Shown piece after piece: positions 1 to 64,000 of a stretch of DNA of 64,000 nucleotides. A model generated the notes under the pieces. It saw only the letters and a program-made list of their open reading frames with translations, did no database searches and was not told the DNA's origin. The position numbers and the translations under genes were made by a program. Source of the stretch: Persicaria tinctoria. Its lineage: Eukaryota > Streptophyta > Magnoliopsida > Caryophyllales > Polygonaceae. The stretch spans positions 36,881,115-36,945,114 of the forward strand of contig JBANSL010000012.1 in NCBI GenBank assembly GCA_037127255.1. Reading direction: 5' to 3'. Position 1 is the first letter of the stretch. Each line of letters opens with the position of its first letter.

Positions 1-2
1 AG

Positions 3-419
3 AATCGCAAGCTCCTCAAGCAAGTCAAGTATTTTTCTGTCAACCAGCCCTGCATCGAATGCGGATCACAGCGGCACACCACTACTGAGTGCCCACACAC
101 AGAGCAAGTCAGGATGGCAGAAAACCACGAAGAGGTAGCTTACGCATGGGGTCTCAATCGCTATATGGGGGACCAAAGGTTTCAGCAACCAGAATGGAAC
201 CAAGGTGCCCAAAGGAACCCCCCGTCATACAGAACTCCAGGACATCCGGAAAGGGACCAGAAGAGGGATGACCTACATACCATCCTTGAGGAAATGTGGA
301 GGAACCATTCAGACACCAAGCAGTCGTTCAATTCTGTCTACACTCAAATACATGGTGTCAATGCTAGGCTTGGAGAAATCGATGTCTGGAGGAAATCGAT
401 TGATATACAGATTGGCTAG
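3..419 (+). pseudogene. Gypsy gag C-terminus with CCHC zinc knuckle (cut by window start)
   Basis: The frame is open from the first bases and ends at a TAG (417-419). It holds a retroviral-type zinc knuckle at 51-92, C-IE-C-GSQR-H-TTTE-C, an exact CX2CX4HX4C. After it comes the Gln/Asn-rich tail typical of Athila/Tat-like plant Gypsy gag proteins, including a stretch near residue 90 that resembles the coiled region before protease. The N-terminal capsid part lies outside the window. In relatives gag runs straight into protease. Here a stop and frame change at about 417-445 separate them, and the next frame resumes with a gag-pol linker (ANPKGKTGHITAVKL, compare the usual TLRSG motif). I read it as one broken gag-pol ORF of element X. 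Confidence 0.85.
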
Positions 420-442
420 CGGGCAGCAGGCGTCCCTAGACA

Positions 443-1611
443 GTGAGGTACGCTCCTAGAGCTTTTGAGGCCAATCCCAAGGGGAAGACCGGACACATCA
501 CAGCCGTAAAACTCAAGATCGGGCACCAACTACGCGAGCCAGAAGTTGGAAAGCAGCAGAAAGAAGCTGAGAAACAACTCGACATCGACCAACAGCAACT
601 CGATGTCGACCAACGTCAAGTCAACATCAAGCAACAGCTTGGACAAGAATCGTCTGCACGACACTCCAACTCGACATCGAGGAAACTCGTCGATGTCGAG
701 CAGAATCAAGTCGACGTCGAGGAGAACCAAGTCAACACCGAGGATGCTGCAACACCTCCGACATCTGTTCTGGCTCCAAACCAGAAAAAGAAGTTGTCTT
801 TCCCCACAAAATCTCCAAAGGATCCAGCAGAGAAGAAATTCCAGCGCTTCATCAAGATGCTTCAAAGGCTTAATGTCACCATACCCTTCACAGAAGCTCT
901 TAATGAGATGCCATTCTATGTCAAATTCCTTAAGGAGATTCTGAGCAAGAAGCGATCAATGGCTGAGATCGCAGAGGAGTGCAGCCATATGGACATACTT
1001 GAGAAAAGGCCAGATCTAGATAAGTTTGCTATGACCATTGGATTTGGTCAATATAAATTTAATGCATTATGTGATCTTGGAGCTAGTGTAAGTATAATGC
1101 CTCTGTCAATATGGTCCAAGATTAAGATAGGTGCCCTAGAGCCTGTGGATGCTAAGCTTTATATGGAAAACAACATGGTGGTCATCCCAACAGGCATGGT
1201 GGACAATGTACCGGTGCAAGTAGGTAAGTTCTTTGTCCCTTCTGATTTTCTAGTTATTGATATGGCGAAGGACCCTTCATGGTGACGGTGGATGCCAACA
1301 TAAGCGTAAGGAAGGGAGTGCTCACCTTAAACATCAGCGATGAGGTAATTGAGTATTCCTTTAATAAAACTGAAAGGCATACAGCTCCCATAGAAGAGGT
1401 AAAGTCTATATTAGCTGGTTACATTACTTGCGGGGAGCCTAAGGTAAGAAATATGACTCCCGAAGAGCTGGAAAAGAGGGATATGGAAGCCCAGGTGGAA
1501 GAGATCTTGGCCATCCTATACGAAGAAGCAGAGAATCCACTCGACATAGACAAACGTACGTCGATTTGGACTAACTATTTTTCGGATGCCTTGCCAGGTC
1601 TTATGATGTGA
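443..1611 (+). pseudogene. Gypsy aspartic protease (retropepsin) region, frameshifted
   Basis: Two overlapping frames (443-1285 and 1279-1611) together make a plant Gypsy protease region. Frame one has a Gln-rich linker of palindrome-coded heptads (residues about 46-100), then a KLSFPTKSP/KKFQRFIKMLQRL segment common before protease, then ALCDLGASVSIMP. This is the active-site motif in the plant Gypsy form DLGAS. The flap and hydrophobic strands follow up to VIDMAKDP. The expected second motif, ILGRPF, is missing: the sequence jumps from MAKDP to FMVTVDANISVRKGVLTL in another frame. This fits a small deletion of about 20 bp around 1272, possibly through a GACCC repeat. The enzyme would be inactive. 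Reverse transcriptase, RNase H and integrase core do not follow. Confidence 0.85.
578..722. repeat. Palindrome array TCGAYRTCGA, 21-bp phased, within the protease ORF
   Basis: About five copies of TCGACATCGA/TCGATGTCGA/TCGACGTCGA lie in the gag-pol linker. Where adjacent copies can be paired the spacer is 11 bp, giving a 21-bp period. The reading frame is therefore kept, and the array encodes a 7-residue repeat (QLDIDQQ, QLDVDQR, QVNIKQQ, then VDVEQNQ, VDVEENQ). The same motif in non-coding parts of the window has a 19-20-bp period. Confidence 0.8.
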
Positions 1612-2276
1612 TCATATTACCATATGAGCATGAGTCACACGAAATCTCAATTGAGAAAACAGCTTGGCGATACATCGGTATTTTGGATCCACCAGACTGT
1701 ATAAAATTCCGATTGAAGCTGATGAACACTTGTTGGAAAGATATTTTAAGCGGCTACAACTTTATTGAAGGATGCAATCGTCCATTCAGATTGGAACAAG
1801 GCCGAAATCTATGATCTTTGGATCGGTCCGAAAATCAGGCAGCTTGTCGAAAATGCAATAAAGGAAGACGGAATGCGATCAATAAAGTCGGATTAAATGA
1901 TGGGGCTTTAGGAATTTTCGACCTTCCATCTCTTTGATGGCCACAATCAACTCCAGACCATTCCTTTCCCCTTCCTTAGGAGCCGGCCTCCCTTTGCCCT
2001 TCCCTCTTTGCATTTTCCTTGTGTGTTTCCTATATATATTGTAAGAACAAGGCTATATTCAACAAGTTGAATTTGAATGAACAAAACCCTCTTTGTGTTT
2101 CCATAAATCAGATTTAGCGCGATTCTAAATAGATCTCTCTTAGGCGCGATACCTACGAGAAAGTTGTCCTAGGCGCGATATCGACGACGACAAGGATCAA
2201 CAACACCCGAAGTGCGATTCAAAGGGTGTCTTTCGTCGAGTGTTAGAGATTATAAGGACGCGATACCCTCGGGATC
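1612..2276 (+). other. Unassigned stretch with an LTR/promoter-like segment inside element X
   Basis: 1608-1814 is open (68 codons) but I recognise no domain. From about 1911 the sequence changes to a pyrimidine-rich stretch followed by a TATA-like CTATATATATTG near 2030. A segment resembling the transcribed part of a plant LTR comes next (AACAAGTTGAATTTGAATG, AAAACCCTCTTTGTG). 2115-2265 repeats a GCGCGAT core four times (TAGCGCGATT, TAGGCGCGATA twice, GACGCGATA). This may be a Copia LTR fragment that replaced the RT to integrase-core region, but I could not find its two ends. Confidence 0.3.
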
Positions 2277-3380
2277 TTGCATCACATATCCTTCAACCCC
2301 CATCCCCTACTTTACCACCATTCTAAGGCCTTCCACAGCCCCATCCTCACCCTCAAACCACCCCCAAACGTCACTCCAAAGCAGCCCCTCAATCCCTCTC
2401 AAACAAGCTCCATTTGGAATTGTCTCTACAAAGGCCACGTCTCGGTAAAACACGATTTCCCGCTTCGTTTGACCTCCAATTGCCAAGATCTGCCCCAGTC
2501 CGCGACCAGGACTTCAAGAGCTACAAATCTAGTACACGCACGTTCCCAGAAGCCAAGCGAATCGACAAGAAATCGATATTCTTTTTTGACTGATCTGTTG
2601 CTCCAGAAACTGACCAAGACCTCCCGACCTCTCGGAATTCTCGTCGCTGATCCTCTTGCTCGAGCTCGGGTCCGAGCATACCATCTTAAGTATGGGGTCA
2701 ATATCGACCAAGAGATATCGACGGGCCTAGAAAACAACTCGATATCGACCACCACAAGTCGATATCGACCTACCCATGTCGAGCTGACCCCACCAGTAGT
2801 TGAGCAGAGGAATATCGAGCAACCTAACTCGATATCAAGTCAGGATACTCGATATCGACCAAACCTCATCGAGTCGACTCCACCTGTTGAGCAGAAGCCA
2901 CCAGAAGTCGAGCCAGGCAACTCGATATTGAGTAATCTTGCTCAATATCGACCAACCCAAATTGACAAGTCTCCCTCAAATTCGAATGAGATCCGACCTG
3001 AAGCAAACAACTCAACATCGAGTAATATTACTCGAAATCGACCAAGCACTGAGATCCCCAAATCAGATTCTGCGAAGGTAAGCCAAGGTATGTATCTTTC
3101 TTCTCCTATTTTAATTAAAGATTTATCTATACGTGGGAGAGGTTTGCCTTGGTATGTACGATTATGTAGGATTTCCAATGATGAGCCTAAGGAGTATGAA
3201 GTTGGAGACAAGCTCTATGTTTCTAAATCAAATGATCATTGGTTTCCTAACAAATTCAACAAGAAGAAGATGGGGCCTTTCACCGTGAACAAGATCCATT
3301 CAGGCGGACTGCAGCTGATGGATAAGAATGGAGTCCTATTCGAAGCCCAAGCTACATGGGCCCTGCAAATGCCACCTTGA
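2277..3380 (+). pseudogene. Gypsy integrase C-terminal region fused to palindrome-coded sequence
   Basis: This is an open frame of 367 codons. Only about the last 70 residues are recognisable: EYEVGDKLYVSKSNDHWFPN then KKKMGPFTVNKIHSGGLQLMDKNG. This matches the SH3-like C-terminal domain of plant Gypsy integrases (VG..V....SRL.LFPGKL...W.GPF.V). No HHCC or DD35E core is present, so the strand-transfer part of integrase is gone. Residues 140-260 come from 20-bp phased palindromes. Because 20 is not a multiple of three, successive motifs are read in different frames (SIST, then SRYRP), so this stretch was probably not selected as protein. The first 55 codons are probably fortuitous. The region after the stop, including AAGTCGGCCTAGCGACTATA, recurs after the ORF of element A at 32815. 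Confidence 0.65.
2697..3043. repeat. Palindrome array, 20-bp phased (internal region of element X)
   Basis: Repeated TCGATATCGA and one-base variants (TCGATATCAA, TCGATATTGA, TCAATATCGA, TCGAAATCGA). Measured pairs mostly have a 10-bp spacer: TCGATATCGA-N10-TCGATATCGA at 2740-2770, and the same again near 2830, 2860, 2920 and 3010. The spacers differ in sequence, so this is not a simple tandem satellite. Confidence 0.8.
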
Positions 3381-3921
3381 GCTTCATGGAGAAAGTCGGC
3401 CTAGCGACTATAAAGTCTAGAGCTTGTAAATAGACATTTATTTTTGGACTCTTGGACATTGTTGCTTTTGTTTGTTTTTGGTTTTGAACTTTTAGGTTTT
3501 TCTATTGCGGGTATTTCTTTTCTAACGAATCTTGCAGGGAAGAAAAAGCTGCAGCTTTACTCGACATCGAGTAAGCTACTCGAAATCGACCACACATCTC
3601 GAGCAAAAAGGAGCATGTGGTTGAGAAGGATCACCCTGGAGGCAACAAGTTACTCGATCTCGAGTAGACTTGGTCGACATCGACCAATCTCCTCGAAGTC
3701 GACCAGCCTTGCCGATTTCGACCAGCTCTGCAGCAATATTACACTCGATTTTCAACGTCCTTCACACATGTCTAGTGAGTTTCTTTCTTTACCCTTATTT
3801 TTTATACAGTGAGAACACTGTAATGTTTAAGTATGGAGTGAAGGAAGGGCTTACTTTGTGCATATTTGATATATTTGACATTATTTGTGCATTATTTCTT
3901 GAGTTGCTTATACATGGCTAC
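3381..3921 (+). other. 3' non-coding region of Gypsy element X, first part
   Basis: Runs from the integrase stop to the CACTA insertion. It matches 32815-33180 of element A closely (GGAGAAAGTCGGCCTAGCG; TAGAGCTTGTAAATAGAC; ACACTGTAATGTTTAAGTAT). A pyrimidine tract followed by CTTGCAG at about 3531-3537 resembles a 3' splice site, and element A has TTTTTCAG at the same place (about 32958). The segment 3561-3722 holds palindromes with 9-10-bp spacers, and these are absent from the corresponding part of element A. No credible ORF is present. Confidence 0.65.
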
Positions 3922-5039
3922 TTTCACTACTACATTTCAAGGCCTAATGCAACATTTTTTGTGTAACATTTTTATAAATTATTACCATATATATCTATTG
4001 TAACACATTTTATCTTTTATTAGCAAATTGTTACATTAGAACAAAATATGTTACACTTGATGTAACGTTATTTACACTAATGTAACACTTTTGCATATGC
4101 AACATATTTTTCGTTCTATTGTAACACATGCTAATAAAACTAAAAATAAAATAGGAACCTAAACAGTGGAATTTATTTTATTAATTTTCTAGGAAGATTA
4201 ATTTTGATGAATGTAAATTTTGCTACTACTAGTCACTCGAATCCATGCTACACATATGGCACAATTTTATTTATAAATATTTTAAATATAATTTATTTAA
4301 TACTTTTGAAAATATTTATTTATTTTACTATTCCATTCAAGAGGTTTTTGTCATAATATTTAATAGTATTCATATATGACTGTTCATTTAATTTATGGAT
4401 CTAATCTATTATATTGATTACTAACAATAAATTTTAAAATTAAAAAAAAATATTTTTCCACATTTTTTATATATTTTTTTATTCCCCCCTAATATATTTA
4501 AATGTCAAATTTATAAATTTGATACAGAAATAAATGGTTTAAAACTTAAAAACAATTTGGTTTGCATATTGTTTCATCTATTTTTTTATTGAATAAAAAT
4601 TATAATATTATGAACATAGTAAACTTTAAATGCAAATATTTTCAATATATTTTTATCTATATTTTTTCAATGTTGTCATTGTTTAAATTTAACATTTAAT
4701 AATTTTTTTTAAAGTAATAGATGATTTAAATAAATTTTATCATATATTATTTCAGTATAATTTTTTAAGCAATAAATAACTAATACTCCGTAAAATTTAA
4801 TGCAATTAATTCTCTTAGTAAAACATTTTTTTACTAGTAGGTTAGTTTAAATTTATTTGAAATATAATAGATTCAAAGTAATTGTATTTTTAGCATATTA
4901 AAATGGTTTTGAAGATTATATGATGTTTTCAATATTAAATAAGTTTTTTAGATTGCCTTTTATAAATTAGGGAGTGAAAAAAGAAAATGATGGGACTTTT
5001 AGGAGGGAAATTAAGGACAAAATAAAATTTTAGGAGGGA

Positions 5040-5570
5040 GTTGAAAATGAAATAGGGATTTCAAAATTGGGGTCCCGGGTTCCGAAATCCGAAAGCCTAA
5101 AATGTGCGCTTGTTCTAATTGAAGCTCGTAAATTTGAAAAACAAAAACACGCCTCATACGAGTCCATCTGCTTCATCTTGACCCCTTCTTTCTCAACCCT
5201 TCTCTTTCTCTGTTGAATCAAAGGTTGAAGAAGACATCGATGCATCCACTAATGAAGAGGTGCGCTCCTACACTCTCCCATCTATTATCAAGTGCCACAT
5301 TTAGTTAGTCTGTAGCTCCTATGGAGGAGGATCTCTCTCTCATCGACCCGTTCTATGTATTTCTTCATGTTTGTAGGTCCCTACCCGTCGACGTGGCTGA
5401 CCGAGAGTCGGGCCTATAAAGGAGTAAGCGGCCGCCCTCCATGAACAAAGGGTTACAAAGCTTTCTCCAGTTGAACTAAGGTGAGAAGTCCAACCCTAGA
5501 AATCGATTTGGGGCTTTTGAGTTTAATTGTGAAATTAGGTTAGGGGTTTTATTAGTTGTTGTTTTTATGT
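5040..5570 (+). other. Gene-like island inside the CACTA element (possible captured host fragment)
   Basis: GC content rises against the AT-rich surroundings. The island contains a GGCCTATAAAGGAG TATA-like site at about 5414. About 80 bp later AACTAAGGTGAGAAG looks like an exon end with GTGAG donor, followed by CCCTAGAAATCGATTTGGGG and a T-rich intron-like run. This resembles a promoter plus first untranslated exon picked up from a host gene, as CACTA elements often do. I see no coding sequence I can name. Confidence 0.35.
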
Positions 5571-6073
5571 TTGATTGTGAAATTGGTGAAATTGGGCAAA
5601 CAAGAATCAATGATTTCGAGCAATATGTAGAAATTAATAAGAATCCCCTATCTCTGTTTAATTGGTAAATCTGCTAAGTTTTCCTTTCATCCATCAAAAT
5701 TATTAATACTCCGTTTTAATTGATGAAATTTTAAACTCAAGTCCTAAATCTTTAATTACAGTGCATTTCATTGAAAGTACCCACTTTGGATAAATAAATA
5801 TTAGCTTTATATTTTGAAGGATAAATAACCAATTTTAAAGATTACAAGGATATATATCTAAATAAATAAGAGTTGGTTGATCGGATCACCTAAATTTGAA
5901 AGGTGACCCTTGTTAGTTGAAAGCATAGATAAGAAATATGATTCTTGTTAGCTTAAATGTTCCCCTGTTAGCTTAAAGGGGATGAAAATGAAAAGCATAG
6001 ATAAGAGATGTAAACATAAGAACAATGAAGATGATTAGATTTAAAATGGGATAAATGTAGATGCAGTTTTTTC

Positions 6074-6076
<3 letters not shown>

Positions 6077-6150
<74 letters not shown>
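6077..6150. repeat. (CT)n(AT)n compound microsatellite
   Basis: About 36 bp of CT repeats run directly into about 38 bp of AT repeats, inside the CACTA element. The short frames over it are artefacts of the repeat. Confidence 0.95.
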
Positions 6151-6153
<3 letters not shown>

Positions 6154-9100
6154 CTTGTGAAAAGAAGAGATGTGAATATCCAATCAATGAAAATGAATGA
6201 AGGTAATTAGATGATTAGACGTGAAAGGGGATAAAAATAATCATTTTACTATCTCAATTATAAAGCAATGGGTTGGAAATTGGAATGGAATCCCTGAGGA
6301 ACTGTTTTTGAAATCAAACCTTTTATGATATCCCTTAATTTGTTGTCACACCGTCCTCTTTTTATTCTCTTCGCCATCCTAATACTCGGACGCTTCTTCA
6401 TGAATTTGCGCTGACTCCACTTCGTTCCAAGTATTCTTCTCTTGCACTCAAAACTCTCCTCTATCTCTGAAATCTTGTTGGAGGTTGCAACTGCTGTCTA
6501 CTGCTGTCGATTGAAGTTGTTTTGCCTAAAATTGCTTGAGTGATGTTGTAATTGGTTGAATTCGTGTTTCTACGGCTGGTGTAATTGCTAGTATAATATT
6601 TTTTGCCCAAATTCGTGTATGTTGTGCAACTGATGTAATTACTACTGCCACTATGATTTTTTGCAATTTTTTTTGCCCAAAATCATGTCTGTTGCACCTG
6701 CTGTAATTGCTTGAATGTTGTTGTACTTTTTTTTACCCAAAATTGCATTATCTTGAAGTATTGTTGCTGTAATTACTTGACTGTTGTACTGCTGTTGTTT
6801 TTTTGCCCAAAATGACATGGAATTATGTTTTAACTACTGCTGTAATTTTGTTGTATATCTATTGTGATTATGTGAATCTATTAATTACTTACAAGTTACT
6901 GTAAGTGTAATTTTTTTTTCCCAAAATTGCACTCTCTTGTGACAAATTTGTGAATTTTGAATTAGTCTTTGTGAACTCCTTGCCTCTTGTAATTGGAATT
7001 GAATGAATTTTATGAGGTTTAAATGGAATTTAATAAATTGTTATGATATGGTGTATGAAAACATAGAAGATTACATGATGTATGTACATAAATAATTTCG
7101 TTTGACTTGAAACTATGAACTTATGATTTTAGACTTTTAGATTATGTATTTAAGTATTTTAGATCATGTCTGTATTTTCTTTTGATTTGACCTTATGATT
7201 TTGGATTTTAGGTGGTTTACCGTTGTCAATCAAATGCACGCTTTGTTATTTATTTACGCTAGTGTCAATTAGGGACTTTAAGGAAATTCTTGTAGGAATC
7301 TTCTACACCTCCAAATTTTGTCAGAAATCTATTTTTTCTAAAAATCTGTTTTTTTTTCCTCAGGGAAATGTTAGATTTTCTTATATTTTCACTCTCCAAG
7401 TGCATCATATTTGCTCTCGGATTGTAGTGGATGTATTAGTTGTACTGAATGCATGTGCTTTCAAAAATCAATTTTTTTTTGTCATTTATCATGAATAATC
7501 TTACTCTTTATGAATCTAGAAATATTGTTATTAGCTTTATGTAAGATTAAATCACTCTTCGTTCCATAATCTGTTTTTTTCCCTTTAAATTTGTACTTTC
7601 TCCAAATATGTTTTTTTTTTCTCTGAAATATGTTTGTCCTTTGCTATGACAGACATTTCATTCCTTTAGGAGGATAGCTCTTAATTTTTTGTAGTGTAGG
7701 GAATTAGTCTTAGTGAATGTATTAGTTTATGAAGTCTGTTTTTCCTTTGCTGTCACGATAGACCTTTACTTCCCGTAGGAGGATAGCTCTCAATGTTTTT
7801 TTTAGTGAATGTAGTAGTAGGGTATGTATATATATGATGAAATATAAGGTTTTAATGAATTTTTACAGGTTTTATTGAGTGAAGTAGATCTGAGTGAGGA
7901 AGGAAAAAAATCAGAAGCAATATCCCAGATATCTATGGTTGAATTTGCTAGATCAAGATCACGAAAATTTAAACACTCTACCCATGAGCAACACTTAGTG
8001 AATGATGAGATGTAAGAGAAAGAGGTATATGTTCTCACCCCTAAATTAGTACATATTAAGGACTCATGACAATTCTAATAGAATGTTCTATACTCTCTCC
8101 AAATGCGTCATACTTGTTATAGGAGGAAAAATCTTATATCTAATCTTATTTTCCTAAAATCTTTACTTTATCTGATAAAATATTACTCTCTTCAAATGTA
8201 TCATACTTGCCTGTCATGAAAGGTGCTGGAAAAATAGATTTTAGAATTTGAAAAAATTATTTGCATATATTTGCAAGATGACAAGCACGGACAATCTGAA
8301 AAGTGAAGAATATGTTTCTAGTTTATTAATATAGTTGGCAGTGAATCGATCTTTATCGGCCTCGAAATGTTATTTTTGTAGGACTTGTGTATATTTGGTT
8401 GTTTCTAGCTAGTTTATCAATATAGTTAGAATGAATATATATAATACATGTAACTGTGCACAAGCAATATTTAATGTACTATATCATTTTTATTTTTGTT
8501 AAATGAAAGTTTTATTTTATATAATTTGTGTTTTATTACTTTCAACTATCTTATAATATATAATAGGTTCCTAAATATCTATTGTAACAAATTTCATTGA
8601 AATGTAATACTTGGAAGTTAAAAGTAACATTATTCTTCAAATGTAACATTGTTATTGAGATGTAACATTATTTGGTTAAAGGTAACAAATCCTATTAAGG
8701 TAACATTTACTTTGAAAATGTAACATTTGATGCAAATGTAATATTGGTGGTATCAAATGTAACATTTAGTCTGAATAATCAACCAGTGTTACATTAGCTA
8801 GTAGAAACTGTTACATTAGGTCAAATGCAACGGCCATAAAAAGTGTTACCTTATCCCCTAGTTTAACATATTTACAGGATAATATAATATTTTTTGGTGA
8901 TACATTAAGCCTTGATTTGTAGTAGTGTTTGGAATTCATTATTTATTGTTCTGCTTACATGTATGTTTTCCAAAAGTTTGTAAAATCACCCCCATTTAAA
9001 ATTTTGATTATTGTCATGGAAGCTTAAATTGAACTCGACGATGCAAAAATTGGATTCATTAGAGATATAGCATGAAATTTCCTAGTAAAGGGAAGTCACA

Positions 9101-9344
9101 ATGAATTGTATTATTTCTTGAAAACCATGAAAGGAGGTAAAATTTGAAGTTGCTTTTGACATGTTGCATGATAAGATGACGGAGGACTTTATATTTCCAT
9201 ATAATGCTCATATGTTTATAATCCTAGCCTTTACCTATGCTTATGCATCACAAAAGCCATATTATGCCTTATTTTCATATTTTACTCCACATGTTCTAAA
9301 TATTGCCATTCTTTACCTTATTTCTATCCGGGGCTTATGTTGAG

Positions 9345-10398
9345 TGATAACTCCACTCCCTTGATGAAAATCGGAATTAGTTTCAAAGGCTTTGACAGAC
9401 TGGTTATTTCAAAAGTCTTGAAGCTACAACTGTGTTGATGAAACACAAAACCTGTACTTTATTATATTATGTCCAAATATTATTATATGTTATTATATGC
9501 TTCCTAATATTATTTTATATACTAACATTTCAGGAAGCTTTTTGAAAATTAACTCCTTCCATAAGCTTGAAATCGAGAGAATTCAAATTGGAAGATCATG
9601 GCGTCCGAGTTTCCAAATATAGAAGATCATGGAGATTTCTTCCCAAGCCACAATCAGTTCTAGCCGTTGAAGAAGATCTCTAGGCGCCGAGTTGATCTAT
9701 ATAAGAAGGAGATGGAGAAAAGAGGACAGTGACATTCGTTGAACACAAGCTCTCATTCGCACTCAAGCCTTCAAGTCAAATCTGTCTTCTTCGTGTGCTA
9801 TCTGCTAAGTTCTTAAGAGTCTGTTATTTTGTTTCAAAGCATTTGAGAGTTACAAAGTGAGATTATAGGATATATTTCGAGTGAGTGTTATACTCGAGTG
9901 TTTTGTAACTCAGGAAGTGGACATTAGGCGATTGATTCACTAAGTGTAAGAGGATTGTACTAGATATTTGAGAGAGGTGGGGCTCTTCTAGATTGGTCTA
10001 GGACTCCAAGGGAACGTGAGTTGACTAGATTGCAATTGTATAGGAGAGAGGCTTCTCGGTGAGCTATTAGGATCCTAAGTCTTGTGAATCAATAAAAGCC
10101 GGTTGAATCCTAGGGTTGTGGAAGAACCCTAGGCAGGGACGTAGGCCAAGTTCGTGCCGAACCTCGTAAATAATTCATTGCGTCCTTTACTTACTGCTTT
10201 ACCATAATTCCGCACTTGTTTCGAATTGTATAACTTGTTTGTGATTCAAGATTTCCAGAGAAAAGATTAAGTCTAATCTCAAAGGGTTTTGCACGAGCTT
10301 CAAAAGTCTTGAGATTATCTGCGAAAAACCGGCATACTCTATTCAACCCCCTTCTAGAGTATCTTTATATTACTTTGTTATACATTATCGAACCTTCA
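9345..10398 (+). mobile_element. Copia-like solo LTR with 5-bp TSD
   Basis: 1054 bp starting TGATAACTCC and ending GAACCTTCA (TG...CA), flanked by perfect 5-bp duplications TTGAG at 9340-9344 and 10399-10403. Removing it restores the sequence seen uninterrupted in element A near 33590 (TTATGTTGAGAATGA). Internal features fit an LTR: a TATA-like CTATATAAGAAGG near 9698, a long leader with AATAAAAGCC (about 10089), and a CATACTCTATTCAACCCCC-TTCTAGAGT end segment typical of SIRE/Maximus-like Copia LTRs. There is no primer site or internal region, so it is a recombination-derived solo LTR. Confidence 0.9.
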
Positions 10399-10819
10399 TT
10401 GAGAATGAAGTTACATTATGGAGATATTATATGGTGTTTGTGTTGTTGTTATCATATTTGGAGTTTGGAAGGAAATTATTTGAAATATATGGAAAATTTA
10501 ATGAGTGAGAAAAAATCCGATCACCTTAAGAGATAAAGGTAGATCGACCCTGCTTACTGAGATAATAGTTCAGTGAGATGGGACACATAGGTGAGGAGTC
10601 GAAAGCACTAAGTATCCGGGGTCATTCATGACACCCATGTTTGCGACTCGCGAGAAGGCAGTGCTGAGGTTAGAGAGGTAAAAGCATTATTATTGATAAA
10701 AGCATTATGAAAGGTGATGAATCTTATGAAGAAGGAATGGGGAAATTGAGTTTGGAAAAGTACTCCATTTCCCCGGATTATTAACACCACATTGCCAAAA
10801 ATTGCCCACCTTTAACCTT

Positions 10820-10918
10820 GAATTGGTAAATAAAGAGCGTCCATTCCGGGGTTCGAACCGGGGACCTCTGGGTATTACCCACAAGTCCTTTCCGGTGAGC
10901 CATTCCGTAATGGTTTTT
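10820..10918 (-). mobile_element. tRNA-derived SINE / tRNA retropseudogene, 99 bp, 15-bp TSD
   Basis: Perfect 15-bp duplications CCCACCTTTAACCTT lie at 10805-10819 and 10919-10933. On the minus strand the insert carries an A-box-like TGGCTCACCGG and a B-box-like GGTTCGAACCCC about 45 bp apart, the internal RNA polymerase III promoter of a tRNA. The empty site is present in elements A (about 33990) and B (about 25890). The insert ends CTCTTTATTTACCAATTC rather than in a clear poly-A. It is too imperfect at the acceptor stem to be a working tRNA gene, and target-primed retroposition explains the duplication. Confidence 0.8.
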
Positions 10919-11495
10919 CCCACCTTTAACCTTTTACCAATCTACTCCTTATTGAGCTTAAATTAAAGTCCTCTTGATTATTAATGCTTTGTCACGAACG
11001 ATTGTTTTTGCATAACCCTCCTTTTGTGAGTAGATGTTGCTTTTTATTGCACATGCATGGATTTGTGACATTAGTACTTTTTCGAGGATGGTAATTGATT
11101 GCAGGGTTATATGGCAATGAATCTAAGATGTTGAGAGTTTTTATTTCTTCCCCTGAATGACAAATAACAGTATTGCTTGAGGACAAGCAAGCTTAAGTAT
11201 AAGGTGTTTGTTGTGAGCCTAATTCGCCATGTTTTATAGTTACTTTTATATCGATTTCTGCATGCATTTCATACATTTGGGCTAGAATAGCACAAAATCT
11301 ATCTAGTTTATGCTTATTTGTCAAATTATGGAATCTACACTAGTTTCTGTTTAATTTCGCAGAAATCGAAGCAATTTACAACAGTTATGAGAAGAGAAGA
11401 AAAGATCAAAGTCAACTACAGAAGTCTAAAGTCAAGGAGTAGCGGAACCAGGACAAATCGAGCTGGAAAGAAGAAAACCGAGTTAAAACACACAA

Positions 11496-11832
11496 CTCGA
11501 TATCGAGTACTGCAAGTCGATATCGAGTAAGGTCAAGTCGATTTCCATTGAGTTGCCAGAATCGAGCAGAGCTGAAAGACTTAGTCGATATCGAGTTGTT
11601 TTACTCGATATCGAGTAACCCATATCGAGCTGGAGCACTAGGAATCAACGAGCAAGCTAGAGCTGAGACATTCAAGTCGATATCGAGGAACTTTACTCGA
11701 TATCGAGTAAAAACTTAGTCGATTTGCCTTCCTGGAGCCGAGATCGACGAAGAAGCTGAAGACGGAGAAACGTTGGTCGATATCGAGAAAACTACTTGAT
11801 ATCAAGGAAACCCCCAGTAGCCGACATCGAGT
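11496..11832. repeat. Palindrome doublets, U3 side of LTR X
   Basis: Three clear doublets of TCGATATCGA with exactly 10-bp spacers (11497-11526; about 11585-11615; about 11679-11709), plus a weaker pair near 11780 (TCGATATCGA then TTGATATCAA). The spacer sequences differ. The full form is ACTCGATATCGAGT, a 14-bp perfect dyad. Confidence 0.85.
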
Positions 11833-12504
11833 AATCCGTATCTTGTTAAGATTCTATCCAAAGTCCAATGGAGATATTTTCGAGATCAAATTCCATCAAG
11901 ATCTATCCAGTGCTATCAAGAGGAGAAGATATTTATCCACAATTAGTTCTGATTCCCTTTAGAGATTTATTTATTTATTTCCATGTTTTAAATCTTTAGA
12001 TAAAAGATAGATAGATATAGATTTAGATATAGTTTTCTTTCCTAATTAGAGAGGGAATGAAGGCTATAAATAAAGCCTATAGGACTGGTTTTTATTCATT
12101 CATTCATACATTAAATTCAATTTTCAGAAGAAGTAGTTACATAGAGAGAGAAGTCGAGTAGGAGAGTAGAGAGCTTAGGCCGAAAGCAAGTTGGAGTTGT
12201 CGAGAGACGTTTTGGCTTCGATCGGTTGTAAGTTTTATTTAGTTTATTTAATGCAATTTAGTTTTTTACTGAAATCTTTGATGAGTTTATTTATGATGAA
12301 GAGCGAAAGCCTCTATCTTCCCATTTGTTAATAACGAGAGTTATTTGATGAAAAGGATGATCTTTTATGCCTTTATGTGTTACTTTGCATGATTATCGTT
12401 GTGGTGTTGAAACCTTGATTTTGGAAGTCTTTAGTTTATTGATTTATTTCATAAAAAATCGTGTTTTGTGTTATGAAAAGCTTCGAATTTTAGTTTTTGA
12501 GTTA

Positions 12505-12669
12505 GTCGATTTCGAGCAGGTTTTGTCGATCTCGAGTTGTTTACTCGATGTCGAGTTGATTTGGTCGAGGTCGAGTTACTTGCTAAGTTTTGCTTTCTGT
12601 TGAGTCGATTTCGTGCACCGTTACTCGATTTGTTTACTCGATATCGAGCAACAGTGGTCGATATCGACC
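12505..12669. repeat. Palindrome doublets, transcribed side of LTR X
   Basis: Three doublets, each with a 10-bp spacer: TCGATTTCGA/TCGATCTCGA, TCGATGTCGA/TCGAGGTCGA and TCGATATCGA/TCGATATCGA. The central two bases vary freely while TCGA half-sites are kept. Confidence 0.85.
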
Positions 12670-12904
12670 AAAAAATTTGTCTTTGCTTTCTTTTCCGCTT
12701 TTCTATGTTATTTCTGTTTTTTTGTCTATTTTTCTTGTGAGATTTGCTGCTACCTGAGAACCGCTAACGTGCTTCCTCGAGGATCGATCTTGACTTCCCG
12801 CTGCTGCATCAGGAGGAGGTCTTGTAATCATTTGCAAGGGACGGAATCCGGTTTTCTTTACTTTATTTATATTTTGAATTGCATGTCTCGATTTCCTCCT
12901 TACA

Positions 12905-13235
12905 ACACATTACTCAATATCGACGACACTCGTCGACATTGAGTGCTATGGTGGTCGACATCGAGTACATCTACTCGACATCGACTGTCTTTGCTTCGTT
13001 CTTTGCATTTATGTTGCATTTTGTTTTGCAGTTTAGTCGATAGTGTGGTCGAGATCGAGTACCCTACTCGATATCGAGTACTTCCTGAGTCGATTTCAAG
13101 AGTTTTTTGGACTGAAAAGGCGGGCGCTGACACGCTTCCTCATGGATCGATGCTGACTGCCTTCTACTACAACGTGAGGAAGTCTTGTATTTATTTGCTT
13201 GGACAGGAGTTGGTTTGCTTTTATTAGTTTTATTT
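12905..13235 (+). mobile_element. Tail of an older Gypsy LTR interrupted by element X
   Basis: After the end of LTR X a second LTR 3' portion follows. It has palindromes at 12915-13093 (doublet spacers 9, 10 and 12 bp), then GCTGACACGCTTCCTCATGG-ATCGATGCTGACTGCC and GTTTGCTTTTATTAG, in the same order as the last 400 bp of the other LTRs. Its upstream part is not adjacent. This fits element X having inserted into a related LTR, or an end-to-end recombination join. ACACA at 12905-12909 could be the target duplication of X, but its left partner is outside the window. Confidence 0.6.
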
Positions 13236-13273
13236 ACATCAATACTAGACATATAATGCTCCTACAATAACAA

Positions 13274-13957
13274 GTCTCACGAACCAACCACGTCTTGAAT
13301 TGAAGACAAAACCACGAGAAACCTAGGTATTCACGACGTACCTTGGATCTCTCGACCTCAAATCCTCTAAAGCGTTCTTAATCTAAATTAGTGAATGAAC
13401 TAGATAATCAAAACCTAGTGAGAAATATATCTAATATAGGCCAAAGTTGTCGGCCAAAAAACCCTAGGAAAGATAGATAAAAAGTACCCATAAAGATAGA
13501 CTAGGTCGCGTCTCGCATATCCGGATCTGACGAGGCGGCTGGCGCCATCCATACAATGTTGACAGCTTTGCCAGACTGTACTTGTAACCTACTTTCTGGA
13601 GTCATCTTTCGCCCGATTGATGCATATGAATATGCGTTGGAAAGCTCTTTCCAAGCACTACGATGCTCATGAAGATTTCATAAGCTAATTCCAATTTCTC
13701 CGAACATTAAAGATGTGATTTCTCAACGTTCTCCATTTCCGCTCTTGCTCCTTAGCTCTTCTTTTGTCCATTCACTCCATGCTTTCTCCACCTTTCGAGT
13801 CCAAATCATAAGACCTACAAATAAACACTAAAAACCGCAGATTCCGAACTTCGAATACCAAAAGATCAAGAATATGAATAAGCTTATTAAGTATGCAATA
13901 TGAATACTTAATACACCTAAGACTACCTATAAGTGACCATATAAAATATGCATTATC
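13274..13957 (-). mobile_element. Truncated 3' LTR of the minus-strand Gypsy element
   Basis: Read on the minus strand it starts TGATAATGCATATTTTATATGG right after a polypurine tract and runs down to about 13274, where its tail is lost. The segment 13290-13553 is nearly identical to 18471-18725, the 5' LTR of the same element. It holds a conserved block (13611-13652; on the minus strand GGAAAGAGCTTTCCAACG then CATATGCATCAATC) that also occurs in the unrelated LTR family A at 30251-30302. No ORF of interest. Confidence 0.75.
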
Positions 13958-14140
13958 AAACTCCCCCACACTTAAGCTTCGCTAGTCCTCTAGTGAACTA
14001 GATTATAGCATAGAGATGGAGACTTCTTCTTGTCTAATATTTTTTTATACCATAACAAGTGCAATTTAAACATGAAAGAAGCAAACAAATTGTCACAACT
14101 CCAACTCCCCCACACTTAAGCCTTTGCTTGTCCTCAAGAA
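13958..14140 (-). other. Polypurine tract(s) of the minus-strand Gypsy element
   Basis: On the minus strand GAGGACAAGCAAAGGCTTAAG-TGTGGGGGAGTTGG (about 14105-14140) and a second copy, GGACTAGCGAAGC-TTAAGTGTGGGGGAGTTTG (about 13957-13990), are classic Tat/Athila polypurine tracts. The second directly precedes LTR start TGATAATGC. Two copies about 140 bp apart suggest a partial duplication or a nested end. Confidence 0.7.
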
Positions 14141-16302
14141 ATGAAAAACATAGCAATAACAAAACATTCCACAAACATATTCATCATGTATTCGCCTCAT
14201 CAAAGGCAAAATCAAATTTAAATGAACACAAGATCAAGTGAATAAACATCATAGCATGTATTTAGCGACTAAAGCATTGAAGTAGAAAACATCCAACCTC
14301 ACCAAGAATATGTGTTTTACTCATGCTCTCATGTGTTTCGGCTTTTAAATTCAACTCTCAACTCAATCCCAAATGCGACTAAGCTCATAGAAATTGACAA
14401 CAATATCACCAAATCTCCACCAAAATGCAATTACTTGCAGAAAAAACAATAAAAATAAGCAATTTGGCTCTAGATCTCTCTTATGTTTTTTTCTTTTTTC
14501 ATTTTCTTGTTTTGTTTTTATTCAGCGTTGGTGTATTCCTTACGCGAGTCGCAAACATGGGTGTCATGAATGGCCCCGGTCTATCAACACCTCAACTTAC
14601 TTGAATGAAGTCCACTTGAACATCTTTTGACGTGAGTTGCAAACATGGGTGTCATGAATGAACCCGGTTACTCAATGATCAAGCTTCCTTCCTTAGTGGG
14701 TGGCTTTTGACACTGTTTTGAGTGAATCATACACATGGGTGTCATGCGTAGATACGGTTACTAAGTGTCTCAACCCTTGCCACTTTATTTCACATTGAAC
14801 ACTCAATAAACAACTAAAGCCAAATATAAACATAAAAGCATAAAATTTTGCAAGCAACAAACGTGTGAGTCAGTCTTGACAATAGATAGTAAAGGCAATA
14901 TCAAGAGGCAGAAACATAAGGAGAGTATATCACACATAAAATCAAGAGGAATTATATGATTTTAATGAGGCTGAAACAATCTCACAAGGGTCATGTTTTG
15001 AAGGATTTCAATCATACTCAAGCTTAATCATACATGATCAATTACATCACCAAATCATGCTTCATATGAAAATCAGATTTTATAAGACAAGGCTAAACAA
15101 TCCAAACACGCTATGGAATTTATATGATAATGCCAAAATATATAATAGAGGACAAACATTGCATGATGGGTAGTTGAATGGCATATATTCCCCCCCCCCC
15201 CCCCCCACTTAAACTATTCATCATCCTTAATTGAAATACAAATAAAGGCAACAAAATTTAAAATAAAACCACAAGTGAGGGAAAAGGGAACCTAGTTGAT
15301 CATGGTAGCGGTGGTAATAATTGTCAAGAAACATTGGAGCATTGGGGTGGCGGTGGGCGCCGCCTGTGCAGAACGTGAATCGGAGCAGCAACGTCGATGT
15401 CCTGGCGTCCAAACTTCTTCCAAATTGCTCTTTGAAGATCAGGACTTAGTTTCAATGTCTTTCTTTTGTGGTAGGGATGGTGATGGTATGAAAAGAATTG
15501 AATTTGATGAATGAAGGGTGTTGATGTATGTGGATGATGGATGGGAAAAGAAAGGCTTTTGATTGAAACACAGGGTTCAGGTTTTGGAATTTAGATTCAA
15601 GTGGAGAAATTAGGGTTCTTGTGTGGCTTGGAGAAAAGGCTTCAATGATTAAATTTTGGAATTGGAATATATGGTTAATTGGAAAGGAAAAGGATCATCT
15701 ATCAAAAAGAAAAACAAATATTAGAAATAGATAGAAATATTAAAATAAAATAAATAAAACGATAAACTCTAGTCCTAAGATAAACAAAAACTAATCCACA
15801 AATAGAACAATCTAACCTAAGATAGATAGAACTAACCTAAGAAAGATAAAATAAAATCTAATCCTAAAGAAGATAAAATAAAATCTACTCCTAAAACAGA
15901 TAAAGAGAAAATATATCTAACCCTAAATAAGATAGAATATATAAACTAACCTAAAAATCAAAAATAATAAAGGATAGAAAATACTCCCTTCCAATGTTAC
16001 CAAAAATCTAAAACGCGTTTATGAACAATGGCGACGGGCGCCGTGGATGGGACGGCGGGTGCCGCTTGTGCAGAACACCAACTTCGTCATTCAATCAAGC
16101 AAATTACATGGTTAACTAAAGACTCCTCCAAAAGCACATATCTAAATGGAACTCGATTCATTTATTGAATTTGAAAGACAAAATACCTAACTTGGAATTG
16201 AAAAACTTGCAAACTAGAAAACAAATCAAGTGTTGCCTCCCAAGAAGCGTCATTGTTTATTGTCATAGACTCGACAGTTTATTTTTGTTCTTCTCTTAAG
16301 AC
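14141..16302 (-). other. Non-coding internal region of the minus-strand Gypsy element
   Basis: No credible ORF. It contains three copies of ACATGGGTGTCATGAATG-like blocks (about 14557, 14645 and 14735; the third is diverged). These are the minus-strand form of the block found once in elements X, A and B. A run of about 18 C (15190-15207) sits beside ACTTAAAC and is probably another eroded polypurine site. Two GGCGCC-centred units with a TGTGCAGAAC end lie at about 15350-15378 and 16028-16078. An A-rich stretch follows at 15700-15980. The three blocks suggest internal duplication. Confidence 0.6.
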
Positions 16303-17280
16303 TCATTCAGACATTGTTAATGCCCTTAAAAACAAATCAAATTCTTGTGCCCAACCAAAATTTGAATGAACACTAAACATGAAAAACATTGCAATTACGG
16401 ATACCTTGTAGTGAAGCTTTGAGACTTCTCTACTTACATGAGGTTGATCTTTTCCGGGGGATATGTAAGACCACCAACACAGTTCCGTTGGCGTCTTGTA
16501 GAAGTAATGCTCCCAGGGATCCAAATATTCACCATAATCCACAAAAGTCTTAGAAATTTCATTACCTTGGCCAGGATCCACATAAATCGGCTCTGGAATT
16601 GGTGCTTTGATAGGCGCAATTGAGATGCTTGCCTCAGATGAATTAGGCACAAAAACACATGGATCCTCAAAACGTATTAGGGTGTCAGATGAAGTAGGAG
16701 GCATAACATATGATGTAGAAATAGGCATATCCGATGATATGGAAGATAACATAACATATGATGGAGAAAAAGCCATAATAGATAATGGAGAAGAAGGCAT
16801 AACATATGAAACCTCATGCGTTGACTCATGCGATTCCATGTCAAGAAACACTAGATCTTCTACTTCATCATCCAAAAGGATATCATCACCTTTGATAAGC
16901 TCTTCCACGTCTTCTTCAAATGTGTCTGAGATGTTTGCAGAGACGGCGGGCGCCAATTTTGGAATGGCGAGCGCCGCTTCTGCAGAAAAACCATCCTTCT
17001 TGTTTTGCTCGGCAACTTTCTTGCGTTCTTCCTCCAATGCTTTGTCAGCCAAGTCGAGGAAAAGATCACACAGTCCCAACAGTCCTGGGTTCCACAAACC
17101 ATCGTCACCCATATCGTCGATAAGCTCTCGCGTGTCAGGACTTACGCCTTCATAAATGCAAAGAACCATATCTCGCTCACTATCATGGATACCCCGCGAA
17201 GTACGTTCATCCACTAAGTCTTTCACTCTTGTGAGGTAATGGTGAAAATATTCTCCTTGGTCCTGATATAATCTCAACAT
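16303..17280 (-). pseudogene. Gag-like ORF of the minus-strand Gypsy element (325 codons, pol absent)
   Basis: The start MLRLYQDQGEYFHHYLTRVKDLVDE resembles the plant Retrotrans_gag pattern (QD..E.FH.YL.RFKDL...), followed by gag-like helices to about residue 100. The middle (residues 100-230) is acidic and Ser/Met/Pro-rich with SYVMPSS/SYVMLSS/SYVMPPT repeats. I recognise nothing in the C-terminus. No zinc knuckle, protease or RT follows, so this is a short gag-only derivative. It lies just inside a primer site at 17384-17401, in the expected order LTR, primer site, gag. A GGCGCC unit at 16944-16990 is in frame and codes SAEAALAIPKLAPAVSA. Whether it is translated is unknown. Confidence 0.6.
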
Positions 17281-18103
17281 CTTGAAGAAAACTAGTAGTG
17301 GGGTGTTGTGAATCGTAAGATAGGTTCACAATAAGGTTAGATAAAAAATCAACAAATACACAAAGAAAAGAAATAAACTTGATTCCTCGGCAACGGCGCT
17401 ACTTTTGGTAGGGAGGAAACGTCGTTAGATTTCACCTCACCAAAGAAATAATAACCCAAACCAACAACTTAATTAGTAAACTAGTATAGCGGATAAGTAG
17501 GGGGTCGAACCCACACAGAAACAAGTATTTCTATTGCAATGTGTATTTATCAATTTACAAATAAAGAAAAGATGTGAATAGAAATAAGAAAGAAGGGATA
17601 TAGGTGAAGTGTGATGAATATTTGTAAGAGTGAATAAAAGATAGAAGAAGATTACGTTCATCCACTAAGTCTTTCACTCTTGTGAGGTAATGGTGAAAAT
17701 ATTCTCCTTGGTCCTGATATAATCTCAACATCTTGAAGAAAACTAGTAGTGGGGTATTGTGAATCGTAAGATAGGTTCACAATAAGGTTAGATAAAAAAT
17801 CAACAAATACACAAAGAAAAGAAATAAACTTGATTCCTCGGAAACGACGCTACTTTTGGTAGGGAGGAAACGTCGTTAGATTTCACCTCACCAAAGAAAT
17901 AATAACCCAAACCAACAACTTAATTAGTAAACTAGTATAGCGGATAAGTAAGGGGTCGAACCCACACAGAAACAAGTATTTCTATTGCAATGTGTATTTA
18001 TCAATTTACAAATAAAGAAAAGATGTGAATAGAAATAAGAAAGAAGGGATATAGGTGAAGTGTGATGAATATTTGTAAGAGTGAATAAAAGATAGAAGAA
18101 GAT
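17202..18103. repeat. 451-bp tandem duplication across gag start, primer site and LTR end
   Basis: 17202-17652 and 17653-18103 are near-identical direct copies; I saw only a handful of differences (for example GGGGTGTTGTG/GGGGTATTGTG, CGGCAACGGCGC/CGGAAACGACGC). Each copy carries the first codons of the gag-like ORF, the primer site and the LTR 3' end. The unit ends GAAGAAGAT, and the copies abut with no spacer. Confidence 0.95.
17384..17401 (-). other. Degenerate tRNA-Asp primer-binding site (minus-strand Gypsy)
   Basis: On the minus strand TAGCGCCGTTGCCGAGGA follows LTR end CCTACCA by four bases. It differs from the perfect site TGGCGCCGTTGCCGGGGA (31926-31943) at two positions. A second copy with further changes (GCGTCGTTTCCGAGGA) lies 451 bp to the right in the tandem duplication. 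Confidence 0.75.
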
Positions 18104-18725
18104 TGTGGTGTCACCTACAATTCGCAACAATGGTTGAGTTTACTCGATCATTGACTCAATTCTCAATTATTCAATTTTAGTTTATTATTCCGATTTTGGT
18201 TTATAGGGATTGACATTCCTCGCGGAGATGACAATCTTTAATTATCGGCAGAAAGGTAGCCCAAATTGTCATTACCATACACAATCAAGATCATCCTCGC
18301 ACCTCCCAATTATGATCGCTACAAATAGGTCTAATTGTTCTCGCGGATCAATTAAAACCCTAGCATGATGCAATTCTACAAAGAGGCAAATCAAAGTAAA
18401 ACTAATAACATAAATCAACGCAAGGACAATGAAATAAACATGGGAATAATATAGAAATCGAGACTCACGAACCAACCAATTCTTGAATTGAAGACAAAAC
18501 CACGAGAAACCTAGGTATTCATGACGTACCTTTGATCTCTCAACCTCAACTCCTCTAAAGCGTTCTTAATCTAAATTAGTGAATGAATTAGATAATCAAA
18601 ACCTACTGAGAAATATGTCTAATATAGGCCAAAGGTGTCTGACAAAAAACCCAAGAAAAGATAGATAAAAAGTTCCCATAAAGATATACTGGGACGTGTC
18701 TCGCAAATCCGGATCTGACGAGGCC
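17406..18725 (-). mobile_element. 5' LTR of the minus-strand Gypsy element (start truncated)
   Basis: On the minus strand it ends CTTTGGTGAGGTG...CCTCCCTACCA beside the primer site. It contains the typical Tat-like U5 phrase TGTGGGTTCGACCCC, and its upper part repeats 13290-13553. The LTR start is missing: at about 18725 it joins unrelated GC-richer sequence. It includes the duplicated 451-bp unit. Short ORFs across it are not meaningful. Confidence 0.75.
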
Positions 18726-19056
18726 AAAGGTGCTCCGTCAAGTCCTCCGACAAGTGCTTCTGCGATTTCCTCGTGCTCTTCGTCCTTCTCCAACCGCGGA
18801 ATGGCGTCACAGGCTTTCCTCCCGGCTTTGGCATCACCCGATTGTCTCCAAACTCACCGGCTTTGTCGTCTTCTTATCACCAAATATGGCCTCCTCTCTC
18901 TCTCATGCCTTCTCAAACCAGTCCCTCCCCTCCTTTGAAACCGCCCGTTCAACTGGAAATGGGGGTTCGGGAAAGGGTGGTTTACTTTTTACTGTTGATG
19001 TGATAAAGTATTAATTAGGATAACCTTCTACCCCCCCCCCTAATAAACCAATTAAA
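18726..19056 (+). other. GC-richer gene-like fragment of unknown origin
   Basis: A sharp composition change at the end of the LTR. A frame (18730-19014) includes MASSLSHAFSNQSLPSFETA, which has the Ser-rich, acid-poor look of an organelle transit peptide. It stops soon after, in AT-rich sequence, and I cannot match it to a family. It may be a host gene fragment captured or left at a deletion junction. Confidence 0.25.
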
Positions 19057-19094
19057 TTGTGCAATTTGTTAGGGGTATTTGCAATTTTTGCAAA

Positions 19095-19125
<31 letters not shown>

Positions 19126-19206
19126 TTAGTTTTACAAATTGCTATGGGTTTCGGTATATTGGCTGCAATTCTCTCAATAGCAAATCTGTTGTTGTTGTTG
19201 TTGTTG

Positions 19207-19285
<79 letters not shown>
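19057..19285. repeat. G-run and (GTT)n(ATT)n microsatellite
   Basis: A run of 25 G at 19101-19125. A compound GTT then ATT microsatellite runs from about 19188 to 19285 and ends exactly at the start of LTR B. Poly-Leu/Ile frames over it are artefacts. Confidence 0.95.
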
Positions 19286-19286
<1 letters not shown>

Positions 19287-20966
19287 GATGTGCGCTCAAT
19301 TTTCCATGTTTTTCGCTTATATCTATTTCGATTTTTGTCCACATATTATATTTCTGGGTCAGAATAGGGCAGGAATTGTATAGTTTATGTTTATTTGTCA
19401 TATATAGAGATCTACACAAGTTTTTGTTTAATATCAAAGAAATCGGAGCATTTTCGGAGCAATTCGGAGAAGAGGAAAAGAAGTTGTCAAGCACTCGATG
19501 TCTACTGAAGAGTCACTCGACATCAACCAAATGACTCGACATCGAGTGAAAGCAAGCCAACATATCGAGCAAGAAGCAAATGAGAAGACGCCACTCGACG
19601 TGAGGAGTCGATATCGAGTCCATGACTCGATATTGAGTGAAGAGCACTCGATCCCCTCCACAGGAGAGTCGATGACGAGTAAAGCACAACTCGAGACATT
19701 GAAGACGACTCGATGTCGAGTCCCTTACTCGATGTCGAGTGAGATTCCAGTACCCTATCCGACGCTGAGCCGAGTCCGAATCCGAGTGTGACTTTGCTTC
19801 TACGTGAAGAAAATGATATTTTATCTACATTAGTTGGACATCTATCATATTTGGTGAATTCCTAATTTACCTAGGTATTTTCCATTTGTTATATTTTATT
19901 TAATTAAGGAACATTTTATCTTTTAGATAGATATAGATATAGATAGATACATTGCTCTCATTGGCTAGCAAGGATTGAACCTTATAAATAAAGCCCTAAG
20001 GCTGAGTTTCTATTCATTCCAGCTCACAAGCAATTGTGAAAACACTAGTTAGGCAATATAGGGAGTATAGAGAGAGAGTTTGGCTGAGTGGCTTGTGAAG
20101 AGCGAAATTGACTGTGGCTTGTTCGCTTGTAAGTTCTCTTTTTAGTTTAATTCAAGTTATTTCCTTTATGAATATGATGTTTCCTATTGTGATGAGGTGC
20201 GAGTAGTCACTCTACTTCTAGGGTTGGGGTGAGCCTAACGGTAGCCATCTAAGTTTATGATCAAAGGTAAAATCTTTATTGCGATTTCATCTTCTGTACT
20301 TTTTTTGCATGATTCTTCTACGACAGTAGTAGGTAAATCCTTATTTGTATTATTGAAGTAAAACTGATCTTAATATGAATTTGGATTAATTATCAGAAAG
20401 GGTAGTAACAATAACTATTTATGCGAAAGCCTCTATATTCTTAACTATTAATAAAGAAGGTTATTTGATGAAAAGGCATAATGTTTCATAACATTGAATT
20501 TAAAAATAACAATTTGCGATATTTTCTGTTCATCGATCTTCTTGTTCATCCTTATATTTTTTGGACGTTCTTTTCCGACCCAAACTCTTATTTTCTCCAC
20601 GGCTACGTTTTTCTGCACACTCACACTCGACATCGAGTCCACGGACTCGACATCGAGTCACCACTGAGTCGACATCGATGCTCCCCACTCGAGGTCGAGT
20701 CTTCTCTCTTCTGTTATGCAGGTTTTATAGGTCATCGACTGTTCGAGTCGACATCGACCTATCTGAGTCGACGTCGAGTCAACTTCTAGTCGACATCAAA
20801 GGCTGATTTTGAGATACCAAATTGGAAAGCGCGGACACCCTTCCTCGTGGATTCGATCTTGACCATTCCAATACAGCGGGAAGAAGTTTTGAATTTATTT
20901 GCGAAGGCTGGAGACTTGTTTGATTTATATATTTATATTTATTAGACTTGATTTCCTCCATTAACA
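19286..20966 (+). mobile_element. LTR of Gypsy family B (left copy, about 1.68 kb)
   Basis: Starts TGATGTGCGCTCAATTTTCC and ends CTCCATTAACA, the same ends as the split copy at 26178-29619. TATA box CTTATAAATAAAG lies at 19981. Palindromes of the TCGACATCGA/TCGATGTCGA type occur 240-490 bp upstream (19494-19741) and 640-820 bp downstream (20626-20802; spacers 10, 12, 10 and 10). ATTAT stands on both sides (19281-19285, 20967-20971), but as both flanks are ATT microsatellite this is weak evidence of a target duplication. No primer site follows. Confidence 0.85.
20626..20802. repeat. Palindrome doublets, transcribed side of LTR B
   Basis: TCGACATCGA-N10-TCGACATCGA, then after 12 bp TCGACATCGA-N10-TCGAGGTCGA, and later TCGACATCGA-N10-TCGACGTCGA. 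Family B prefers a central AC/GT (SalI-like GTCGAC) over the AT of families X and A, so the centre drifts while the half-sites and spacing persist. Confidence 0.85.
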
Positions 20967-23900
20967 ATTATTATTATTATTATTTTTAATAATATTATTA
21001 TTATTATTATAATAAAATGATTTATACAAAGTTGGTTGGAAGTCTCGTAACAAATTGAGCTCCAACCCCCTTCTGAATAGTAAATCCAACTCTATGAAAT
21101 AAGAAATCACCATTATTAGACCCCGCCCCATGACTCTTTGTAACCAATTGAACCCGCTTCATAAAGCCAATAGCATCATCTCCCAGTTCCCCAAAAGTAG
21201 AGAACGCAAATGCCATGAAGCAATACCCTTTAGTAGCACAAATATCAGCATACTTCTTCTCTTTCCTTTCAGTCGCTTGGGAAACTACCTTGCCAGGTAC
21301 AAAGGAATCATTAGCTCTAGTTGTAAATGGCGAAGCCCCAACCACATCGACACAAGTGTCCCTACCTTTATCCCACCCATAAACCAACAAATCACCTGGC
21401 CGCAGCTCAACACCATCATCACTGGTCATACCAGTTCGCGCTTCCTTCTGAACTGCGATACCTGCCTTATAAAAAATATCTGCCAAAACATCTCGGACCA
21501 TATTGTGTCGGTGCTTAGTCCCGATGCCTCGACTGCAATGCAGAGCATCGTCTCCAAAAGGGTCCATCTTATCCAGCTCAGAACTGGGACAGGTCGGATA
21601 CCCACTAAACATAGGAATCGAGAGATGGTATTGGAGGACAAAACAAAACTGGTGAGACGGCATGGTCTGAGCAAGGCCCTCAATGGGAGTAGTCAACAAA
21701 AAATCATGTGCTCTCTCTCCTTTCACTTCTTGCAAAACCTGCAGCTGTCTTCAAGTTGGATTGAGTGTGGACACCAAGTTGTCATCAATGAACTTGAAGT
21801 ATCGATCCGCCAATACTGACATGATTTTTTTGGGGGCGGGGGATACAAACAAGTCATCAATATCCGAACCAACACAAGCGACATACCTCGAGATAGCTTG
21901 GGTGAGATCATTATCAGAGCTAATGTCAGGATGTCTGGAAGGTGATGGCGCTAGCTTACTCAAAATGGATGTTTGGATATCAGCTGTTTGGAGACAAGAT
22001 GCGATGAAAGAAAAATGACTAACATCCTCAGCCGAGAGCACACCAAACCCACCAAGTTTTAAAGGAAGTGTAGCCTGGCGCCACTGCCACGAACCAAACC
22101 CTGGGCCTCCGGCACTAACTGCATGCTCAAGGGAGGCCTGAAGCTCATCATCAAAACACTGTATAGCTCCGGGGAGGGCATGAGAGGGGCAAGTTCGAAG
22201 AGCAAACATCAATCTGGAGACTCCGATACAATTCGGTAAAAGGAGCAATTCACATTGGGGATCTTCTAGCCTCCTCACAACCTTAAGAACCTATATCGCC
22301 TTGTCCACCCTCTTCATAATCAAGCTATTACAGAATGTAGCATTGTTGTTGACTGGTCTGCCTAACAATTTCACTCCCGATTTTGGTCTAGAAATGTCAG
22401 ATGGGAACATACCAACTTCATGGCTCCGCGGATCTTCAGTCGGCCAGAATAATTCAGTTTTCTGAATGTTAATGAATAGCCCTAACGTCGAACCCTCGCT
22501 AACCACAATCTCAAGAGCCTTAGCAACCTCCCTAGTGTCACCTGATATGGTACCATCATCTAAGTACCAAGCGTTGATGTTAAGAGCACACGAGGCATTA
22601 ATTTTAGTGACAAGCGGATGTAGAACTAGAGCAAACAAAAGTGGACCTAACGGATCACCCTGCTGCACACCTTGACAAGAGTGTAAAGGTACATCCTGCC
22701 AATAGAGACGAGCAGGTTTGGCATAGCAGAATTCAACCCATGGAGCAATGGAAGGGCAACGGGTGCGCACTTCCCGAATTAAAGCACTTCTATCAACGAG
22801 ATTAAAAGCGTTAGAGAAGTCCACAAGAAGCAAGGACATACCACTATCCATACCTTTATCTAGTAATAGCCTGTTAACAGAGTGGAGAATAGCTTCACCA
22901 AATAGAAGCAGCCGATTTGGTGTGTGCCCAAATAACTGCTAAGCTCCTTGGTGATGATAGAAGCAGCCGATTTGTAAGCCAATCTCCTCCAAATAGAACC
23001 TACTGCAATAGGGCGAACACCCCCACCCGGTTTCAACAACGGTGTCAAAGGAGCACTCGCTACAAATTCAGCAAGTACCCGAGGGCAAGCACCTGACAGA
23101 AAAAGGTTAACAACGCCTGTGATAGCTCCAAGAAGCTCACTAGCAATGCCTTCACAGACCCCACTCAGAATCTCAATGAGATGTTGTGCACGAAGACCAT
23201 CTCTCCCACAAGAAGTACCCTTGGGGAAGCTCCTAATCTGATTAAGGACTAACTCTTTACTAACTGACAAAGCCGGCACCATTAGAGGATCACTTGAAAC
23301 AACCGGTGGAGGAGAAATAGGATGCTTAGCAAGGAGCTCAGCAACTGTGTCGTCATTGACGGGGGCAATCCCAGAGGACGTGAGGACCCTAATAGCAGCC
23401 GCATAATGACCATCCCCCATTTTGCGTTTACACTGAACCACATTCAACTCAAATTGAGACACATCTTTTTTCTTATTTACCAAGCCACAGTCGTAAGAGG
23501 CATTAGGGGTGAGAATATTCTGAACCAGAGCTTGCATCCCCCCCGACTCTTTCCACAAGGCCAAGGCAGCAGCCATAGACGCAACTTGATCCCTCTTCCT
23601 TCCAATATCCATACCTTTAGGACGGCCCTGCAAAGCATTCGTATGGAGCACACATGCCGGGAGAACAAATAACTGAACCCAATAAGAAATATTTGAAGGC
23701 TGAGCAATGACTCTAGAGAGAGCTTCAAGATATATCCTCCCAAACTCAAGACGGAGCTTGTAAGGGATACTTTTGGAGGTCACAAACTTTCGCTCAAGAA
23801 AGCGCTCAAACAAGTGCTCATTAAAAGCCAATTCCCTCAGACTAGCTACATCAACCTCATGGATTTCAAGCGAGTCCCGATGAGCAGGAGGCAACCAACA

Positions 23901-24666
23901 TGGAGAAGCATCCGGTATAGGAATCCCATAGATGACAAACTACTCACCGTTAGCACTACACCCCGGACCGACGGTAGGGATCCCTATACCTCCATGCTTG
24001 CACGCCATCCTTACCGCATGATTACGCAAACATATGCCACATAACCAATGACCAGCCTGTTCAAGATTGGCAGCAAGCAGTTCATAAACAAACCTGTCTG
24101 AAGAAATGACTCTCTTATATTTCTCAACGGCCTCCGACGTACTGAAATGCCTAGAAAGGTGATCAACGAAATACTTCAGCGTGAGACCGGTATTCACTGG
24201 ACGACCATCCCTACACCCTTCATGCCCTCGGAAAGGGCAATGAAACCGTTCATCCGATTACGAGAGAGACATACCCGCAACATCAAACAAAGAAGCCTAC
24301 ACAAAAAAACCGACACACACCACCAAGAGCACACAAAACCATACTCCACCGGACTGAACAGAACAATCACACACAAACCCGGAAGCAATAGATCGACACG
24401 CACCCAACAAAACGAACAGCAAACCAGTGCAACCTCAAGGTGACCCCGCAACAACGACCCCGAAAGCACCCCCGGGACGAAGGACAGCAAAAACATAACA
24501 GCAGCCACCGAAGACGGGTCGGAAAAATGACACACCAGACACTGAAAATAATTGAACAATGGCAAACATGAAATTGCTGAACACGTACAGACCGTGAGAC
24601 TAGTCCGAGGCGCCAAGGAGAGAGGAAGCGACCGGACATCGACTCCGAGCGCCAGGATGAGCCGTC
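20967..24666 (-). mobile_element. Non-LTR retrotransposon with restriction-like nuclease domain, (TAA)n tail
   Basis: A minus-strand element whose 3' end (low coordinates) runs into (TAA)n rather than poly-A: 20967-21012 is ATAATAAT-type on the coding strand. Its 5' end meets host/Gypsy sequence at about 24666, where the segment ATGAAAGCAATTAGGAAG resumes (also at 29739 without the insertion). 24251-24666 is a GC-rich 5' untranslated-like region with no sustained ORF. The single broken ORF is described separately. The element is about 3.7 kb and may be nearly full length. No apurinic (EEP-type) endonuclease, unlike the L1-type LINE at 41664-48156. Confidence 0.7.
21022..24250 (-). pseudogene. 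RT plus PD-(D/E)XK-like nuclease ORF (R2-like architecture), inactive
   Basis: N-terminal part (24250-22860, one frame with a stop at about 23940): Cys/His-rich HCPFRGHEGC ... DHLSRHF and WLCGICLRNHAVRMACKH, which look like two zinc-binding units. Then an RT: RPIAVGSIWRRLAYKSA, LLVDFSNAFNLVDR, QQGDPLGPLLFALVLHP, and catalytic NAWYLDDGTISG. The C-terminus (about 21600-21022) has GDDALHC ... TKHRHNMVRDVLADI, KEA, then RPGDLLVYGWDKGRDTCVDV. This is an (R/K)HN...PD...D layout seen in the CCHC plus restriction-like endonuclease domain of R2-type elements; the usual CCHC His appears as Asp (GDDA for GDHA). Lesions: frameshift near 22905, stops near 22289 and 21748. Plant proteins of this kind exist in annotations, but their placement is unsettled to my knowledge. 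Confidence 0.7.
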
Positions 24667-26177
24667 GAGGCCATGAAAGCAATTAGGAAGAAAATCGACT
24701 GAAGATGTAAACGAAATTTTAGGTGCGGAAAGCTGCGAAGAAGACTCGACATCGACCCTGTGAGTCGATATCGACTGATGATGTCAAGTCAATATGATGT
24801 GATCGAGTAGGAATCACCCTGGGCATTGTAACCACTAGGAATCAAGTGAGTCCAGTCAATATCGACTGACCCACTCAATATCGACTCACGCTGGAGAGCA
24901 CTTATTTTGAGTTTCAGGCCCATGTCTAATAAGTTTCTTCATTTACCCATTTTTTCTATACAAAGAGGACACTGTAATCTTTTACGCATGGGGTTGGGGA
25001 AAGGACTACTTTTATGATACTTATGAATATTTCTCCACATTCCTCTATACATGGTTACTTGGGATATGTTCATTCATCTATATGCTTCATATTTTTATCC
25101 AAAGTTTATTTTCATCACCCCCATTGAAACTTTTTTATTAGTGTCATGGAATCTTTAATGGAACTCGACGATGCAATATTGGATTCATTAAGAGATATAG
25201 CATGAAATTGCCTAGTAAAGGGAAGTCTCAGTGAAGTGCAATATTTCTTGAAAACCATGAAAGAAGGTAAACTTGATGTTGCTTTTGACATGTTGCACAA
25301 CAACAGGATGGAGACTATATTTTCCAAATAATGCTCATTTTTATATTCCTAGTCATACCTATACCTATTTGCATCACAGAAGCCATATATGAGCCTTACA
25401 TATCGTTACATCATTTTTGCTCCACATATACTAAATATTGCTCATTCTTTACCTTATTTTATTATCCGAGGATTATGTTGAGAATGGATGTTACTTTTGG
25501 GGATATTTTATAGTGAATTGTGTTGTATCATTATTTTGGAGTTTGGCAGGAAATTGAAAGTTTATGGAACACTTAACGAGTGAAAGAAAATCTAGTCACC
25601 TCAAAAGATAAAGGTAGATCGATCCTGCATGCGTTAAGATGTTAGTTCTGCAGTATAGGACACACATTTGAGGAGTCCAAAACACTAAGTATCCGGGGCC
25701 ATTCATGACACCCATATTTGCGAATCGCGAGAAGGGAGTGCTGAGGTTAGAGAGGTAAAAGAATTATAGTGAAAAAAGCATTGAGCGATGAGAGTAAGGT
25801 GAGAAATCAAATGAAGAAGGAATGTGGTATGGGAAGTTTGGAAATTACTCCATTTCCCCGAATCATTAGCACCACATGGCCAAATATATCCCACCTTTAG
25901 CCTTTTACCAATCTACTCCTTTGTGACTTAAATAATGTCCTCTTGATTACTATTGCTTTGTCGCAGGAAAAAATGTTTTTGCATAACCCTTCTTTTGTGT
26001 GCAAAACTGCTTTTATTCACATGCATGGATATTTGGTGACATTAGTACCTTTTTGAGGATGGTAATTGATTGCAGGGTTATATAAGAATGAATCTTTGAT
26101 GTTGAGAGTTTGATTTCTTCCTCTGGATAACCAATAAAAGTGTTGCTTGAGGACAAGCAAGCTTAAGTATGGGGTGT
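24667..26177 (+). other. Internal and 3' non-coding region of Gypsy element B, with polypurine tract
   Basis: 24667-24900 ('segment Z') carries palindromes (24746-24887) and recurs at 29739-29959 with about 16 differences in 220 bp. The rest matches elements X and A: ACACTGTAATCTTTTACGCA; the AGTATCCGGGG/CATTCATGACACCCAT block (25690-25720); and GCTTGAGGACAAGCAAGC-TTAAGTATGGGG (26148-26174) immediately before LTR B. No coding frame of substance; gag and pol are absent. Confidence 0.75.
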
Positions 26178-29100
26178 TGATGTGCGCTGAATTTTCCATG
26201 TTTTTCGTTTACATGTATTTCGATTTCTATCCACATTTTATATTTCTAGGTTAGAATAGTTTAGGAATTGTGTACTTTATGTTTATTTGTCATATATAGA
26301 GATCTACAAAAAAGTTTTTGTTTAATACCGCAGAAATCGGAGCATTTTCGGAACAATTCGGAGAAGAGGAAAATAAGTTGCCAAGCACTCGACGTCTACT
26401 AAAGAGTCACTTGGCATCGCCCAAGTGACTCGACATCAAGTGAAATCACGCCAACATATCGAGCCAGAAGCAAAGGAGAAGATACCACTCGATGTGTGTT
26501 AGGGGAGGAAAATCAAGTACGAAATAAATATCATATAAATTCCAAATCGACTCCCTGAACCACGCAAATAAAAATTACAAGACTTCCTCATGTTTCAGTG
26601 GAAGGGAATCAGGATCATGTCCATGAGGAAGCGTGTCAGCGCTCGCCTTTCAAGCTCCTATATCCTCTGGTATCAACCAGCAGAAGTCCTTGACGTCGAG
26701 TAGAATTACTCGATGTCGACTACCTTAGTCGAGTAAACCTGCAAAGCTGCACAACAGAAGCAAAAACAAGCAATGTCGAGTAGGGCAGTACTCGACGTCG
26801 GCCAGTGTACTCAACGTCGACAAGAAAGTCGTCGAGATCGAGTGCTCAGTGCAGCGTAAAACGTAGAGAAATAACGCAGAAACGAAAATAAACACAGAAT
26901 TGGTGGGATGTAATTCAATAATATAAAAAAGCTTCCAGAATTGGGGTTTCAATGCCACAACGTTAACCATATAAGAATAATGCTAAAGGTATAAAATATC
27001 ATCCTTTTTCATCAAATAATTGTCGTTATTAACAAATAGGAATATAGAGGCTTTCCCATAAACCCTAATTGTTACTAACCCTTTTCACATAATTAATCCA
27101 AATTTGCATTAAGATCACTTTTGCTTCAATAACACAAATAAGTATCACCTTCGACTGTCGCAGAAGAATCATGCTTATAGGGATAGAAGATGAAATCGCA
27201 TCAAAAGTTGTACCTTTATCGCATTACCTTACATGGCTACCGTCGGGCTCACCTCGGCCCTAGAAGTTGGGTGACTACTCGCTCTTCATCACAAAAACAC
27301 ACATCAATAATTTAAAGGAACTAAATTGCATTAAATCAAAAACAAAGTTTACAACCGATCGATGCCAAATCCGCTCTCGTCTTTCCAACTTTCTACTCGG
27401 TTAAGCTCCAAATAAAACTCTAAATTGCCTAACTAGTGTTTTCTCAATTGCTTGAGAATGAAATTAATTCCTAAAACCAACCCCTAGGGCCTTATTTATA
27501 GTATTCAATCCTCGCTATCCAAGGAAAGAATATTCTATCTATATCTAAAACTATCTATCTAAAGCTTAATGATAAAACTTGGTAAATAAAATAAATAAAT
27601 CTCTAAGGTAAGTAAGACTAGGGTGGATAAATATCTTCAATCTTGATAGATCTTCACGTGTCTTGATAGATTTCCCACGCGACTTCGCTTGCAAGTAAAC
27701 ACACACTCGGACCTCCACTCGATTTCGACTCGGAGAGGTGTGGGGAAGTACTCGACATCGACAAGAGTAGTCAACGTCGAGTAGAATTCTTCTTCTCCTC
27801 GGAACGTTCTCGAACTCGACTAGGATTCGAACTCTCGACGGGTACTCGACATCGAGTAAGTCCTCGACCGCGAGTAGAATTTGTCGTCTCGAGTGGTTCT
27901 GTACTCGGCTTGTGCTCGATCTCGTGTTCTGGAGCTGAGGTCAACCAAGGTACTCGACATCGACTAGGTGTAGTCGACGTCGACTAGTCTTGTCGAGTGC
28001 TTTCTTCATTGTTTTCTGCTCGACTTGCCCTGGTTCAGCTGCTACTCGACTTTGGACATTCTGGATTAGACCTCGAGCTCTCCCATGGTTTCCTCCCTTC
28101 TTCGAATTGTTGTAGAATGCCTCCATTTATGCAAAATTAAATAGAAACTAGTGTAGACTCCATATTTTGAAATATTAAGCATAACTACACAAATTCCTAA
28201 TAATCTCATCCTAGAATGCAAATATAACATTAAAATTGGCATTAAAGATAGGCATAAAACATGTTGAAATAAGTGCACAACAACGTGAGGAGTCGATATC
28301 GAGTCCATGACTCAATATAGAGTGAAGACCACTCGTTCTCTTACACAAGAGAGCTGACATCGAGTAAAGTAGAACTGGAGACATTGAAGATGACTCGACG
28401 TCGAGTCCCTTACTCGATGTCGAGTGAGATTCCTGCACCCAATCCGACATTGAACCGAGTCCGAATCCGAGTGTGACTTTGCTTCTACATGAAGAAAATG
28501 ATATTTTATCTACATTAGTTGGACATCTATCCTATTTGGTGAATTCTTAATTTACCTAGGGATTTTCCATTTGTTGTATTTTATTAAATTAAGGAACATT
28601 TCATCTTTTAGATAGATATAGATATAGATAGATAGATTACTCTCCTTGGCTAGCAAGGATTGAGCCTTATAAATAAAGCCCTAGGAGCTGAGTTTTTATT
28701 CGTTCCAGCTCACAAGAAATTCTGAAAACACTAGTTAGGCAATAGAGAGAGAGAGAGAGAGAGAGAGAGAATTTGGCCGAGTGAGTTGTGAAGAGCAAAA
28801 GCGATTATGGCTTGTTCGGTTGTAAGTTGTCTTTTTAGTTTAATTCATGTTATTTCCTGTATGAATATGATATTTGCTATTGTGATGAGGCACGAGTAGT
28901 CACCCTACTTCTAGGGTTGGGGTTAGCCCGACGGTAGCCATGTAAGTTTATGCTAAAAGGTACAATCTTTATTGCGATTTCATCTTCTATCCTTATTTGC
29001 ATGATTCTTCTACGATAGTAGTAGGTAAATCATTATTTGTATTATTGAAGCAAAACTGATCTTAATATGAATTTGGATTAATTATAAAAAAGGGTAGTAA

Positions 29101-29619
29101 CAATAACTATTTATACGAAAGCCTCTATATTCTTAATTGTTAATAACGAAGGTTATTTGATGAAAAGGCATAATGTTTCATAACATTGAATTAAAAAAAA
29201 AACAATTTGCGATATTTTTTGTTCATCGATCTTCTTGTTCATCCTAATATTTTTTGGACGTTCTTTTCCGACACAAACTCTTATTTTCTGCACGACTACG
29301 TTTTTCTGCACACTCACACTCGACATCGAGTCACCACTGAGTCGACGTTGAGTCTTCTCTCTTCTGTTATGCATGTTTTATAGGTCATCGACTGTTCGAG
29401 TCGACATCGACCTATCTGAGTCGACATCAAGTCAACTTCTAGTCGACATTAAAAGCTGATTTTGAGATACTAAATTGGAAAGCGCTATCACCCTTCCTCG
29501 TGGATTCGATCCTGACCATTCCAGTACAGCGGGAAGAAGTTTTGAATTTATTTGCGAAGGCTGGAGACTTGTTTGATTTTTATATTTATATTTATTAGAC
29601 TTGATTTCCTCCATTAACA
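26178..29619 (+). mobile_element. LTR of Gypsy family B (right copy), split by a solo LTR
   Basis: 26178-26496 and 28283-29619 together match 19286-20966 from TGATGTGCGCTGAATTTTCC to CTCCATTAACA. It follows a polypurine tract, so it is a 3' LTR. TATA box CTTATAAATAAAG lies near 28668. One upstream doublet is at 28384-28425 (TCGACGTCGA-N9-TCGATGTCGA). The downstream array at 29317-29452 is shorter than in the left copy, having lost about one and a half doublets. A (GA)n run at 28744-28770 is specific to this copy. Confidence 0.85.
26497..28282 (-). mobile_element. Gypsy solo LTR inserted in reverse inside LTR B
   Basis: 1786 bp. On the minus strand it starts TGTTGTGCACTTATTTCAAC and ends GATTTTCCTCCCCTAACA. 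Flanks are ATGTG (26492-26496) and ACGTG (28283-28287), a 5-bp target duplication with one C-to-T change at a CpG; the left LTR B still reads ACGTG at this site. A TATA-like TATAAATAAGGCCC lies near 27490 (minus). Palindrome clusters lie on both sides of it, at 26696-26846 and 27717-28003. This is a third LTR family with the same site architecture. The fragment at 37985-38775 belongs to it or a close relative. Confidence 0.9.
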
Positions 29620-29642
29620 ATTATTATTTTTTATTATTATTA

Positions 29643-29730
<88 letters not shown>

Positions 29731-29738
29731 GCAATGAA
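29620..29738. repeat. (ATT)n microsatellite beside LTR B
   Basis: Over 100 bp of ATT repeats with few interruptions directly after the LTR end, then segment Z again. The left LTR B is also followed by ATT repeats and (beyond the non-LTR element) segment Z. Confidence 0.95.
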
Positions 29739-29959
29739 AGCAATTAGGAAGAAAATCGACTAAAGATGCGAACGAAATTTCAGGTGTGGAAAGCTGCGAA
29801 GAAGACTCGACCTCGACCCTGTTAGTCGATATCGACTGAAGATGTCAAGTCAATATGATGTGACCGAGTAGGAATCACCCTGAGCATTGTAACCACTAGG
29901 AATCAAGTGAGTCCAGTTAATATCGACTGACCCATTCAATATCGACTCACGTCGGAGAG
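29739..29959 (+). other. Second copy of segment Z (palindrome-bearing Gypsy internal sequence)
   Basis: Matches 24668-24897 from ATGAAAGCAATTAGGAAG to CAATATCGACTCACG, and is cut at GGAGAG by the start of LTR A. It carries the doublet TCGACCTCGA-N9-TCGATATCGA. No coding content is evident. Confidence 0.8.
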
Positions 29960-31919
29960 TGTTGTGAGCCTAATTTGCCATGTTTTATAGTTACTTTTAT
30001 ATCGTTTTCTGCATACATTTCATACATTAATTTGGGTTAGAATAATACAGAATCTGTGTAGTATATGTTTATTTGCAATATATGGAGGTCTACACAAGTT
30101 TTTGTTATATTTCGCAGAAATCGGACGCACTTTGGAGCTTAAAGAAAACTCATGGAGAAGCTAAGAATGGTGCAGCTGGAGAAAAGGCCATTTTTCGGCA
30201 TTCATCATTCTGAATCAAGCTTTGATGTCTTCATGAGAGTTGTATCCCTCGGAAAGAGCTTTCCAACGCATGGTCATATGCATCAATCCGACGAACGAGG
30301 ACTCGGTAAAATGCGTTTTAAGAACAAAGCAGAAAGTTGAGAGATTTACTCGATCTCGAGTACATTTACTCGATATCGACCCAAAGTGTCCGAGCACTGC
30401 CTGGTCGAAGACGGGCCAGGTCGAGGAACTGAAGGCAGAGCTACCCGACTTTAGAGAGTTACTCGATATCGAGTACTTTAGTCGATATCGACAAGATCTG
30501 AAGACCAGCCCGGAGTCGAGGAAGACCACCTGATCGAGAAGCCGAGGACGAGAACATGTCGGGTTACACTCTACACGAGATCGAGGACACTCCTTGAGAT
30601 CGAGGACATCAGAAGCACGCACCCGAGCATATCGAGGAAGAGCAACCCGAGATGCCGAGCCACTAAAGTCGAAGACATGATTTTACTCGAGATCAAGTAA
30701 GTCTCATCGAGATCGAGGAAACCTTCCAGAAGACGCGTAACGCAGTTTGAGCAATTCTACTCGGATTGAGATTTCTTGGGGCCGAAGATTGCCGAGTCTA
30801 TCCGATTCTATCAAGATCCATCATGGGAGAGAAGATTTATCCACTTGAAGACTTTTAGATATAATTTCTTTTTTAGATTTAATTCCTTTATTGCATTTAT
30901 TTATCTTTAATGTTTTAGATATAGATTTAGATATAGATATAGATATTCTATCCAATTCACAAGCTAGAGAAGTAGTTCACAGAGACAGTTTAGGAGTTAA
31001 GAGGTTTTAGGGTTTTGGCGTTCAACGAGAGTTGGATCGCCGGGATTGTAAAGTCTTTGAATTTAGTTTAATACAAGTTGTTATTTCCTTTCAATCGATG
31101 TCTGAGGTTGCGATGAAGCGCGAGTAGTCCACCCACTTCTAGGGTTGGGGCGAGTCCGATGTTAGCCATGCGTGTTTAAGGTAAAGATCCGACTTTTATC
31201 ATGTTTTGAGCATCTACTACTTGTTATGTGTTTATTACCGATCTAATGGAGGTCCATGCTAACAACTTGGATTGTAAACATAAAATCAGTAGAGATAATT
31301 AGGGTTTCTTGAAAGAGTTGTCTAATTGTTGGAAAAGGCGAAAGCTTGATCCTTTGATGCAATTCACATGATTATCTGTTTTATTTCTGCCTTATACATG
31401 CTTGGTTATCGTTGTTGCAAACCCAATCTTGGAAGTCTTTTACATACAGTTTAGTTCGAAATCCCAAAGCATTGGTCTTTGCTTTATTTCGTTTGAGTTT
31501 TCTGTCTTCCTCGATATCGAATAGCACTCCTCGATATCGAGTACTGATTCTCGATCCAGATCGTTGTAGCTTCTGTGTGCAGGTGATCGACAAGAGCCAA
31601 CCCGACGTCGACAAACTTCCTCGATCTCGAGTAAGTCTTACTCGATCTCGACCAAAATCGTCGGGAGCTGCTGCTGTGCTGTGTTCGACTTGTCCGATCT
31701 TCTGTCGACTAACCCTAGTCGAGATCGACAATCTTTGGTCGACTTTTGTCTATGAGATTTCTTTGCTGCCTAGGATCCGCTGACACGCTTCCTCGTGGAT
31801 CGATCCTGACTTCCCACTACTGCATCGGGAGGAAGTCTTGTAATTATTTGCAAGGGACGGAATCTGGTTTGCCTTATTTTATTTACATTCTATTTTGCAT
31901 ACTCGATTTCCTCCTTACA
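29960..31919 (+). mobile_element. 5' LTR of Gypsy element A (TATA box deleted)
   Basis: 1960 bp, TGTTGTGAGCC to CTCCTTACA, followed five bases later by a primer site. Palindromes lie at 30352-30722 (TCGATCTCGA-N10-TCGATATCGA; TCGATATCGA-N9-TCGATATCGA; several TCGAGATCGAG) and 31509-31742. A conserved block GGAAAGAGCTTTCCAACG plus CATATGCATCAATCC lies at 30251-30302. Compared with the 3' LTR, 63 bp including GGCTATAAATAAAG are missing at about 30953, and the break sits in a shared ATCC. The overall sequence is otherwise close to the 3' LTR. Confidence 0.9.
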
Positions 31920-31925
31920 AAAAAT

Positions 31926-31943
31926 TGGCGCCGTTGCCGGGGA
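31926..31943 (+). other. tRNA-Asp primer-binding site of element A
   Basis: TGGCGCCGTTGCCGGGGA, a perfect complement of the 3' end of plant tRNA-Asp. It begins six bases after the LTR end, as usual for Athila/Tat-type Gypsy elements. Confidence 0.93.
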
Positions 31944-32008
31944 AGCAATCATTCGCGCCTTAGGTAGTTAGATCTCACGTTTTCTTTGAGTTTTTCTTCT
32001 ATAGGTAT

Positions 32009-32800
32009 ATGCAGGACACCTTCGAGTATTTTGAAAGGGAAAGAGCGAGACAGTATGGAAAAGAATTGGAATATTTGAGATGGCTATACATCGTTGATGA
32101 GGAGGCATGGCTTGAGGGTGTACGCGCATTTAGGAAGCTCCGGGATTTGTCAATATCACCGCCAGAAGCCCCAATCCTGCTAGAAGGAGAATCTGAACCT
32201 GAGGTCGACTTTGACCAACAGCTAGTCGATGTCGACCCATCTCCAATCGATATTGATCTATCTCTAGTCAATACCCAGGTATGTCCTTCCGCTATCTCAA
32301 TTCCAACTTTGTCCTCTGACTTTGAAAAACCATTTGAAGAACCTCTAGAGGAAGAAGAGCCAGAAAAGAAGAAGTTGGACGTCGTTGCCCATGTTGTTTC
32401 AAAGTCACTTTTGCCTTATAAGGTGAAGGCTATCCCCGACGATGTTGAGCAACCGATGTTCATATTCAAGTATGGGGTCCTTGCAAAGTGGCATAAAGCT
32501 CCGTACGATGAGGTGGAAATATCTCTTCCCACTCCACCGTTTTGCTGTGGTGGAGACACGCAAACAAATCAACCAATGGAGCGAAAGAGGTATGATTTTG
32601 AGGTATGCAAATTTCCTTTATATATTCCTTTATGCATGCCAGCTGGAGCCCAGGAAGATGGATGGGTGGAGCCATGGAGCGTCCACTCGGGGAGGTTTAA
32701 CCTTCTTCACATGATGCCCCCAGATGACATCCCACGCTTCCCACCACCAGAGGAACGACCAGATCCACCTATACCTCCGGACAAAGATGAGCCCGGCTAA
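32009..32800 (+). CDS. ORF of unknown function in a non-autonomous Gypsy element (263 aa)
   Basis: The only substantial intact ORF of element A, starting 65 bp after the primer site where gag would begin, and followed by the shared 3' region. Residues 1-65 are charged and helical in look (FERERARQYGKELEYLRWL). Residues 69-90 are palindrome-coded heptads (VDFDQQL VDVDPSP IDIDLSL) with 21-bp period. Residues 110-125 are Glu/Lys-rich. The C-terminal half (YKVKAIPDDVEQPMFIFKYG to DDIPRFPPPEERP) is Pro/aromatic-rich with no CCHC, protease or RT motif. I do not recognise it. It could be a remnant gag N-terminus fused to an env-position protein, or a captured gene. Intactness suggests recent activity or chance. 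Confidence 0.5.
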   Translation: MQDTFEYFERERARQYGKELEYLRWLYIVDEEAWLEGVRAFRKLRDLSISPPEAPILLEGESEPEVDFDQQLVDVDPSPIDIDLSLVNTQVCPSAISIPTLSSDFEKPFEEPLEEEEPEKKKLDVVAHVVSKSLLPYKVKAIPDDVEQPMFIFKYGVLAKWHKAPYDEVEISLPTPPFCCGGDTQTNQPMERKRYDFEVCKFPLYIPLCMPAGAQEDGWVEPWSVHSGRFNLLHMMPPDDIPRFPPPEERPDPPIPPDKDEPG

Positions 32801-34280
32801 AGCTAAATGGAGAAAGTCGGCCTAGCGACTATAAAATCTAGAGCTTGTAAATAGACATTTATATTTTGGGACCTTTTGGACATTATTGCTTTTGTTTGTT
32901 TTTTTGGTTTTGAACTTTTAGTTTTTCTATTGTGGGTATTTCTGTTCTATATTTTTCAGGTCCATGGGGATAGAAGCAAGCTAAATCAGATTCGGCCTAG
33001 GCATTTACACTCGATATTATGAAGCCATGCACACCTGTCTAGTGAGTTTCTTTGTTTACCCTTGTTTTTATACAGTGAGGACACTGTAATGTTTAAGTAT
33101 GGGGTGGGGGAAGGGCTTACTTTGTGAATATTTGACATTATGTGTGCATATTTTTTTATTGCTTATACATGGCTATTTTGGAATTCATTATTGATTTATG
33201 GGCTTACATGCATGTTTTCCAAAATTTGAAAAAATGACCCCCATTTAAAATTTTGATTAGTGTCATGGAAGCTTATATTGAACTCGACGATGCAAAATTG
33301 GATTCATTAGAGATATAGCATGAAATTGCCTAGTAAAGGGAAGTCACAATGTAGTGCATATTTTCTTGAAAACCATGAAAGGAGGAAAAATTTGATGTTG
33401 CTTTTGACATATTGCTTGATAAGAGGATGGAGGACTTTATATTTCCATATAATGTGCTCATTGTTATATCCTATCCTTACCTATGCTTATGCATCACAAA
33501 AGTCATATATATGCCTTATTTCATATTATGCTCCACATGTTCTAAATATTTTCCATTCTTTACCTTATTTCCTATCCGGGGATTATGTTGAGAATGATGT
33601 CACATTATGGAGATTATTATATGGTTGTTGTGTTGTTATTATCATTATTTGGAGTTGGGTTGGAAATTGTTTGAAATATATGGAAAATTTAATGAGTGAA
33701 AGAAAATCCGATCACCTCAGAAGATAAAGGTAGATCGACCCTACTTACTGACTTAGTTCAGTGAGATGGGACACACATGTGAGGAGTCCAAAACACTAAG
33801 TATCCGGGGCCATTCATGACACCCGTATTTGTGACTCGCAAGAAGGCAGTGCTGAGGTTAGAGAGGTAAAAGCATTATTATTGAGAAAAGCATTATGGAA
33901 GGTGATGAATCAAAGGAAGAAGGGATGTGGTTAAGAAAGTTTGGAAATACTCCATTTTCTCGGATCGTTAGCACCACATGGCCAAAAACTACCCACCTTT
34001 AGCCTTTTACCAATCTACTCCTTATTGAGCTTAAATTAAAGTCCTCTTGATTATTAATGTTTTGTCACGTATGAATGATTTTGCATAACCCTCCTTTTGT
34101 GAGTAGATGTTGCTTTTTATTGCACATGCATGAATTTGTGACAGTAGTACCTTTTCGAGGATGGTAATTGATTGCAGGGTTATATGACAATGAATCTAAG
34201 ATGTTGAGAGTTTGAATTCTTCCCCTGAATGACAACTAAAAGTATTGCTTGAGGACAAGCAAACTTAAGTATGGGGTGTT
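32801..34280 (+). other. 3' non-coding region and polypurine tract of element A
   Basis: Same order as in elements X and B: GGAGAAAGTCGGCCTAGCG (32811); a pyrimidine tract ending TTTTTCAG (about 32958); ACACTGTAATGTTTAAGTAT (33081); a long conserved non-coding stretch; AGTATCCGGGG/CATTCATGACACCC (33798-33824); and GCTTGAGGACAAGCAAAC-TTAAGTATGGGG (about 34247-34276) ahead of the 3' LTR. This is the empty-site reference for the CACTA, solo LTR and SINE insertions of element X. The 135-codon frame at 33320 is not recognisable. Confidence 0.75.
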
Positions 34281-35914
34281 TGTTGTGAGCCTAATTTGCC
34301 ATGTTTTATAGTTACTTTTATATAGTTTTCTGCATGCATTTCATGCATTTGGGTTAGAATAATACAGAATATGTGTAGTATATGTTTATTTGCAATATAT
34401 GGAGGTCTACACAAGTTTTTGTTATATTTCGCAGAAATCGGACGCACTTTGGAGCTTAAAGAAAACTCATGGAGAAGCTAAGAATGGTGCAACCGGAGAA
34501 AATGCCATTTTTCTGCATTTATCATTCTGAATCAAGCTTTAATGTCTTCATGATAGTTGTAGCCCTCGGAAAGAGCTTTCCAACGCATGGTCATATGCGT
34601 CAATCCGACAAACGAGGACTCGGGAAAGTGCATTTTAAGAACAGAGCAAAAAGCTGAGAGATTTACTCGATCTCGAGTACATTTCCTCGATATCGACCCA
34701 AAGTGTCCGAGCAGTGCCTGGTTGAGGACGGGCCAGGTCGAGGAACTGAAGGCAGAGCTACCCGACTCCAGAGAGTTACCCGATATCGAGTACTTTACTC
34801 GATATCGGTAAGATCTGAAGACCAGCCCGGAGTCGAGGAAGACCACCTGATCGAGAAGCCGAGGACGAGAACATGTCGGGTTACACTCTACTCGAGATCG
34901 AGGACACTCCTCAAGATCGAGGACATCAGAAACACGCACCCGAGCATGTCGAGGAAGAGCAACCCGAGATGTCGAGCCACTGAAGTCGACGACATGATTT
35001 TACTCGAGATCGAGTAAGTCTCATCGAGATCGAAGAAACCTTCCAGAAGACGCGTAACGCGGTTTGCGCAATTCTACTCGGATTGAGATTCCTTGGGGCC
35101 GAAGATTGCCGATTCTATCAAGATCCATAATGGGAGAAAAGATTTATCCACTTGAAGACTTTTAGATATAATTTCCTTTTTAGATTTAATTCCCTTATTG
35201 CATTTATTTATCTTTAATGTTTTAGATATAGATTTAGATATAGATATAGATATTCTATCCTTGAATAGCAAGGAGTAGAAGGCTATAAATAAAGCCCATG
35301 GGGCTGATTTTAGAAAAAAATCCAATTCACAAGCTAGAGAAGTAGTTCACAGAGACGGTTTAGGAGTTAAGAGGTTTTAGGGTTTTGGCGTTCAACGAGA
35401 GTTGGATCGCCGGGATTGTAAAGTCTTTGAATTTAGTTTAATACAAGTTGTTATTTCCTTTTAATCGATGTCTGAGGTTGCGATGAAGCGCGAGTAGTCC
35501 ACCCACTTCTAGGGTTGGGGCGAGTCCGACGTTAGCCATGCGTGTTTAAGGTAAAGATCCGACTTTTATCATGTTTTGAGCATCCACTACTTGTTATGTG
35601 TTTATTACCCATCTAATGGAGGTCCATGCTAACAACATGGATTGTAAACATAAAATCAGTAGAGATAATTAGGGTTTCTTGAAAGAGTTGTCTAATTATT
35701 GGAAAAGGCGAAAGCTTGATCCTTTGATGCAATTCACATGATTATCTGTTTTATTTCTGCCTTATACATGCTTGGTTATCGTTGTTGCAAACCCAAATCT
35801 TGGAAGTATTTTACATAAAGTTTAGTTCGAAATCCCAAAGCATTTGTCTTTACTTTATTTCGTTTTAGTTTTCTGTCTTCCTCGATATCGAATAGCACTC
35901 CTCGATATCGAGTA
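34281..35914 (+). mobile_element. 3' LTR of element A, truncated, with intact TATA
   Basis: Starts TGTTGTGAGCC and follows the 5' LTR to a palindrome at about 35914 (TCGATATCGAGTAC), where it joins a different gag sequence. It lacks the last 375 bp or so (U5). TATA box GCTATAAATAAAG lies at 35282. Palindromes at 34666-35035 and 35881-35914. The breakpoint falls at or in a palindrome copy, so recombination between palindromes of two elements could have made the join. Confidence 0.85.
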
Positions 35915-35919
35915 CCTTT

Positions 35920-37270
35920 CGTAGAAGAAGAGTTGAACAACACATTGCTATAAATCAAACAATGGGTGATAACGTTAATCATTTAGCCGAACTCGAGCGA
36001 CTGATGGGTCAGAGAGATCTAAAGAATGCTGCTCTACAAAAAGAGCTTACTAATCGACAAATTATGGCGAATCCACTACCACAACCCCAAGGGCCGCAAA
36101 CTCTAGGAGAGCGTATGGATCCAGCTCAGTACCTACCTCAACCGGGTGTAATTCTTCCTACATTAACACCCGCCAATTTATAGCTAAAGCCTGCATTGTT
36201 GAATATGATAAGACAGAACATGTTCAATGGGCTTCCTGCTGAGAGCCCCCATCAGCCCATATCCACATTCAAAGAATTGATGGATACAGTGAAGGTTCAA
36301 GGTGTCCCCCCCTGAAGAGTTCTTAATGCGATCATTCTCCTTCTCACTTGCTAGAAAAGCTAGACACTGGTACAATTCTATCCCTGCTGGCACTATCACC
36401 ACTTGGGAGGAATTGTCATCTGAGTTCCTGAATCAGTTCTTCCCGCCAGCCAAGACTGATGAGATGAAGCGGAAGATAAATTCTTTCATGGTTGGTGCTG
36501 GGGAGAACATTGATGAGTCGTGGGAGAGATTTAAAGATCTTTTATTTGAGTGTCCTCACCATGGTATAACGAAGCTGAATCTGTTGGAAATTTTCTACAA
36601 AGCTGTCAGTGACAACACTAGAGTGCTAATGGACTCCTCATCTGGAGGAGAATTTCTCGAAATGGGAGCTGAAGATGCTTGGGCGTTCATCGAGAAGATC
36701 ACTAAGCGATGTGGGAAGTACTCACAACCCAGGGCTATTTCTAATGCCAAAAGAGGTTCAGGGATCTTCGAAGTGGGAGCTTAAACCTTCAAGGATGCTA
36801 GATATGATGCATTGGCTTCTGAAATCAAACATCTGAGCTCAGCATTGGAGAAGTCTTTGTTTGTCAATGAAGTGAGTGCTACTACAAACACCAAACCAGT
36901 GCCTTGTCAGTTTTGTAAAGCTCAAGATCACACCATTTCTGGCTATCAGATTTATGCCTCTCAAGATATCGGCAGTCAGGAGGAGGAAGCAAATTACATG
37001 GGGAATTATAATAGGGGTCAAGGCTATAACAGGAACTTCAATAATTACAACCCTCGAGTGAGGAATCACCCCGGATTTTCATGTGCTAATAAGAAAGCTG
37101 CAGAATCGCCACCACCTGGATTCCCACCGAAAGGCGAACCTTAGAAGGATAAAATGGAGTTGATGATGGAACAACTTATGGGCACCGTTCAGAATCTGGC
37201 TGGCGAAGTACAAAACCTTAGTAAGAGCCAAAAGATGCTTGTGACATAAGTAGCTCAACAGGCCAACAAT
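35920..37270 (+). pseudogene. Gypsy (Athila/Tat-like) gag pseudogene
   Basis: Successive frames 35962-36183, 36302-36784 and 36812-37144 make one gag. It begins MGDNVNHLAELERLMGQRDL. The Retrotrans_gag core has PPEEFLMRSFSFSLARKARH-WYNSIPAGTITTWEEL, FLNQFFPPAKTDEMKRKI, and ESWERFKDLLFECPHHGI. Then comes a degraded knuckle CQFCKAQDHTISGYQ (final Cys lost) and a Gln/Asn-rich tail. Lesions are a stop at 36181, a frame change near 36300 and a stop near 36782. It is a better gag than any in element A, so it belongs to a different, probably autonomous, element whose LTR and pol are missing on either side. Confidence 0.85.
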
Positions 37271-37866
37271 GCCCCTAGACAGAATGGTCTTTGAAACAGA
37301 ACGTGGAGGTGGAGTGGACCACTTTGGGATTATGTTGATAACTTGATATAGTTAGCAGAACAGCAGGAGGGGGGTAACAAGACATGATGGTAGACCACCT
37401 CCTCTCTATACTTTGATTTATTTTTAGACTTAGCAATGTTTATTTGTATATATTTTGATTTGAAATGTTATATAATTATTTATTTATATCTCATTGGTCT
37501 TAACATCTAGGTGGCTCTTTTTAGTATAAATGTATACATCTTTGCAAGACCTTTAAAATGATATATATATCATATATATTTGCCGTGTCCGTGTCCTATG
37601 TTTTTTGAAATTGCCGTTTCCCCGTGTCTTCCCGTGTCCGTGTCCTGTGTCCGTTTCCGTTTCCGTGCTACATAGGATCTAACAATCAAAAACAAAAGCT
37701 TTTGATCATTGGATTGATCCGGGACATCCCCGCCCTTCCACACACTCAGACTCGCCCACTAAGAGACGACACCGACGGTGAAAAAAGGAGGCCAAGGGTG
37801 GCCGGAAAAACCACCCAGGTCGGAAAACTCTCTCTTCTAAATTTAGCAAGGTTTCTAACCCTCTTC
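37271..37866. other. Intergenic stretch with GTGTCC/CGTTTCC repeats
   Basis: AT-rich sequence followed at about 37583-37670 by a low-complexity cluster of CCGTGTCC and CCGTTTCC units, then a moderately GC-rich piece with a short frame (37624-37902) that I cannot assign. No gene supported. Confidence 0.4.
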
Positions 37867-37982
37867 CCTATAATAGTTGCCTTTAAAAGTTGGGGCGAGT
37901 GAGAATCGAACCCGGCCACGGAGACACACACACACACAATACTCCCCCATAAATACACTTTACCAATTGAGCCAAGCCCAAA
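37867..37982 (-). mobile_element. tRNA-like SINE head (second type)
   Basis: On the minus strand GGGCTTGGCTCAATTGGTAA (A box TGGCTCAATTGG) and, about 60 bp later, GGGTTCGATTCTCACTCG (B box). Between them is a (TG)n stretch longer than a tRNA variable loop. I found no clear target duplication. It differs from the 10820-10918 insert in sequence. Confidence 0.5.
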
Positions 37983-37984
37983 AT

Positions 37985-38775
37985 TTATTCAATCCCCAAT
38001 GACCTTATTTATAGTATTCAATCTCCGCTCTCTAAGGAAATAATACTCTATCTATATCTAAAATTATCTATCTAAAGATAAATGATAAAACTTTAAAGAA
38101 AAACAAATAAATCTCTAATGTAAGTCTAACTAAAGTGGATAAATATCTTCCATCTTGATAGATCTTCACATGTAGTTGACAATGCCTTTGCTTGCAAGTA
38201 TCCCACAATTGCTCGGACTCCAATCGTTCTTGAATCAGATTGATCACTAGGAGTACTCGACATTGAGTAAACTACTCGACGTTGAGTAGTTCTTCTTCTT
38301 TTTGGATTCCTACTCGAGCTTGGCTACAATCTGGTGCTCGACTGGTACTCGACATTGAGTACACTCCTCGATGTCGACTAGAATTGTGCTCTCGTGTGGG
38401 TTGCTCGTCGATCTCGTGTGATGAAGCTGAAGTCGACCACATAGTACTCGATATGGACTAGTTTGGTCGATATCGACTAGTCTTGTCGAGTGCTTCCTTT
38501 CTTCTCTTCTGCTCGATATGGACTGGTTCAGCTCCTGTTTGACCTCAAACTTTCTGTATTGGACGTCGAGCTTTTCCATGGTTTCCTTCCTTTCTCTGAA
38601 TTGCTTTAAACTGCCTCGATTTCTGCGAAATTAAACAGAAACTAGTGTAGACTACATAATTTGACAAATAAGCATAAACTACATAGATTATGTACTATTA
38701 ACCCAATAATATGAAATGTATGCAGAAATCGATATAAAACTTAATATAAAACATCGCAAAATAGGCTCACATCAA
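37985..38775 (-). mobile_element. Gypsy LTR fragment (start half)
   Basis: On the minus strand it starts near GATGTGAGCCTATTTTGCG (38774) and proceeds through palindromes (38253-38530; doublets with 9-bp spacers such as TCGACATTGA-N9-TCGACGTTGA) to the TATA region (TACTATAAATAAGG, about 38012). It matches 27480-28282 in order and much of its sequence. The downstream half is missing. Confidence 0.8.
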
Positions 38776-40004
38776 CCGGCTATCACTTGCTACCCCCATT
38801 TGCAAAAGTAGCAAATGACACCCCTGCTATTTTGAACCCCCGTGCCAAAGTATATCAAAAGTGGTCTTTCCTTTGCCATTAATTCATCCTTCCTTCTGCA
38901 TTTTGCTTTCGTACAGTGAGCCATTAATTCGAACAGTTCCACATTTCCTTCATCAGATTTTTCTTCCTTAGCCATTAATTCGCATTATTAAAAAGAATTA
39001 TATATTCGCTTACATATAGAGTGCGTACGCTGATTTAATAAATAAATAAAAAAAGTGTGAGTGTGCATTGCGAGTGTGCAAATCCGCACATTCACAATGC
39101 GCCACAAATCTTGCAAGACGCCGTATGTTGACAGTGTATATAGTAAGCCCGTAATAATAATAACTGAGTCACCGTAATAATTTATGGTGGTCAACGATAA
39201 AATTATTAAAAATTAGTGTAGACTTCTCAAATATTTATCCAGTTCCATTATCATGTATTATGTATAGTGTTCGATCTCTCCAAAATTTGACTCATTCCCT
39301 CGACACGTTTACAAGATATAATTCTTCCAAGTTCCAACTCAACCGGTGAATCTGCTTTTAGGTAACCAATTGAATTGACCATTGCATAATTTGCATCTGT
39401 CAAGGAAGTTTCCTCGCCCAAACATTATTGCACGTTATTAAAATGACATTCAAAAGGTCTCCCTTGCCAATATAACTTGACTCTTGTAAAAATGTTTATT
39501 CTAATTTTACATGCTCTTTTTTTCCGTAATTTATAGGAGTAAGGTTTATCGCCTTTTTTAAGTTAGGATATGTAACTTGGCTTTTCTCTTTAATCGACAA
39601 CGGATCGTGGTTGTGTTTGTAGTCTTCGAAGATCTTTCATCTAGGTGGATGCGATTCACACATCCTCAAGAGTCGCTCTTCTTGGTTGGAGTACTGTCTT
39701 GAGTCTTTGCATTCTCCCACGTTCTTGACACTCGTGGCGCGTACGTATTGATTCTCCTTCGATTTCTCTGCTAGCTGACAACTTGTATGGGCTTGTTGGG
39801 TTTTTTATTTCTTCTCTGATGTTTTGTGTTATTATGTATTATTTATATGGATGGATTTCCGTTTGCCTACTCGAGTATCAGGTATGTCTGAACTCGAATT
39901 TTTACCTAATAAAAAAAATTAGACTTTGATTGGAGGTAATTACTTGTTTTCCTAGAATTTGAAAAAATATAATCAAGCATGATAGCTAGTGATCTTTCAC
40001 ATGG
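38776..40004. other. AT-rich intergenic DNA with a possible LINE 3'-end scrap
   Basis: No ORF of interest. 39540-39928 reads like a retroposon tail: a T-rich non-coding stretch ending CTAATAAAAAAAATT. I could not find a coding part or duplication. The rest is featureless. Confidence 0.3.
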
Positions 40005-40861
40005 GTAGTGGCGGAGCCAAAACAAAATCGAGAGGGGACTAAAAAAAAATTCAATTTTTTTTAATATATATATATCTATCCTACATACTATCTTCAATCA
40101 GAAAACGTGTGTTAAAGTGTTATCTTCTAATTGATTTTAGCTAATTCAACAGACCCCATATTTCCTACTCTTTTATTCCCCCCCCTACCTTCCCTTCCAA
40201 TCCCTTCCCTTCCGTTCAAATAATCATTTTTTAAAAAAAATAGCAATTGTTTTTAATCTTTGAAATAACCAATAAATTTATTTTAAAATATTAAATTAAT
40301 ATAAGTTTAATCTGTGTCGGAAATAGTTCTTTTATAAGTTTTTAATCCCTTCCCTTCCGTTCAAATAATCTTTGAAATAGCAATTGTTTTTAATCTGTGT
40401 CGGAAATAGTTCTTTTATAAGTTTATTAATTTGTATAAGTTTAAGTCAAAATTTTAAACTAATATTTTATTTAATTGTATAATATTTTTTTTTTATTTTT
40501 AAAAAATAGCGCCATGGCCCTGGAACTGTAGTATTATATATATAAATTACAATGTTTTTTAAGAATATATTAGAAAAAATATTAAATGTGTGAGTTAAAT
40601 AGTTACTTTATGTTTAAAAAGCTAAGACATTTTTTTAACAAAATAAAGTTATAGGGATTTAAACTTAAGATGTCAAGGTTCAAAATTTTGCAAGCCATAC
40701 AAACTATGCTAAACATACTTTACAATTTTGTTATCCTTTTTAACTTTTTTTAACCTTTAAATTATCAAAAAATTTAGAAAAACACACACACATTTTTTAT
40801 TTTTTGCTTCCGAACTAGAGGGGGCTCGAGCCACCTCATGTCTCATCGCTCCGTCCCTGAA
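40005..40861. mobile_element. Possible non-autonomous hAT-like element
   Basis: The left end TAGTGGCGGAGCC and the right end (reverse complement CAGGGACGGAGCG) match the degenerate CAGNGGCGGANC terminus common in plant hAT-like elements. Both ends carry a nearby GAGGGG/GAGGGGGC motif pointing inward. The interior is AT-rich, without transposase. The 8-bp flanks are only partly alike, so the ends are approximate. Confidence 0.4.
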
Positions 40862-41663
40862 GCATGGATACATATGGAATCGATTATATACATAATTGTT
40901 TTAAAAGAAAATATTTTTTAAAAAATATGGTCAAACATATACAAAATTGATGTCTATGCGCAGAGAAAAAATGAATTTAGTATTATTGTATTTTTTTTAT
41001 TTTACATTTTTAATGTCAAAAATTGCACATTATAAATGAAACTATACTTGTGACAGACTAAATCTACACCGTCCACTTGTCCACCATCGGCAATGCTCTG
41101 CAGCAGCCATCCCAAACGCGACACGTGTCCCCTCCATTTAACTTGCCATCATACAGTATGCTGCGTTTAATTTGTTTTTAACCCCGTAACGACGTCGTTG
41201 CATGCTATATATCAAGAAAAGCAATTTAAGCGCTGAAACACTTGGTTGATGCAATTATTACATGCGATACTAATGCGGATACTAGCTCTAGTAACCCAGC
41301 CATTCGATACTTGCCATTTTCACCATTTTTTTATTCAAATTAATCCTAGTATCGATTCTACGAATTGCCGATAAACATGGCCTTACTAGTTCCTACCTCC
41401 ACAGCTCCACTTACAGATATCTCATAGTTTTCTCCGCATATACCCTAATAGAAATCAGGTGATCCATAGAAAAACTTCTGGTATATATATACATATTCAG
41501 GCCTCTCATCTAAATATGTTTAATTAAACCACTCATATTTTATCAAAGATCGAGGTCACCAAATGAACAAATAAGGAAGCCTTAATTTACAAAAATACTT
41601 GTCACCCAAAACAATAATCGATCACCGACAACTGCAAAAAAATTGCGTATGTCAAAAAGGAAG
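40862..41663. other. Intergenic DNA, nothing recognised
   Basis: AT-rich with a short GC-richer island near 41060-41120. No ORF, repeat or RNA motif that I can support. Confidence 0.5.
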
Positions 41664-41915
41664 TTTTTTTTTTGTTTTTTTTATACAGTAGGCAAACATT
41701 AGAATATCTTTATACAAGATCATTCTTGATATCATCATCCAGACGGATGATGTTACAAAGATCCCTATTCAAGAGAGAGTAGAAGTATTACATTCATTAC
41801 TACATTTAGCTATATAGTCAGTTGCACCGTTAGCTTCTCGGAAGCAATGTTGGATCTGGGCCGTCGAGATCTCCATATTCAACCTCTTGATTCTCTCAAT
41901 GGCTCGAAGTGCCTC

Positions 41916-44900
41916 CTACGAGGGAGTTTGTAGATCTTGAGTTGCTTTAACTACATCCAAATTATCACATTCAACTATAATATTTGTCCACCCTCTAGTT
42001 CGGGTTAATTCTAGCCCCTTACACACGACAAGGGATTCTGTTAAGAAGACAGTTCCCCTGAAAACTTCACTATGATAAATATCAATAACCTCGCCATGCC
42101 AGTTTCGAACAATAATCCCAATATGGCATTCCTCAGATTGTCTAACGGATCCATCTACATTTATTTTGTATGTGTTCAGCAGAGGTTTAATCCATTTGGA
42201 GTGTTTAATTCTTCTTTTCCGGTGTATTGTTGTATCCTTTACTTGTGAATTCGTCCATTCATTTATGGCTTTGATTGCCTTAATATTGATAGTCTCTATG
42301 CTCTCTATATTTTTATTTTTGAAAATAATATTGTTTCTAGCTTCCCAAATGGCATGCCAAATTATGCAAAGTTTTCCAAAATGTACATTGCTTCTATAGA
42401 TAGCTTCCATATTCTTGGTAGATGCCAGGGGCGTCCCAATACCAATGAAGCAGTTTCCCATATCTGCTTCAGATTTGTCTATAATTTCTTTTGTGTATAG
42501 ACAGTGAAGGAGCAGATGATCATTATCTTCTCTAGTGTCACAAAAACAAAAACTAGAGGGGACTCTATTGAAGAATCTATTTAATCTTTCTTTTGTAGCT
42601 AACCCATTAATTGCGATTTTCCAAATGAAGTGTTGGCTTCGTGGAGGGATGTGAATCTTCGAAATCTAGGAGTTACTACCATTGTTTGGGTTGTGGGGAA
42701 TTGTATGTTTTTCCGAGCATTTAGTAGTAAAGACATCGTCTCTACTATATTTCCATATTAGTCTATCTGGGGCATTCCAATCTGGCAGCTTTATGTGTAT
42801 AATTTGATGGACAATCTGTGTCGGAAATAGTTGGTTCAGGAGATTGGTATTCCATTGGTTATCTTGTGTTATCAATTGGGATACCATCATGTCCAGATTA
42901 TGATCACCTGTATATCTTTCTAAGGTTCCCTCTAACCAAGGGTCTGTCCAGACATTGACCTTTTCACCATTCCTTATGATCCATAGAAGACCATTTTGGA
43001 ATCGATCTTTGAGTTTCAGGAGACTGCCAAATTGCCAGGATGTATTATGGATGTTGAGGTCATTGATATTATTATTTCGTAAGTACTTCTCATTGATTAC
43101 TTTTACCCAAATGTTGTTAGGTTGGTGTAGAGTTTCCATAGCAGTTTCATCTCAAGCGAGATGTTCTGCTCTTCAGCAGTTCGGATACCTAAGCCACTCA
43201 AAGCGTTGGGAGAGCATATTTTATTTACCTGGTCGATCTTCCTGAGGATTTCCTTAGGAAGAAGAAAACTTTGCATAAGGTAGTTAGTTTTTGAGCTGAG
43301 ATTAGCTTTTATAAGTGTTGTTCTCCCTGCTTGAGACAAGGACGAGGACTTCCATTTAGGAAGCTGTTTTTGAAGGTTTTGTATGGCCTCATCAAAAACA
43401 CAGTTTTTTACCCTGCCATTTATTATTGGGATTCCCATATATTTCTCCATACCCCTAGCAACCGGGATATTCATCTGGTGCGCCAAGTTTCTAGCTAAAT
43501 CTGGTGCCACATTCTTTGAGAATTGGATCGAGCTCTTTTGATAATTAATGGTTAATCCCGACTTGTTGGAGAAGTCATTAATTATGTTATTAATGGTATC
43601 AAGACTTTTATAAGACGGTTCAGCGAAGATCAAGGTGTCATCCGCAAATGTTAGGAACGGTATAGATTGACCAGTAGGAGTAAGCTTAATTCCCACTAGA
43701 GCATCATCCTGAGAAGATTCTAGTTGGAGCTCTCTAGCTAGGCGTTCCATGATAATGACAAATAGATAAGGAGCAAGAGGATCTCCCTGTCTGATTTCTC
43801 TTTGTGGTTTAAACTGTTTAACCGGTATATTATTGACCAAAACCGAAAAAGTAGGGGTGGTTATACATTTCATCACCCATTGAATCCATTGGGGATGGAA
43901 TCCAAATTTCTTAAGTGATGCCTCAATAAATTTCCAGTTGAATTTATCATATGCTTTCTCCATATCCAGTTTAAGCGCCATCCATCCCCTCTTGCTTTTC
44001 CGCTTATGGAAGGAGTGGAAGATCTCATGGGCTATAAGCGTGTTGTCTTGGATAGATCTTCCTTCTACAAAGGCTCCTTGGAAAGGATTTATAATATTAG
44101 GGAGAATTGGCTTGAGTCTATTTGCTAGTAGTTTGGTAATAATTTTATAAATAGTGTTTCAAAGGCTAATTGGTCTAAAATGATGAATATTGGTAGGATT
44201 ATCATTTTTTGGCACTAAAGCTATGAAGGTTTGATTTATTTCTGAGAGAAACGTTCCCGAGTGGAAGAACGCTTTAATTGTTTTGCAGACGAAATTTTCC
44301 ACTATATCCTAGTATTCGGAATAGAATTCAAGAGGAAAGCCATCTGGTCCTAGGGATTTGTCTTCAGCCATGCTAAGGATAGTATTTTTTATTTCGGTTA
44401 CCGTTGGTTCTTTTACTAAATTTTCATTTTGCTCAATCGAAATTTCATTTGTTATGTGTTTTATTTCTCTTGGATCAATGTTAATCATGTTTTGAGAGAC
44501 ATACCTCTCAGCCAATTCAATAGTGATTTGTTCTCTAATTATTTCTTTGTCTGTTATTAACTCCCCTGTCTTGGAGACAAAGCTAACAGTAGCATTCTTG
44601 TTGCTTCTGATCTTGGCCATTGCTTGATAGTACTTAGTATTTTTATCGGCTTGTTGAAGAAATCTGCTTCTTGCCCTTTGTTTCCAAAACCTGTGACTAA
44701 ATTTCATAATTTGTAATAATTTGTTTTCTAATATTTCTAAGCGTTCAACATCCTTAGCTGCGAGAGTACCCCATGAAAGAGAGTCTTGCAGCTTCTTGAT
44801 GTGTGGATAAAAAATCTGTAATTGCCTATCTAAGTTGTTCTTGTGGGTTTTGCACCACAATTTGGTATTATTTTTGAGTAATTTTTGCTTTTGAACCAAT

Positions 44901-45729
44901 TTAAATCCAAAAGATCCATGTATCTTATTTTTCCAGACTTCTGCAACTATGTTTCTATAACTTGGGTTTGTAGTCCATGCTATTTCAAAGCGAAATGGGG
45001 AACCTTTCTCAGCCTTAGTAAGACCTAGATTCATGGTGATTAGGCAATGATCCGAGAAGGTGAATTGATGATGGTGAGTTGCTAGATCTTTGAACTTGGT
45101 GAGGACATCTTGTTGAACAAGGGCCCTGTCTAACCTTTCGAAAGTATTATCCACCTTATTCCGTTTTGTTTTTTCATGTAAATGGGGAACCTATAAATGG
45201 AATTGTGTGAAGGTTGAGCTCCTGTTTTACATCCTTAAGGCGACGAAATCTACTTATAGGAGGATGAATACCACCCACCTTCTCAGTATCATTCTCGATG
45301 TCATTCAAGTCGCCCATGAATATGATAGGTAGGTTATATTTGTAGACTTTCGGGTAGAAATCTCTCCAAAATAGATTCTTCTCTTGTTCATTTGCAGGGG
45401 CATATACCATAGATAAAATTAGGGGTAGCCCATCTACAATGAGTTTTTATCATAACTATTCTGTCTATGGTTTCAAGAATGGCTTCATCAGTAATTAAAT
45501 TTTCATTTCTAATAAAGATCCAAATCCCTCCTTTGGCACCAATTGAGGGAATAAAGATCAGCTTATGAAAACCAAATTCCTTCAACTGCCAGTCCATAGG
45601 AGGGGAGGTGCTTTTTGTTTCTGTAAGAGCTAGAATGTCTAGTTTGTGTTTTAGCCTTACTTGTTTGATTTCCTGCCAAAGCATGAGTCTTTTAGATCCT
45701 CTAATATTCCAGTATCCTACTCTAATCAT
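41916..45729 (-). pseudogene. LINE ORF2: endonuclease, reverse transcriptase, RNase H
   Basis: Starts MIRVGYWNIRGSKR. The endonuclease has TETKS, GAKGGIWIF, MVYAPANEQEK, IFMGDLNDIE and SDHCLITM, in family order. The RT has MALKLDMEKAYDKFNWKFIE, REIRQGDPLAPYLFVI and catalytic FADDTLIFAE, then GMEKYMGIPI and KWKSSSLSQAGR. zf-RVT: GLATKERLNRFFNRVPSSFC. A plant-type RNase H closes it: INVDGSVRQSEECHIGIIVR, ES-LVVCKGLELTRTRGW, VECDN. Lesions by eye: frameshifts near 45400, 45165 and 43110; stops near 44310, 44158 and 42667. Not functional. Confidence 0.88.
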
Positions 45730-46487
45730 TATCTACATCTTTGGGGTTCCCTGAGAGCAGGGATTTGGAGTTGTTCCTTTTACAGTTTACCATTTTCTGT
45801 TGGTTTTCCTTAAATTGCTCCTGACCAGTACATCTGCTACAACAAGGTGTGGGGAGAAGTACCTTTGTTTTGTGTCGTATTAGTATGTTATACCTTTCAG
45901 GTTCACACTTGCTATTTCTACGTCTAATGTCAATCTCCTTAAAGGAGCTCAACCAACTAGTCACTTAACATTGTTTACATAGGTAATATTTATATTTTCC
46001 ATACCTAAGGCTATTGTTGAAAGTAATTGGTATGATGAAGTGTTGAGAATAAAATTTGGTTTGGGAATTCTCCACACAACAGAACATGCTGATGGGGAAC
46101 CACCCTAGAAGTTTAGCAGAACAAAAAAAAGGAAGGAGGTAATATATTACCTAGTCCCTTAGTCATTGAGAAACAAAGCAAATCACTAAGTAGAGACCTG
46201 AGCATCACTAACCATCATCAAGAGATGCAAAAGCATATCAGTCATGGCCATCAGAAGTACCACAAAAGACCTGAACCACAACACAACAAAAATAAAAAAA
46301 ATCTGAAGGTCCCAGTACATAATGCCAACAGTGAAATGGCAAAAGGATATGAGCATAGATTTTCCATCAGGGGAGCAAATACAAAACACATAATTTTGAG
46401 ACTTAAAATGAACAAGGCTGGTGTTATTTAGGATAGAGGGACCTTTAGAACGCTCAGAGCCATTGTTCATATTCTTCCCACTAATCA

Positions 46488-47942
46488 TCATATCTTCTTC
46501 TTCTTGGACTCCTTTGTGAGTGGGGAAGAAGTCTCAGCTTGGTCTTCATCATCTCCACACTTGCTAGAATTCGAAGGGCTCATGTTAGTTTCTTCATCTT
46601 GAGGCTTGATCACTATCCCACTCATTTTCCTAACCACAGAGTGATCAGATTTGAGTGAGAGTTGGGAGCTATCAGAATTCACTGCATTGTCAACTTCTTT
46701 TCCTCTAGCCTGGGCAGCAATGATAGCCTCTAAGGTGCCTTTAATTGGATGGTTAGAAGTTGTATTGTTGGAGCTGCTAGGTTCCATAATGGTATGAAGA
46801 ATTGAGGGGGCAATAGCAAACGGGGGAATCGAGAAGTTAGCAGTAAGTCTAGAAACATGGGCATTGTTGATCGAAACGAGATGGTTGATGAGATCAGCAG
46901 AGTAGCCAAGGGTGCTTTGGGGCAGAGAAGGGAGTCTGGCACTGGACATGGGAGTGCTTGTCAAGGGGTTCAAACCATACTCCCCAACATGGGGAATCAT
47001 GGTCTGAATAGGGGAGAAATCATGGTTTGCTTGAGGGTAAGGGACAAAGGCGGAAGGGTTGGCATGGTTCCTGGGTTCATGAGCATTCCTTTTGGGATTA
47101 ATAGGGTGGTTTGGGGCAAGCAGATCAACATTGGGCTTTTCTTCCAGGATTAGGTTGAACTTTCTAGGTCTTGGGGCATTAAGAGGGCACTCCTCGTTGG
47201 CATGGTCATAGGCACCACAACACCCGCACCCCTCTAAGAAGTCCTCATACCAGACCCGAAGTTTCACAAACTCGGTCTCATTTTTCTTGAACTGAAGGAA
47301 AGTGGTAAGCTTGGTTAAGAGAGAAACATTAACACAAGCACGGGCAAACTTGAATTTGTTCCTGAAATTTAAAGCTTGGTCGATTCTGATGAGGTTACCA
47401 ACACCTCCCTCCCTGAGCATGAAGGCGATGGCTTCAGCTGAGTAAAACTGTTGAGGGAGGCCCAGGATTCTGACCCACATGTCCGCCGAGGTAGTATCCT
47501 CCTCCATGGAATTGAAGCTATCATTCCAAGGGAACATAGCTAGGAGTGAGCCTTGCACATGGTATGGCCTGTTTCTCCACACCGTGGATCTATCTTCTTT
47601 GTTCGAGAAGCGGAAGATAAACCAATCGTTGCCAATTGTATCCATCCCCCAACTTCCCTTCAGAGACTTCCGTTCCACTTTCATCTTGCCAGCCACCCGG
47701 GACAGAGAAGGGGTCAGAGAGAGGATGAGGGTCACTGGGATTAGCCTCCACTACCGGAGCCTGGCTGATCGGAGGAGGGGGAAGGCCTTGGATATCAATA
47801 GGGAGGGATACCAAGAATGTGGTTTCAGTGGTGAAGGAAACATTGGTTTCATGCAGAGTGGTGGGGTTTTGGACGTCTCCACCAGCACCAGACTGAGTGG
47901 TGTTGATGAGCACGTTCATGAAAGAGTTGTGGGAATCCATGG
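46488..47942 (-). pseudogene. LINE ORF1 (DUF4283 domain and CCHC knuckle)
   Basis: An ATG at 47940-47942 opens MDSHNSFMNVLINTTQSGAG. A frame change near 47700 leads into the RNA-binding-like domain: RKSLKGSWGMDTIGNDWFIF, RSTVWRNRPYHVQGSLLAMF, ADMWVRILGLPQQF. Then the knuckle C-GC-C-GAYD-H-ANEE-C (CX2CX4HX4C), and a Pro/Asn-rich tail to 46488. It packages LINE RNA in active relatives. The linker before the domain is short, so some sequence is probably lost at the frameshift. The 760 bp between ORF1 and ORF2 shows no supported coding sequence. Confidence 0.8.
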
Positions 47943-48156
47943 AGAGAACAATAGGAACCAGAGAGGGATGAGATTGGAGAGGGGTGAGAAGGCACGAATT
48001 GAAGAACCAGAGATTACCATTATTTATAGTACTTGATTTCAGGTAATAGCACATCCATTTGAAACAGATGAAGCGATACTCTAGGTGATTTGTGTAATGT
48101 AGAAGCCTAGGAGAATTCAAAAAGCTAGATATAATCATACCTTGTTTCCTGGTAAT

Positions 48157-51100
48157 TACTACTAGAAAAATACAATTAGACATCTGTTGTGAACAGTTGT
48201 CTTTCAAAAAAAATCTCAATCTCTTTGTGCGTGCAGTAAAAGATCAACTATTTCACATCGGTTTTAAGTCGATGTTTTTTCTTGGTTAAAACGTCTATTT
48301 TATTTTGAATATAGATATAAATCAGCCCCTCAAATTTATTTTTGACATGTTCATTTATTTTTAAAGCCTCATTATTTTTCATTTATAAGCTTTTGAAGAT
48401 GTCCACACCAAGCCTAAATTTTACATTTACATCACTATTTTTAAAATAATCAATGTATTAAAACAAAATAGACATATTTTTTATTATATTGATTTCGTGT
48501 ATAATAATTTCATATATATAATTTTTGATCTTTTATTGTTTTAAAATAATCTATCGCATGAAATATGTACATAACTAATGTATTAGTATAATATGGGCAT
48601 CATTTTAGATTTTTATACAGATGTTGTTGTTAGCAATATATATCAATTTATATTAACGTGGTGATGTAAAAATATATATTACACGTTGATTTAGATTATG
48701 TATACGATGTCTATAATGATTCTAGCATCCGCTTTTATGTAATGATTCAATGTTTTTTTTGTTTTATTTTGCTCGATATAAAATAAAATTTTGCAAATGA
48801 TGGGTACTTTAATGAAATATACATTAAGATAAATGTGAAATCAACATTTACAAATATTTTACAAATTGATAAGTACTTGAAAGATACCAAGTTTGGCTTC
48901 AATATCTCTACGACTTCAAAAGAATTGTCTTTGGAATCAGGTCCCCTGAGCAGAATAGCACATCATCTTTGAGGCATTAATTAGCACTATAGTTCGCCTT
49001 CAGGCCACCCGAAATGCAAGCTGAAGCTCTATACTTAACGATTTTGTTCGTGATGTTGTCAAGTTATAATGAAGAATCGTAGAATTTAAGTAAAATCTGC
49101 CAGAATTACAGAGCATGTCAGCGAGCAATATCCAAAAAAAAAAAGGACTTGAATATGAAAATGAATGCTAGCACACTGCACACCTTGGAATCGTTTGTGT
49201 ATGGAATTATGATCCCGGGCTGTTGTACACTGCCATGAGCAACAATGCTGATTGTGAAGATCCATGGAAGGAAGAAAGAGACACTTCTTGAACCTGGACC
49301 GGTGTTTTCAGCTGCTTGGACGACAAAAATCCTGACCATAGCAGACGGTAAAGCCATATGTAAACGTCATCTTGAGCTGCTTGGAAAAAAAATAACTATA
49401 GTAAAACGCATCTTCTAATATTCATCCGGCAGATAAAATGCATAATACAAACACCGGATTTTCACATTAAATTTGAAGGTTTTTCCTCATCCCAATTCAA
49501 ATAACAAAGAGAGAAAATGGTATCAATAGAAAGTGGACGAACCAAATGTACCCGATCTATCGCTGCAACCACATCAGCAGCTAAGCCTCCAAAACTCTTA
49601 TACAACGCCTTGTAGACAACAACACTGTAAAATTGTAACTTTAGCAATTCTATACAATGATATAGAACAAGTTTATCAATTTGAAGTGTAGAATCACTAT
49701 AACTGAGCATCATGGGCTTTAGATAATACTAACAAAAGAAAGTTGTATAGATGTAGGTAATCTCTTCGCCCAATATTTTAAATGCAAGCAAGATTCAATA
49801 TTGAAGATGTGTAGAAAGATTGTGAGGCCTACATCTAGTGTGAATGTAAGCTTTTGAGTGGTCTGATTCTAGTAAATCTCAAATCAAATTTGCATTCTTA
49901 GTCAAATATATCAAACTTTCAGCCCATGTGCATAGAATAATCAATTAATGACTAAAAGAAGAATGAAGTAACTCACTATAAGCATTATTCTATATGTATG
50001 AATATTTTGTTTAGGTATATTTGCTTTACAGGAAATCAGCTTGGACTTAGAGCAACCTGTATTTCCAAGAGCAAGTTCAGGTATGGATATGACAATGGTA
50101 AGAATGGAAGCAGTATATCATAGTATTGTTTGGAAACTTACATGATTCAGATGTGGAACCTGTCCGACAGTAAAATATGGGGATCCATATAAAAGAGTCA
50201 AAAAAGAAATCTAATCCAAACATAGATAAAGATCAGAAAACTATGAGTAGATTAGGAACCAATCATCTAACAACAATGTTGGATCGATGATAAACAAAAT
50301 GAATAGCATTCTAGTAAAGTAGACTTCCATTTAAAACACACACATTACAATTCAAATATCCCCTTCTTGGTAAACAAAAAGATTTCATTTTTTTCCATTC
50401 CCCTTCTTGGTTTCAGCTAAGAGGCCTACCTGAACCAAATTGCAAAGTTTCATTCATATTCTCAATTATTCATTGCCTCTCACCAAGCATTTAAAACACA
50501 CACATTACAATTCAAATATCCACATTTGTAATACACATTCAAATATCCACATTTAAAACACACACATCTAGTAGTGAGGGGGTTCACCTCCTCATATATT
50601 TTGTGGTACTTTTTGTCCTACCCACTACCAGAAAAATGCTTATCTTCTTAAAGCTAAGAAATAGGGGGAAAAAGATAATGGGATAGATTACCCTATAAAA
50701 TAAGTATTTATTCTTGAAATACAGGATAATAGACTCAATTAATTAACAATATAATAAAGTAGTTTAATTATTAATATTCAAAGTTCATATTTTACATGTT
50801 TCACAGTTCCAGGCTTCTAGCTTCCAACCAGAAAGCTTTTAGCTCCTATCAGCACAAGGCTCTATTTGTTTGGCAGGATCAAACCCATTTGTTTTTCTGA
50901 AATGTGCTAAACATGAAACTGTACTGCAACAGAAAACTTATCATCATCCAACAATAACAAATAAACATACAATTTTTCTGGGAATATCAAGAGTTATTCC
51001 ACCACCATCCTTGACCAACCACAATTCATCACGGAGTCTTTATCCAACTATATAGAACCCGAATGTAATACTGAAACAATGAAATTCAAGGATGACATTC

Positions 51101-52890
51101 ATTTAAACATTCAAACTATACCATACCTTGTATGTTTCTTCAAAACAGGTAGATATCTCAGCTTCTCTAAGGTCTCCCCCCAAGATACAATCAACATGAG
51201 AACCTGGCAAAAACGATTGAAATACCGTGATATACTAATAACTAACACAAAATGATCGATAAGAACTTGTTGGTATGATTTTAAAGTGTTATTTAATGAA
51301 GTGAAAATGGTTTTGAGAATAAAAAAACAAGTAGTTCGGAAGACGCCGAGAACTCATATTTTTCTGATATTTGGTTCCAAGTCAAAACTAACATAAACCT
51401 AACAATCCTATTTATAAGAGAAACATCTCAAAATCTGATCCTAGGAATGTGCTAATTGCTAATAATGTCATGCATTTGAGAGAAGATAAAATCATTACCA
51501 AACCAGCCTTTGTTGAGAAGAGAGCTTCATATTGCAGACCATCAGGCCACCTAAAGAATAACTAGGAAAACCTGACACATGCAAAGAAAATTGAACATCA
51601 GGTGCGTGCAATGTGCACTAAATGAAGGTGGTTATTAAATTCAAAAAATCACTATATCAACCTAAAACTTAACCATTAAGGCAATTCAATCCTTAGATAT
51701 CTATGCCACTTCAATCTTTATGATTTAACACTTAATTTTAAGGATGGGTTTGTGTAATGTGCATTAAATCAAGGTGGTTTTGATTAGTTTACCCTAATAA
51801 AAGAACATTTAGAAGATCAATAAGGGATCCATAGGAGCTAAGGTGACCTCGATCACTTGATCATGAAAGAGGCGGAATTCGAATCAGCCAACCTTGTGTT
51901 CATTCTAGAATTACAAACATAGTAGAATAGACAGTCAAGAATTGAGATTAAGAATACTGAAAGAAGAGAAGTTACCTTATAGATGAAAGCACAAAACTTG
52001 ATGACCTTCGTCTTCGTGAGAGGTAACACAAGAGGTACAAAGGATGCCATTGTTGCAATCTGTGCAATACAAATTGCAAATCTTTCTCAACATCGGACTT
52101 CGTTTGGACCTGGCTAGGGTTTACTCTTCTACGACCACTAAAGAAGACGACGAAAACAACCATCGGACTCCGGACCTGGCTAGGGTTTCAACTGGATGCA
52201 AGATTTCAAATTGACGTTGCTGAAAGTGGTAAGGAAGAAGCGGAGGGAGAAACCCTCTAAAATCTAGAGGGAAAGTGAGGGATTTCGAGGGCGGGGCAAT
52301 GGAGGATTGGTTTTGAGATCTGGAGAGAGGAAGAGGAAGGATGGAGGCGGTGACTGGGGGAAGAGGATGTAGCAGAGAAGAGATGAGGAGGTGGAGGAAG
52401 AATGATGGAGCCGTGGAGCGGGGGAAGGTCGCTGACGGAGCTGGAAGAAAGTGGAGACTGGAAGGAGGTGGTTGAGTCGGAAGATCCTCAAGATCGGGTC
52501 TAACTTCTAAGTGAATGTGTGCAGAGAGATGAAAGTTTTCTAAGTGTTAATAATTTTTTTCCCCAAATTTTGAAAGCCCTCAAATTTGTTTTCTTAGAGG
52601 GAGATGAAAATTTTAAGTGTTGTCATTTTTCCCCAAATTTTGAAATCCCTCCAATTTTTTCCTTTATGTTTCAATCCCGCTTATTTTTACTTAGAAATTT
52701 TAAACCCGCGCGTGTTTTACTTTTTTTTTTGATAACAAACAATTTCACATTTGTCAGAAAATTTGATAGTTGTCTAAATACTTTTCAACATCATAAAAAA
52801 AATTATTGAAATAATAGATGAATTTAACATCTGTTGTTTTCTTGACAGACTTAAATCACTTGATGTCTAATTGCAGTATTCTGTGCTTTT
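48157..52890. mobile_element. Possible second CACTA-like element, eroded
   Basis: The left end TACTACTAGAAAAATACAAT-TAGACATC resembles CACTAGTAGAAAAA-type termini with the first C changed. Inverted sequence ACTTGATGTCTAATTGCAG-TATTCTG lies at about 52858-52882 (shared inverse core CAATTAGACATC), and both sides carry CATCTGTTG/ACAGATG subterminal words. The right terminus beyond the core is degraded. Inside: AT-rich sequence; another CACTACCAGAAAAATGC terminus-like word at 50625 without a visible partner; and a purine/pyrimidine-biased gene-like piece at 52190-52520. No transposase. Confidence 0.4.
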
Positions 52891-53875
52891 GTTCTTGGGG
52901 CTTCCCCCATCCATGTCCAGATTCACCCTCTTTTTACTCTGCTTCACTCTTGGATGTTGCAATCGAAGCCTCTTCTCTATACTTGCAGTTGATATTGTTG
53001 GTGCCGAGGAGGTGAAGATGAGAAAGTTGAAGGGATCCCCTTCAACTGCCCAGCCTACACGTACCAATCCTTCCATCTGCATGCTCATCATTAATGCTTA
53101 ACCAAGGATTAGTAACAATAATAATATAGCTAATAGGGTAAATTTGTGTAGATTTTTGATGATTAAGGGTTAAGTAATCATATTTGAGTAGTAAATTTTC
53201 GATAATTGTAAAAAACCCAAAGGATTTTCTACTAGTTGTGTAGCCGGTATTTTCCTGTTTCCAACAAAAGCTTTGGGGGGTATTTGTGAGTTGCAAAGTA
53301 ATCTTTCCACTGCCACGGAACTGACAGTTGAGATAGTTGGGTGTTATTTTGGGGTAGTAACTCCATACTTGCTGGGTTTGGTAGAGATTTAATCTTCCAT
53401 TGTATTTTTTTGTGGGTGATGGGTTGGAGGAATTGAGGCTTGCATGTAAGGTTAGGCTTGGGAACTTACCAGATGCAAATGCCAGAACCAAAAGATTAAA
53501 GTAAGAGGATCAATCAACACAATCCCTAGACACCCCAGCCCACCCAGGACCAAGCAGCACTCACACAGAAAACCTTGCCGGAGAACCTCGCCGGAAAACT
53601 CTCTTTTTCTTAACACATCTTCCTGGCTCAAGTAGTATTTTTCAACTAAAGGGATTTTGGGATCAAACTACTTCACCACTAGAAATTCCTCATGTCAAAA
53701 AACAAAACGATATCTTCAACAAAGGAAGTTGGCATGAATGTGTTTGCCTCCTTGCAACGATAGGATGGAGTATTTGGTACTTCAAAAACAAAACGATATC
53801 TTCAATAATATCAAACTAACAATATTGTCACAACTTATGAGAGAGTGCAGAAAACCACTGCGAGGACAACCTTGA
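52891..53875. other. Intergenic DNA, weakly gene-like, unassigned
   Basis: Frames at 52871-53101 and 53042-53491 are short, and I recognise nothing in them. CCGGAGAACCTCGCCGGAAA near 53578 looks like a 5' UTR-type sequence of plant genes but leads to no ORF. ACGATATCTTCAA occurs twice (53707, 53788), a small local repeat. Confidence 0.35.
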
Positions 53876-53999
53876 GTAGAGGTGGCAATTGGGTTATTTG
53901 GGTCAGGTTCGGGTATACCCATTTGGGCTCAGTACGTCATATGTCGGGTATACTTTATGTTCGACCGGGTTCATATCGAGCAATATAAGTTTTCATACA
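53876..53999. mobile_element. hAT-like terminal fragment
   Basis: TAGAGGTGGCAATTGGG, followed by TTGGGTCAGGTTCGGGTATA and repeated TCGGGTAT/GACCGGGTT words, is the usual subterminal composition of a widespread plant hAT group. Only one end is visible; it stops in the Copia LTR remnant. Confidence 0.4.
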
Positions 54000-54283
54000 G
54001 TGTGCTCAATGCAGCTCACTATGTCAAAAGATGGGACGAATAAACATTTGAAGAAGGAGGTAATCAAGATTGAAAGTGAGAGAATCTTGGAGCTCTCATT
54101 ACTCTGCAACTCAATCGAAAGAGGTTCAACAAACGGACTTGAAGCTCTCAAGGTTGTTACACATGAGCTCTAAGTATTTATGGACTCAAGAGCTAAACTT
54201 TCTTCTAATAACATTTGTGTTACCAATTTTATTCTATTTACATAAATAGTCCTACCAGTTCACATCTCTCCCCCCTCCCCCTC
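54000..54283 (-). mobile_element. Copia 3' LTR remnant and polypurine tract
   Basis: On the minus strand, a G/A tract GGAGGGGGAGGGGGGAGAGA (54264-54283) is followed by TGTGAACTGGTAGGAC, a plausible LTR start. The LTR continues with a CCATAAATACTTAG TATA-like site (about 54173-54186) to about 54000, where it is cut. It is in the right position and orientation to be the 3' LTR of the pol fragment at 55047-56750. No ORF. Confidence 0.5.
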
Positions 54284-54289
54284 CTAAAC

Positions 54290-55043
54290 CAGTGGCGGCC
54301 GCAAGATTTGCTATGGGGGGGGGGGGGGGGTGGAATTTTTGGTCGGAATTTTTTTTCTCGGTATATATAATAAAGAATTTTTTTAAAATATATTGAAAAT
54401 AAACCATAAATTAAGGTATAAATATGATATTTTATTATAAAAATTCATACAATAATTTAATAATATATATATATATGTGTGTGTGTGTGTAGCAGGATCA
54501 AGATTTTTTTTTAATATTGAAAGAAAATTATAATTTTTTTAAAGATTTTGTCATTGGTAAATGAAAAAAAATGATAGGATTGAAAAGTGTGACAAAAAAA
54601 AGCTCATAAATTGTGGTTTAAATATGACATTGATAGTAAAAAAATTTCATTGAAGTAAAAATTAAAAATATATGGGTAAAATAATGAATAATCTTATGAA
54701 AATATTAAAAGAAAAATATAACCAAAAATGAAAAATTAGAAGAATTATTTAAAATATATGGGTAACATAATGAATAATCTTATGAAAATATTAATTGAAA
54801 AATATAACCAAAAAAGGTAAAAAATAAAAAGTAGTGCAAAAAGGTAAGTAGTGCGATTTGAACTCATGAACTCTTGCTTACCTTATATTTCATTCAATTC
54901 CTTTACCAACTAAGCTAGAAAATCTATTTGTTCTCTTTCACATTTTTTTACCTAATTTTTTTATTTTTTTTTAAAATACTACGAAACTCCGTCGCCGGAT
55001 GGGAGTGGGTTGGGCGGCCGCCGCCCCCCTTTGGCCGCCCTTG
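54290..55043. mobile_element. Non-autonomous hAT-like insertion with tRNA-like stretch
   Basis: The ends CAGTGGCGGCCGC and (reverse complement) CAAGGGCGGCCAA are inverted and G-rich, with G runs just inside. It separates the Copia polypurine tract from its RNase H, so it is an insertion. Flanks CCTAAAC and CCCTCAAC are partly alike. At 54845-54925 the minus strand has A-box-like TAGCTTAGTTGG and B-box-like GAGTTCAAATCGC, possibly a nested SINE head. The rest is AT-rich with a duplicated AATATATGGGTAA-CATAATGAATAATC word (about 54665 and 54755). Confidence 0.5.
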
Positions 55044-55046
55044 CCC

Positions 55047-56750
55047 TCAACACACACAAGTCAGACTTGATGATGAATCAACAAGGCCAAACTTGAGCAT
55101 GAAGAAATTATATTGGGCTTCACGAAGATGTTTGGTCAGTGGATCAGCTAGCTGCACTTGTGATCGAACATATGCTGTTGAGATAACTCCTTCTGTGACC
55201 TTCTCCATCACATAGTGGCAATCTATGTGGAGGTGCTTGGTTCTCTCATGGAACACCGGATTAGCACTTGAGTGTTGTCATGCTTGTTGTAACCATACAG
55301 AGTGATATATGGACAATGGAACTTGTACAAATAGTTCACTAAGTAAATTAGACAACCAAACCACATCACTTGTAATTGCTGACATACTTTGATGTTCTGA
55401 CTCTGATGAGGACTTTGAGACTGTCTTTTGTTTCTTTGTTTTACAAGCCACCCCTTAGTCTCTTATGAATGTGCGATACCCACTCAGAGAACGAGCAGAG
55501 AACTTGTAGGCTCCCTAATCTGTATTACTATAGTTATTAAGGATAAGTTGAGAATTTAGATAGTCAAACAAGCCAATATTCACCGTGTCTCTGAGATATC
55601 ACATCACATGTAAAGCTGCCTTCATATGGGGCTCCTGGGGACAACCCAAGAATTGACTACGATGTTGAACTACATACGAGAGATCAGGTCCCGTTATGTT
55701 TAAGTATAGCAATCTTCCCACCATCTTCTTGCAAACCTCATGATCCTCTAATTCTTTGGCTTCATCAGTTGATAAATTCAGTCCCTTTGAAAGTGGAAAT
55801 GGAGCCACTTTGCAATCACTCATCTGCATATCCTTGAGTATATCCAAGATATACCTTCTATGGCTCAAAATAGTTCATTTATCTAATTTCTCTACCTTAA
55901 TTCCAAGAAAGAATCTCACTTTCTCGAGATCGTTGATTGTGAATGCAATATGTAAGCTCTCCTTTGTTTGCTGAATCATATCCATACCATTCCTTGTTAA
56001 TAAAAGATCATCTACATAGACTAAAGCTATGGCAATTTTCTCTTCTATTTTCTGAACAAACAGAGAATAATACTGCTTACACTGATAATAACCCATCTTT
56101 ATTAAATATGAACTTAGTTAAATGTTCTATTGTCTCGAGGCTTGCTTCAAGCCATACAAAGACCTTTGCAACTTGCAAAGGTAACCTGGATTTGCCCTAA
56201 CATATCCCTGTGGAGGAGTCATGTAGACTCCCTCCTCTATAAAGCCATGTACAAATGCATTGTTAATGTCCAACTGACGCACCTTCTCTCTCTCAACTAT
56301 GGAATATGCATGCAAAACACTAACCAGCGCCAGTTTTGCAACTCGATAGAATGTTGTCTTGTAGTCCTTATCTTTGATTTATGTGTATCCCTTTGCCACT
56401 AACCTTGCTTTATACGTATATGCACTTCCATCAGGTTTGTACTTTACTTTATACACCCATTTTGACCCCACTACCCTTTTCCCTTCAGGCAACTTAGTGA
56501 GAATCAATGCTTCAATCTCCTTGTGCAGTATCTCCTCCCATCAATCATGACCTCTTGCTTGTGCATAATGTGTTGTCTTTGGCACCGTACAAGCATCGAA
56601 CAATGCAGTTTGTATTCTTCAAAATAATGGGTCACATTCAACAATTGTTCTGCAAGGAGGGAAAGGGATGTGGAATTACTTGGCTTAGGCTTAACTCCAT
56701 ACACAAAATCTTGGAGTTTTGAAGGATGATTTTAAGGCTTGTCAGATCTT
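55047..56750 (-). pseudogene. Copia pol remnant (RT and RNase H)
   Basis: Minus-strand pieces in family order: KLPEGKRVVGSKWVYKVKYK (about 56430-56490); RQLDINNAFVHGFIEEGVYM with PPQGY and SLYGLKQASRQ (56127-56315); catalytic IALVYVDDLLLTRN (about 56000-56040); FFLGIKVEK; RRYILDILKDMQM and GRLLYLNITGPDLSYVV (55599-55868); and the RNase H end VFHERTKHLHIDCHYVMEK with QLADPLTKHL (55047-55256). Stops and frame changes separate them, and 55260-55590 is strongly degraded. Upstream gag, protease and integrase are missing. Confidence 0.88.
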
Positions 56751-57604
56751 CTACAACAAGTTTGAGGTGAAGTACTGTGTTCAGCTAAATCAGTAGAGCT
56801 ATGGGATGAATTTGGGTTTTGTGTTTGGCTATCTTATGGAACATCGTGATTTTGTGGACTTTGAGAAAAGGTTGCAAGTTGGTTAATTTTGGGGAGTTGG
56901 GCTATTTTGTGGAGCTGGGATTTGTGGTTATGATTAAGTAGAAGTAGAAGGAAACCAACTCACAAAAAAACAATTAGCATCGGCTTTTTTCCATGGAAAA
57001 AAGCCCATCTGCGGTGTCAAAAGCTAAGTAGCTACGGCTTTAGCCATAGGAAAAGAGGGGTGTCCGACTTTTTTCCATAGGAAAGAGGGGGGGCCAAGTG
57101 GTGGGTGGCAAACAGATGATAACGACAACCAACCATGGCTAGCCACGACAAAGCGAGGTCAACTTGCCGTAGCCAAATAATTGATGGAAAATTTTAAAAA
57201 AAAACTTACTTTTTAGCGTGGATTGTTTAGGACTAGGCTAAAAAGTCCTTTATATTTAAAAATAAATAAATATGCAGCTATATTCACACCGTTGCAAATT
57301 GTAGTAAAGTTAGCCACAAAGCCCTATCAATCGTGGCAATAATCGAGTCAATGCACGACAAATCAATGCCGTTGCTACCACCTGTGGCATTTTTTTGTAA
57401 TGTCATCCTCATCTTCAGCTAGGTTGACAAAAGGCAATGAATGTGTGACCCTTACTAACTTGTCTTCATTCCCTCTGAGAGGGAAACAATCCTCTTTGCA
57501 ATCCGAAAATGGTGGGAATGCTCTGCAATCTAACAAGCAGCATGGGTTTGAGAAGCAATAAAGCTCAGGGAATGGTAGCAAGAAAGAGTACATATATCAA
57601 CCTA
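56751..57604. other. Intergenic DNA, nothing firmly recognised
   Basis: Contains CGGCTTTTTTCCATGG-AAAAAAGCC (about 56980-57005), a hairpin-forming inverted repeat, and a related CTTTTTTCCATAGGAAAGAGG downstream. This is MITE-like, but I could not define two ends. No ORF supported. Confidence 0.35.
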
Positions 57605-60380
57605 AAAGACTACATAGAGTTCCTATGACCCATCAATGAAAGTTAACGCTCTCTTATCTCTGACATGAATCTAGGGAATGAAGATCTGCTAAACCAATTG
57701 TTTCCTCATGAGGTAATCCAAAAGATTATTACGATTAAAATTCCCACTTGTCAAACCTATGATAAGATGATTTGGAAGCCTGATCTAGAAGGGAATTTCA
57801 CCACCAAATCAGCTAGAAACATTATAGTGCCACCAAGTCATGACTCTAATTCATACACCTGGATATGGAAGCTAAAACTACCCCCCAAAATTAAGAACTT
57901 TCTATGGAAAACAGAAATAGATGGCCTTCCAACGACTACCCGTCTTAACAAGTATCTTAATAGGGTTTCCAGTCAATGCTCTCTCTGTGATGAATGAGAG
58001 GAAGATGCGGCTCATCTATTTAGAAGATGAAGAAGAGACATGATATCATCTTATTTTATGTGATTTTAGGTGTCTTGTGAGTAGGTTTTATGTTTATTAA
58101 GTGTCACTTTATATGTGTTTTTATGTGATTTATGTGTCATTTCGAGTATAGAGGTCTACACATGCTGTGTGTGTGAAATTTCAGGTGTTTCGGTGCACAT
58201 TTTGGAATATCTAACGAGTCAAGGAAAATGAGCAAGGAATGAGTCATGTTCGAGGATGATCCTTGAAGTCGGAGCATGTCCATAGAGAGCATTCGAGAGG
58301 CATGAGTCGAGGCAAGAGAGCTTTCAAGGTCAAAATCAAAGAAACAAGGTGGAATCGGACTCGGAACCCATACATATCGAGTCGGTATACCGAGCAGAGA
58401 AGAAAGTTACGACATACCGAGTCGATACCTGCAACTACCGACTTGGTACCTTAACCTTTCGAGTGAAAGATTGCCTTATAGTAGTGAAGTATCGAGTCGA
58501 TACTTTTCCTCAGCGTCAGTTCGTCGGGATTTTTATTCGCTTTTATATTTTGTTAAACGACTTTTTATTATATTTTATTATTATTTTAGGATTATTTTCA
58601 TATTTTTCTTCGAGGAATATAGATAGAGAATTAGGGTTAGAGAAAGGACGTCCAATTTTTCACGTTAGAAACTAGTTGCAGACATTGAAAGTTTTAGGCT
58701 ATTTCAGAGATTTCTCCTTGAAGGTTTGTTTTGCTGGATTCAAGAATACGTTTTGTTAATCTAGTCTTATATTCTTTCATCATGAATTCTTTGATTGTGT
58801 CTGAATCCATGTCTGGCTAGTTTTCTTGTTCTGGGGTTAGGGTGATCCCAACGATGTTGAGATAGACATGTGCGTGAGGATTGCCTGAATGAATTCTATT
58901 ATTTATTTGATTTGATCCATGAGTGTTTAATCTGATTAATTCTATGATTGATTGGAATCCTTTTGATATTCAACACGCGCCAGCTGTGAATTGAGATTGG
59001 ATACATAGACAAAGTTGTTGGAAAACATGGATTGGACTTGAGAATTATTTATGAGCAATCAATTTAATTCTCTAGAGGATATTAAACTATCGTAGACAAC
59101 CTAGGTTTGAATTGATTATGCGGATCGCACATGCGATTGTTTGATCGATTTGCTCGCTAGAGTCTAAGTGCTTAATGAGTCCAATTTGATCGATTAATCT
59201 ACAACAAGCGCAAGCTGAGTGGTAATTGAATGAAATGGACATAGTTATTGCGAGATGCATAGGCGGAGTGATAATGAATTTAGATAGTTTACCTTCAAAT
59301 ATTTCTTTTCAATTTGTTCAGGCATGAAAATTATATAGTCTATCGAAGATGCATTGTTGTGGTAAACCCTGACTCTGGAATGTTTCTCATCATATATTCA
59401 CAAACATTTGCAATTTGTCATTTTCTTCTTCTTATTTTCTTTATTCCTTCAAAAATCACTTCCGTTATTTGGCTTAGTAAACTGGTTGAGGTTCTGCAAT
59501 TGGTATTCACACAGTCCCTGAGATTCGACACTCGATTACTACAATTGACACTGTACGCTTGCGGGGTGTTGGTTTTAGACCGATCAAGACAGGTGTGTTC
59601 TTTCTTGAGCTCAATAATCCAGATCTTATCCATGCAAATTTAGAAAAAATCAGAAGAGAAAATAACAAATTTAAAGATCTAGCTTGCATTTGGCAAGTCA
59701 TTTGGGAAATTAGGAATGAGCAAATTTTCAGGCAAAGGAAACCGAATGGTGCAGCTCAAATAGTCCAGAGAATCAGACAAACTCTGCTCGATTGGGACCA
59801 GGGAGATTGCAGAAGCTCATAAATGAAAAGAGGCAGAAACAAAAGGGCTACTGTCAAGTGGAGTAGACCACCCAAAACTATCTACAAAATTAATGTAGAT
59901 GGTTCTATTGCCCTTTCTGGAAAGTGTTAGATTGGAGGAATCATTCGGGATTCCGAAGGTCAGATTATTGATATCGTTCATAAGGAAATTATTGAAGGTT
60001 CGATTATTCAAACGGAGGCCTCATCAATTCTTTTGGGGCTGCAATGTGCAAAGGAGAAAAGTTTGGCAAGATCATCCTAGAAAGTGATAACCAAATTTTG
60101 GTTAAGTCTATTAATCTACATCAACCACCAAGATGGGAAGTCATGCGACAGGTTGAAGATATTATCAAGCTTCAATCAGAATTTTCGATGGCAGATATCC
60201 GTCATGTCTACAGAGAATCAAATAAGTCAGCGGATTATATAGTGAGAAAAGGTGTAATCTATAATTTGCAGACTTTCCCCTATCACATGGATTTTTGTAA
60301 CATCATCGTTCAGGATGATCTTGGAGTTAGGCTACTATATAGGTACCGGCTCCTTATGTTTGCCTACTGTAAAAAAAAAA
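57605..60380 (+). pseudogene. LINE fragment (zf-RVT and RNase H) split by a solo LTR
   Basis: 57665-58040 codes the zf-RVT region (WKPDLEGNFTTKSARNIIVP, LPPKIKNFLWKTEIDGLPTT, CSLCDE) with stops. After the LTR insertion it continues at 59592 (NKFKDLACIWQVIWEIRNEQ), then RNase H (IYKINVDGSIALSGKC, GGIIRDSEGQIIDIV, ILESDNQILVKSINLHQP, VYRESNKSADYIVRKG). It ends ATGTTTGCCTACTGT plus ten A at 60370-60379. This is the same 3' end as the LINE at 41664, so a 5'-truncated copy of the same family. Several stops and frameshifts. Confidence 0.85.
58041..59586 (+). mobile_element. Gypsy solo LTR with perfect TSD inside a LINE
   Basis: 1546 bp, starts TGATATCATC and ends AGACCGATCA, flanked by AGACA at 58036-58040 and 59587-59591; LINE coding resumes directly after. 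The 3' end has ATTCACACAGTCCCTGAGAT-TCGACACTCG, a common end phrase of Tat/Retand-like LTRs. It carries its own palindrome set (58374-58503): TATCGAGTCGGTA, TACCGAGTCGATA, TACCGACTTGGTA, TATCGAGTCGATA, different from the TCGATATCGA families. No ORF. Confidence 0.93.
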
Positions 60381-60564
60381 GTAAGGATGATCCTTGATCA
60401 TCGATAGGGATGATATTACAAAGCCCCCTATTTAAATTACACCCTGTTACTTTTCGTTGTTTAGGATTTTTTTTGTGCTTTTATTTGATTGTGCCTTGTT
60501 CCAGATAGTTATATTGTTGATTATCTAATGAGTAACTGTAAGTATTGAATCATTTTTTTTTTGT
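60381..60564. other. Short intergenic stretch after the LINE tail
   Basis: A degenerate GATGATATTACAAAGCCCCC word resembles LINE 3' non-coding sequence near 41735 (reverse), so it may be the tail of the next fragment. Nothing else seen. Confidence 0.3.
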
Positions 60565-60900
60565 TGAAGATAATGTTGTTTCTTTGGTCTCATATAGTTT
60601 GCCATATAAAACAAAGGTCTTCAAAGTGTAAATTTTCATTTTTGATTGATGTAAAGTCCTTCATGAATGAATGAGTAGGTCTAACGTTAATAAATTATTG
60701 GTTTGTTATTTGTCCATAGTAGGTCATTAATGCTACAATAAGAGGGCACTTTATAAATAAATGGTGGACATCTTCATTGTTGCATAGATAGCAATGAGAT
60801 GATACTCTATTAAAGTATCTATTTAGTCTTTCTTTAGTGGGAATACCATCAACCGCAACTTTTTAGGTTCAATTCTGGATCCTATATATGAAAAGTAAAT
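60565..60900 (-). pseudogene. Third LINE fragment (zf-RVT to RNase H linker)
   Basis: Minus-strand translation with one or two frame repairs gives VPTKERLNRYFNRV-type sequence: KERLNRYFNRVSSHCYLCNN, EDVHHLFIKCPLIV, NENLHFEDLCFIWQTI, QRNNIIF. This matches 42350-42620 of the LINE described above in order. It is truncated at both sides. Confidence 0.7.
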
Positions 60901-61239
60901 GAAGCTTTCAAATCCACTTGTATATATGATTCATTATTCCCTGCATTAATTAATAAGTTTGTAGGTTGATTTAGTAGTGAAGGTTACATTTACATTTAAT
61001 TTCCAATTACACCGTGTTAAACCCTTGAGGTAGGTGCTCATGAACTTTCCGTTTATCAGTCAAATCATATGGAGTAGTTAATCAACGGTTACCTAGCTAG
61101 GGAAAGTTAGGGAAACTTGACTTTTTCTTCTGCTGGTTGCATAAGATTATTATATCTCTGGTCAAATATATAAACTACTCTCCGAATAATTATTCCTTAA
61201 ATGGGTCGAACAATATATTAATTTGTTGATTTGTAATGG
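60901..61239. other. AT-rich intergenic DNA, nothing recognised
   Basis: No ORF or repeat supported between the last LINE scrap and the LTR remnant upstream of the YSL gene. Confidence 0.5.
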
Positions 61240-61460
61240 TTAATATGCATGTTGAGAGATGTGAATGAGATCAGAAAGTGTCACACATCGAAAGTTAAAC
61301 CTAACAAACTCTATTATATGAGTGAAATATTCCTTCTATTGCCAATTAGTTTTAATAGAACATCACTCGGCTTGTGTGTTAAAACTAGTAGCGCCTGTGC
61401 ACACGAACCCCAATCATCGATCCGAGTCGGATTTGATATGGTATCAGAGCGGTTAGTCGA
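61240..61460 (+). mobile_element. TRIM/Copia-like LTR end with initiator-Met primer site
   Basis: TGGTATCAGAGC at 61439-61450 is the standard plant Copia/TRIM primer-binding site (complement of initiator tRNA-Met). Before it, GTCACACATCGAAAGTTAAA and GGCTTGTGTGTTAAAACTAG resemble TRIM LTR phrases (compare the common CCCACATCGGAAA). Nothing of an internal region follows; gene promoter sequence begins within about 60 bp. The LTR start was not located precisely. Confidence 0.6.
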
Positions 61461-61510
61461 TAATGCGAATTTCCAAATTTGAAAATTCTCCCCTTCCCGC
61501 TGGCTGCTGC

Positions 61511-61518
61511 TATATAAA
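61511..61518 (+). promoter_or_regulatory. TATA box of the YSL gene
   Basis: TATATAAA lies 120 bp before the ATG. It would place the transcription start near 61540 with a pyrimidine-rich 5' UTR of about 95 bp (CTCTCACTCATTCATTCATT). It is 60 bp downstream of the TRIM/Copia primer-site remnant. Confidence 0.65.
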
Positions 61519-61637
61519 CCCCTAACTAATGGTTTCATATCTGTGCTACTTGATCCCCTTCTTGAATCCGGCCTCTCACTCATTCATTCATTGATTCCCT
61601 AGCTCTTTTCATAATTAATTTGTGTAAATCTCAAGCA

Positions 61638-62776
61638 ATGGAGACAGCTGACAGGTGGGCGGAGGAGGCCTCTAGCGACATTAATAATGCGTCAGCACCG
61701 TCGGTGGAGAAGCTGTTCGAGGGAAAGCGAGTGCCACCATGGCAGGAGCAGCTGACGGTGAGGGCGATGCTTGTGAGCGTGGTGCTGAGCGTGGTGCTCT
61801 CCTTCATGATAATGAAGCTGAACCTCACCACCGGCATCGTCCCTTCCTTTAGCGTTGCTGCTGGCCTCCTCGGCTTCTTCATCGTCAAGACGTGGATCAA
61901 GTTTCTGGACAAGATGGGGCTTCTCCGGCAGCCCTTCACTCGCCAGGAGAATACGGTCATCCAGACCTGCGTTTCTGCTGCTACCACTATAGCCTCCAGC
62001 GGTACGTACGGTGCCATCTCTCTCCTTTAATTTTTCTTCTTCTTGTAACTCCAGGCATCTCAACCCCTTCTCTTAACCGTACGTACCTTTTTTTGACTAA
62101 TTAATAAGAGTTTTAATTTCCAAAATGACATTATATCAATACTGTAATTAAATTATTTAAGATTTTCAATAGTTGATTACAAGCTAGGATAATAATGACA
62201 TTATCAATATATATATTGTAAATTATTGAAAATATTGAAATATTTTGACATCTCCTGATCTGATGTTTTGGACTACATGACATATAATTACTTGACTCAT
62301 TTAATTTACTAACTTACATGTTGCAGGAGGGTTTGATACTTACCTCTTGGGTATGACCAAAGTTGTTGCTAAACAAGCAGTTGTAGCTGACAATCCAGCA
62401 AACATCAAAACCCTTGCTCTTCCATGGATATTTGGATTTCTGTTCGTTGTGAGCTTCCTTGGAGTTTTCGCAGTCGTCCCCCTCCGAAAGGTATCCTATC
62501 CTAAAATGAATTTATTATTGGATATCAATTCAATGACCTTGTCAATTTAAACCAACCTGCAATCGAAGTTATCATACATTCATACATGTTATGATAATGA
62601 TATATTAGAGATATGATGGATTAAATATATCTCTGTTGCCTATATCTTTTCTTGACTTCAGATCATGATAATAGATTTGAAACTTACATATCCAAGTGGC
62701 ACGGCTACAGCTCATCTTATCAATAGCTTCCACACACCACAAGGTGCAGAATTAGCAAAGTATGGGTTCGTTCGTT

Positions 62777-62827
<51 letters not shown>

Positions 62828-64000
62828 CCCTCGTTTTGACTTGTATTAAATTTAATTAATGATGTTAATTTTAATTATAATATTTGAAACATTAATTATT
62901 TGAAACTAGGAAGCAAGTGAGAGCATTGGGGAAATACTTCTCCTTCAGCTTCTTATGGGGTTTGTTCCAGTGGTTCTATGAAGCAGCAAACGGATGTGGG
63001 TTTGATAATTTTCCAACTCTTGGCTTGAAAGCCAAACAACAGACGTATGTAAATGAAACCCCCTTATACTCCTTCAGAATTAATCATATATATGTCTCCA
63101 TTTCAGCCAAGGAACGCATTTTTTTTAAAATTAATTTTGTGTGTCATGCATGATGACCTCATCATTTGAGTATTTTCTCATCTATTTATCTTAATTAAAC
63201 AAATAATTAAATATGTATGCTATGCAGGTTTTACTTTGATTTCTCAACAACAATGGTAGGAATTGGCATGCTACTACCTTACATAGTCAACATATCTATG
63301 CTATTAGGAGCAATATTGTCTTGGGGTATCATGTGGCCTCTTATTGCTGATAGAAAAGGTCATTGGTATGATGCAAATCTTGACGAAAGCAGCTTCCAGG
63401 GTTTGGAAGCATACAAGGTATAAGGTTTTTGTTTTGACTAAACTTAGAACCATATATATATATGTTAATATACAATATATTTTGGCTTATGACGACTTTA
63501 AGTACAGAAAGTAGATTTGAACTCTCACTACATCACATACACTGATACACAGGTATTCATATTTATCGCGATTATCCTTGGTGATGGACTGTTCAACTTC
63601 TGTGTGGTTCTTTACAAAATTATTGGGGGTTTATACAAAAGATTTCATAGCAAGGTTTATACTGGTATCATCTCTTCTAATGCAAGCTCTTCCCTTGATG
63701 ACTCTTTAACTCTATCAAATGATGACGAGCGTCGAACTTCACTTTTCCTCAATGATCACATTCCAACATCAGTAGCAGTGTGTTGCTACATTGCATTAGC
63801 TGTTGTCTCCACCGTCACACTGCCATTCATATTTCACCATCTGAAATGGTACTATATCATAGTACTATATATTGTTGCTCCGATTTTGGCGTTTTGTAAT
63901 TCATATGGGTCTGGCCTCACTGATATGAACTTAGGGTTCGCCTATAGTATATTGGCTGTGTTTACCATTGGAGCTTGGGCTGGACCAAACCACAGTGGAG
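61638..64000 (+). CDS. YSL (Yellow-Stripe-Like) metal-nicotianamine transporter, 3' end outside window
   Basis: Exons: 61638-62001, 62327-62490, 62662-62759, 62910-63044, 63228-63417 and 63553-64000 (continues). All introns are GT-AG and phases agree, giving 466 codons so far of about 670-700 expected. The start METADRW is the first ATG after the leader. The protein is an OPT-family polytopic membrane transporter of metal-nicotianamine chelates. Family marks: [13 protein letters not shown] (33-44), [34 protein letters not shown] (99-111), [10 protein letters not shown] across intron 1, [81 protein letters not shown]. The [17 protein letters not shown] and RVPPW...VPSFSVAAG signature suggests the YSL5/7/8 subgroup. 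Intron 3 has an (AT)n run at 62780-62824. No disruption seen; probably functional. Confidence 0.95.

What the first reader, a model, noticed from the sequence alone, without database searches (positions are those of the whole stretch)
11496..12669. Phased palindrome doublets (TCGAYATCGA, 19-20 bp period) shared by several LTR families
Seen directly: the 10-bp palindrome TCGATATCGA and variants with free central bases recur about a hundred times across the window, far above chance in AT-rich DNA. In non-coding copies pairs are separated by 9-10 bp (three in LTR X U3, three in its transcribed part, and similarly in LTRs A, B, the reverse solo LTR and the 38 kb fragment), so centres are about two helical turns apart on one DNA face. 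Spacer sequences differ, which argues against simple satellite expansion. The half-sites and spacing are conserved while centres drift (AT, AC, GT, CT). Inference: a cooperative dimer/tetramer DNA-binding site array, either a host factor driving or silencing the LTR, or an element-encoded factor.
Basis: partly seen in the sequence, partly recalled or inferred. Interest (0 to 1): 0.9.

Follow-up and report, generated by a model that had tools for sequence, protein, structure and literature searches.

The report
Phased palindrome ladders in plant retrotransposons
A family of plant jumping genes carries, in its control regions and also inside its protein-coding parts in all three reading frames, paired copies of a short palindrome set about 20 bases apart, which look like landing sites for an unknown DNA-binding protein that the element keeps at the DNA level.

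Summary
The window has 78 exact TCGANNTCGA sites (Markov-1 chance 0.75), all in Athila-like LTR-element DNA. Of 43 site pairs 11-60 bp apart, 31 are 19-21 bp apart (jitter nulls 2.3-2.7). The 1.68-Gb host genome holds 161,195 doublets with 9-10 bp spacers; the reversed-pattern control has 4.

The full site is about 18 bp, YTASTCGA-NN-TCGASTAR, in pairs and ladders of up to four. It lies in U3 upstream of the TATA box, in the transcribed part of the LTR, in gag, in the protease-GPF linker and in the 3' untranslated part.

New here: coding copies use all three frames. 22 linkers keep 51 doublets, where codon resampling of the same proteins gives 0.1. Fourfold sites in the motif are 92% identical, 69-72% elsewhere. 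So the constraint is on nucleic acid, not protein. The C/G bases beside the core do not covary as RNA pairing needs, though one position further out does.

Best reading: a DNA-level binding array for an unidentified dimeric protein. It resembles Sirevirus repeated motifs and VANC target arrays but belongs to neither. The factor and its effect are unknown.

The parts
11209..12909 (+). LTR X (starts TGTTGTGAGCC, ends CTCCTTACA); holds the doublets of the finding
   Evidence: self-BLAST; LTR start/end patterns; PPT-side stretch 11179-11206 just before it
11497..11526 (.). U3 doublet 1 (11497/11517, step 20; third member 11538 with one mismatch)
11585..11614 (.). U3 doublet 2 (11585/11605, step 20; third member 11625 with one mismatch)
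11677..11706 (.). U3 doublet 3 (11677/11697, step 20)
11777..11786 (.). U3 lone exact site; 19 bp on lies a decayed partner (TTGATATCAA, two mismatches)
12065..12077 (+). TATA box motif TATAAATAAAGCC of LTR X, downstream of the U3 array
   Evidence: also 19983, 28668, 35284 + and, with one mismatch, 27500 -
12506..12574 (.). four-site ladder in the transcribed part (12506/12526/12545/12565; steps 20, 19, 20)
12638..12667 (.). transcribed-part doublet (12638/12658, step 20)
12914..13077 (.). further ladder just beyond the LTR X end (12914 and 12933 one mismatch each, 12955/12975; 13049/13068)
579..720 (+). coding ladders in the gag-protease ORF 440-1285 (579/600; 671/690/711), frames 0 and 1
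2739..3041 (+). coding doublets of the linker in ORF 2256-3380, four ~91-bp units, frames 0 then 2, step 20 (4 of the 8 members have one mismatch)
3078..3377 (+). conserved C-terminal module after the linker ('GPF' module; resemblance to integrase C-terminal domains is recalled, no profile match)
   Evidence: Pfam, PDB and structure prediction gave nothing usable
3561..3721 (.). ladders in the 3' untranslated internal part (3561/3580; 3654/3674/3693/3712, the last with one mismatch)
19286..20965 (+). LTR A1, U3 array 19495-19738, transcribed-part array 20627-20799
24746..24884 (.). doublets in the internal region before LTR A2 (24746/24765; 24856/24875 with one mismatch each)
26542..28200 (-). 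reverse element piece R1 with sites 26690-26841 and 27719-27983
29960..31921 (+). LTR B1; U3 array 30350-30716 (112-bp period), doublet 31511/31531, further sites 31602-31651 and 31719
31925..31942 (+). primer binding site TTGGCGCCGTTGCCGGGG next to LTR B1 (Athila/Tat type by recall)
32205..32256 (+). coding ladder in gag-like ORF 31964-32800 (steps 21, 21; frame 1; outer two with one mismatch)
34280..35915 (+). LTR B2 (91.5% identical to B1 over the aligned part)
37994..38776 (-). reverse LTR piece R2, sites 38257-38476

Best explanation
The doublets are binding sites, on double-stranded DNA, of an unidentified sequence-specific protein. It acts as a dimer: each palindrome YTASTCGA-NN-TCGASTAR is read as two half-sites with an unread centre. 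Two to four dimers sit side by side every 19-20 bp (21 bp in gag), nearly on one face of the helix, and probably bind together. Athila-like elements of this genome keep such ladders in U3 upstream of the TATA box, in the transcribed part of the LTR, and within their coding DNA, so that one factor can cover the whole element. Shown: the motif, spacing, restriction to these elements within the window, genome scale, frame-independence and nucleotide-level constraint in coding DNA. Inferred: a protein binds, it is dimeric and cooperative, and the outcome is transcriptional activation or protection from silencing rather than repression (selection within the element lineage would not be expected to keep sites that only silence it).
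For: (1) Numbers, spacing and confinement. (2) Symmetry: over 127 independent sites (of 195) the profile correlates 0.98 with its own reverse complement; -1 and +10 are C or G in 94-95%, -3 is T in 78%, +12 is A in 75%. This fits a dimer on duplex DNA, not single-strand recognition. (3) Independent half-sites: the flank C/G choice at -1 and +10 is complementary in 58 of 127 sites against 56.9 expected. (4) Arrays of different LTRs and regions share little but the motif: after masking motif plus 3 bp, 10 of 78 region pairs exceed the best of 30 shuffles (two or three expected), at least two of the ten (X/R1, R1/R2) being known homologues. Between units the motif is 88-100% identical (84/96, 87/96, 80/82, 24/24, 44/48), the rest 37-57%. 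(5) Coding copies in frames 0, 1 and 2. In 22 independent linkers of this genome: 125 exact sites and 51 doublets; 200 synonymous resamplings of the same proteins give 7.8 sites (max 15) and 0.1 doublets (max 2). 25 doublets have step 19 (frames 0 then 1), 24 step 20 (frames 0 then 2), so the second member encodes different peptides while the DNA doublet stays. Fourfold third positions: 1807 of 1957 identical in motif slots, 3878 of 5597 in other linker codons, 4618 of 6372 in the GPF module. (6) P0001, a protein of unnamed source (42% identical over 61% of the window ORF), has 8 codon-compatible sites in its linker, forming 4 pairs of exactly 20 nt (shuffles 0.003); P0005 has 4 pairs at 21 and P0002 two; 119 control proteins have 2 pairs at 21 and none at 19-20.
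Against: No protein is known. Arrays fold well as RNA (z -6.65, -6.11, -3.41), as any palindromes would. Doublet centres are complementary more often than independence gives (47 of 112 against 17.8), though also identical more often (42 against 14.6); TC/GA centres (13) outnumber TC/TC and GA/GA (1 each). Positions -3 and +12 do covary (94 of 127 against 76.7; 41 of 64 against 30.8 in the window). In LTR pairs, motif CpGs changed in 4 of 68, near-motif CpGs in 4 of 20 and other CpGs in 32 of 216: not conclusive. Linkers share ancestry, so they are not fully independent, and slots were chosen by motif presence in at least 40% of rows. Four of the seven proteins (P0003, P0004, P0006, P0007) have no such pairs, and the 119 controls were found by a protease-bearing query, so many may lack the linker. 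P0001 and P0005 were seen as protein only.
Confidence: 0.7

Rival explanations
1. RNA-level signal: the palindromes act in the element's RNA as hairpins, kissing loops for dimerisation, packaging sites or triggers of small RNAs (as proposed, by recall, for Sirevirus palindromes).
For: Strong predicted folds; excess of complementary centres in doublets (47 of 112 against 17.8, with TC/GA 13 against TC/TC and GA/GA 1 each); -3/+12 covariation; the sites lie in both ends and the coding part of the RNA.
Against: Pairing at the doublet's outer flanks is avoided: complementary in 32 of 112 against 52.6 expected, none of 5000 shuffles as low. The C/G flank shows no covariation within sites (58 of 127 against 56.9; 57 and 53 of 112 against 52.1 and 53.8). 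Centres within a site are less palindromic than expected (23 of 127 against 41.6). CA/CA and TG/TG doublets (5 and 6) outnumber CA/TG (3).
Confidence: 0.13
2. Mutational growth only: tandem duplication or gene conversion spread a 20-bp or 90-112-bp unit, without selection on the motif.
For: Units of ~90, ~93 and 112 bp exist; short tandem arrays of 19-22 bp are found in places; some doublets are copies of one another.
Against: Units are 37-57% identical outside the motif and 88-100% within it; third positions in motif slots drift less than neighbours although CpG decays fast (34 of 66 one-mismatch sites are CpG transitions); the frame of the second member switches with the step 19 or 20.
Confidence: 0.07
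3. Protein-level repeats: the peptides (SIS...RxRP, VDVD heptads) are selected in the gag-protease polyprotein and the DNA palindromes follow.
For: In gag the step is mostly 21 and in frame, giving a heptad repeat.
Against: Same motif in non-coding LTR DNA; three frames; synonymous resampling of the same proteins loses 94% of sites (125 to 7.8); slot peptides differ (V against T, G or S at the same alignment column).
Confidence: 0.03
4. Host silencing or insulator sites: the host recognises the array in order to methylate or package these elements, and elements cannot lose it.
For: About half of the decayed sites (34 of 66) carry CpG transitions, as methylated DNA would.
Against: An element lineage would be expected to lose sites that only harm it, yet they are kept in coding DNA against synonymous drift.
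Confidence: 0.07

Closest known systems
Repeated motifs (RM) of Sireviruses (Ty1/copia; PMC2829016, section 9 read whole, other passages seen)
   Same: Palindromic, at least eight copies per element, CpG-bearing, clustered 200-400 bp into the LTR and upstream of a TATA box, additional clusters in the linker and (in two elements) at the start of the ENV gene; the paper suggests regulatory factors.
   Different: Here Ty3/Athila-like; core TCGA-NN-TCGA, not CGG-CCG; strict 19-21 bp pairing and ladders, which the section read does not describe for RMs; copies in gag and linker coding DNA in three frames; also in the transcribed part of the LTR.
VANC target arrays of VANDAL DNA transposons (PMC5735166, passages seen)
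   Same: Short motif repeated densely over one transposon group and rare elsewhere; in VANDALs an element-encoded protein binds it and removes silencing.
   Different: VANC motifs (YAGTATTAY) are in the same orientation, mainly non-coding and spread by tandem repeats; no VANC-like gene was sought here; the present motif is a palindrome and is also coding.
Clustered protein sites in other LTR elements (Su(Hw) sites in Drosophila gypsy, BII boxes in Tnt1; recalled, nothing read)
   Same: Repeated protein-binding boxes in LTR or leader.
   Different: Few copies, one location, not palindromic ladders, not in coding DNA (recalled).

Membership tests
Athila-like Ty3 LTR retrotransposons (carrier) | LTRs with TATA box, PBS and gag/protease of this lineage | tested here: met
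   LTR copies, TATA and PBS, Retrotrans_gag in ORF 36293-36784, aspartic-protease match of P0001 just under the curated cut-offs, relatives from many named plants among the 120 listed; the name Athila for this PBS and protease type is recalled
Athila-like Ty3 LTR retrotransposons (carrier) | reverse transcriptase and integrase in the same element | tested here: inconclusive
   in P0001 and in open frames of up to 1091 codons the GPF module follows protease and linker with no polymerase between; autonomous partners were not sought
Sirevirus repeated motif | element is Ty1/copia Sirevirus | tested here: not met
   PBS, gag and protease are Ty3/Athila-like (lineage label recalled)
Sirevirus repeated motif | palindrome with CGG-CCG core | tested here: not met
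   core is TCGA-NN-TCGA; Tnd-1 of the same paper also departs from the core
Sirevirus repeated motif | cluster upstream of the LTR TATA box, eight or more copies | tested here: met
   (no TATA match in B1 and R2)
VANC target array | motifs in one orientation, mainly non-coding | tested here: not met
   palindromic; many coding copies
VANC target array | bound by a protein that the transposon encodes | not testable with these tools
   no binding data; no candidate gene shown
Simple satellite or minisatellite | head-to-tail units alike over their whole length | tested here: not met
   units 37-57% alike outside the motif; Tandem Repeats Finder reports only arrays of about 2 to 4 copies at the sites

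The most novel reading that the evidence does not exclude
A retrotransposon group has written a genome-wide operator code over its own genes: some 160,000 phased doublets, kept in non-coding DNA and in all reading frames of coding DNA, read by a dedicated factor (element-encoded or captured from the host) that coats the element every ~20 bp and keeps it free of silencing, an LTR-element counterpart of the VANC system.
Probability: 0.2. Interest if true: 0.9.

Novelty: new variant of a known kind. Interest (0 to 1): 0.74.

Why it matters
LTR elements make up much of plant genomes, yet how some escape silencing and what binds them is mostly open. Here the candidate cis code is explicit, abundant and testable with one probe pair (doublet against a doublet with 5 bp inserted). 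The overprinting of protein genes with DNA sites at fixed spacing, with the frame of the second site switching between 19 and 20 bp, is to my knowledge not described; in nine searches of the held paper library no listed title or abstract start reports it, though several lists were capped and most subscription journals are not held.

Tried and rejected
Papers naming the motif: 0 with 'retrotransposon'; 31 papers with the plain string, none of the 30 listed being on transposons by title; TCGACATCGA/TCGATGTCGA, 15 of 249 listed, none on transposons by title. PMC11302176 came up but its only 'palindrom' hit was in the reference list. Relatives outside the genome: the doublet pattern and two protein queries gave nothing in the viral collection, and a 23-base LTR-start pattern nothing in the prokaryote collection. 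Rfam and tRNA scans of the window: nothing. Element-encoded DNA-binding domain: structure models of the gag-like ORF (pLDDT 37.6) and of the GPF module (46.5) are too poor to use, so no fold search was run; for the GPF module Pfam and PDB gave no real match. CpG decay between LTR pairs: not conclusive; pairs of one insertion decay neutrally, so it is a weak test. A pyrimidine-purine centre looked preferred in the window (47 of 64) but not in the wider set (49 of 127): dropped. Genome-wide counts for other spacer lengths and for centre combinations could not be had (the tool did not complete).

Full report
What was checked. The window holds 78 exact TCGANNTCGA. A first-order Markov model gives 0.75 (maximum 3 of 20 runs), and with one mismatch 155 against 18.5. 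Among all four-base arms with a two-base centre, TCGA is first among inverted ones in the element DNA (78; the next 8). Start-to-start distances peak at 19 and 20: 31 of 43 pairs between 11 and 60 bp fall at 19-21, against 2.3-2.7 when positions are jittered. With one mismatch allowed, non-coding steps are 19 (23), 20 (22), 21 (3), 22 (6) and coding steps 19 (1), 20 (4), 21 (4); runs contain 2 (34), 3 (9) or 4 (4) sites, and 33 sites stand alone. All 78 lie in 21.8 kb of element DNA and none in the other 42.2 kb (element limits drawn by hand).

What carries it. That the DNA is plant is an inference from the gene content: two ORFs with oligopeptide-transporter matches at the right end, a reverse transcriptase ORF, and plant relatives of the protease. 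The sites sit in related LTR elements. LTRs start TGTTGTGAGCC or TGATGTGCGC and end CTCCTTACA (X, B1) or CTCCATTAA (A); B1 is followed by the primer site TTGGCGCCGTTGCCGGGG, and a TATAAATAAAGCC box follows the U3 arrays of X, A1, A2 and B2. B1 and R2 gave no match to the box. The internal part encodes gag and protease, then a linker, then a conserved module (here called GPF) with no polymerase between (in the window itself the frame is broken by an insert). Athila-type is my recalled label for this protease and primer site. The search with P0001 gave 3518 proteins among the 7988 candidates scored, of which 120 were listed, many from named plants.

The site. In 127 independent sites (of 195) from the window and the genome sample, the consensus is YTASTCGA-NN-TCGASTAR; the flanking base is C or G in 94-95% with nearly equal shares, and the profile correlates 0.98 with its reverse complement. 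So the site is longer (about 18 bp) than the ten bases of the finding, and is made of two half-sites.

Genome scale. The window lies in a 1,680,257,829-bp genome. ACTCGATATCGAGTA occurs 15,938 times forward and 15,858 in reverse (control 0). The doublet with a 9-10 bp spacer occurs 161,195 times (control 4). In 20 systematic 10-kb samples of contigs C1 and C2 there are 117 sites where chance gives 0-2; 47 of 51 pairs up to 60 bp apart are at 19-21, and higher-order peaks appear near 93 and 104 bp with side peaks about 20 bp away. The sample is clustered: 109 of 117 sites fall in 4 of 20 stretches, 8 in five others, and 11 stretches have none. What carries them was looked at only in those four, where ORFs resemble the gag-like, protease and linker proteins above by eye.

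Coding copies are the key. In the window the motif is read in frames 0, 1 and 2. P0001, a relative of unnamed source, has linker peptides that can be encoded by 8 sites forming 4 pairs, all exactly 20 nt apart, in three frames; shuffled linkers give 0.003 such pairs. P0005 has 4 pairs at 21 and P0002 two; the other four proteins have none; 119 further proteins (53,111 aa) give none at 19-20 and 2 at 21. The DNA of these proteins was not available, and the 119 may often lack the linker. In the host genome 203 matches to P0001 were found, 95 of 25,039 candidates having been scored. I had 12 loci from that search and 20 short stretches, plus L013, L015 and the window: 35, all with the module; 26 had an open linker of at least 80 codons, 22 were kept as independent. 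They hold 125 exact sites and 51 doublets at 19-21. Redrawing codons for the same proteins 200 times gives 7.8 sites (max 15) and 0.1 doublets (max 2). Of the doublets, 25 have step 19 (frames 0 then 1), 24 step 20 (frames 0 then 2), 2 step 20 (frames 1 then 0); one more has step 22. At one alignment column the codon is GTC in some elements and ACT, GGT or AGT in others, while the DNA site stays. Fourfold third positions are 92% identical in motif slots and 69% and 72% elsewhere, although CpG decays fast. Two cautions: slots were chosen by motif presence, and linkers share descent.

DNA or RNA. As RNA the arrays fold well, which palindromes must. Covariation separates the two readings. Of 112 independent doublets (from 243), the outer flanks would pair in 32 against 52.6 expected, with none of 5000 shuffles as low; inner flanks pair in 57 against 53.4; within-site flanks show nothing (58 of 127 against 56.9). 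Against this, centres are complementary in 47 against 17.8 (TC/GA 13 against 1 each for TC/TC and GA/GA) but also identical in 42 against 14.6, which may reflect element-specific flavours; and -3/+12 do covary. I weigh the flank result more, because a stem would have to pass through it.

How it may work. Each palindrome binds a dimer; neighbours 19-21 bp apart lie on nearly the same helix face and touch, forming chains of two to four. The U3 position upstream of the TATA box suggests control of transcription; the spread over gag, linker and 3' part suggests that the whole element is meant to be covered, as in VANC systems, where the density of motifs is said to matter for binding (PMC5735166, passages). 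Which of the two, and whose factor, is open. The GPF module that follows the linker is one possible element-encoded binder, but nothing supports it beyond its place.

Against what is known. Sirevirus repeated motifs share palindromy, LTR position and TATA neighbourhood (PMC2829016 section 9), but belong to another superfamily and have another core. I therefore file this as a new variant of a known kind: palindromic motif arrays of plant LTR elements. The phased pairing and the overprinting of coding DNA are the new parts.

Noticed in passing
112 independent doublets from the window and L001-L061: The two outermost half-sites of a doublet tend to be of different type (CTCGA at one end, GTCGA at the other): 69 of 99 with C or G at all four flanks, binomial p 0.0001, one of six half-site pairs compared. 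No explanation; it gives the doublet a polarity.
   Followed up: partly
L009-L028 and coding linkers: Doublets recur with a higher-order period of about 93 bp (31 codons in linkers), 104 or 112 bp.
   Followed up: partly
window 29960-31921: The LTR B1 lacks the TATA box stretch that its partner B2 has at 35284; by eye a short deletion at about 30950.
   Followed up: no
window 19210-19286 and 20967-21010; 29620-29729: The A-type LTRs are flanked by (TTA)n runs, as if inserted in, or having seeded, the microsatellite.
   Followed up: no
window 17202-18104: A 452-bp tandem duplication, 99% identical, reaching into an ORF without a Pfam match.
   Followed up: no
window 10820-10917: A ~100-bp insert with GGTTCGAACC, like a tRNA-derived short element (recalled likeness); ARAGORN finds no tRNA.
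   Followed up: no
L037-L039 (G000 C1:1.797-1.821 Mb): Similar protease-linker-GPF copies at about 6.7-kb steps, four rows in the listing, each with an open frame of 1091 codons.
   Followed up: no
window 61566-63999: Two ORFs matching an oligopeptide transporter (Pfam OPT), the only likely host gene among the 10 ORFs scanned of 24 listed.
   Followed up: no
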